Below are positions 1-32,778 of a DNA stretch of 32,778 nucleotides, one piece after another. The stretch is from the NCBI GenBank assembly GCA_913051935.1, contig CAJXCU010000024.1, forward strand, positions 1 to 32,778, read 5' to 3'. Numbering within the stretch: position 1 is the first letter of the stretch; every line of letters begins with the position of its first letter. Position numbers and translations under genes: made by a program. Source of the stretch: an uncultured Flavobacteriales bacterium (GTDB lineage Bacteria > Bacteroidota > Bacteroidia > Flavobacteriales_D > Crocinitomicaceae). The notes under the pieces are model-generated. The model was given only the letters and a program-made list of their open reading frames with translations, was not told the DNA's origin and ran no database searches.

Positions 1-38
1 ATCCATCTCATTATGAGTTAAGATTCCGCTTTTTTTAT

Positions 39-1286
39 TTACAGGAAAAATTGTCTCAACTTTCTTTTTGAAGATGAAATGACCTTAATTTTTAAAACGA
101 ATTTTGCAACACCTCCACTTAAATAAACATGATTCCACCAATTACCGTTAAGGTGTTTAAAAAGCATTCTTTTTCTAAGATGATATGTCTTATAATGAAT
201 CATAATACCCAAGTATGAATTCATGCTGTTTAAAAATTCTTTAAGATCTTGCTTTGTTGGTTTACGTAATTCAATTATTCTGTTCTGCTTTATAATGGCT
301 CTGTAAAAATTTCCTTTAGTGCGATTAGCAATATAAATTCTATTAGGTTTTATAATTGTACCTAAAAACGAAACCCCTTTTGTATAATGTTGTAGATAGA
401 TTTTTTTTGGATGAAGGCTTAAACACAGTTTATCTTTAAGATAAATCGATAAAACAGGAATTAATAACTTCAAATATTCTTTGTTTGGATGCACGATAAT
501 AAAATCATCAACGTATCTCCCGTAATAGCGAATACCGAGTTTTTTCTTGATAAAGTGATCGAAAGCGCTCATGTAGAAATTGGCGAATATTTGGCTTGTT
601 AAATTACCTATAGGTAAACCGCAATTTAGCGGACTATGAAATAGACTTTTGTTTTTAGGCAAACCTTTCCAGTTATTAGAACTTCCTTTTATGATGCAGT
701 TTTCAGTTGGACTGTTAAAAATAATTTTATTGCACACTTCCAAAACCAATTCCCTATCGTTATACGGATACTTTTTTTCAATAAAGGATTTTAAACGAGA
801 AAACAAAATCTCCTTATTGATGTGCATGAAAAAACCCTCTACATCTAATTTAAGTACATGACAATCGTTTATATAATTTTTAGAGCACTGGCGAATGAAT
901 TTATTGGCTCTACTGATTCCATAATGCGTTCCTTTGCCCACACGACAAGCATAACTGTCTTTAATAAACTCTTTTTCGAAAAGGGGGTTTAGTTTGTTAA
1001 TGATGAGATGATGCACCACTCGATCTCTAAAGTCTGCTGCAAAAATTTCACGTTGCACAGGCTTGTGAACTATAAAAGCTATAGACTTTTCCGGTTGGTA
1101 GCTTCCATCATTCAGCTCGTTACATAATTGAATAAGATTGCTTTCATAATCCAACTCAAAAGCGAGCGCATTAATGGTATTGCGTTTGTTGCTACGACAA
1201 GAGAAGTAGGCTTCAAAAACTTCTTCTAAAGTAAAGCCCTCTTTTAACTCTGTAGTTTCGGATGTAGAAAATAACGATAATTGCAT
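39..1286 (-). CDS. Reverse transcriptase of a diversity-generating retroelement (DGR)
   Basis: A 415-residue reverse transcriptase that should copy the adjacent template repeat RNA into cDNA with errors at adenines, for transfer into the variable repeat of the target gene. Visible motifs: KLDVEGFF at residues 146-153 (first catalytic Asp148), GLPIGNLTSQ at 223-232 (the block typical of DGR, group II and retron-type RTs), YVDD at 258-261 (catalytic Asp260/Asp261) and FLGTII at about 307-312. There is no maturase, endonuclease or RNase H domain, and the length matches compact DGR RTs. It is the last gene of a same-strand series (target, avd, TR, RT). Its ATG lies 15 nt after a strong stem-loop, with TR ending 58 nt upstream. 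The DGR assignment rests on the TR/VR pair as much as on the protein. A group II intron or retron RT is unlikely because no intron RNA domains or msr/msd-like structure are seen. Confidence 0.95.
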   Translation of the reverse strand: MQLSLFSTSETTELKEGFTLEEVFEAYFSCRSNKRNTINALAFELDYESNLIQLCNELNDGSYQPEKSIAFIVHKPVQREIFAADFRDRVVHHLIINKLNPLFEKEFIKDSYACRVGKGTHYGISRANKFIRQCSKNYINDCHVLKLDVEGFFMHINKEILFSRLKSFIEKKYPYNDRELVLEVCNKIIFNSPTENCIIKGSSNNWKGLPKNKSLFHSPLNCGLPIGNLTSQIFANFYMSAFDHFIKKKLGIRYYGRYVDDFIIVHPNKEYLKLLIPVLSIYLKDKLCLSLHPKKIYLQHYTKGVSFLGTIIKPNRIYIANRTKGNFYRAIIKQNRIIELRKPTKQDLKEFLNSMNSYLGIMIHYKTYHLRKRMLFKHLNGNWWNHVYLSGGVAKFVLKIKVISSSKRKLRQFFL

Positions 1287-1300
1287 ATACTTGAATTAAA

Positions 1301-1326
1301 AGCGCCCGAAGTTAACTTCGAGCGCT
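1301..1326 (-). terminator. Stem-loop between TR and RT (intrinsic terminator-like or DGR RNA 3' element)
   Basis: On the minus strand this is an 11-bp stem (AGCGCTCGAAG / CTTCGGGCGCT) with a TTAA loop, followed by a run of four T. One pair is a G-U wobble in minus-strand RNA but a C-A mismatch in plus-strand RNA, so the structure fits minus-strand transcripts. It begins 18 nt after the TR core and ends 15 nt before the RT start codon. It could terminate part of the transcription, giving more TR RNA than RT mRNA, or serve as a structured part of the TR-RT spacer, which is needed for DGR RNA function in studied systems. Which role applies is inference. Confidence 0.7.
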
Positions 1327-1344
1327 AGTAGTTTTGTTTAAAAC

Positions 1345-1479
1345 CCCGAACAGCGCGAACATTGTTGTTGTTGTTCTTATTGTTGTTGTTCTGGTTACCA
1401 TTGTTGAAATTCTGTTTCCACGCATTGTTGTTATCGTTCTCCGTAGAACTCCAATAATTGTTATTAGCAAAACCGCCAA
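1345..1479 (-). repeat. DGR template repeat (TR)
   Basis: A 135-nt non-coding repeat matching the 3' end of the target gene (2124-2258) at a constant offset of 779 nt. Read on the minus strand in the target frame, it is made largely of AAC and AAT codons (Asn) embedded among fixed codons for GGFA, YWSSTE, AW, Q, F and VRAVR. It has 52 adenines on that strand, 23 of them changed in VR. None of the other 83 bases is changed. AAY codons cannot become stop codons by adenine mutation, which suits a template built for diversification. The similarity breaks down on both sides, at 1344 and 1480. Confidence 0.96.
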
Positions 1480-1660
1480 CCACATAAAATAAAGGTGTTT
1501 ATCTAAATACAAGGCATCTTGCATTTATTATAGCTCGGTTCAATTCTGAAAAGAAAAGAACTTTGCTCGTTTTAACTGCTTTTACAAACAGTCCCTTTAT
1601 CGCTTTTAAACTAAAACTTGCTCACTCACTGCCACCTTAACAACAGCGATTCTGGCATCA

Positions 1661-2002
1661 TTAAGGCCGGCTATTGCGCCAACCTGTAATTTGTTTTCCA
1701 ATTCCATTCATTAACAAGCTAATTTCTGCTTGCTTTTTAATGGTAATTATCTTCATATCAACGCATAAACGTACTTCTAATTTTAACAATTCAAAGTCAT
1801 CTAAAAATATTTCCAAGTATTCTTTTTTGTTTTGCGCTTTGTTCGCTCTGTATATGCTTCTCATTAAAACCATGACATCTTTCTTTAAATCTTGCCCCAA
1901 GGTGTACTTGTATTCTTTGGGAAAGTCTTTGGTTAAGCTATAAATTAATAAAGTGAGCTTGTACACATCTTTAAAAACAGGTAAGTCATAATACAGTGCC
2001 AT
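1661..2002 (-). CDS. avd: Avd-like DGR accessory protein (four-helix bundle)
   Basis: A small, basic, mostly helical protein of 113 residues from the ATG at 2002. The upstream TTG at 2041 would add 13 residues that look unlike the family. The start MALYYDLPVFKDVYKL, then TKDFPKEYKYTLGQDLKKD and IYRAN, fits the four-helix-bundle Avd family, whose members form a positively charged pentameric barrel that binds the DGR RT and template RNA. It lies between the target gene and TR on the same strand, the standard place for avd. Related four-helix-bundle proteins also occur inside rRNA intervening sequences, but the TR and RT next door settle the role here. Confidence 0.92.
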   Translation of the reverse strand: MALYYDLPVFKDVYKLTLLIYSLTKDFPKEYKYTLGQDLKKDVMVLMRSIYRANKAQNKKEYLEIFLDDFELLKLEVRLCVDMKIITIKKQAEISLLMNGIGKQITGWRNSRP

Positions 2003-2026
2003 AACAGCTAATTTAAATGAAAAATG

Positions 2027-2065
2027 GAGGGCTACCCTCAATTTTAAAAATCGCCCGCTTCGCGG
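2027..2065 (-). other. Two small inverted repeats between VR and avd
   Basis: Two short hairpins sit in the gap between the target stop codon and avd: GAGGG-CTA-CCCTC at 2027-2039 and CCGC-TTC-GCGG at 2055-2065 (plus-strand reading). Stems are 5 and 4 bp. Some DGRs carry a GC-rich hairpin or cruciform downstream of VR that aids retrohoming. The GC-rich one here starts about 59 nt past the VR core, farther than usual, so that role is only a possibility. They might also act as a weak attenuator between target and avd. Confidence 0.35.
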
Positions 2066-2115
2066 TCAGGTGCCCATAACTTAAAAAATAGTTAAATGGT
2101 TAAATAGATAAATTG

Positions 2116-3042
2116 TTAAAAAGCCCGAACAGCGCGAACATTGTAGTTGGCGTACTTATTGCCGCTGTACTGGTCACCATAGGCGAAACTCTGCTCCCAC
2201 GCATTGGCGTCACCGCTCTCCGTAGAACTCCAATAATAGCTACTAGCAAAACCGCCAATATTTGATTTCTGATTATATACAAGATTTAATTCTCTTTTGG
2301 TAGGTAAACGCCAATCCATAAATTTTGCGCCGTTAACATCGTGATTATTCGCATCACTTAATAAATCGTTTGCCTCATACCATGAGCTACTTCCCTGGTC
2401 TTGCATCGCAACCACCAAACCGTGTTTACCACCATCACGAACTGCTATTACATAACCACCTAACTCTGCATAATTAGTATTTACATTGTAAATAGGTGGA
2501 GTATATGAGGTTCCAGTTGGACCTTGTGGACCTGTTGCTCCTGTTGCTCCATCATTTCCATCTGCACCTGCTGGACCTTGTGGACCTGTTGCTCCATCAT
2601 TTCCGTCTGCGCCTGCTGGACCTTGTGGACCCTCACCATTACCAGATGTTTTTGCATACAACGCATAAGGTACACTCATCAACTGGCTAGTTCCTGTTAT
2701 CGTGTAATTTATTCCTCCGTTCGGATCAGTTTCTGTTTTTATAAAGTACGGTCCTGCGCTCCAATCTATAGCACTAAATGTTCCTGAAACGGATGTTCCT
2801 GAACCTATCTCTAAACTTATCAACCCATTCGAGTTGGTGGTTGGAGTTTGTGTTTCTGTATAAACTGATATTCCACTTACCGTTCCCTGCAAGATGCTTA
2901 TTTGCATACCAACGTTTTGATTTATGACCAACTCATTACTTCCGTCTCTTACCACTGCCTGATAACTCATTTTTTCTGGTGTTTGAGCAAAGAGGCTTCC
3001 TGTAAAGAAAAAGGCGAATAGTAGTATAAAAATATTTTTCAT
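2116..3042 (-). CDS. DGR target: secreted collagen-like protein with variable DUF1566/C-type-lectin-like domain
   Basis: A 308-residue secreted protein whose end is diversified by the DGR. Layout: signal peptide (about 1-19, ending SLFAQ), a Bacteroidota N-terminal region (PEKMSYQAVVRD to VPYALYAK, 22-131), collagen-like Gly-X-Y repeats (138-178), and a DUF1566/Lcl-type domain (about 196-308) with WRLPTKREL and YWSSTE. The last 46 residues (262-307) are VR-encoded. Fixed residues (GGFA, YWSSTE, AW, VRAVRAF) alternate with variable ones. DUF1566 and FGE-type C-type-lectin folds are known DGR recipients that display variable residues on a ligand-binding face. There is no lipobox and no T9SS tail, so surface anchoring is unclear. 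The likely role is adhesion or ligand binding through a collagen-like stalk, inferred from architecture. Confidence 0.95.
   Translation of the reverse strand: MKNIFILLFAFFFTGSLFAQTPEKMSYQAVVRDGSNELVINQNVGMQISILQGTVSGISVYTETQTPTTNSNGLISLEIGSGTSVSGTFSAIDWSAGPYFIKTETDPNGGINYTITGTSQLMSVPYALYAKTSGNGEGPQGPAGADGNDGATGPQGPAGADGNDGATGATGPQGPTGTSYTPPIYNVNTNYAELGGYVIAVRDGGKHGLVVAMQDQGSSSWYEANDLLSDANNHDVNGAKFMDWRLPTKRELNLVYNQKSNIGGFASSYYWSSTESGDANAWEQSFAYGDQYSGNKYANYNVRAVRAF
2124..2258 (-). repeat. DGR variable repeat (VR) with invariant 3' end (IMH-like)
   Basis: This 135-nt copy of TR occupies the final codons of the target gene, and the stop codon follows almost at once (2116-2118). Compared with TR there are 23 substitutions: 15 A to G, 5 A to T and 3 A to C on the coding strand, affecting 18 codons. 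The last 17 nt (2124-2140) contain no adenine and are identical in TR. Just beyond, TR and VR differ by a G/C change (1344 versus 2123). This matches the GC-rich initiation-of-mutagenic-homology (IMH) site that marks VR as recipient and TR as donor. Confidence 0.96.
2509..2631 (-). repeat. Collagen-like tandem repeat in the DGR target
   Basis: It encodes 13-14 Gly-X-Y triplets, including two near-identical 15-residue units (GPQGPAGADGNDGAT) at 2631-2587 and 2586-2542, then a shorter variant. The 45-bp tandem nucleotide repeat can change length by slippage or recombination, so stalk length may vary between strains. Confidence 0.9.
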
Positions 3043-3062
3043 TTCAACTGATTTATGGTTTA

Positions 3063-3545
3063 TTAATTCTTTATTATTTTGAATGCTTTAATTACTTTAT
3101 TGTTTTTGATCACTTTTAAAAAGTACGTTGCGGGAGGATGACCTTCCAAACTTATATTGGAAGTTTTACTGTTTAACGTTTTACTCGAAATCTCCGCTCC
3201 TTGAATGTTAAACAGTTGATAGCTTAAACTTTCGGAATTATCCGTTGTTAGCGTTAAATTATTAGTGGTTGGATTGGGGTATACTGCTAATTCTAATTGA
3301 ATGGACGCTTCATTTAAGCCTACTGTTGTAGAAACTACATAAGGTTGCTGAACTCCTTGCGACAAACTTCCATTTGTTCCGGCATTGGTAGTATAAACTA
3401 CTTGCCCCACAGAATAACTTACGGTACCTCCACTTCCCGTTGCCTTTCCTCCTGAGGCTACTGTGTTTTCCTGTGCAGACAACTCAAGGGTAGCTAACAG
3501 TGAGAAAAAAGTAAAAGCTATCAATAATGTTTTTGAAATTTTCAT
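3063..3545 (-). CDS. Small T9SS-sorted secreted protein upstream of the DGR target
   Basis: A 160-residue protein from the ATG at 3545, which puts the signal peptide (MKISKTLLIAFTFFSLLATLELSAQ) at the N-terminus; the longer frame from 3590 adds an unlikely 15-residue leader. The mature part begins with a Gly/Ser-rich stretch (ASGGKATGSGGTVSYSVGQ) and a QGVQQPY motif. It ends in a type A T9SS sorting domain (VYPNPTTNNLTL to KAFKIIKN), so it should cross the outer membrane and become surface-attached or released. The target gene follows 21 nt downstream on the same strand, so the two are probably co-transcribed. A role in presenting the collagen-like target is plausible but inferred from position only. 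Confidence 0.85.
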   Translation of the reverse strand: MKISKTLLIAFTFFSLLATLELSAQENTVASGGKATGSGGTVSYSVGQVVYTTNAGTNGSLSQGVQQPYVVSTTVGLNEASIQLELAVYPNPTTNNLTLTTDNSESLSYQLFNIQGAEISSKTLNSKTSNISLEGHPPATYFLKVIKNNKVIKAFKIIKN

Positions 3546-3577
3546 TGTTACAGGTTTATTTAGATAAGGTATTTTTG

Positions 3578-3595
3578 CAAAACTAAACAAAAATA
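3578..3595 (-). promoter_or_regulatory. Candidate promoter -7 boxes for the T9SS/DGR-target operon
   Basis: Two matches to the Bacteroidota -7 consensus TAnnTTTG lie on the minus strand: TAGTTTTG (3585-3578) and TATTTTTG (3595-3588), 33-50 nt before the ATG at 3545. Neither has a clear TTTG -33 box at 19 nt spacing. No comparable box is seen just before avd or TR, so this may drive the whole DGR series. Confidence 0.4.
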
Positions 3596-3748
3596 AAAAG
3601 CTAAACCTAACTTAAATGAGTTAAAACGCAGTAATTAAAATCTAATATCGCTAATGTGAAAATGGTTATAACAACGCCTAAGAATAAATATTTGAGCTTC
3701 GCAGCAAATACATATCTTAGCCGGAACGTTCAATCATTAATGTATCTT

Positions 3749-3756
3749 TATTTTTG
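3749..3756 (+). promoter_or_regulatory. Candidate -7 box for the 3775 gene
   Basis: TATTTTTG matches TAnnTTTG and lies 18 nt before the ATG at 3775. No good -33 box is present at the usual spacing. The 230-bp interval 3546-3774 is a divergent promoter region; apart from this box and those of the opposite gene I see nothing else defined in it. Confidence 0.35.
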
Positions 3757-3774
3757 TACTGTAAAACTACCCTA

Positions 3775-4563
3775 ATGAAAAGCCTTCTTCTTTGTTTATT
3801 AATCCTCCCAATAGGACTGCATGCGCAGACCTACGTTCCTTTTATCTCAACAAACGATTCCTCTGACACCTGGATGGAAGTGAATAGTTGCAATGACTTT
3901 AGCTGCTTTGAGAGTTTTACCAATCGATATTCGATAGCAGGAGATACGACCATTGGAAGCTTTCAATATTCCAAGATTTTCAAAAAGGTTAAACATGTAA
4001 AAGGTACGGTTATGGGAGAATGGTGTGATGAATCTATTAATTATTACGAGTATTACTTCGGTGCGCTGCGGGAAAATGAGAAACAAGTTTTTCTAGTTCC
4101 CTCCTTTTCCTCATCGGAGTATTTAGCTTACGACTTTAATTTATCCGTTGGCGATACGCTTCCCTCTCCAGATGGTAATATTTCTGCGAATCCCATAGGT
4201 AGAATCATTAATACAATCGATTCTGTGCTAGCCTTTGGTAGCTTCAGGAAAAGGTTCGTTGTGGACAGCAGGTATGTCATAGAGGGAATTGGAGCCTCCA
4301 CTGGACTTTTCAACCCTTTGGTCTACTATCCCAGTGAATGTTATATGGCCATGCATTGTTATGCAGAATACGGTACTCCTGACCTTTTTCTTGAAGACTG
4401 TAATATGAATCTCAATGTGTACGAAATAGATAAGGAAACTGAATCACCAGTATTGGTAAAAATAGTTGATTACATGGGCCGCGAAACTCCAGTAATACCG
4501 AACACTACTTTAATATATATTTTCAGCGATGGAACGACAAAAAAAATATCTAAGTTTCAATAG
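3775..4563 (+). CDS. Secreted protein of unknown function
   Basis: 262 residues from the ATG at 3775; a TTG start at 3754 would add seven residues before the signal peptide and is less likely. It has a signal peptide (MKSLLLCLLILPIGLHAQ), then a Cys-containing body with no catalytic motif I recognise. The C-terminus, with KIVDYMGRETP and LIYIFSDGTTKKISK, resembles the degenerate T9SS-like tail seen on many Bacteroidota secreted proteins, where the usual YPNP motif is absent. It is divergently oriented to the DGR operon. Function unknown. Confidence 0.8.
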   Translation: MKSLLLCLLILPIGLHAQTYVPFISTNDSSDTWMEVNSCNDFSCFESFTNRYSIAGDTTIGSFQYSKIFKKVKHVKGTVMGEWCDESINYYEYYFGALRENEKQVFLVPSFSSSEYLAYDFNLSVGDTLPSPDGNISANPIGRIINTIDSVLAFGSFRKRFVVDSRYVIEGIGASTGLFNPLVYYPSECYMAMHCYAEYGTPDLFLEDCNMNLNVYEIDKETESPVLVKIVDYMGRETPVIPNTTLIYIFSDGTTKKISKFQ

Positions 4564-4587
4564 CAACAAACTTTAAAAAACCACATC

Positions 4588-4767
4588 ATGAAAAAGAAAA
4601 TTTTACCTGCACTAGGAATCATTATTGTTGCAATTATTCTTGTGGTCATAAATGAGTTTACAGAACTCACTTTTATTACCGATTATGCTTTGATATGTAT
4701 CATCGCGGGTATGTTCTTTGGTTTATGGCTGTCAAAACTATCTGATAAAACAAACGAAAATAAATAG
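4588..4767 (+). CDS. Small two-segment membrane protein
   Basis: A 59-residue protein, MKKKILPALG to KTNENK, with two predicted hydrophobic segments (about residues 6-21 and 33-48) separated by a short polar loop (NEFTELTFITD), and charged ends. It starts 24 nt after the preceding stop and is probably co-transcribed with it. I do not recognise a family. Confidence 0.6.
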   Translation: MKKKILPALGIIIVAIILVVINEFTELTFITDYALICIIAGMFFGLWLSKLSDKTNENK

Positions 4768-4792
4768 CGTCAGCTGTGCATAATTTCACCTT

Positions 4793-4942
4793 ATGACTTT
4801 AAGCAAACACTTAGAGGAGTTTTATAAAGAAAACAACATCCCTATTGATGGAGGGTTTAATGACACTTCTTTCAATTTCAAAGTGTTTGGAATCAAGCTA
4901 AAATCATCTAGTCCAAAAGGATGCGCAAAACGTATACACTAA
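4793..4942 (+). pseudogene. N-terminal gene remnant (possibly Coq4-like)
   Basis: An open frame of 49 codons beginning MTLSKHLEEFYKENN. It reads like the start of a real gene: good codon use, with FNFKVFGIKLK in the middle. It then stops at TAA (4940-4942) after GCAKRIH. The start resembles the N-terminus of a Bacteroidota Coq4-like protein of more than 200 residues, recalled from memory at low certainty. The same reading frame continues after the stop into a fragment of a different protein, so this looks like two truncated genes joined by a deletion. A genuine 49-residue protein is the alternative. Confidence 0.45.
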
Positions 4943-5116
4943 AAAGCATTGTACTGCTATTGGGGCAACCCAGGAGGGATCTTAGGTGTATTGGTCGCAG
5001 GATTTCTAGGCTGGTTCTTAACAAAATCAATACTTGAAACAAAGGGCATCTTCTGGGCGTGGTGGATTCATTTTTTACAAGATGTCATCATTATTACAGC
5101 CATATTAACCATGTAA
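4943..5116 (+). pseudogene. C-terminal remnant of a CPBP-family (CAAX protease-like) membrane protein
   Basis: From about 4952 the frame encodes YWGNPGGILGVLVAGFLG, then TKSILETKGIFWAWWIHFLQD, and ends ILTM-stop at 5114-5116. GVLVAGFLGW followed by W-x-H-F-x-Q-D is the last part of CPBP intramembrane metalloproteases, carrying the second conserved His. The first conserved motif (EExxxR) and the upstream membrane segments are missing, and there is no start codon, so this is a decayed 3' end. Confidence 0.65.
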
Positions 5117-5168
5117 GGATTTAAAAAAATCAAAATCTATCAAGGCCTAGCTAGGAAGAATAAAGCCG

Positions 5169-5176
5169 TATCTTTG
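5169..5176 (+). promoter_or_regulatory. Candidate -7 box for the FAD oxidoreductase
   Basis: TATCTTTG matches TAnnTTTG and lies 50 nt before the ATG at 5227. There is no clear TTTG box at -33. It also falls after the remnants, which suggests the oxidoreductase has its own promoter. Confidence 0.4.
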
Positions 5177-5226
5177 GCGAGCCCAAAGGAGTTAATTCAC
5201 TTTAAGCAGGAAAACGCAAAAAATCA

Positions 5227-6459
5227 ATGAAAGAGAAAGAGGCCATTTATATTATTGGTGCTGGGGTGAGCGGAATGATCGCTGCATATGAGCTGGAACA
5301 GGAGGGCTATCATCCGATAATTATTGAGCAAACAGATGAGGTAGGTGGAAGAGTTAAGACCATTCATGAAAAGGGATATGCACTAGACCTTGGATTTCAA
5401 GTACTGCTGAGTGCTTATCCTTTGGCCCAAAAATATCTTGATTTCGACGCACTTGAATTGCATCAACTCGAATCAGGGGCATTGATTTATGTAAACGACA
5501 AAGCCTACCGGATTGGCGACCCAATGAGAAACTGGAGAGTGCTCTTGCCTACCCTGTTTTCAGATATCGGCTCGATCAGTGACAAGCTCAAAGTCTTAAA
5601 ATTAAACAACAGACTAAAGCGCAAATCTATTCATGAAATCTTTGAATCACCTGAAACGACAACAATTCAATACCTTACTGAATTTGGTTTTTCACCGAAG
5701 ATTATTGAACGATTCTTCAAGCCATTTTTCGCAGGAATCTTTCTAGAATCTAATATTCGAACATCCAGTAGAATGTTTGAATTTGTCTACAAAATGTTTG
5801 GTGAGGGATATGCCACCATACCCAAATTGGGTATAGGAGAAATAAGCCATCAATTGAAAAACAAATTACAAAACACCGAATTCATTTTTAACTGTGAAGT
5901 AAAGGAGATTACAAATGACAAGATATTGATGGCTTCTGGAGAAAGCTTACCTCATGATGGCGTAATCATAGCGACCAATTCAACTTCCATCATTCGTTCC
6001 CATGAGGGTGCAGATATGAAATGGAAAGCTTGCATGTGTCTTTATTTTGAAGTCGACCAAACAAATATTCCTGCCAATACGATTGCACTGATTGCAGATA
6101 GCGGAAATTATGCCAATAACATATATGCCTACACAGATGCCAAAACAGGAAAAACAATCCTATCCGTAACCGCCCTCGAGCACATGAACAAGCCGGATGC
6201 GGAAATCACTGAAAAAATTATCGCAGAGGTTAAGAAATATGCAGGAGCACGGAAGGTAAACTTTATTCATCAGTACAGAATCAAACAGGCGCTACCTGAT
6301 ATTCAAAACCTAAAAATGACAGTTCAACCTGGGGAGAATCAGGTGATGGATAATGTATTTATCGCGGGAGACGCTTTAATGAATGGTTCATTAAATGCCG
6401 CCATGGAGTCTGGTCGCATAGCTGCGAAGTCACTGCTAGAAAAAAGAAAAGAAATCTAA
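5227..6459 (+). CDS. FAD-dependent amine oxidase / protoporphyrinogen oxidase-like oxidoreductase
   Basis: A 410-residue flavoprotein. The N-terminal Rossmann dinucleotide-binding motif is GAGVSG at residues 11-16, followed by the Glu that ends strand 2 (IIIEQ) and the family-typical GGRVKT near 40-45. The C-terminal FAD-contact block is VFIAGDALMNGSLNAAMESG (about 376-395), as in the amine-oxidase, phytoene-desaturase and HemY superfamily. It should be a soluble, monomeric-type oxidase or dehydrogenase acting on amine or polyene-like substrates; the substrate cannot be read from sequence. No carotenoid or heme genes are adjacent, so no pathway can be assigned. Length is slightly short for the superfamily but complete at both ends. 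Confidence 0.85.
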   Translation: MKEKEAIYIIGAGVSGMIAAYELEQEGYHPIIIEQTDEVGGRVKTIHEKGYALDLGFQVLLSAYPLAQKYLDFDALELHQLESGALIYVNDKAYRIGDPMRNWRVLLPTLFSDIGSISDKLKVLKLNNRLKRKSIHEIFESPETTTIQYLTEFGFSPKIIERFFKPFFAGIFLESNIRTSSRMFEFVYKMFGEGYATIPKLGIGEISHQLKNKLQNTEFIFNCEVKEITNDKILMASGESLPHDGVIIATNSTSIIRSHEGADMKWKACMCLYFEVDQTNIPANTIALIADSGNYANNIYAYTDAKTGKTILSVTALEHMNKPDAEITEKIIAEVKKYAGARKVNFIHQYRIKQALPDIQNLKMTVQPGENQVMDNVFIAGDALMNGSLNAAMESGRIAAKSLLEKRKEI

Positions 6460-6560
6460 TTAAATAAATGAATCGTATTTGGCATCAATAACTATGGCAG
6501 ACAATATGTAAATTGAACCATAAATCATTACATAATGAAAATGAAAATAGTGTCATTCCG

Positions 6561-6710
6561 GTTGGTCACCAAATGGGTAAAAGAATTGAAATGATTGATA
6601 ATGTAGTTCTTACTGAATGTAAACTTGAATTGTCCGAGTATATCTCAGGCCTCTATTGTATAGGATTAAAAAGTTTAAGAGGACTTCAATCCAAGAAAAT
6701 TCAAAAGTAA
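6561..6710 (+). pseudogene. Remnant of a T9SS C-terminal sorting domain
   Basis: An open frame (readable from a TTG at 6513) ends with LSEYISGLYCIGLKSLRGLQSKKIQK. This has the form of the last half of a type A sorting domain, with a LYxIxxxS core and a Lys-rich KKI end. There is no ATG, signal peptide or cargo domain before it. It most likely is the tail of a lost secreted-protein gene, lying 6 nt before the methyltransferase start. Confidence 0.4.
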
Positions 6711-6716
6711 AATAAT

Positions 6717-7565
6717 ATGATTAAAAATATCTATCGGTTTTTGTCTCCGAAATTTCAAACACTCTTTTCAGAGTATAATGTAAATATGAAACCCCGTTAT
6801 GGGCATGGAAAACCGGCTCACACCGAGTTGTACGAAATTATAAATGAGAATAGAGATTTATACAAAGAATTTATAGAAAAAGCCCTGCATTATAAGGATA
6901 ATATTCAAAAAATTAAACAAAGTGGCAATGATTCTGATGTTAGTAACCCAACTTGGAATAATGGTTTTTTACCTGGTTTAGATATTATAGGAATATATTC
7001 AATGTTGGCTATAAACAATCCAAAGAAATATATTGAGGTTGGCTCTGGTAACTCAACAAAAGTGGTCCATAAATCAAAAAAAGAGAATAATTTAAACACG
7101 GAAATTATTTCAATAGATCCCATGCCGAGGGCTGAAATAGACCATCTGGCCGATACCGTAATTAGAAAACCATTTGAAGATGTTGATTATAAAGAAATAC
7201 TCGATTTAGAAGAAAACGATATACTATTCATAGATAATTCGCACAGAATTTTACCAAATTCGGACTCAATGGTGTTTTATTTGGAAGTCCTACCGAAATT
7301 AAAAAAAGGAGTTATCGTTCATATTCATGATATCTATTTACCATATGATTATCCTCAATTTATGTGTGATAAATTTTATACCGAGCAATATGGTTTGGCT
7401 ATGTATTTATTAGCAAATCCTACAAAATATAAAACTATATTACCAAACTATTTTATATTTGAGGACCAAGAGTTAAGCAAACTAGCAGAACCCTTTTGGG
7501 ACCATGAAAATTTAAAAGGAGTTGAACAACATGGAGGTTCATTTTGGTTGCAAATAGTGAAATAG
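6717..7565 (+). CDS. Class I SAM-dependent methyltransferase-like protein
   Basis: A 282-residue protein. It has a Rossmann-type methyltransferase core: motif I YIEVGSGNSTKVV (about 99-111), the acidic residue of motif II in ISIDPMP, motif IV DILFIDNSHR, and a later VIVHIHDIYLPYDYP block. HIHDI followed by P-x-DYP is typical of the class I methyltransferase family often found near surface-polysaccharide genes. It sits alone here, with AT-rich codon use compared with the flanking oxidoreductase and next to a sorting-domain remnant, which hints at recent acquisition. The substrate is unknown. Confidence 0.75.
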   Translation: MIKNIYRFLSPKFQTLFSEYNVNMKPRYGHGKPAHTELYEIINENRDLYKEFIEKALHYKDNIQKIKQSGNDSDVSNPTWNNGFLPGLDIIGIYSMLAINNPKKYIEVGSGNSTKVVHKSKKENNLNTEIISIDPMPRAEIDHLADTVIRKPFEDVDYKEILDLEENDILFIDNSHRILPNSDSMVFYLEVLPKLKKGVIVHIHDIYLPYDYPQFMCDKFYTEQYGLAMYLLANPTKYKTILPNYFIFEDQELSKLAEPFWDHENLKGVEQHGGSFWLQIVK

Positions 7566-7735
7566 AAAGTTCGTGCAGACAAGAAAGGTCAGACATTATA
7601 TGGGTTTTAGCGCCAGTTTGAAAGATTATTGTTAAATAAACTTTAGAACTTGGAGAAAACGAACAAAACATAAGTAATAGCCACCCTTTTTCGGATTAAC
7701 AAAGGCTCATATTTGAGACGAAAAATAATATTAAT

Positions 7736-8416
7736 ATGAAAAAAATACTAATAATAACATTCGCGCTGATTAGCACTTTAAGCCATTCACAAGAGAGGGA
7801 TTTCGAAAAGCCGAATTATAAAAAGATTAAAAAAAATATAAAGAAAAAGAATTCTAATCTGTATTATAATTCATTAATGACGAGATTCCGAAATGCAGAT
7901 TCAACAATGAATTTGAAGGAAAAAAGACATCTATATTATGGTTATACGTTTAATAAAGATTATGCACCTTATTCTGGCTCTAACTATCGAGACAGCATAA
8001 AACCCTTATTGGATAAAGAGAAATTAGATAGTTTGGACTTAACTAAGTGCATTGAATTTGCAGATGCAATGCTCTTACATAATCCTTTTGATCTAAATGC
8101 AATGAACTATAAATCTTATGCACTTGAACAAATGGGTAATATAACAGATTATAAGAAATTATATCATCAAGCCATAACTATTTATGATGCTATATTTAGT
8201 TCTGGAAATGGAAAAAGTAGAAAAGAAGCGTTTTACGTTATTGAAATCTCCCATGAATATAAGGTATTAAACATCCTTGGTTTTCAGTGGGGCGGTTCCC
8301 AATCTAAAATAGAAAGCTATGATTATTTGACTTTAGCCGAAAATGAGTGGGAAATAGAAGGATTGTATTTTGACGTAAGTCCTGCACTTAGTGTGTTATC
8401 CGATATGTTTGATTAA
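7736..8416 (+). CDS. DUF4919-family secreted protein
   Basis: 226 residues with a signal peptide (MKKILIITFALISTLSHSQ), a Lys-rich stretch (about 27-45), and a helical body containing RHLYYGYTF and a TPR-like segment (NPFDLNAMNYKSYALEQMG). The layout and the YYGY motif match DUF4919 proteins of Bacteroidota, whose function is unknown. It is preceded by 170 bp and followed by 166 bp of AT-rich non-coding DNA, so is probably monocistronic. Confidence 0.75.
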   Translation: MKKILIITFALISTLSHSQERDFEKPNYKKIKKNIKKKNSNLYYNSLMTRFRNADSTMNLKEKRHLYYGYTFNKDYAPYSGSNYRDSIKPLLDKEKLDSLDLTKCIEFADAMLLHNPFDLNAMNYKSYALEQMGNITDYKKLYHQAITIYDAIFSSGNGKSRKEAFYVIEISHEYKVLNILGFQWGGSQSKIESYDYLTLAENEWEIEGLYFDVSPALSVLSDMFD

Positions 8417-8537
8417 TCGATTTTTACCGAGCCCGTAAAAAATCATCAAATATAAGAGTGAGTTAAACAGCCTATATTTATTAAAAAAACCTCTACCTTA
8501 ATATAAAAATGAAGCTTAGTAAATAATATCTTTAAAG

Positions 8538-8558
8538 ATTTACAAAACAACTAATATT
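8538..8558 (+). repeat. 21-bp upstream motif, copy 1
   Basis: A 21-mer running ATTTACAAAACA to CTAATATT, ending 24 nt before the ATG at 8583. It matches 19 of 21 positions of the copy at 10287-10307, which lies at a similar distance before another T9SS gene. It may be a shared promoter or leader element. Confidence 0.45.
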
Positions 8559-8582
8559 CAATGATCTATAAATGCGCAAATC

Positions 8583-9200
8583 ATGAATAAAAACATATTA
8601 CTATTGATTATTGCTTTAAGCAGCTTTAGCACATATTCGCAGATTTTATCAAACAACACATGGTCTGTATATGACGATGATAATATGTTCTTTCTATACT
8701 TTAAATTTGAATCTGACACAGTTAGTTATAGTTCAAATAATAACACTTTCTATGATGTTTCAACTTTCCAAGAAAGTGGAAATAATTTCACTATTGTTGA
8801 TTTGCCCACATCGCCATGTGAAGGTATTGTTGGCGAATATACTTTCCAGATAAATAATGATACTTTGTACTTTAATTTAATTGGTGACTCATGTTCAACG
8901 CGTCCCACAATTTTTACAACGTACCATTGGGTCAATGAGACCGCAGAAATCCAAAATTTAAATCGATTCCACTCCATTAAAGTATTTCCTAATCCTGCAA
9001 GTGATTTCATTTCAATTGAATCAAGTTTTGTGCGTCCAAATTCGTCATATACCATTTTCGAACAAACAGGTCGTAAAGTTCTGACAGGGAGCTTAACCAA
9101 TAAAACAACATTAGTCGACATAAAACAGCTAAAGCAGGGCGTTTATTTCATTCAATTAGGAAATCGAAATAAGCAAAAGATTCAGTTAATTAAAGAGTAA
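8583..9200 (+). CDS. T9SS-sorted secreted protein of unknown function
   Basis: 205 residues. Signal peptide MNKNILLLIIALSSFSTYSQ, then a beta-rich middle of about 100 residues (NNTWSVYDDDNMFFLYFKF and following) with two Cys that could pair. It ends in a type A T9SS sorting domain from about residue 130 (KVFPNPASDFISIE to KIQLIKE). The middle resembles small lipocalin-like or uncharacterised Bacteroidota domains, but I cannot name it. The protein should be exported through T9SS to the cell surface. Confidence 0.8.
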   Translation: MNKNILLLIIALSSFSTYSQILSNNTWSVYDDDNMFFLYFKFESDTVSYSSNNNTFYDVSTFQESGNNFTIVDLPTSPCEGIVGEYTFQINNDTLYFNLIGDSCSTRPTIFTTYHWVNETAEIQNLNRFHSIKVFPNPASDFISIESSFVRPNSSYTIFEQTGRKVLTGSLTNKTTLVDIKQLKQGVYFIQLGNRNKQKIQLIKE

Positions 9201-9328
9201 TAGCTCGACCCTTAGACGTTTCTTTTTCGTGAAATCGCTTGTTAAAGAATCACGTATTCTGCAATTTGAAAAAGCAAAATTTGGAACCTATTGCGATGTA
9301 TAGCCGTAACAATTTAACTTTTAATTAT

Positions 9329-9387
9329 TTATTGTTTAATAATTAATATTTATTGTTTTTCAATTTAATTTTATTGTTTATCAATAA
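9329..9387 (+). promoter_or_regulatory. Three operator-like repeats, 21-bp period
   Basis: Three copies of TTATTG start at 9329, 9350 and 9371, exactly 21 bp (two helical turns) apart. The third is a perfect palindrome, TTATTG-TTTAT-CAATAA (9371-9387). The second keeps CAAT in the right half, and the first is more degenerate. The graded dyads on one helix face, directly before a gene pair encoding an HTH protein, suggest cooperative binding by that protein or a paralogue. Confidence 0.65.
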
Positions 9388-9403
9388 AAAATAACTATGT
9401 TTG
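9373..9403 (+). promoter_or_regulatory. Promoter of the DUF2975-HTH operon
   Basis: The -7 box TATGTTTG (9396-9403) lies exactly 19 nt after ATTG (9373-9376), a near match to the TTTG -33 box. The predicted transcription start near 9410 gives a leader of about 13 nt before the ATG at 9423. The best palindrome of the repeat array covers the -33 box, as expected for repression. Confidence 0.6.
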
Positions 9404-9422
9404 TAAAAAAATAAACATAACA

Positions 9423-10007
9423 ATGGAAAAACACCACACCCCACGAAGTATAAGCTTGATACATTTTATCACCAATTTCTTCTTTTGGCTTACCACTGGT
9501 ATATCTGTGATTGCCCTATGCTTTTCGGGCTATATTGCTTTTGGAGGTAGTCTTTCCGGCGAAATCTCATTTGATATATTGGGCAATGACCATGTTTATG
9601 AAAATTTTAATGAAGCCCCAGCAGCTATCAAAGCCGGGATTTTTACAGCGATGTTGACCGTATTGACCACAGTGTTCATCATATTCTTCTATTTCAAACG
9701 TTTCATGAAGCTTATATACGAGGGACAATATTTCGATTTAAAAACGATTAAAAACTTGAAGATGATTTCTTATTTACTCGCGGCAGTGTTCTTTCTAAAG
9801 ATCATCATCGGAGTAGTTATAAGTGTAATGTTCGGCCCCGAAATATTTGATGTGACACAGGGAACCGGATCAACAATGGCATTCACATTTGATGCTACAT
9901 CTTTCGATAGACCAGGTGTGCTCATTATTGCATTGATTTTTTGGGTCCTTTCTCATATTTTTATGGAGGGAGCAAAGCTCAAAGAAGCCAACGAATTAAC
10001 GATTTAA
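9423..10007 (+). CDS. DUF2975 integral membrane protein
   Basis: 194 residues with four hydrophobic segments (about 18-42, 75-97, 113-136 and 163-182), as in DUF2975 proteins. These small membrane proteins are regularly encoded just upstream of a short Xre-type HTH regulator, as here. Their function is not established, though a sensor or immunity-like partner of the regulator is often suspected. The stop codon is 2 nt before the HTH gene start, so translation is probably coupled. Confidence 0.88.
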   Translation: MEKHHTPRSISLIHFITNFFFWLTTGISVIALCFSGYIAFGGSLSGEISFDILGNDHVYENFNEAPAAIKAGIFTAMLTVLTTVFIIFFYFKRFMKLIYEGQYFDLKTIKNLKMISYLLAAVFFLKIIIGVVISVMFGPEIFDVTQGTGSTMAFTFDATSFDRPGVLIIALIFWVLSHIFMEGAKLKEANELTI

Positions 10008-10009
10008 TT

Positions 10010-10225
10010 ATGAGTATCGTAATCAACTTGGATGTAATGCTGGCAAAGCGGAAAATGAGCTTAACTGAATTGTCAGAAAAAGTAGGTGTAACAATCGCAA
10101 ACCTATCCATCCTCAAAAAAGGAAAAGCCAAAGCAGTCAGGTTTTCTACACTTGAAGCCATTTGCGAAGCCCTTGATTGTCAGCCTGGAGATATATTAGA
10201 ATACGATAATGCAACCCAAGACTAG
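10010..10225 (+). CDS. Short Xre/Cro-type HTH transcriptional regulator
   Basis: 71 residues from the ATG at 10010; a longer frame starting at 9941 overlaps the membrane protein and is rejected. Almost the whole protein is one HTH domain: KMSLTELSEKVGVTIANLSILKKGKAKAVRFSTLEAICEALD, with QPGDILEY at the end, the classic small DUF2975-linked regulator. The operator-like repeats at 9329-9387 are the natural binding site, giving autoregulation (inference). Confidence 0.93.
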   Translation: MSIVINLDVMLAKRKMSLTELSEKVGVTIANLSILKKGKAKAVRFSTLEAICEALDCQPGDILEYDNATQD

Positions 10226-10286
10226 CCGCGTGTTGTGTTTTAAATCCCTTAAGGATAAGTCATTTTAGATAAAAACCTCCTTAGGA

Positions 10287-10307
10287 ATTTGCAAAACAGC
10301 TAATATT
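10287..10307 (+). repeat. 21-bp upstream motif, copy 2
   Basis: The second copy (ATTTGCAAAACAG to CTAATATT), with two A/G differences from the copy at 8538-8558. It ends 28 nt before the ATG at 10336. Confidence 0.45.
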
Positions 10308-10335
10308 TCGTTATATTAATGGAAACTCTCTTATC

Positions 10336-11910
10336 ATGAAAAAACTCTTTACAATCATAGGGATACTTATGCTCTGTCATTTAAATGCCCAAAATATTTC
10401 TACTCAATTAGACCACAATAATATATCCGCTAACCTTTCAACTATAGGGGCTTATTTCTATGATGGCGAAAATTACAGTAGGGGTTATGAGGTTCCAAAG
10501 GGATCCGGTTTACATTCTATTTTTCTTTCACAATTGTGGCTTGCCGGAAAAGATGAAGCAGGTGAAATCAGATTAATTCAAGGTAATAGTGGAGAAACAT
10601 ACTCGGATGTATTTAACGGACCGATATCACTTCCTGGGACATATACTGATCCTTCATTTCAAAGCATGTGGGGAAATTCAACATGGGAGATATGTCAATC
10701 TGATATTGATACGTATAAAGCTTGGTGGTCGTGTACATCGGGAGAAACAACAGAGGGCTGTGATGATATTCTAGAACCTACATATGAAACACTGGAACGC
10801 ATATACAATTGGCCAGCACATGGAGATCTTAGTCTCGAACAGTCATACTATTTAGCACCTTATTTTGATTATAACTCAGACGGGACATATAATCCTGACG
10901 ATGGGGATTATCCAATCATTAAAGGTTGCTGCGCAGTATACATGATACAAAACGATGCGGCACAATCACACACCTATTCCAACACAGACTCCTTAGGAAT
11001 AGAGCTCCATTTAATGTTTTACCAATATCAAACTTGGGACTATTTAAATGATGTAACATTTGTTGACCTGAAAGCAATAAACAGAAGCGCCATGGACTAT
11101 TCAAGTTTTTTAACTAGTATAATGGTCGATGCAGATATTGGAATGCCAACAGATGATTCTTTTGGATGTGACTCTGCCAGCAATACGATGTACTTCTATA
11201 ACGCAGATAATATTGACCAATCGGATGGAGGTGTTCAAGGTTATGGAAGCAACCCGCCAGCTATTGGCATTGTATGTCTAGATGCATATATGAGTTCTTG
11301 TGTTCCATATTTAGGTGGTTCTAGTGCGGCTGAAAAATACAATTTAATGAGCGGTCTTAAAGCAGATGGAACATCGTGGTTAGATCCAAATTCTAACGTA
11401 ACAAATTATGCATATTCAGGCAATCCAAATGTTTCTGATTCATGGACTTTCAACTGGTCAACCGACGTAAGAGGATTAGCTTCTTCTAGATATGGAATGC
11501 TAAATAGTGGCGATACAATTACCCAAACTTATGCAATCACCTTTGCGTCCAATGGTGAACATATTGAAAACGTTAATGAAATATTGAATATCTCAAATGA
11601 AATTAAGGCATTTTATGACGGACAATCAAATCAACCGTGCAACGGGGCTACCTGGGGTTTGAATGAAAACAATTTAATGACTTTATCACTGTATCCCAAC
11701 CCAACTAATGGGGTCGTAAATATTTTAAAAGAGGGCAATTGCTCATATATTATTGGTATATATGACAGCTATGGAAGATTGATCAATGAGGCAATATCAA
11801 AAAATGATACAGAATTCACAATGGACCTTTCAGAGCAACCAAAGGGTGTATACAACGTAAAAGTCTCCTGCGGGGAAGGGACTAAACTTCTCAAGTTAAT
11901 TCTCAATTAG
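10336..11910 (+). CDS. Large T9SS-sorted secreted protein
   Basis: 524 residues. Signal peptide MKKLFTIIGILMLCHLNAQ, a long body with LWLAGKDEAGEIRL, an Asp-rich calcium-site-like YNPDDGDYPIIKG (about 190-202) and DVTFVDLKAINRS, then a sorting domain from about residue 450 (LYPNPTNGVVNI to LKLILN). This body plan is common among marine Bacteroidota secreted proteins but has no assigned function I can name. Cys pairs (for example in GCCAVY and CDSAS) suggest an extracellular, disulfide-stabilised protein. Confidence 0.8.
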   Translation: MKKLFTIIGILMLCHLNAQNISTQLDHNNISANLSTIGAYFYDGENYSRGYEVPKGSGLHSIFLSQLWLAGKDEAGEIRLIQGNSGETYSDVFNGPISLPGTYTDPSFQSMWGNSTWEICQSDIDTYKAWWSCTSGETTEGCDDILEPTYETLERIYNWPAHGDLSLEQSYYLAPYFDYNSDGTYNPDDGDYPIIKGCCAVYMIQNDAAQSHTYSNTDSLGIELHLMFYQYQTWDYLNDVTFVDLKAINRSAMDYSSFLTSIMVDADIGMPTDDSFGCDSASNTMYFYNADNIDQSDGGVQGYGSNPPAIGIVCLDAYMSSCVPYLGGSSAAEKYNLMSGLKADGTSWLDPNSNVTNYAYSGNPNVSDSWTFNWSTDVRGLASSRYGMLNSGDTITQTYAITFASNGEHIENVNEILNISNEIKAFYDGQSNQPCNGATWGLNENNLMTLSLYPNPTNGVVNILKEGNCSYIIGIYDSYGRLINEAISKNDTEFTMDLSEQPKGVYNVKVSCGEGTKLLKLILN

Positions 11911-11947
11911 TTATACTAGGAACGATAGGTCAATATCTCTAACAACA

Positions 11948-13195
11948 ATGAAAATATATAAACAATTATTGATAGCGTATTATGTTTTTTTTGTAACGCA
12001 ATTTCTCTTAGGACAAGATACATTGCAAATTAACTTTGGCCCTAAATACCGTATGTCAGATGATGAAGGTCATGGCTTTATGAAATTAATTGACAATCAC
12101 AATAATGAATTCAAATACGATGGAATCGATTACAGCTTCACCTATCCTCGAAATTTTTCGGTGAATGATACAGCAATCGCATTCAATTATTTTACAGGAT
12201 GGGAGAATGCTTTTATAAAAAATACCACTGCATTTTTGTTTGGAAATTACAAATCTCGTTCGCCAATCGTTTATGTAGATTACAACCACAATTTAGACTT
12301 CTCGGATGACGGTTTACCCTTGCAATTCGACGAAGAAAAAGGCCTGACCGTATATTTAGAAAATTCGAACATACCTGGGGCCAAGTTTCCTATAAAATTA
12401 TTTTACCCTGATTTGAACGAGGAACAAAAAGAACAAATCAAAATCTTTATAAAGCCTTCGGGACTAGATGCAAAAGGCAATAATATTGTACCTATCGAAT
12501 TCTGGCTAGCAGATAAAAGAAAAAATTTTAAGATCACAAATACTTCAATAAATAACAAACCTTTAAAAATTGGACTATACGATTACAACTGCAATGGCCT
12601 ATTTGATGACATCGAAAAGGATAGAATCATGATTGGTGATAATGGAAAGAATAAAATTAGTGGTCGATCACAAAAAGGCGCCATTACCTTCACGAAGAAT
12701 ACACTGATCTCCATAATGGGTATGACCTATGAAGTAATTGAAATTGAAACCAGTGGTAAATACATTAAAATTGCAGAAAGCGAAAAGATATATCACAAAC
12801 CCATCGGAATTGGTGACAATATCAGTGACCTAAAAATTGAGTTGATTTCAGGGGAAATTATAACCGTAAAAGATTTATTAAAAGAAAATAGTTATGTGCT
12901 TTTAGATTTTTGGGGGAGCTGGTGTAAGGGATGTACACAGCAGCTACCTGAGCTCAAAAATTTAGCACGTACCTCAAGAAATATGGAGGTCATCGGGATA
13001 AATTCTGGAGATGACCCAAACGAAATAGAAAGATATTTAGTTAAACATGAGATAAAGTGGAAAAATGGGAAGGCAAGCGAGGCCATGATCAAAAAATTAA
13101 GGGTTGATGGTTTCCCTAATTATTTACTCATTGATCAAGATGGAAACATTCTAATTATGGATGGAACAATTGAAGAAATCAGTCACCAACTTTAG
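11948..13195 (+). CDS. TlpA-like thioredoxin-fold protein with large N-terminal domain
   Basis: 415 residues. An N-terminal hydrophobic signal (about 1-22), about 260 residues of beta-rich sequence with Asp-rich strands (YVDYNHNLDFSDDG, YDYNCNGLFDDIEKD) that look like calcium-binding dockerin/EF-type loops, then a C-terminal thioredoxin fold from about 295. The redox motif is WCKGC (Cys326 and Cys329), followed by the cis-Pro segment VDGFPNYLLIDQDG. It is expected in the periplasm or outer membrane as a thiol-disulfide oxidoreductase. The 37-nt gap to the preceding T9SS gene suggests an operon. Redox partner unknown. Confidence 0.8.
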   Translation: MKIYKQLLIAYYVFFVTQFLLGQDTLQINFGPKYRMSDDEGHGFMKLIDNHNNEFKYDGIDYSFTYPRNFSVNDTAIAFNYFTGWENAFIKNTTAFLFGNYKSRSPIVYVDYNHNLDFSDDGLPLQFDEEKGLTVYLENSNIPGAKFPIKLFYPDLNEEQKEQIKIFIKPSGLDAKGNNIVPIEFWLADKRKNFKITNTSINNKPLKIGLYDYNCNGLFDDIEKDRIMIGDNGKNKISGRSQKGAITFTKNTLISIMGMTYEVIEIETSGKYIKIAESEKIYHKPIGIGDNISDLKIELISGEIITVKDLLKENSYVLLDFWGSWCKGCTQQLPELKNLARTSRNMEVIGINSGDDPNEIERYLVKHEIKWKNGKASEAMIKKLRVDGFPNYLLIDQDGNILIMDGTIEEISHQL

Positions 13196-13225
13196 CTTAT
13201 AAAACCTAAATCATATCAAAATGGC

Positions 13226-13573
13226 CTAATTGTAACGCAACCTTTTGACACTCACGTTTAATACAAACCCTGTTAAAACACCACCTGCATTGGCCAAGGC
13301 GTCTAACCAAGAAGGAACTCTTCCGGGTACGAAGCCTTGAAGGTATTCGAGCGACAAACCATAGCAGATACAAATCAAAATCCCTAGGAAAAAGATGCCT
13401 CTGGTATTCTTGATGAGGCACCAATTCAAGGCAAGAATCAGATAGGCGATAAAGTGATTCCACTTGTCATGCTCACCCAGCTCAATTCCTGAACTCGGTG
13501 GGAGTAAACTCAGTATACCTATCCCTAGGAATACGCAAGAAAAAGATAGAATAAGTAGCTTATTCCTCGTCAT
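13226..13573 (-). CDS. VanZ-family membrane protein
   Basis: 115 residues from the ATG at 13573; Met codons at 13579 and 13585 are alternatives. It has four hydrophobic helices, and the VanZ signature is seen in DKWNHFIAYLILAL and LEYLQGFVPGRVPSWLDALANAGG. VanZ-like proteins are small membrane proteins of uncertain function; the founding member gives low teicoplanin resistance. The start overlaps the 3' end of the peptidase gene, so it is the last gene of the long minus-strand series and is probably translationally coupled. Confidence 0.88.
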   Translation of the reverse strand: MTRNKLLILSFSCVFLGIGILSLLPPSSGIELGEHDKWNHFIAYLILALNWCLIKNTRGIFFLGILICICYGLSLEYLQGFVPGRVPSWLDALANAGGVLTGFVLNVSVKRLRYN

Positions 13574-16331
13574 AGCCATAGCCATTCTTTTCTCCTTTGT
13601 CGATGGCGGGAATACCTTGGCTCATCCATATAGGCAATGGTGCGGATTTGAGATAATGGTCAAAAAATTGACCCATTCGCTTACTTAAATCATACTTATT
13701 GGGTAGCTTTTTCAGGTTATGCCCATCGTTGTTGTAAACCAGCATCCAACACGGCTTATTGAGTCTGCGCATTCCGTTGTACATTTCAATGCCTTGATAC
13801 CATGGCACTGCGCCATCATCATCATTATGCATAATTAATAAGGGAGTCGTTACTTTGGGTAAATGAAAGATTGGTGAATTCTCATAATAGAGCTCAGGTG
13901 CCTCCCAAATGGTCTTACCTATTCTACTTTGCGTGGCTTCATATTGAAATTGACGATTCAAGCCTGAGCCCCATCGAATTCCTCCATATGCAGAAAACAT
14001 ATTGCTCACAGGTGCACCTGCCATAGCCGCAGCATAGCGATTCGTCATCGTAATCAGCTGTGCCGTTTGATACCCACCCCAGCTCTGGCCTTGTAGTCCC
14101 ATTTTTAGAGAATCTACTGCGTAATTTTTGAGCATAAAGTCTGTTCCACTCATTATTGCATCATAAGCAGACCTTGCTGGATAACCTTCTCGATAGCGGA
14201 TGTCTGGAATAAAGACAATGTAATCGTTGGAGGCACACTCAACAGGGTTTATAATACTTGCGGAAGGTCTTGGAGAACGATAGCGATGAAGATTGTCCGA
14301 ATTGAGCTCATAATAATATACAAGCATGGGATAGGTCTTGGCGGTATCGTAATCCTCCGGAAGATAAACGAGTCCCTCCAATTGAACTGAATCATAGCTC
14401 ATCCAGGAAACAAGGTCTACATTGGACCATTTAAGCCCTGCTTGTTGGGGATTGATGTCAGAAATCTGATTGAACGCATTCATTTTGGCATCCCCTAGAT
14501 ATAAATCAGGATATTGGTCAACCGAGCTTTTTCTCAGGAGCACACTTTCTCCATCTTCAGACCAAGTCAAACCTACCAATCGATGAGGCGAAGCCAAGTT
14601 TTCAATCAAATCGTAATGATCTTGATGGGGTGTGAAACCGAAAACATGCAGGCCCTTCGTAGTTTTATTAAATCCTTGTACATAGGCATTTTGAAGATTC
14701 ACGAATATACTATCACTTTGCTTTTTACGAAGAGACAACTCAATATCTCTTGATGCACCCTCATACTTTGAAAGACAGCTTAACGAGTCGGTATTAAAAT
14801 CATATACCCAAAGGTCTCTTTCTGACTGAAAATAATAAGCCATATCCCGAGAGAAACCATAGACCTCTTTTGGTCCAGCCACTGCTGGTAAACCATTTTT
14901 ATCTCGGCTCCAAATGACACTATCAACAGAACAGGTTAAACATATTGTATCGCGCTCCTCTATGCGAATTGCCATGTGCTCTGAAAGCTCAGGATCAAAG
15001 AAAGTATAATACATACCATTTGGAGAAAGCCGACCACCAAAACGCACAGCCTTTGCAATCAGCAATTCTTCTTTTGTCTTAAGATCAATTCTATAGATGT
15101 CCCTCGCCCATGGATAGCTCCATTGATTGGAAATTGCATAGGATTCATTGGAGCTCGCCAAATGATAATTCGATTCATATTCATCGTTGAAGCTCAAGCT
15201 GAGTGTATCATTATTCAATTTGTGAAGTGTTTGGTCCTTGAATGAATACAGAAACCAATCCGACTTTTTCTTCTCTCGCTTTAGGCCTTTTAATTGTTGG
15301 GGTTGAATCTTTTGGTCTAGATAATGCCAAACATCAACACTCGCCTTTTCCTCAGCCAATAAAGAATCCTCTGGAGCTTCAGAAAGCTTTTTTGCCATAC
15401 CAAAAACCATGTTTTGTTCATCTTTCGAGAAAAGTGGTTTTTGATTTATTGAAGGCAGGCTATCCCCAAAATTTAAAGCTTCAATAAACTCAGCACCAAT
15501 GATTGTAGATTTATTGGTTTTGAAATCATAGACGTAAAGCTCATAGTTTTCTAAGCTTGTATCTTGACTTTGATAAAAAGCAAATTTATCGGTGCTCGCG
15601 CTCCATCTCGAAAGCTTAAACTTCTCGGCTTGATCAAATTCTCTAACAGGGTTTTTAGACCTAAGGTCGTACACACGAATGGAGTAGGACTTCTTCTTTT
15701 CTATTGTTAATTCTGTTAAAACAGCCAATCTATTCCCATCATCAGAAAGCCTAAAATCAGTAACCCCCTCAAGTGCTAAAAACACACTTGGATAGGATGT
15801 ATAAACGTACAACATGTTTACCTTTCGTGGTGGCTTGGCTTTGGAAAATGGTTTCCATCCCTTCGCCTTAATTGTTGAGTTGGTGAGATAGCATAGGGTA
15901 TTTCCTTCCTTTGAAAGGGTGTACTTTTTTAAACCTGCTATCTTGACAAGCGTATCTTCCTTTAGGCTAATAATGCACAATGAGTCCTTAGGCCACTTGT
16001 TCTTTTTTACCTTTTTAAGTTTAAGTTTTCGAATTGTATCAAAGCCCGGAGTAATTTTAAAAACAGCTAGATCTCCATTTAAATTTAAGCGAAGACCCTC
16101 CGCCCTTTGAAAAGAATCGAGCTTTGATGTGGCACGCTGAAAGAGATACAAGGTAGCATCTCCCTCTAAGGGCTTCGCTTGATACCCCACCAAGGAAGCA
16201 TCTTGTGACATTAATGGTGAAGATATCGAGCGCCATGTTTTATAGTCCTCTGGACCTATTGATTGTTTTTGGCCCGTTAAGCTGCTCATTATAGAACAAA
16301 ATATACAGAGTAGAAATATAGTTTTGGTCAT
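13560..16331 (-). CDS. S9-family prolyl-oligopeptidase-like serine peptidase
   Basis: 923 residues from the ATG at 16331, which gives a signal peptide (MTKTIFLLCIFCSIMSSLTGQ). The in-frame extension to 16436 lies inside the transporter gene and is rejected. The N-terminal two thirds is a beta-propeller-like region. The C-terminal alpha/beta hydrolase has GQSWGGY with nucleophile Ser750, an Asp in HNDDDGAVPW (about 838) and His in NNDGHN (about 870), the S9 triad in the right order. It should be a periplasmic or surface peptidase. The transporter stop and this start overlap as ATGA (16328-16331), indicating coupling. Confidence 0.92.
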   Translation of the reverse strand: MTKTIFLLCIFCSIMSSLTGQKQSIGPEDYKTWRSISSPLMSQDASLVGYQAKPLEGDATLYLFQRATSKLDSFQRAEGLRLNLNGDLAVFKITPGFDTIRKLKLKKVKKNKWPKDSLCIISLKEDTLVKIAGLKKYTLSKEGNTLCYLTNSTIKAKGWKPFSKAKPPRKVNMLYVYTSYPSVFLALEGVTDFRLSDDGNRLAVLTELTIEKKKSYSIRVYDLRSKNPVREFDQAEKFKLSRWSASTDKFAFYQSQDTSLENYELYVYDFKTNKSTIIGAEFIEALNFGDSLPSINQKPLFSKDEQNMVFGMAKKLSEAPEDSLLAEEKASVDVWHYLDQKIQPQQLKGLKREKKKSDWFLYSFKDQTLHKLNNDTLSLSFNDEYESNYHLASSNESYAISNQWSYPWARDIYRIDLKTKEELLIAKAVRFGGRLSPNGMYYTFFDPELSEHMAIRIEERDTICLTCSVDSVIWSRDKNGLPAVAGPKEVYGFSRDMAYYFQSERDLWVYDFNTDSLSCLSKYEGASRDIELSLRKKQSDSIFVNLQNAYVQGFNKTTKGLHVFGFTPHQDHYDLIENLASPHRLVGLTWSEDGESVLLRKSSVDQYPDLYLGDAKMNAFNQISDINPQQAGLKWSNVDLVSWMSYDSVQLEGLVYLPEDYDTAKTYPMLVYYYELNSDNLHRYRSPRPSASIINPVECASNDYIVFIPDIRYREGYPARSAYDAIMSGTDFMLKNYAVDSLKMGLQGQSWGGYQTAQLITMTNRYAAAMAGAPVSNMFSAYGGIRWGSGLNRQFQYEATQSRIGKTIWEAPELYYENSPIFHLPKVTTPLLIMHNDDDGAVPWYQGIEMYNGMRRLNKPCWMLVYNNDGHNLKKLPNKYDLSKRMGQFFDHYLKSAPLPIWMSQGIPAIDKGEKNGYGYDEE

Positions 16332-17245
16332 GTCTTTTTGTTTGTCGCCTTTGAAGTTAAATATACCCCAGTAAAAATCAGCAACATATACCCCATTTTC
16401 TGAATGGTAATGGTATCTGTATAATCTGCTGACCAATTGAGGAAAGTGAATAAAAATGCGAAAATAATCACCAATACAGGCTGAAAATAGATGTACGAGC
16501 TCGAAACTGTTGGACTTAAATATTTAAGCCCATAAATGGTAAGAAGATAGGTCAAAAAGGTAACTCCAATAATGATATACGCGATCTTCAAATAAATCTC
16601 ATCAGGAAATCCAATAAAATTCGTTTGAGATAACCCAGAAAGTGTCGGTGGATAAATACAAACAAAACCCAATCCAAAGGTAAATACCCATGTTATCACC
16701 GTAATGGGTGCATATTTGCTCATCAAAGGCTTAACCAGCACTAAATAGAAAGCATAGGACATCGCATTGATAAACAAAAAAAGATCCCCTAATACGGACT
16801 CTCCAGCCTGCACGGAACCTGTTAAGGTCAGCAATATCGCACCAGTCGCTCCGATGATTATGCCAACCGCGCGCATGAATGAGGGCAGCTCCTTGAGGAG
16901 AAAAAATGACAGAATAGCGACCATTATAGGATTCATACTCATGATGATCCCGGAATTGATAGAGGAAGATAAATTCAAGCCATGAAAAAAGAACATTTGA
17001 TTGAGCGCCACCCCAAATAAGCCACATAAAATGAAGCGTGGTACATCTGCTTTCGAAATTTTCGTCTGCTTTAAAAAAAAGCTAAGAGCCCAAAAGAAAA
17101 TTACCGCACCACCTACTCTTAGTAATATAAATACCGGTGGGCTAAGAAATTGAGGCATCACTCCTTTGGCCAATAGATGACCGGCTCCATATAACACGTT
17201 TACAAAAAATAAGGCAAGATGTGCCTTTAAGTTTGATGCTCTCAT
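16328..17245 (-). CDS. EamA/DMT-family transporter
   Basis: 305 residues from the ATG at 17245, which overlaps the preceding stop as TAATG; an upstream ATG at 17266 is less likely. About ten hydrophobic segments are arranged as two EamA repeats, with the first repeat carrying GLFGVALNQMFFFHGL and the second starting near residue 150. Members export or import small metabolites such as amino acids or purines; the substrate is unreadable here. The tight overlaps place it inside the long operon, though it has no obvious link to sugar metabolism. Confidence 0.9.
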   Translation of the reverse strand: MRASNLKAHLALFFVNVLYGAGHLLAKGVMPQFLSPPVFILLRVGGAVIFFWALSFFLKQTKISKADVPRFILCGLFGVALNQMFFFHGLNLSSSINSGIIMSMNPIMVAILSFFLLKELPSFMRAVGIIIGATGAILLTLTGSVQAGESVLGDLFLFINAMSYAFYLVLVKPLMSKYAPITVITWVFTFGLGFVCIYPPTLSGLSQTNFIGFPDEIYLKIAYIIIGVTFLTYLLTIYGLKYLSPTVSSSYIYFQPVLVIIFAFLFTFLNWSADYTDTITIQKMGYMLLIFTGVYLTSKATNKKT

Positions 17246-17850
17246 TATCCAAATAATCTCCGCCAACGTGATTTAACCAAATTGGTTCTATACTCATCTA
17301 GTTTCTCGGTAACCTGATAGTCATCAAATAAAGCCATGAGTTTCATAGTTCCATACGCCTGCTTATGATGAAATTCATTACGAAAAATGGGAAATACCCC
17401 TAAAAATGAAACCTCTTTAGAGCCCACGATGATTGGCGTCAACTCATCATTAACGTATATTGGATTACACAACATCAGGTAGGTCTGCTTAAGTTGATCA
17501 GATAGCGCTGCCAAATCCTTATTAGCAGGCATTGTATGGCCTTCTGCATAGAACGTATTTTGCGCAACTACATGACACTTTAATTTGTATAACGTTTTGA
17601 ACAACCACTCATAATTTTCTTGGTCAATCACATCGTGAGACCAGTAATCAGGAAGCAAAAAATATAGCTCTTTATGTGTTTTTTGTGGTTGTGAATCTTC
17701 TACGACCATTTCGTAGTCACTCAAACCAGAGGTCATCAGAATATTACAAGCTTTTCCTCCGGGCGACTCAATAAAAAAATAAGTTTCACCATCCCTAAGT
17801 AATGTTTTTAGATTTTCAAAGCGCTTATTTAATTCTATTACTATTGGCAA
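17245..17850 (-). CDS. SUFU (suppressor of fused)-like domain protein
   Basis: A 201-residue soluble protein. It resembles bacterial suppressor-of-fused domain proteins: ELYFLLPDYW near 71, an aromatic/Leu helix (EWLFKTLYKL), then AEGHTMPAN matching the usual GHT-P-N block, followed by LNPI-type strands. Bacterial members have no settled function; some are predicted immunity proteins against toxins. It lies 10 nt after the SixA-like gene and overlaps the transporter start. No toxin gene is next to it. The family call is from motif memory and could be wrong. Confidence 0.6.
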   Translation of the reverse strand: MPIVIELNKRFENLKTLLRDGETYFFIESPGGKACNILMTSGLSDYEMVVEDSQPQKTHKELYFLLPDYWSHDVIDQENYEWLFKTLYKLKCHVVAQNTFYAEGHTMPANKDLAALSDQLKQTYLMLCNPIYVNDELTPIIVGSKEVSFLGVFPIFRNEFHHKQAYGTMKLMALFDDYQVTEKLDEYRTNLVKSRWRRLFG

Positions 17851-17860
17851 ACCATTTTTT

Positions 17861-18343
17861 TTAAAAATAATAGGAATCCATTATATCGCACCTATGGTGT
17901 GAATGAATTTCACCTGTTCCCTTTGAAATAAATTTCGAATGATCAAAAGGAAAACGAATCTCGGCACATGAAGCATTGCGCATGACGATATGCTTAGCTG
18001 TCAAATACGAGGCAAACTCCGAGAGGCCATTATTGTGGCCAATCAACACAATATCCTCGTCCGAATCTATGGAGCAAATGAAATCAAGTAAGTCCATTGC
18101 ATTGGCTAAGTATAGACGCTTATGAAAAGAAACACCTTCAGATGTGTTAAATATATTGAAACAGGTTTCTTTGGTTCTTTTCGCCGCCGAGCAGAGTACT
18201 TTATTTTTAGAAGTGATTTTTTTTGACAAGATAAAACTTCTTAAATCTACACATTGTACATTACCTTTTTCGGACAATTTACGTTCATAATCGCCCAAGG
18301 GGGATTCTAATGCATTTGCGTGACGAACTAAATAAAGTCTCAA
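17861..18343 (-). CDS. SixA-like phosphohistidine phosphatase (histidine phosphatase family)
   Basis: 160 residues with the RHG signature LVRHAN at residues 5-10 (catalytic His8), a second Arg in SAAKRTKET, and the distal LIGHNNGLSEF with the second catalytic His. The short length and lack of insertions fit SixA, which removes phosphate from histidine phosphotransfer proteins. In Bacteroidota the physiological substrate is unproven. Its ATG overlaps the stop of the CpsB-like phosphatase (18340-18343), which pairs two phosphatases in one operon. Confidence 0.88.
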   Translation of the reverse strand: MRLYLVRHANALESPLGDYERKLSEKGNVQCVDLRSFILSKKITSKNKVLCSAAKRTKETCFNIFNTSEGVSFHKRLYLANAMDLLDFICSIDSDEDIVLIGHNNGLSEFASYLTAKHIVMRNASCAEIRFPFDHSKFISKGTGEIHSHHRCDIMDSYYF

Positions 18344-19083
18344 ATCACCAAGTTTTTAACTAGGTAATTTCCGATTTTATGAATGTAGGGATTGCGCAAA
18401 TTATCTTCCAAAAGCATGAGCTGCTCTATGCGATGACAGTCTGTTCCTACGAAATCAAATTCACCGGCATCAATAAGCTTTTCTGCTTGCTTTTTTACCT
18501 CAGGTCCGTATTGCCCTGAAAGCGAGTTAAGATTAATTTGAATATTTATGCCGTTTTTACGCCATTCTCGCGCCTTATCAATACTTCCGAGAAAGTACAT
18601 GTATCGCTCGAAATGAGCAATAACAGGACGGTACTCTTTCGACTTAAGCTCAAAAAATAGCTGATCTAAAAACTGCGGTTTTGAGTGAAAGGCAAATTCA
18701 ACCAAAACATAATTATCTCCAAAAGTCAGTAGTTCCTTATTCGTGATTTTCGGCATCAAAGTCTCATCAAAATAATACTCTGCTGCTGCCTCTATTTCTA
18801 TGGTTAGGCCATGATTTTTCGCCTCTTTTTGCAGTTTAGAAAGACCATCCAAAATGATTTCATTTGTATTTGGAAAAGAATCTGTCATTACATGGGGAGT
18901 AGTCACAACCTTTTTGAACCCCATACTCTGGAATTTATTCAACATTGCAATTGACTGATCCATGTCTTGTGCACCATCGTCAATACCCGGAATAAGATGT
19001 GAATGAATGTCAACTTTCAAGCGACCCAAATCAAAAGGTGCTAACTTTTCAGTCTTTTTAAATATGTTCGCGAATAAACCCAT
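18340..19083 (-). CDS. CpsB/YwqE-type PHP-domain tyrosine-protein phosphatase
   Basis: 247 residues with a PHP metal-binding fold: DIHSHLIPGIDDGAQD (His27 and His29), VVTTPH near 60, VIAHFERY and GTDCHR toward the end. CpsB/Wzb-like PHP phosphatases dephosphorylate the BY-kinase that controls capsule or exopolysaccharide chain length. The matching Wzc/BY-kinase is not in the window. It starts at the last base of the rfbB stop (19083) and is part of the surface-polysaccharide operon. Confidence 0.92.
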   Translation of the reverse strand: MGLFANIFKKTEKLAPFDLGRLKVDIHSHLIPGIDDGAQDMDQSIAMLNKFQSMGFKKVVTTPHVMTDSFPNTNEIILDGLSKLQKEAKNHGLTIEIEAAAEYYFDETLMPKITNKELLTFGDNYVLVEFAFHSKPQFLDQLFFELKSKEYRPVIAHFERYMYFLGSIDKAREWRKNGINIQINLNSLSGQYGPEVKKQAEKLIDAGEFDFVGTDCHRIEQLMLLEDNLRNPYIHKIGNYLVKNLVI

Positions 19084-20138
19084 TATTTACGATCTCCATA
19101 CATTTGACTGTAATAATCCTTATATGATCCACTAGTAACCTGTTCTACCCAATCTGAGTTTTCAAGATACCAATCAACAGTTTTAGAAAGTCCTTCTTCA
19201 AATGTAATGGAGGGTTTCCAACCTAATTCTTTCTCTAGTTTCGTCGCATCAATTGCATAGCGCTTATCATGCCCCGCTCGGTCTGCTACATAGGTAATCA
19301 GTTGCTCTGATTCGCCTTTACTTCTTCCCAACTTTTCGTCCATCAATCGGCATAAAAAGCGGACAAGCTCAATATTTGTCCATTCGTTTAAACCTCCTAC
19401 ATTATAGGCTTCACCAACGCTGCCATTTGTGAATATGGTATCAATCGCACTTGCATGATCTTCTACCCACAACCAATCTCTAATATTGTCTCCTTTACCG
19501 TATACGGGAAGTGGTTTTTTGTTGAGGATATTATGAATCATCAAAGGAATTAGCTTTTCAGGAAAATGGTGGCTTCCATAATTGTTTGAGCAATTAGAAA
19601 TTTTTACTGGCAAACCATAGGTATGGTAATAAGCCCGCACAAAATGATCCGAAGATGCCTTTGACGCCGAATATGGGCTTCTAGGATCATAAGAGGTCTC
19701 CTCTGTAAATAATCCCTCATTACCCAGAGAACCATAAACTTCATCCGTTGAAACATGGTGAAACACATGCTCTCCTGAGGTCCAAAATTCCTTTGCTGCA
19801 TTCAATAAATTCACAGTTCCAACAACATTAGACATCACAAATTCCATAGGGCCTTCAATTGAGCGATCTACGTGAGATTCAGCAGCCAGGTGAATTACAT
19901 GGGTGATTTTGTGCTTGATAAAAAGGAGTCTGACTGCCTCACTATCTGTAATATTCAGTCGTTCAAAAATATAATTAGATGCTCCTTCGATATCTCTTAA
20001 GTTTTCTAGGTTACCTGCATAGGTCAGTGCATCACCATTAATGATATTATCATCTGGGTAGTTTTGAACAAAACGGCGAACAACATGGGAACCAATAAAA
20101 CCGGCTCCCCCAGTAACAAGTATATTTCGACCATTCAT
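19083..20138 (-). CDS. rfbB: dTDP-glucose 4,6-dehydratase
   Basis: 351 residues of an extended short-chain dehydrogenase. NAD site TGGAGFIGSH (9-18), the dehydratase-specific TDE (131-133) that includes the catalytic Asp/Glu, and YSASK (Tyr156, Lys160). The C-terminal half has the substrate-domain RDWLWVEDHA and GHDKRYAID blocks. It makes dTDP-4-keto-6-deoxyglucose from dTDP-glucose. The partner genes rfbA, rfbC and rfbD are absent from the window, so the final sugar (rhamnose, an amino sugar or another) is undetermined. Confidence 0.96.
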   Translation of the reverse strand: MNGRNILVTGGAGFIGSHVVRRFVQNYPDDNIINGDALTYAGNLENLRDIEGASNYIFERLNITDSEAVRLLFIKHKITHVIHLAAESHVDRSIEGPMEFVMSNVVGTVNLLNAAKEFWTSGEHVFHHVSTDEVYGSLGNEGLFTEETSYDPRSPYSASKASSDHFVRAYYHTYGLPVKISNCSNNYGSHHFPEKLIPLMIHNILNKKPLPVYGKGDNIRDWLWVEDHASAIDTIFTNGSVGEAYNVGGLNEWTNIELVRFLCRLMDEKLGRSKGESEQLITYVADRAGHDKRYAIDATKLEKELGWKPSITFEEGLSKTVDWYLENSDWVEQVTSGSYKDYYSQMYGDRK

Positions 20139-20139
20139 T

Positions 20140-21444
20140 TTATAAACTCCAGTATTCTACCTCATTCATCTGATCTTTGTAGATTCCTTTCACATCGACA
20201 AATACACCATTTTTATCTTTCAATACCGACTGAAAATATGCCTCATCTAATTTCAGATATTCCGCATGATTTACGGCTACAATTACGGCATCATAATCCT
20301 CACCTATCGAGGCTGCAAGTGGAATGCCATATTCATGTTCCATTTCATTTGAGCTCGCATGGGGGTCAACCAAATCCACTTTTACCTGAAAGGACTTTAA
20401 TTCATTAACGATATCAATTATTTTAGAATTTCGAATGTCTGAAACATCCTCCTTAAAAGTTGCACCCATGACCAATACTTTCGCATCTTGGATGTGCTTT
20501 CCTTGTGCCAAAATTTTCTTAACGGTCTGCTTTGCAATGTAAAAACCCATTGAGTCATTCACAGAACGACCACTCGTAATCACTTTTGCATGGTACCCTG
20601 ATTGTTGGGCTTTATGTGTCAAATAATACGGATCGACACCAATGCAATGCCCACCAACCAAACCTGGTGAAAATTTTAGGAAATTCCATTTTGTCCCGGC
20701 GGCCTCTAAGACATCAAATGTATTGATATTTAGCTTATTGAAAATAATGGAAAGTTCATTGATTAACGCAATGTTGACGTCTCTCTGCGTGTTTTCAATG
20801 ATTTTAGCAGCTTCTGCGACTTTAATACTTGGTGCTCTGTGGACACCTGCACCAACCACCAATTCGTATGTTTTAGCAATTTCTTCTGAAGATTCAGGAC
20901 AACAACCCGAGGAAACTTTAACCACATTTTGAAGGGTATGTACTTTATCTCCTGGATTGATTCTTTCTGGAGAATAACCAACCTTGAAATCCTCTTGAAA
21001 TTTCAATCCCGATCCTTTTTCAAGAACCGGAATACAATCCTCCTCTGTGCACCCAGGATAGACTGTAGATTCATAAACCACATAGTCGCCCTTTTTTAAA
21101 ACTTTTGCAACTGTTTTGCTTGCACCCAAGAGCGGTGTTAGGTCAGGTAAATTTGCATCATCAATAGGTGTTGGAACAGCTACAATATAGAATTGAACGT
21201 CCTGCAAATCATTAATATCAGCTGAAAACAAAATATCACATCCTTCAAAGTCTTTCGCATCTAATTCATTACTTGGATCAATATTGTTCTTCATCATATC
21301 GACTCGCTCTTGGTTAATATCAAAACCAACTACCTTTATTTTTCTGGCAAAATCTAATGCAATCGGCAAACCAACATAACCCAAACCAATTACGGCAAGC
21401 TTCGATTCACCTTTCAACATGCTATCGTAGATTAAATCACTCAT
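20140..21444 (-). CDS. UDP-N-acetylhexosamine 6-dehydrogenase (WbpA/TviB family)
   Basis: A 434-residue nucleotide-sugar dehydrogenase. NAD-binding GLGYVGLP (20-27), the acidic strand end VVGFD, VPTPID near 90, YESTVYPG (124-131), and the catalytic Cys267 in GGHCIGVDPYYL. The GHCIGVDPYYL block and overall pattern group it with TviB/WbpA-type enzymes that oxidise UDP-GlcNAc (or GalNAc) to the uronic acid, rather than with UDP-glucose dehydrogenase, which is present separately at 24029. The WbpB-, D- and E-like enzymes nearby point to UDP-GlcNAc as substrate. Confidence 0.92.
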   Translation of the reverse strand: MSDLIYDSMLKGESKLAVIGLGYVGLPIALDFARKIKVVGFDINQERVDMMKNNIDPSNELDAKDFEGCDILFSADINDLQDVQFYIVAVPTPIDDANLPDLTPLLGASKTVAKVLKKGDYVVYESTVYPGCTEEDCIPVLEKGSGLKFQEDFKVGYSPERINPGDKVHTLQNVVKVSSGCCPESSEEIAKTYELVVGAGVHRAPSIKVAEAAKIIENTQRDVNIALINELSIIFNKLNINTFDVLEAAGTKWNFLKFSPGLVGGHCIGVDPYYLTHKAQQSGYHAKVITSGRSVNDSMGFYIAKQTVKKILAQGKHIQDAKVLVMGATFKEDVSDIRNSKIIDIVNELKSFQVKVDLVDPHASSNEMEHEYGIPLAASIGEDYDAVIVAVNHAEYLKLDEAYFQSVLKDKNGVFVDVKGIYKDQMNEVEYWSL

Positions 21445-22474
21445 TTCTTTTTTTATTTTCGTTTCTAACCTTATAAATTCTTTCTATTATTTCTACCACT
21501 TTCAATCCTTCTAAAGCATTCGTAGTGGGGGATTTTCTTCCCTTTACTCCATCAATAACATTGGATATCACATAATTGTGATTGGCCGCCGAACCTTTGT
21601 ATGGACCGTAGTCATTGGCTGGGTTTGAGGCTGCAAGCACAGGCATCTCATAGTCCTTTATATTGCAAATTTCCACATCATTCATATACTGACCACCTAT
21701 TTTAACACTCCCATTTTCTCCAATGATAGTCATAGAGGACTCTAAATTTTGATTGGCAACTGCGGTAGAATAATTTAAACACCCCATTCCTCCATTTACA
21801 AAATCAAAACTTACAAATCCAGAGTCTTCAAAATCTGTGGAATCATGATGGGTGAAGTCATTGAATTTTCCTTCTATATTATCAATGTCTCCGAACAACC
21901 AATACATAATGTCAATAAAATGGGAAAATTGGGTATACAAGGTCCCACCATCTAGCTCTTGCGTACCTTTCCATCCTCCCTTTTTGTAATAACGGGCGTC
22001 ACGGTTCCAATAGCAGTTCAACTGAACCATAAATATCTCACCCATAACCCCATCCGTAATTAAAGACTTAATCCACTGAGAAGGAGGTGAGTACCTATTT
22101 TGCATAACACAAAACACCTGTTTGGAGACCTCAAGTGCTTTAAATATGATTCTTTCACAATTGTCTTTAGACAAGCCCATTGGTTTTTCGCAAACCACAT
22201 GTTTTTTATGCTCTAATGCCTTTAATGACTGAGATGCATGTAAGCCATTCGGCGTGCATATATTTACCACATCTATTTCAAGCGAACTACCAAGTAATTC
22301 TTCAATACTCGAGAAAAATGGAACATCAAAGCGTTCTGCTTCGCATTCCTTCTGCGAACGGCAATCGACCAAAGCAACTAATTCGGCCTCACTTTCTCGC
22401 ATGATCATTTCAGCGTGTCTTTTACCAATATGGCCAGCGCCGACAACCGCAAATTTTACTTTATTCTTCATCAT
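21437..22474 (-). CDS. wbpB: Gfo/Idh/MocA oxidoreductase, WbpB-like (UDP-GlcNAcA 3-dehydrogenase)
   Basis: A 345-residue Gfo/Idh/MocA-family enzyme. NAD site GAGHIGKRH (12-20), CTPNGLHA and the signature EKPMG (96-100), then a substrate domain with [21 protein letters not shown]. In Pseudomonas, WbpB oxidises C3 of UDP-GlcNAc uronic acid. It overlaps the dehydrogenase gene by 8 nt and the acetyltransferase gene by 4 nt, and a WbpE-like aminotransferase is in the operon. The specific function therefore rests on family plus neighbourhood. Confidence 0.88.
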
Positions 22475-23040
22475 ATTTTCTGAACGGTTTGATTCAACAA
22501 CTTGTATTTCTCATTTGATTCAGGACAAATTGCTATTCCATCCGAATTAAATTCTAAACGATGCCCGTATTCGCTCATCCAACCAATTTGTCGAGCAGGG
22601 TTACCAACAAACAAAGCGTATGGCGGAACCGTTTTTGTAACTACCGCACCAGCACCTATGAACGCAAACTGACCTATGTCGTGCCCACAAACAATGGTCG
22701 CGTTTGCACCTATACTCGCTCCTTTTTTGACTACCGTTTTTGAATACGAACCCCTTCTATTTAAAGCGCTTCTCGGGTTCAAAACATTCGTGAAAACCAT
22801 TGAAGGACCCAGAAAAACATCATCCTCGCAAAAAACACCGGAATATATGGAAACGTTATTCTGTACCTTCACATTATGGCCTAAAACTACCTCAGGCGAG
22901 ACAACTACATTTTGACCGATATTACACTTTTTACCGATCGTACAATCAGACATAATGTGCGAAAAATGCCAAATTTTCGTTCCTGCACCGATTGAGCAAC
23001 CGGCATCAATGACAGCAGTATCATGCGCAAAGTAATCCAT
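22471..23040 (-). CDS. wbpD: Left-handed beta-helix acetyltransferase, WbpD/WlbB-like
   Basis: 189 residues with repeated hexapeptides ([65 protein letters not shown]) forming a left-handed beta-helix. The end [17 protein letters not shown] is characteristic of WbpD/WlbB, which N-acetylate the 3-amino group of UDP-GlcNAc(3N)A. It overlaps the WbpB-like gene as ATGA and begins at the last base of the UXS gene, indicating tight coupling. Confidence 0.92.
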
Positions 23041-24026
23041 TAGCGTACTATGTATTTATCAAAATTCATATGCTCTTTTTCATAAAGTTCCTCTTTCGAG
23101 AGGGACTTAAAATACTCATAAGTTATCCTCAAACCTTCCTGTCTGGATACTTTTGGTTCCCAATCTAAAAGTTTTTCGGCCAAATTAATATCAGGCCTCC
23201 TCTGTTTGGGATCATCAACAGGCAAGTCTTTATAAATCACCTTTTGGTCAGTTCCTGTAAGCTCGATAATTTCTTCTGCAAATTGTGATATGGAGATTTC
23301 AGATGGGTTACCAATATTCACTGGGTGTGCATACTCACTATGTAACAAACGATAGATTCCTTCCACCAAGTCATCTACATAACAAAAGGATCTAGTTTGA
23401 GAACCATCTCCAAAGACTGTCAAATCCTCTCCTCGTAATGCCTGACCGATAAATGCAGGAAGTACGCGGCCATCATTCAATCGCATCCTTGGTCCATAAG
23501 TGTTAAATATTCTTACAATTCGAGTCTCAACACCGTGAAAAGTATGGTAGGCCATCGTCATTGCCTCTTGAAAACGTTTTGCTTCATCATAAACCCCTCG
23601 TGGTCCCACTGGATTTACATTACCCCAGTATGTTTCTGGTTGAGGATGTACATCAGGGTCTCCATATACCTCGGAGGTTGATGCGATCAAAACCCTTGCT
23701 TTTTTAACACGAGCCAAACCAAGACAATTATGAATACCCAATGACCCAACCTTTAAGGTCTGAATTGGGATTTTTAAATAGTCAATCGGACTCGCTGGAG
23801 ATGCAAAATGAAGTATGTAGTCTAATTCGCCCGAAATATGAATATGTTTTGAAACATCGTGGTGGTAAAATTCAAAATTAGAGTACTTTACTAGATGTTC
23901 AAGGTTCTTCATTCTACCCGTAATTAGGTTGTCCATACCAATGACATGAAAGCCATCATTGACAAAGCGATCACATAAATGTGACCCTAGAAAACCTGCA
24001 GCACCAGTGATGAGAACTCTTTTCAT
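23040..24026 (-). CDS. UDP-glucuronate decarboxylase (UDP-xylose synthase)
   Basis: A 328-residue extended SDR. NAD site GAAGFLGSH (8-16), [12 protein letters not shown] (72-83) typical of UXS, and catalytic YDEAK (Tyr146, Lys150) preceded by [21 protein letters not shown] is the UXS substrate block. It decarboxylates UDP-glucuronate to UDP-xylose. It lies 2 nt after the UDP-glucose dehydrogenase that makes its substrate, so the two form a two-step UDP-xylose module. Confidence 0.95.
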
Positions 24027-24028
24027 GA

Positions 24029-25345
24029 TTAATTGATTATTTTTCTACCAATGCTTGAATAGTAAAACCCTTTCGCATTCATATCTTCAACATCAAACAA
24101 ATTTCTACCATCAAAAATTACTGCATCGTTCATAAACGATTTCATTTTTTCAAAATCAGGGTTCCTGAACAGACTCCACTCAGTACAAATCAACAAGGCG
24201 TCTGCTCCATCCAACGCATCATATTCATTTGTTACAAATGACATTTGTTTACCAATAGACAGTGACTTGAAATTATCCATTGCCTCAGGGTCGTAAGCCA
24301 CAACATTGACACCAGCGTTAAGTAATTTTTCAATCATGTAAAGCGAGGGTGCTTCTCTAGTATCATCTGTATCGGGCTTAAAAGAAAGACCCCAAATTGC
24401 AATTTTTTTACCCTTTAATTCGCCTTTGAAAAAATTCTTAATCTTCGGGAAAAGAATTGTTTTTTGCTCATGATTCACCTTTGTAACTGCATCGAGAATT
24501 TGAAAATCAAAGTTTTTTTCTTTTCCTGATTTAACTAGCGCTTGAACATCTTTAGGAAAGCATGAGCCACCGTAACCTATACCGGGAAATAAAAATCTTT
24601 TACCAATTCTAGTATCTGAACCGATTCCAATGCGTACCTTATCTACATCTGCACCAACAAGCTCACAAAAGTTCGCCACCTCATTCATGAATGTAATTTT
24701 AGTGGCCAAAAAAGAATTCGCCGCATATTTCGTCAATTCTGCAGACTTTTCATCCATAAAGTAAATTGGATTTCCCTGCCGAACAAAAGGCTTATACAAG
24801 CTTCCCATAATTTTTATTGCGCGCTCATCTCTCGTACCAACAACAACGCGATCAGGCTTCATAAAGTCTGAAACGGCAAAACCTTCTCTCAAAAATTCTG
24901 GATTTGAGACAACAGCAAAATCAACACTCGCATGTTTAGCCAAAGCAGCATGAACTTTTTCGGCTGTACCCACCGGAACCGTACTTTTATCAACGATTAC
25001 TTTATACTCCTTCATCATTCCTCCCAATTGATCGGCAACATTCAAAATATAGGATAAATCAGCAGAACCATCTTCACCTGGAGGAGTGGGTAAAGCAAGG
25101 AAGATAATATTTCCGTGTGCAACACCTTCTTCCAGAGATGTTGTAAAATTTAATCTACCTGCAGAGATATTTCTTTCAAAATAGGTATCTAAATTTGGTT
25201 CATAAATAGGAACCTTTCCTGCGCGCATCATCTCAACCTTAGCCTCGTCTATATCCACACATAAGACATCATTTCCTGTTTCAGCAAAACAAGTTCCAGT
25301 CACGAGTCCAACATAACCGGTACCGACTACAGTAATCTTTTTCAT
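24029..25345 (-). CDS. ugd: UDP-glucose 6-dehydrogenase
   Basis: A 438-residue UDP-glucose dehydrogenase. NAD site [10 protein letters not shown] (8-17), DKSTVPVGT (119-127), NPEFLREG (148-155), and catalytic Cys262 in [10 protein letters not shown]. These blocks are those of bacterial Ugd/TuaD, distinct from the HexNAc dehydrogenase at 20140. It oxidises UDP-glucose to UDP-glucuronate, which feeds the decarboxylase gene directly downstream. The start abuts the stop of the aminotransferase gene (25345/25346). Confidence 0.96.
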
Positions 25346-26476
25346 TTAATTTAAATTAATATAAGTATTAACCTCATCGATTATAAAATTTAATTGATCT
25401 TCTTCCAATTCTGTATGCATCGGTAATGAAATTACCTGATGTGTGAGTGCATCCGTCACTGGAAGTTCGCAAGCCAAATCAAAATGAGAAAACATTTTTT
25501 GTTTGTGCGCCGGTATAGGATAATAAATCATAGAAGGAATACCCTTTTCAGCAAGGTGCTGATTCAACCCATCTCGACTCACGCCTTTCAATTTAAGTGT
25601 ATACTGGTGAAATGCATGGGTCGAGTTCGATGATCTGAATGGCACTTCTAAGCATGAATTTCCCTTGAAAGCATTATCGTAAAATGAGGCTGCTTTTCGA
25701 CGGGCAGCAATGTACTCATCCAATTTTCTCAACTTAATCCTCAAGATACCTGCCTGCATATTATCTAATCTTGAATTACATCCAACAACATCATGATGGT
25801 ACCTTTTGCTTTGTCCGTGATTGGCAATCATTTTAATTTTCGCTGCCAATTCATCACTATTTGTGCAAATTGCACCACCGTCGCCAAAACAACCTAAATT
25901 TTTGGAAGGGAAAAAAGAAGTACAACCTATATCACCAATAGTTCCAGTTTTTTGTTGTTCTCCTGAACTAAACAAATATTCTGCTCCAATTGCTTGCGCA
26001 TTGTCCTCGACTACAAATAAGTTATTTGCCCTTGCGAAACTCATGATTGATTCCATATTAGCGGACTGACCGTACAAATGAACAGGTACAATCGCTCTAG
26101 TCCTTGGTGTCAAAGCAGCTGAAAGGACCTCTGGATCAATACAAAATGTTTTTGGATCTACCTCGACGAATATAGGCTTCAAACCAAGCAGTGCAATAAC
26201 CTCCGTTGTTGCAATGTAGGTGAAAGACGGTGTAATCACCTCATCTCCTGGTTTCAAGCCCAAAGACATTAACGAAATCTGCAAAGCATCGGTACCATTG
26301 GCACAAGGAATAACATGCTTGACACCTAAATAATCCTCGAGCTCATTTTTGAAAGCAAAAACCTCTGGCCCATTAATAAATTGGGCTTTTGACATAATAT
26401 CCTCCATTAGAGGCAGTACGGCTGGTTTGATTTTTTCATATTGAGAAACCAAATCAACCATTTGAATTTTCTTCAT
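25346..26476 (-). CDS. wbpE: DegT/DnrJ/EryC1 sugar aminotransferase, WbpE-like
   Basis: 376 residues from the ATG at 26476; the longer frame to 26512 crosses the predicted promoter and is rejected. PLP-dependent fold: GTDALQISL, PSFTYIATTEVI, EDNAQAIGA, and the PLP Lys192 in FFPSKNLGCFGDGGA. The start MVDLVSQYEKIKP and the GxDALxI pattern match WbpE/WlbC, which transaminate the 3-keto uronic acid made by WbpB. It is the first gene of the minus-strand polysaccharide operon. Confidence 0.94.
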   Translation of the reverse strand: MKKIQMVDLVSQYEKIKPAVLPLMEDIMSKAQFINGPEVFAFKNELEDYLGVKHVIPCANGTDALQISLMSLGLKPGDEVITPSFTYIATTEVIALLGLKPIFVEVDPKTFCIDPEVLSAALTPRTRAIVPVHLYGQSANMESIMSFARANNLFVVEDNAQAIGAEYLFSSGEQQKTGTIGDIGCTSFFPSKNLGCFGDGGAICTNSDELAAKIKMIANHGQSKRYHHDVVGCNSRLDNMQAGILRIKLRKLDEYIAARRKAASFYDNAFKGNSCLEVPFRSSNSTHAFHQYTLKLKGVSRDGLNQHLAEKGIPSMIYYPIPAHKQKMFSHFDLACELPVTDALTHQVISLPMHTELEEDQLNFIIDEVNTYINLN

Positions 26477-26494
26477 TTCCGCGATTAACAGCCA

Positions 26495-26502
26495 CAAATA
26501 TA
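26495..26502 (-). promoter_or_regulatory. Promoter -7 box of the polysaccharide operon
   Basis: TATATTTG on the minus strand matches TAnnTTTG. TTTA lies 19 nt upstream (26525-26522) as a weak -33 box. The predicted start near 26488 leaves about 12 nt before the ATG at 26476. Confidence 0.55.
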
Positions 26503-26607
26503 AACAATTCAAGGTGAATCATAAAGGCATTAAAGCCCTTGTTTGATTAAAAAAAAGAAAACCAAAAATAGGGAGTTCCTCGTTTTTCAAAAGAAAAAAA
26601 TAGAATG

Positions 26608-26615
26608 TACTTTTG
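26608..26615 (+). promoter_or_regulatory. Promoter -7 box of the 26622 gene
   Basis: TACTTTTG matches TAnnTTTG, with TTTC at exactly 19 nt upstream (26585-26588) as a near -33 box. The predicted transcription start falls at or next to the ATG at 26622, so the mRNA may be leaderless. It is divergent to the polysaccharide operon promoter. Confidence 0.5.
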
Positions 26616-26621
26616 TATCTC

Positions 26622-27380
26622 ATGAAATACATTGCAGTCTGTTTCTTTTTGATCACTTTGTCCATTGGGTTAAATGCACAAAATCAAAAATCAGATAGCG
26701 CTACTTCAAGGATTTGGATTGGGTTTGAATACGGTGCAAATGGCACGTCAGAGGACCTTGCCGACCGTTACGGATTTTTAAATCATCTAGGTTTAATGAC
26801 CGGTTTTAAAACAAAGCAAAACTATTTCTTCGGTCTTAATTCATACTTCTTATTCGGAAACGACATTAGACTAACAGGGGTTTTTGACCATTTGACCGAT
26901 GCGTATGGGAATATTACAGACATCAATGGTGACATTGCAGCCCTCGTTGTTTTTCCACGCGGGTTTAGTTCAAATTTAACCATAGGAAAAATACTTCCCT
27001 TCTTAAATGTAAATAAAAATTCAGGTGTTTTTATTCATGGCGGAGTTGGTTTCCTTCTACACAAAATGAAAATAGAAACCAACGAGCAAGTCGTACCCCA
27101 GCTCGAATTAGACTACAAGAAAGGATACGATCGTCTGACCACAGGTATTAATTTTCATTATTTCATAGGCTATAATTTCATGGCGACTAAAAGTGGGTAT
27201 CATTTCTATGGAGGACTAACCGGTCAACACGGATATACAAAAAACAGAAGAACCTTATTTTATGATAGACCTGATGAGATCGTCTCTCAGGATACAAGAC
27301 TTGATATTCAATTGGGGATCAAGCTTGGGTGGGTAATACCGATATATAAAAGACAACCCAAAGAATTTTACTTTGACTGA
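26622..27380 (+). CDS. Outer-membrane beta-barrel-like protein
   Basis: 252 residues from the ATG at 26622 (a TTG at 26613 would overlap the -7 box). Signal peptide MKYIAVCFFLITLSIGLNAQ, then alternating strands with many Tyr/Phe and Gly (WIGFEYGANGTSEDLADRYG, YFFGLNSYFLFGNDI, GYNFMATKSGYHFYGG). No catalytic motif is seen. It resembles small Bacteroidota outer-membrane proteins often encoded directly before waaA, to which it is joined by a TGATG overlap. Confidence 0.8.
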   Translation: MKYIAVCFFLITLSIGLNAQNQKSDSATSRIWIGFEYGANGTSEDLADRYGFLNHLGLMTGFKTKQNYFFGLNSYFLFGNDIRLTGVFDHLTDAYGNITDINGDIAALVVFPRGFSSNLTIGKILPFLNVNKNSGVFIHGGVGFLLHKMKIETNEQVVPQLELDYKKGYDRLTTGINFHYFIGYNFMATKSGYHFYGGLTGQHGYTKNRRTLFYDRPDEIVSQDTRLDIQLGIKLGWVIPIYKRQPKEFYFD

Positions 27381-28606
27381 TGGGTATACTCTATCAAATA
27401 GGAATTCATTTTTTCATTCTTTCCTTGAGGATTGCTTCCATATTCAGTCTCAAAATACGCATAGGGTTGGAGGGTCGAAAGAATTGGATGTCTGTATTGG
27501 AAGACATCCCGAAAAACGCTCAGGTAATTTGGTTTCATTGTGCCTCACTTGGTGAGTTTGATCAGGGTTTACCTGTTATGCATGCCATCAAAAACAGCAA
27601 ACCAAACGCTTTTATTCTTGTCACCTTCTTCTCACCTTCGGGTATGCAGCATTTTGAAAAAAGAGCGCACCCTGTTGACAAAGCCCTTTACCTACCATTT
27701 GATACAAAAATAAACGCCCATGCTTTTATAAGCAAAGCAAAACCGAAACTTGCGATTTTCGTAAAATATGAATTCTGGCCAAACTTCATCCTGGAATGTC
27801 GAGCATCAAAGATCAAACTAGTATCTATTTCGACGGTATTGCGCAAAAACCAAATCTATTTCCAGTGGTACGGTGGGTTTTTTGCAAGAGTTTTGCGGAG
27901 CGTAGATTTCTTTTTTGTACAAAACCAAGAAACAAAGTCCATTCTTGAATCCATCGGAGTTAGCTCTCTTGAGATTTCGGGAGATACCAGATACGACAAA
28001 GTATTGCAGTACAAAAAAGATGTATCAGAAACAAATTACATACTATCGAATTTTAGGACAAAAGGCCCCGTTTTAATCGCTGGAAGCTCCTGGGAGGCTG
28101 AGGAAAACATCATTAAAAAGTTCTTGGAATGCAATTCCGAAATCAATGTAATTATCGCCCCGCATAATGTCAACAAAGCAAATATTAAGCGCATAGAAAC
28201 TTTATTAGATGAACCTACTATGCGATACACAGATTTTAAAGAAAGGGATGACAAACGCATTCTGATTTTGGATACTATTGGACATCTTTCAGCTGCCTAT
28301 CAATATGCCGATTATGCATTGATTGGAGGTGGTTTCTCTGGAAGTCTACATAATATTTTAGAGGCAGGAGCTTTTGGACTCCCTGTATTTTTTGGTCCTT
28401 ATTATCATAAGTTTCCTGAGGCACAAAACTTTATTGATGGAAATATTGGATTTGTGATTGAAAACGCAGCACAACTTTCTGAAAAAATAAACGTACTGAA
28501 CCATCAAGAGGAACGAAAACAAAAAATTGAAGCCTTTATGCAAAGTCAAGCAGGAGCGACGAACAAAATTGTAAATCATTCATTTATAAGAGAAATACTT
28601 CAATAA
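27380..28606 (+). CDS. waaA: 3-deoxy-D-manno-octulosonic acid (Kdo) transferase
   Basis: A 408-residue GT30 enzyme. N-terminal membrane-anchor helix (about 8-30), then WFHCASLGEFDQG with the catalytic Glu59, and FFSPSGMQHFEKR. The C-terminal domain has LIAGSSWEAEE, APHNVN, and LIGGGFSGSLHNILEAGAFGLPV, the CMP-Kdo-binding fold. It attaches Kdo to lipid A at the inner face of the cytoplasmic membrane. It starts within the stop codon of the preceding gene and ends 2 nt before the oxidoreductase gene. Confidence 0.96.
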   Translation: MGILYQIGIHFFILSLRIASIFSLKIRIGLEGRKNWMSVLEDIPKNAQVIWFHCASLGEFDQGLPVMHAIKNSKPNAFILVTFFSPSGMQHFEKRAHPVDKALYLPFDTKINAHAFISKAKPKLAIFVKYEFWPNFILECRASKIKLVSISTVLRKNQIYFQWYGGFFARVLRSVDFFFVQNQETKSILESIGVSSLEISGDTRYDKVLQYKKDVSETNYILSNFRTKGPVLIAGSSWEAEENIIKKFLECNSEINVIIAPHNVNKANIKRIETLLDEPTMRYTDFKERDDKRILILDTIGHLSAAYQYADYALIGGGFSGSLHNILEAGAFGLPVFFGPYYHKFPEAQNFIDGNIGFVIENAAQLSEKINVLNHQEERKQKIEAFMQSQAGATNKIVNHSFIREILQ

Positions 28607-28608
28607 AA

Positions 28609-29190
28609 ATGAAAGCATTAATTATAATTTCTCATCCTGATAAAAACTCGTTTTGCTACAACGGAATATTTAAAGAGATAAAAAATAATCTTGAAGACCA
28701 TGTAGAGGTGAAGGTCGCAGATTTATACCACGAAAGTTATCTCAGGCCAAGAACTGAGCTAATGCAAACATTTAAAGATTGGATTACTTGGTCGACACAT
28801 ATTTACATTATTTCTCCGGTTTGGTGGTTCCGATGTACCCCCAGATTAGAGGTGTTTTTCGATGAGGTTTTTACACCTGGATTTGCTTATGATTTTAAAT
28901 CTATAACAAAAACATATGGAGTCCCTGTTCCTCGGTTGAAAGATAAAAAAGTAAGGACCTATATTACCCATGGAGCACCTGCACTCCCGGTAATTACGGT
29001 TTATTTAAACTCAGTTAAATTAAGACTCGTTATGGGTGTGTATACTTTTGTTTTTGGATGGAAACCCTCATTGTTTACAAAGACCAAGCAATTTTGGTCT
29101 GTTCCTTTCGCTACAGATAAAAAAAGAAAGCAATATCTTCAACGCGTAAAGAGAGACGTCCTGAGAGATTTGGACAAACATGGAGTATAA
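28609..29190 (+). CDS. Flavodoxin-fold NAD(P)H-dependent oxidoreductase
   Basis: A 193-residue member of the Flavodoxin_2 / NQO1-like family. It opens with ALIIISHPDKNSF (FMN/FAD phosphate loop), then VADLYHESYLRP, and ISPVWWFRCTPRLEVFFDEVFTPGFAY, the aromatic block typical of quinone reductase and general stress (KefF-like) proteins. It is a cytosolic quinone or nitro reductase by family. It is co-directional with waaA at 2-nt spacing, probably by transcriptional convenience. Confidence 0.87.
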   Translation: MKALIIISHPDKNSFCYNGIFKEIKNNLEDHVEVKVADLYHESYLRPRTELMQTFKDWITWSTHIYIISPVWWFRCTPRLEVFFDEVFTPGFAYDFKSITKTYGVPVPRLKDKKVRTYITHGAPALPVITVYLNSVKLRLVMGVYTFVFGWKPSLFTKTKQFWSVPFATDKKRKQYLQRVKRDVLRDLDKHGV

Positions 29191-29205
29191 TTCATTCAAC
29201 GCTCA

Positions 29206-31107
29206 CTAATAGGCCCTTTCGTTACGATCTTCCTTCCAGTTGATAAAGGCTTTGTTTACAACTTTATTCCCTCCCGGTGTTGGGTAGTTTCCCGTGAAGT
29301 ACCAGTCCCCCAAATTATTTGGACAAGCTTCATGCAAATTCTCAATAGATTGAAAGACAATGTCTACAGGCGCTTTCATGTTTTTTGGCGTCAACAATTC
29401 AGATATTTTTGCTGAGATCTCTTCAGGTTTGAATGGCGAATAAATTTCTTTAACAAAATTGACGACTTCTTCTTTTGGAAGATCCATTTGGCCTAAGCAC
29501 TTTGTATAAACGTCCTCTATGACCTGTTCCATCCTACGTTCCTTTAGCAATGCAATCGCCGCGTTAAATGCGATAAAATCACCAAGTTTCGCCATATCAA
29601 TACCATAACAGTCAGGATAACGGATTTGCGGTGCTGAAGAGACAATGACAATCTTTTTGGGTTTCAAGCGATCCAGAATCTTGAAGATACTTTTGCGAAG
29701 GGTCGTTCCACGCACAATACTGTCGTCGATAACTACAAGGTTGTCTTGATTGGCGCGAATACCCCCATAGGTAATGTCGTAAATGTGAGAAACCAAATCG
29801 TCCCGCGAATCATCTTGAGTGATGAACGTTCGAAGTTTCGCATCCTTAATGGCAATTTTCTCTATCCGTGCACGCTGGCGAATAATCTTTTGAATTTCCT
29901 CCTCTGCTGGATTTGCTCCTAAGGCCTTGATTTGAGCGATTTTCTTTTCATTCAGATGTTGGTCAAGCCCTTTGATCAATCCGTAAAAAGAAATCTCTGC
30001 TGTATTTGGTATAAATGAAAATACCGTGTTATCTAAATCGTGACTGATTGTTTCTAATACCGGAGGCACTATCAGCTTGCCCAAAGCTTTTCTTTCTGTG
30101 TAAATATCTTTATCCGAACCTCTAGAAAAATAAATTCGTTCGAAAGAACATTTTCTGGGCTCATTTGGCTCGTTGATTAATGTTTCTTTAACTGAACCAT
30201 CTTTTTTAATAATTAAGGCATGACCAGGGGTCAATTCATTAACCTCCTCTACTTGTATATTAAATGCTGTCTGTAATGCGGGTCGTTCTGAGGCTACCAC
30301 ACAAACCTCATCATTTTCAAACCAAAAAGCGGGACGAATACCCGAAGGGTCTCTCAGGACAAACGCATCACCGTGACCCAATAAACCGGCCATTGTATAA
30401 CCACCATCCCAATCCTCACTTGCTTTCTTTAAAATCTTTTCTATTCCTATTTCATCTGAAATTCTTGCGTAAACCTCGTTATTGGAAATCCCTTCTGACT
30501 TGAAATTTTTGTAGAGCTCATCATTCTCAACATCTAAAAAATGACCTATTTTTTCAAGAACCGTAACAGTATCTGATTTTTCTTTCGGGTGCTGGCCGAC
30601 TTTCAAAAGAACATCAAACAATTCATCTACATTGGTCAAATTAAAATTACCTGCAACAACTAGGTTTCTTGTAATCCAATTGTTTTGTCTTAGAAATGGA
30701 TGGCAGCTTTCTTTTGAATTTCTACCAAAAGTTCCATAGCGGAGATGTCCTAAAAATAACTCCCCCGTAAATCCTGCATTTCTTTTTAGAAAATCAACAT
30801 CCTGAATAGAATCTGGATTGGCAGCATATAAAGCTTTAAATTTTGAATTAATTTGATCAAATATATCTTGAATCGGAGCTTTCTGTATCGAACGGACTCT
30901 AGAGATATATCTTTCTCCTGGCTTCATTCCCAACTTGATATTTGCGACACCCGCACCATCTTGACCTCGATTGTGCTGCTTTTCCATCAATAGGTGCAAT
31001 TTATTTACACCATAGAAGGCAGAACCGTAGTTGTCAATATAATACTGAATCGGCTTTTTTAAACGAATCAGGGCAATACCACATTCGTGCTGGATTGAAT
31101 CACTCAT
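29206..31107 (-). CDS. purF: Amidophosphoribosyltransferase (PurF-type)
   Basis: 633 residues. N-terminal class II glutamine amidotransferase with the Ntn nucleophile in HECGI (Cys9), HNRGQDGAG, and GHLRYGTFG. The C-terminal phosphoribosyltransferase has the PRPP motif VVIDDSIVRGTT (about 457-468). It converts PRPP and glutamine to phosphoribosylamine, the first step of purine synthesis. It is longer than the roughly 500 residues of E. coli PurF because of insertions and a C-terminal tail; this long form is usual in Bacteroidota. It converges on the oxidoreductase gene with only 15 nt between them. Confidence 0.92.
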   Translation of the reverse strand: MSDSIQHECGIALIRLKKPIQYYIDNYGSAFYGVNKLHLLMEKQHNRGQDGAGVANIKLGMKPGERYISRVRSIQKAPIQDIFDQINSKFKALYAANPDSIQDVDFLKRNAGFTGELFLGHLRYGTFGRNSKESCHPFLRQNNWITRNLVVAGNFNLTNVDELFDVLLKVGQHPKEKSDTVTVLEKIGHFLDVENDELYKNFKSEGISNNEVYARISDEIGIEKILKKASEDWDGGYTMAGLLGHGDAFVLRDPSGIRPAFWFENDEVCVVASERPALQTAFNIQVEEVNELTPGHALIIKKDGSVKETLINEPNEPRKCSFERIYFSRGSDKDIYTERKALGKLIVPPVLETISHDLDNTVFSFIPNTAEISFYGLIKGLDQHLNEKKIAQIKALGANPAEEEIQKIIRQRARIEKIAIKDAKLRTFITQDDSRDDLVSHIYDITYGGIRANQDNLVVIDDSIVRGTTLRKSIFKILDRLKPKKIVIVSSAPQIRYPDCYGIDMAKLGDFIAFNAAIALLKERRMEQVIEDVYTKCLGQMDLPKEEVVNFVKEIYSPFKPEEISAKISELLTPKNMKAPVDIVFQSIENLHEACPNNLGDWYFTGNYPTPGGNKVVNKAFINWKEDRNERAY

Positions 31108-31162
31108 TGCTTTTAACTAGGTGACGAAGGTAAACATTTTTAACCGGAACGAAATGAAAAAA

Positions 31163-31516
31163 CTAAAGGTGTACTCCGGGCTGACAGCATTTGGGTAAGG
31201 CATTCATCGCCTTTTTATCTGCCTTCACTTCCCCTGCGGAATAACCCAACTCAGACACTAAATTTTTTACACTTTTTTCGGTATGAATTTTAGTTTTATA
31301 CTTCACAGTGAGAAACATATTGTCCAAGTTCAATTCAACAAATTGGATTCCGCGTTCAAAGTTCATTGCGCCTTCAATAGCATCCTTACACATACCACAT
31401 TGTGCTGAAGTATGAAATTCTATCGTTTTTGATTTCTGTGCACTCAACTCGTTTGAAAGCAGTGTAAATAAGGACATCAAAATAATAGTGATTCCTGATG
31501 TTAGTTTATTGTTCAT
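31163..31516 (-). CDS. Secreted heavy-metal-associated (HMA) domain protein
   Basis: 117 residues. Signal peptide (to about SNELSAQ, residue 27), then an HMA domain: FHTSAQCGMCKDAIEGAM with Cys40 and Cys43 as the metal pair, and the beta-alpha-beta pattern to VSELGYSAGE. The end KCCQPGVHL adds two more Cys. A periplasmic copper- or other soft-metal-binding role is likely from the family. It overlaps the 3' end of the TonB-receptor gene by 11 nt, suggesting the two act together in metal or metallophore uptake. Confidence 0.87.
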   Translation of the reverse strand: MNNKLTSGITIILMSLFTLLSNELSAQKSKTIEFHTSAQCGMCKDAIEGAMNFERGIQFVELNLDNMFLTVKYKTKIHTEKSVKNLVSELGYSAGEVKADKKAMNALPKCCQPGVHL

Positions 31517-32044
31517 TGTTTTCTTTTGGTTTGGTTATAGCAAAACGGGTACCAAAGTACACATTATAACCGATAATTGGACCCCAGACCCGAGTTGCAT
31601 CGAAATTTGGACCAAATGGATTTTCGGGTTCAATAATTGGATTCTGCTGTGTATAGTTAGTCAGATTTTCTCCTCCAACATAAAGATCCAAACGCTTCAT
31701 TTTATAGGTAACCTGCGCATTTAGACGAGGGAAAATTGCACTAAAACCATCATTTGATTGAGGACTGGCTGCCAATCGAGACCTTCCAAATACTGATAAG
31801 GTTAGGTCATAATCCCAATGTTTATTTCTAGTAGAATAGGCCAAATTCAAAAACCCTCTATGCCTTGGAATCATCACTTTTGATTGCAGCGAATCTCCAA
31901 AAAGAGAACGAACATCTAAATATTTATAGGCTGCTCGAATGACAAACCTTTGAATGGGTTCTATTGAAAGTTCAGCCTGAAAGCTATTGGAAACAGATTG
32001 GTCTTCTAGGTTAAAAAACCGTACTTGATTATTTTCTCGATCAA
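31506..32044 (-). pseudogene. TonB-dependent receptor, C-terminal part, truncated at a junction
   Basis: Only the last 178 or so codons are present. The frame runs from LDRENNQVRFF (near 32043) through FQAELSIEPIQRFVIRAAYKYLD, MIPRHRGFLNLAYSTRNKHWDYDLT and YVGGENLTNY to the end at 31506, a typical barrel C-terminus ending TRFAI. Going upstream on the minus strand, the frame hits a stop at 32060-32058, and family similarity ceases at the AAGCTT near 32043-32048. The plug domain and most of the barrel are therefore missing. The break looks like a join artefact rather than decay, so in the genome this gene is probably whole. Confidence 0.85.
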
Positions 32045-32560
32045 GCTTTTGACCTATTTAATAAGCGATGGGAGGGTGAATACACTTCGGCAGCGTGGAA
32101 GAGCAAAGATGGTTTTAGATTATACAAAGAAGCGATGATTGATCTAGCCTCTAAGGGAAATGCTTTTCTAGCGGTATTGTATAATGAGGATAAGAAGCTT
32201 TTATCCTACGGCTACTGTTTAGATCAAGATAATTCATTATATTTTTATCAGCACACTACCATACTGGAGCCAATGTATCGGACTTATAGCCTTGGTAAAC
32301 TTCTAATATATAGTCTTTTGAAGTTCGCTACCACTGAAGGTTATGAAAAGTTCGATTTCATGGCAGGTGCTTCACCATATAAGTGTGAGTGGACGAAAGA
32401 AGCGCAGGTCATATACGAGGTGATTGGAAGTAAAAATTTTATAAATTACTGTAAATACTTTATGATGAAATTGAGATACTTCTTACAATTTAATTTTTAT
32501 ACACGCAGATTTTTAAAGTTTGTCTGGTACAACATGGAGAAACGAATTGGGAAAATCTAA
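32042..32560 (+). CDS. GNAT-type acyltransferase (BioF2-like), partial at 5' end
   Basis: In frame from 32042 the sequence reads QAFDLFNKRWEGEYTSAAW, so coding sequence extends upstream of the first ATG (32135) and is cut by the HindIII junction. The rest, with LAVLYNEDKKLLSYGYC, YFYQHTTILEPMYRTYSLGKLLIY and FDFMAGASPYKCEW, is the C-terminal acetyltransferase domain of the BioF2-like / FemAB-type family. Such enzymes often sit in exopolysaccharide clusters, and the next gene, a polysaccharide deacetylase, agrees. The N-terminal half is missing. Confidence 0.75.
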   Translation, partial: QAFDLFNKRWEGEYTSAAWKSKDGFRLYKEAMIDLASKGNAFLAVLYNEDKKLLSYGYCLDQDNSLYFYQHTTILEPMYRTYSLGKLLIYSLLKFATTEGYEKFDFMAGASPYKCEWTKEAQVIYEVIGSKNFINYCKYFMMKLRYFLQFNFYTRRFLKFVWYNMEKRIGKI

Positions 32561-32778
32561 GTTTGTAATAAGTCTTGATTTTGAGTTGCATTGGGGAGTC
32601 TTTGACAGTTACGGTGAGAGTTACAATGAAAATATTTTAGGGGCAAGGAAAGCGGTCCCAAAAATTTTAGCATTGTTTGAAAAATACGATATCAATGCTA
32701 CATGGGCTACCGTCGGATTATTATTTAACGAGTCTGATGAAGACTATAGGAAATATAAGCCTACTACTCCGTCTTATG
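32547..32778 (+). CDS. Polysaccharide deacetylase-like protein, partial at 3' end
   Basis: The frame contains KFVISLDFELHWGVFD, then NILGARKAVPKILALFEKY and INATWATVGLLF, which is the start of a NodB-type polysaccharide deacetylase (first metal Asp in SLDFELHWG). The window ends before the His-containing motif. The likely start is a TTG at 32547 (TTG at 32520 is an alternative), giving a 14-nt overlap with the acyltransferase gene and coupled translation. Role: deacetylation of surface or secreted glycan, by family. Confidence 0.8.
   Translation, partial: MGKSKFVISLDFELHWGVFDSYGESYNENILGARKAVPKILALFEKYDINATWATVGLLFNESDEDYRKYKPTTPSY

Follow-up and report, generated by a model that had tools for sequence, protein, structure and literature searches.

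To our knowledge, neither the location nor the ligand of the variable protein has been established for most cellular diversity-generating retroelements (DGRs). According to published accounts, DGRs are enriched in a group that includes Bacteroidetes (PMC8144416); PMC4159848 and PMC6642488 describe DGRs with DUF1566 (Lcl_C) or Fib_succ_major targets from genomes of bacteria and from metagenomes. DGRs with a DUF1566/Lcl_C head are already well known, and in these papers the head family and the cassette type are the same as in the locus analyzed here. The DGR of the Bordetella phage BPP-1 (mtd-avd-TR-brt; locus L107 in our set) has its parts in the same order as well and, according to the literature, shares adenine-specific mutagenesis, the IMH/IMH* difference, a hairpin after the variable repeat (VR) and a C-type-lectin-like target head. 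Here, we analyzed a DGR locus in a 32,778-nucleotide stretch of DNA (the window) from an uncultured Flavobacteriales bacterium. The window begins at contig base 1, 38 bases beyond the stop codon of the reverse transcriptase (RT) gene, where our view of the locus ends.

A complete DGR of canonical type

The locus is a complete DGR of the canonical type (Table 1). On the minus strand, the order is target gene with VR, avd, template repeat (TR) and RT, and every frame is open. The preliminary description had placed the four parts on one strand in standard order, had seen no broken frame and had identified the locus as a DGR, all of which held, with RT, Avd, the TR/VR pair and a C-terminal C-type-lectin-like head present. 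The extent given there (39..3042) includes these parts but stops short of the conserved unit, which reaches at least 3545 because the upstream partner gene belongs to it. Fiber architecture, the type IX-sorted partner gene and two conserved hairpins were absent from that description.

TABLE 1 Positions of the DGR parts, the target domains and the adjoining partner gene in the window
Feature	Position	Strand	Remarks
DGR reverse transcriptase (RT)	39..1286	-	415 aa; GLPIGNLTSQ and YVDD; phrog_1423, 326 bits
11-bp terminator-like hairpin, then T-rich tract	1301..1326	-	between TR and RT
Template repeat (TR)	1334..1479	-	57 adenines; IMH*-type end GGGGTTTTAAAC, lacking the VR stop codon
avd (accessory variability determinant)	1661..2002	-	113 aa from ATG; ORF list reaches TTG at 2041
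CCGC-GAA-GCGG hairpin, candidate target-recognition hairpin/cruciform	2055..2065	-	downstream of VR
Variable repeat (VR)	2113..2258	-	ends in IMH-type GGGCTTTTTAAC, source of the stop codon
Target gene	2116..3042	-	308-aa fiber-like protein
Lcl_C / C-type-lectin-like head, aa 193-308	2119..2466	-	VR encodes the last 46 residues
Collagen-like Gly-X-X stalk, aa 137-178	2509..2634	-	PF01391, 26.7 bits, just below cut-off 27.2; repeats
N-terminal fiber domain, aa 21-134	2641..2982	-	remote match to Bdellovibrio MAT N-domain
Signal-peptide-like N-terminus of target, aa 1-20	2983..3042	-	judged by eye from sequence
Partner, 160-aa protein	3063..3545	-	signal-peptide-like start; type IX secretion C-terminal sorting domain, aa 88-155

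The RT matched RVT_1 with 71.9 bits, and its nearest solved structure was 8UB7 ("Reverse transcriptase", 328-residue chain, E 1e-31), which we take to be the BPP-1 DGR RT; BPP-1 brt is likewise 328 aa long. Group II introns, one alternative placement raised in the preliminary description, were set apart in a tree of 69 RTs (the window, 60 of 86 relatives with one duplicate set aside, BPP-1, G118 and six group II introns). The six group II RTs formed a separate clade (100/100), while BPP-1 brt fell on the DGR side with the window, on a long branch of the kind against which the program warns. For the other 26 relatives, we obtained no RT frame that was 300-480 aa long and began with an ATG close to where the alignment starts; among these 26 are 6 of the 14 non-window loci with the N-terminal fiber domain (L016, L017, L025, L034, L083 and L086). 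Against the group II model the RT scored 105 bits (cut-off 300) and against that of Retron St85 50.5 bits (cut-off 235), group II introns being the outside group in the tree. An antiviral RT was considered, given that 52 PADLOC RT-type models matched (best were generic "RT" with 131 bits, Cas1_IIIb with 88 and RT_UG17 with 87), and is ruled against by the TR/VR pair and Avd.

Avd scored above the cut-off of 40 for Pfam bAvd (71.4 bits), below that of 80 for NCBIfam DivGenRetAVD (69.1 bits), and matched phrog_3206, "Avd protein of DGR," at 2e-25. Its start is most likely the ATG at 2002, the position at which the proteins of relatives begin, and not the TTG at 2041 from which the gene had earlier been drawn. 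No second VR was found elsewhere in the genome, a draft consensus that is 90.67% complete; the two weak matches, one of 29 nt (E 0.16) and one of 16 nt (E 0.3), were taken as chance. So was the sole Rfam match in bases 1-4000, a Thr_leader of 24.6 bits (gathering score 55) that spans part of the TR and its hairpin. None of five neighboring window proteins (3754 to 9200) was found in any of the relatives' loci, and thus no shared insertion site was seen.

Repeats, hairpins and the proposed mutagenesis

A repeat finder blind to base type picked out TR and VR as its longest direct repeat, with 83% identity over 146 nt. Of their 146 sites, 25 are mismatched, 24 at the 57 TR adenines and one among the 89 remaining sites (Fisher P = 7e-11), with 15 A>G, 6 A>T and 3 A>C changes. 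The sole non-adenine mismatch, G136C, has the same position in the relatives L011 and L012, which makes it a fixed IMH/IMH* difference. The IMH in VR reads GGGCTTTTTAA and the IMH* in TR GGGGTTTTAAA, likewise in L011, L012, L013 and L062, and the VR stop codon is not a stop in the TR at 45 of 51 loci. Comparisons of the IMH and of the hairpin after VR leave out L008, L042, L057, L079, L087 and L088, in which the TR/VR pair is weak, unusual, duplicate or missing, together with loci of pair score, gap or length beyond set limits. Since the finder applied to the relatives penalizes non-A mismatches, the pooled adenine bias among them is partly built in. At 20 of the 88 loci it yielded no pair, in some cases because the locus is cut short.

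As established for BPP-1, the TR transcript would be reverse transcribed by RT with Avd, making errors opposite adenines. The mutated cDNA would then take the place of the VR, which forms the 3' end of the target gene. The site would be marked by the IMH together with the CCGC-GAA-GCGG hairpin farther downstream, while IMH* beside the TR, a pattern seen here, would protect the template. We consider adenine mutagenesis by RT/Avd and VR replacement, taken jointly, very likely, and likewise the DGR reading that comprises these steps and the diversification of the head. Motifs of the CCGC-GAA-GCGG type follow the VR at 31 of 57 loci including the window (0.03 expected from base shuffles). The stem in the window is perfect over 4 bp (5 in many relatives), with a GAA loop, and lies 47 nt after the VR, whereas the BPP-1 hairpin (GCGGGGCC-GAAA-GGCCCCGC) has 8 bp and lies 4 nt after it.

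Between TR and RT, we found a strong hairpin at 35 of 44 loci including the window (1.46 expected), terminator-like with TTTT at its 3' side at 27 of the 44 (0.24 expected). This comparison leaves out L008, L009, L010, L042, L057, L079, L087 and L088, whose TR/VR pairs are weak, unusual, duplicate or missing, as well as loci of pair score, gap or length beyond set limits and spacers containing N. The TR RNA would end at this hairpin, so that RT would be made only by read-through; on these two steps our judgment is evenly balanced. The hairpin could instead be one element of a folded spacer RNA with the task of binding RT-Avd and priming cDNA synthesis, as in BPP-1, where the spacer folds, recruits bRT-Avd and primes synthesis (PMC12875486). 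In the BPP-1 spacer (144 nt, against 47 nt with the terminator-like hairpin in the window), there is a stem of 10 bp but no T tract. We take this possibility seriously without favoring it, since it sits poorly with the frequent TTTT and with stem sequences that vary freely (32 distinct in 35).

The target fiber and its upstream partner

The target looks like a fiber, with an N-domain like that of the Bdellovibrio mosaic adhesive trimer (MAT) proteins, a collagen-like stalk and a head that shares homology with Lcl, a trimeric adhesin of Legionella. The N-domain matched NF053851 with 40 bits, under the cut-off of 60, and MAT matches at E up to 0.001 were obtained for 13 of 18 aligned targets. 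Across aa 21-120, the predicted model has a mean pLDDT of 82-97 per ten residues; the structure matches listed for the target were filled by the head, and among them the N-domain had no clear match. The head scored above the Pfam cut-off for Lcl_C (DUF1566), and the target below the cut-off of 500 for the Lcl equivalog model (111.9 bits). Nine residues of the aligned tail correspond to glycan contacts in Lcl, and TR-adenine codons underlie every one of them. This mapping fits the earlier statement that the DGR would allow a single surface protein to be rewritten at its ligand-binding end, the surface location and the ligand binding being presumptive. The Lcl trimer (PMC11162425) and the collagen-like stalk suggest that the target may trimerize, the model being that of a monomer. 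Homology and the model make it likely that the protein would be exported by its signal peptide, trimerize via the stalk and the Lcl-like head and turn the VR-encoded face outward.

A prophage tail fiber, with the DGR altering phage host range, would be consistent with PHROG tail-fiber matches (mostly on the collagen-like stretch), RT relatives in 103 phage records (all <60% identity) and phage DUF1566 proteins that match the model. The signal-peptide-like N-terminus of the target, its type IX-sorted partner, neighbors with cell-envelope domains, the lack of PHROG matches in nine other window proteins scanned and the finding of only four viral-contig relatives make it very improbable, on a view of the locus that stops at the contig edge on one side.

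Directly upstream, the partner adjoins the fiber gene. Its sorting domain exceeds the cut-offs of PF18962 (43.2 bits, cut-off 27) and TIGR04183 (47.8 bits, cut-off 23) and the genome encodes SprA (2378 bits), which together class it as type IX secretion type A cargo. The only PDB match at E up to 0.001 was 8qb1, a type IX sorting domain, and residues 20-93 have a predicted pLDDT of <50. Such a partner precedes 14 of 14 DGR-locus fibers with a MAT-like N-domain and upstream sequence. Among 120 genomes, 82 of 88 near-full-length partner homologues precede a fiber of this kind, mostly without a DGR, and the pairing is present in 53 genomes. The second fiber of the genome (C4) has no adjoining partner, and 67 of 150 fiber matches listed for the taxonomic order have no listed partner within 600 bp, the partner search having had its own threshold. 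Tips vary widely among 30 fibers compared, 28 of them paired, and the partner therefore tracks the fiber base, not the ligand.

The partner may be what anchors the fiber at the surface. From the conserved pairing, we give even chances to this protein either fixing the MAT-like base at the surface or leaving the cell together with it. Alternatively, it could act on its own, as a small adhesin or in some other role, and merely share an operon with the fiber, a reading helped by the partner's own export signal, by the fibers without a listed partner and by the hypothetical nature of a partner-fiber contact. The frequency of the pairing and the widely differing tips point instead to the fiber base, and we hold the independent product to be plausible at rather less than even.

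Activity over time and comparison with described systems

Judging from sequence comparison, the DGR has been active over evolutionary time, because VRs differ almost wholly at TR adenines and follow species-specific TR changes. When the VR of the window was compared with those of two relatives, 162 of the 163 non-adenine TR sites in common carried the same base, as against 52 of the 111 TR adenines in common. That the locus is a recently silenced DGR, with a repeat pair recording past activity, is unlikely. Decay does occur among relatives: in the close relative L062, the RT is broken into frames of 228 and 170 aa, TR and VR have five non-A mismatches, and the hairpin motif after the VR is absent; G049 retains 213 aa of an RT, with no match to avd in the 14 kb examined; and L034 has a broken RT frame. 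The window itself is known as a consensus sequence. However, its frames are all intact, RT substitutions relative to relatives favor third codon positions, and the single mismatch away from adenines is the IMH difference also seen in relatives.

We conclude that a canonical DGR has been added to a common two-gene fiber module, for which our searches of the open-access literature found no description. The accessible parts of PMC4159848, PMC6642488 and PMC8144416 do not mention the fiber base with its upstream type IX-sorted partner; in the MAT paper (PMC10769870), "type IX" is absent and "diversity-generating" stands in the reference list only, and the main text of the Lcl paper (PMC11162425) has no word beginning with "diversity." No open-access paper combining DGR with "collagen-like" was found; subscription literature lay mostly outside the search, so that absence from print is unproven. 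DGR with "type IX secretion" returned a rumen virus review, and open-access papers on T9SS, fiber, Flavobacteri and C-terminal domain yielded none with "collagen-like."

We tentatively propose that Flavobacteriales and other Bacteroidota possess an undescribed two-gene surface fiber system, in which a trimeric fiber with a MAT-type base and exchangeable tips would be paired with a small anchor sorted by type IX secretion. DGRs may have joined it more than once, turning single fibers into self-diversifying receptors. A Bdellovibrionota genome (L088) carries a DGR-diversified MAT fiber with a distant RT; if that reading is true, the same union of fiber and DGR exists in another phylum. The cultured type strain Psychroserpens burtonensis DSM 12212 (L044) has the partner, the fiber with VR, avd, TR and a full-length RT frame, and because the whole set occurs there, display, anchoring and ligand choice are testable.

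Compared with described systems, the locus differs from the BPP-1 DGR in residing in a bacterial genome, on a collagen-stalked fiber with a type IX-sorted partner. Legionella Lcl (8Q4E, PMC11162425) has an N-terminus unlike that of the target, which stays far below the equivalog cut-off (112 bits against 500), and the resemblance to the Bdellovibrio MAT fibers (PMC10769870) is likewise below cut-off. The target can nevertheless be read as a fiber, with Lcl as the structural template of its head, the mutable face on the reported glycan-contact surface and a candidate anchor. If the proposed two-gene system is real, its anchor would be a surface component of the sort whose identification the MAT authors left for later work (PMC10769870).

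Identity and layout of the retroelement

The preliminary description claimed a complete diversity-generating retroelement (DGR), and this proved correct, as the evidence from the reverse transcriptase (RT), Avd, and the template and variable repeats (TR and VR) fits a canonical DGR. A repeat finder blind to adenines gave a 146-nt pair with 83% identity, the longest direct repeat in the window. Read on the coding strand, the pair has 25 mismatches, 24 of them at TR adenines (Fisher P = 7e-11). AAC and AAT codons are abundant in the TR, and their VR counterparts encode S, Y, D, A, or G where N is not kept. The sole nonadenine mismatch, G136C, is the same in the related loci L011 and L012; it is part of the difference between IMH and IMH* (the elements ending VR and TR), along with an A-to-T change that creates a stop in the VR and not in the TR. 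A stop confined to the VR was found in 45 of the 51 loci examined.

Coordinates of the DGR cassette and the adjacent partner gene in the window
Feature	Position	Strand
Partner	3545-3063	minus
Target	3042-2116	minus
avd	2002-1661	minus
TR	1479-1334	minus
Hairpin between TR and RT	1326-1301	minus
RT	1286-39	minus

In profile searches, the RT matched RVT_1 and scored under the cut-offs set for group II and for retron St85; Avd was above the Pfam and below the NCBIfam cut-off. The nearest PDB chain to the RT was 8UB7. In a tree of 69 RTs, the window RT joined L011 and L012 (support, 100/99) and then the related locus L015 (98/94). A 100/100 split set six group II RTs apart, with brt, the RT of Bordetella phage BPP-1, on the window side; in this tree, which covers DGR and group II RTs, BPP-1 and the outgroup are on long branches. 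The window DGR is a canonical example of an already known type of system.

Past activity and distribution

We compared the window with two relatives whose RTs are 81 to 82% identical to its own and whose TRs are 92 to 95% identical. Their VRs agreed with that of the window at 83 of 83 and 79 of 80 shared nonadenine TR sites but at just 29 of 56 and 23 of 55 shared TR adenines. Where the TRs differed and neither had an adenine, 15 of 16 pairwise comparisons showed both VRs matching the TR of their respective locus. Together, the pattern of agreement and the tracking of each TR by its VR point to repeated TR-to-VR copying with adenine-specific errors, as these are the traces that such copying would leave behind. 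Changes in the RT cluster at third codon positions. The closest RT segment (86% identity), from L062, was excluded from this comparison because its locus is decaying. In L062 (797-3003), the RT is split into two frames, there are five nonadenine mismatches, and the post-VR hairpin motif is absent; apparently, this is a DGR caught degenerating.

The scan covered the window and 87 other loci, and 68 of these 88 yielded a TR/VR pair; six were set aside and 62 were pooled. In these, 1,237 of 3,002 TR adenines had been replaced by a different base, with N read at 14 others, versus 68 of 5,613 other TR sites, a bias that is not independent evidence since the finder disfavors nonadenine mismatches.

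The RT was present in 3 of 37 genomes of the genus, including that of the window, and in 3 of 120 genomes sampled from the order, one of the three being a remnant. The nearest RTs come from records labeled Flavobacteriales. The DGR locus of the same-genus genome G009 (L008) has an identical copy in L037, a record labeled Lishizhenia tianjinensis (Crocinitomicaceae, Bacteroidota). On the strength of these labels, the order is taken to be Flavobacteriales. Given that the other two same-genus RTs (L009 and that of L037, identical to G009's) belong to a different subclade from the window RT and that none of five neighboring window proteins was found at the relatives' loci, the gain of the DGR is patchy and probably horizontal. 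Elsewhere in the window (18340-28606) are cell-envelope polysaccharide genes with dehydratase/epimerase, hexapeptide transferase, and Kdo transferase domains (Pfam); the open reading frames also suggest nucleotide-sugar dehydrogenases and an aminotransferase.

Geofilum rhodophaeum (L025) cannot be counted among the intact sets, since the reading frame of its RT ends short of the end of the aligned stretch. L040 (1434-2348), a DGR with a collagen-like target (15 Gly-X-X) in a genome labeled Actinobacteria, reflects transfer or misbinning, as its RT groups among those of Legionellaceae and Myxococcota. The DGR of an Oligoflexia bacterium (Bdellovibrionota; L088, 1668-4631 and 5957-7064) has a 988-aa fiber-like target with a MAT N-domain (111 bits; curated cut-off, 60) and an FGE-sulfatase-type domain; its TR follows the RT, and all 13 mismatches fall on adenines, in a pair of the kind that the finder favors.

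The fiber and its partner

The partner is a 160-aa protein with a type IX sorting domain at its end. A gene for the fiber N-domain lies upstream of the RT in 15 DGR loci, including the window, and a near-full-length partner lies upstream in all 14 with upstream sequence (that of L019 is cut off), with an intervening gene in L028 and masked bases in the L030 fiber. No TR/VR pair was found in L016, another of these loci. A near-full-length partner was found for none of the 20 complete targets that lack the N-domain and have at least 600 bp upstream.

Across the 120 genomes of the order, at least 82 of 88 near-full-length partner matches were followed, on the same strand and within 600 bp, by a fiber N-domain (6 were not); 68 of the 82 lie 63 to 90 bp from where the matched N-domain begins. 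Of 40 partial matches, which mainly cover the sorting tail, 1 had such a neighbor. The partner was present for at least 83 among 150 fiber matches listed, in at least 53 genomes. These pairing counts are lower bounds, both searches having used thresholds. Since tips vary widely among the 30 fibers inspected (28 paired) and the DGR RT was detected in just 3 of these 120 genomes, the partner-fiber pair is a general chassis to which a DGR is occasionally added. We infer that the partner serves as an anchor or escort for the fiber. This chassis raises the interest of the window somewhat beyond that of a canonical DGR, as it provides a concrete model, open to testing, for the location of a cellular DGR protein and the function of its mutable face.

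The other fiber of the window's genome (C4; L108, 4053-6014) is a 661-residue open frame with a 54% identical N-domain, a long collagen-like stretch, and a tip different from and longer than that of the target. No partner gene is adjacent to it, and it may share the window's partner. In L169 (G049:C3), a fiber with an Lcl_C-like tip (4012-5379 on the turned locus) and its partner stand 3.7 kb upstream of a 213-aa RT remnant (9098-9739), and no avd match was found in 14 kb; this is an apparent dead DGR beside a surviving fiber pair.

Hairpins after TR and VR

Of 44 loci with a TR-RT gap of 40 to 160 nt, 35 have a strong hairpin in that gap, where dinucleotide shuffles predict 1.46; the stems of the 35 comprise 32 different sequences. 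A strong hairpin was absent in nine loci, including L034 and L086, both with partner and fiber. TTTT followed on the 3' side in 27 of the 44 loci (0.24 expected), and a stricter count, requiring five T's within the next eight bases, gave 22 of 58 (1.0 expected). This hairpin looks like an intrinsic terminator; the main alternative is that it acts in priming instead. As a terminator, it would set the 3' end of the TR RNA and restrict RT.

After the VR, terminator-like hairpins were found in only 5 of 59 loci (1.0 expected). The motif CCGC-N3/4-GCGG occurred there in 31 of 57 loci, where base shuffles predict 0.03; among loci whose RT identity is 58% or higher, it was present in 28 of 35. This post-VR hairpin resembles the hairpin/cruciform downstream of the VR in BPP-1, which is reported to be required for efficient homing (PMC3240598).
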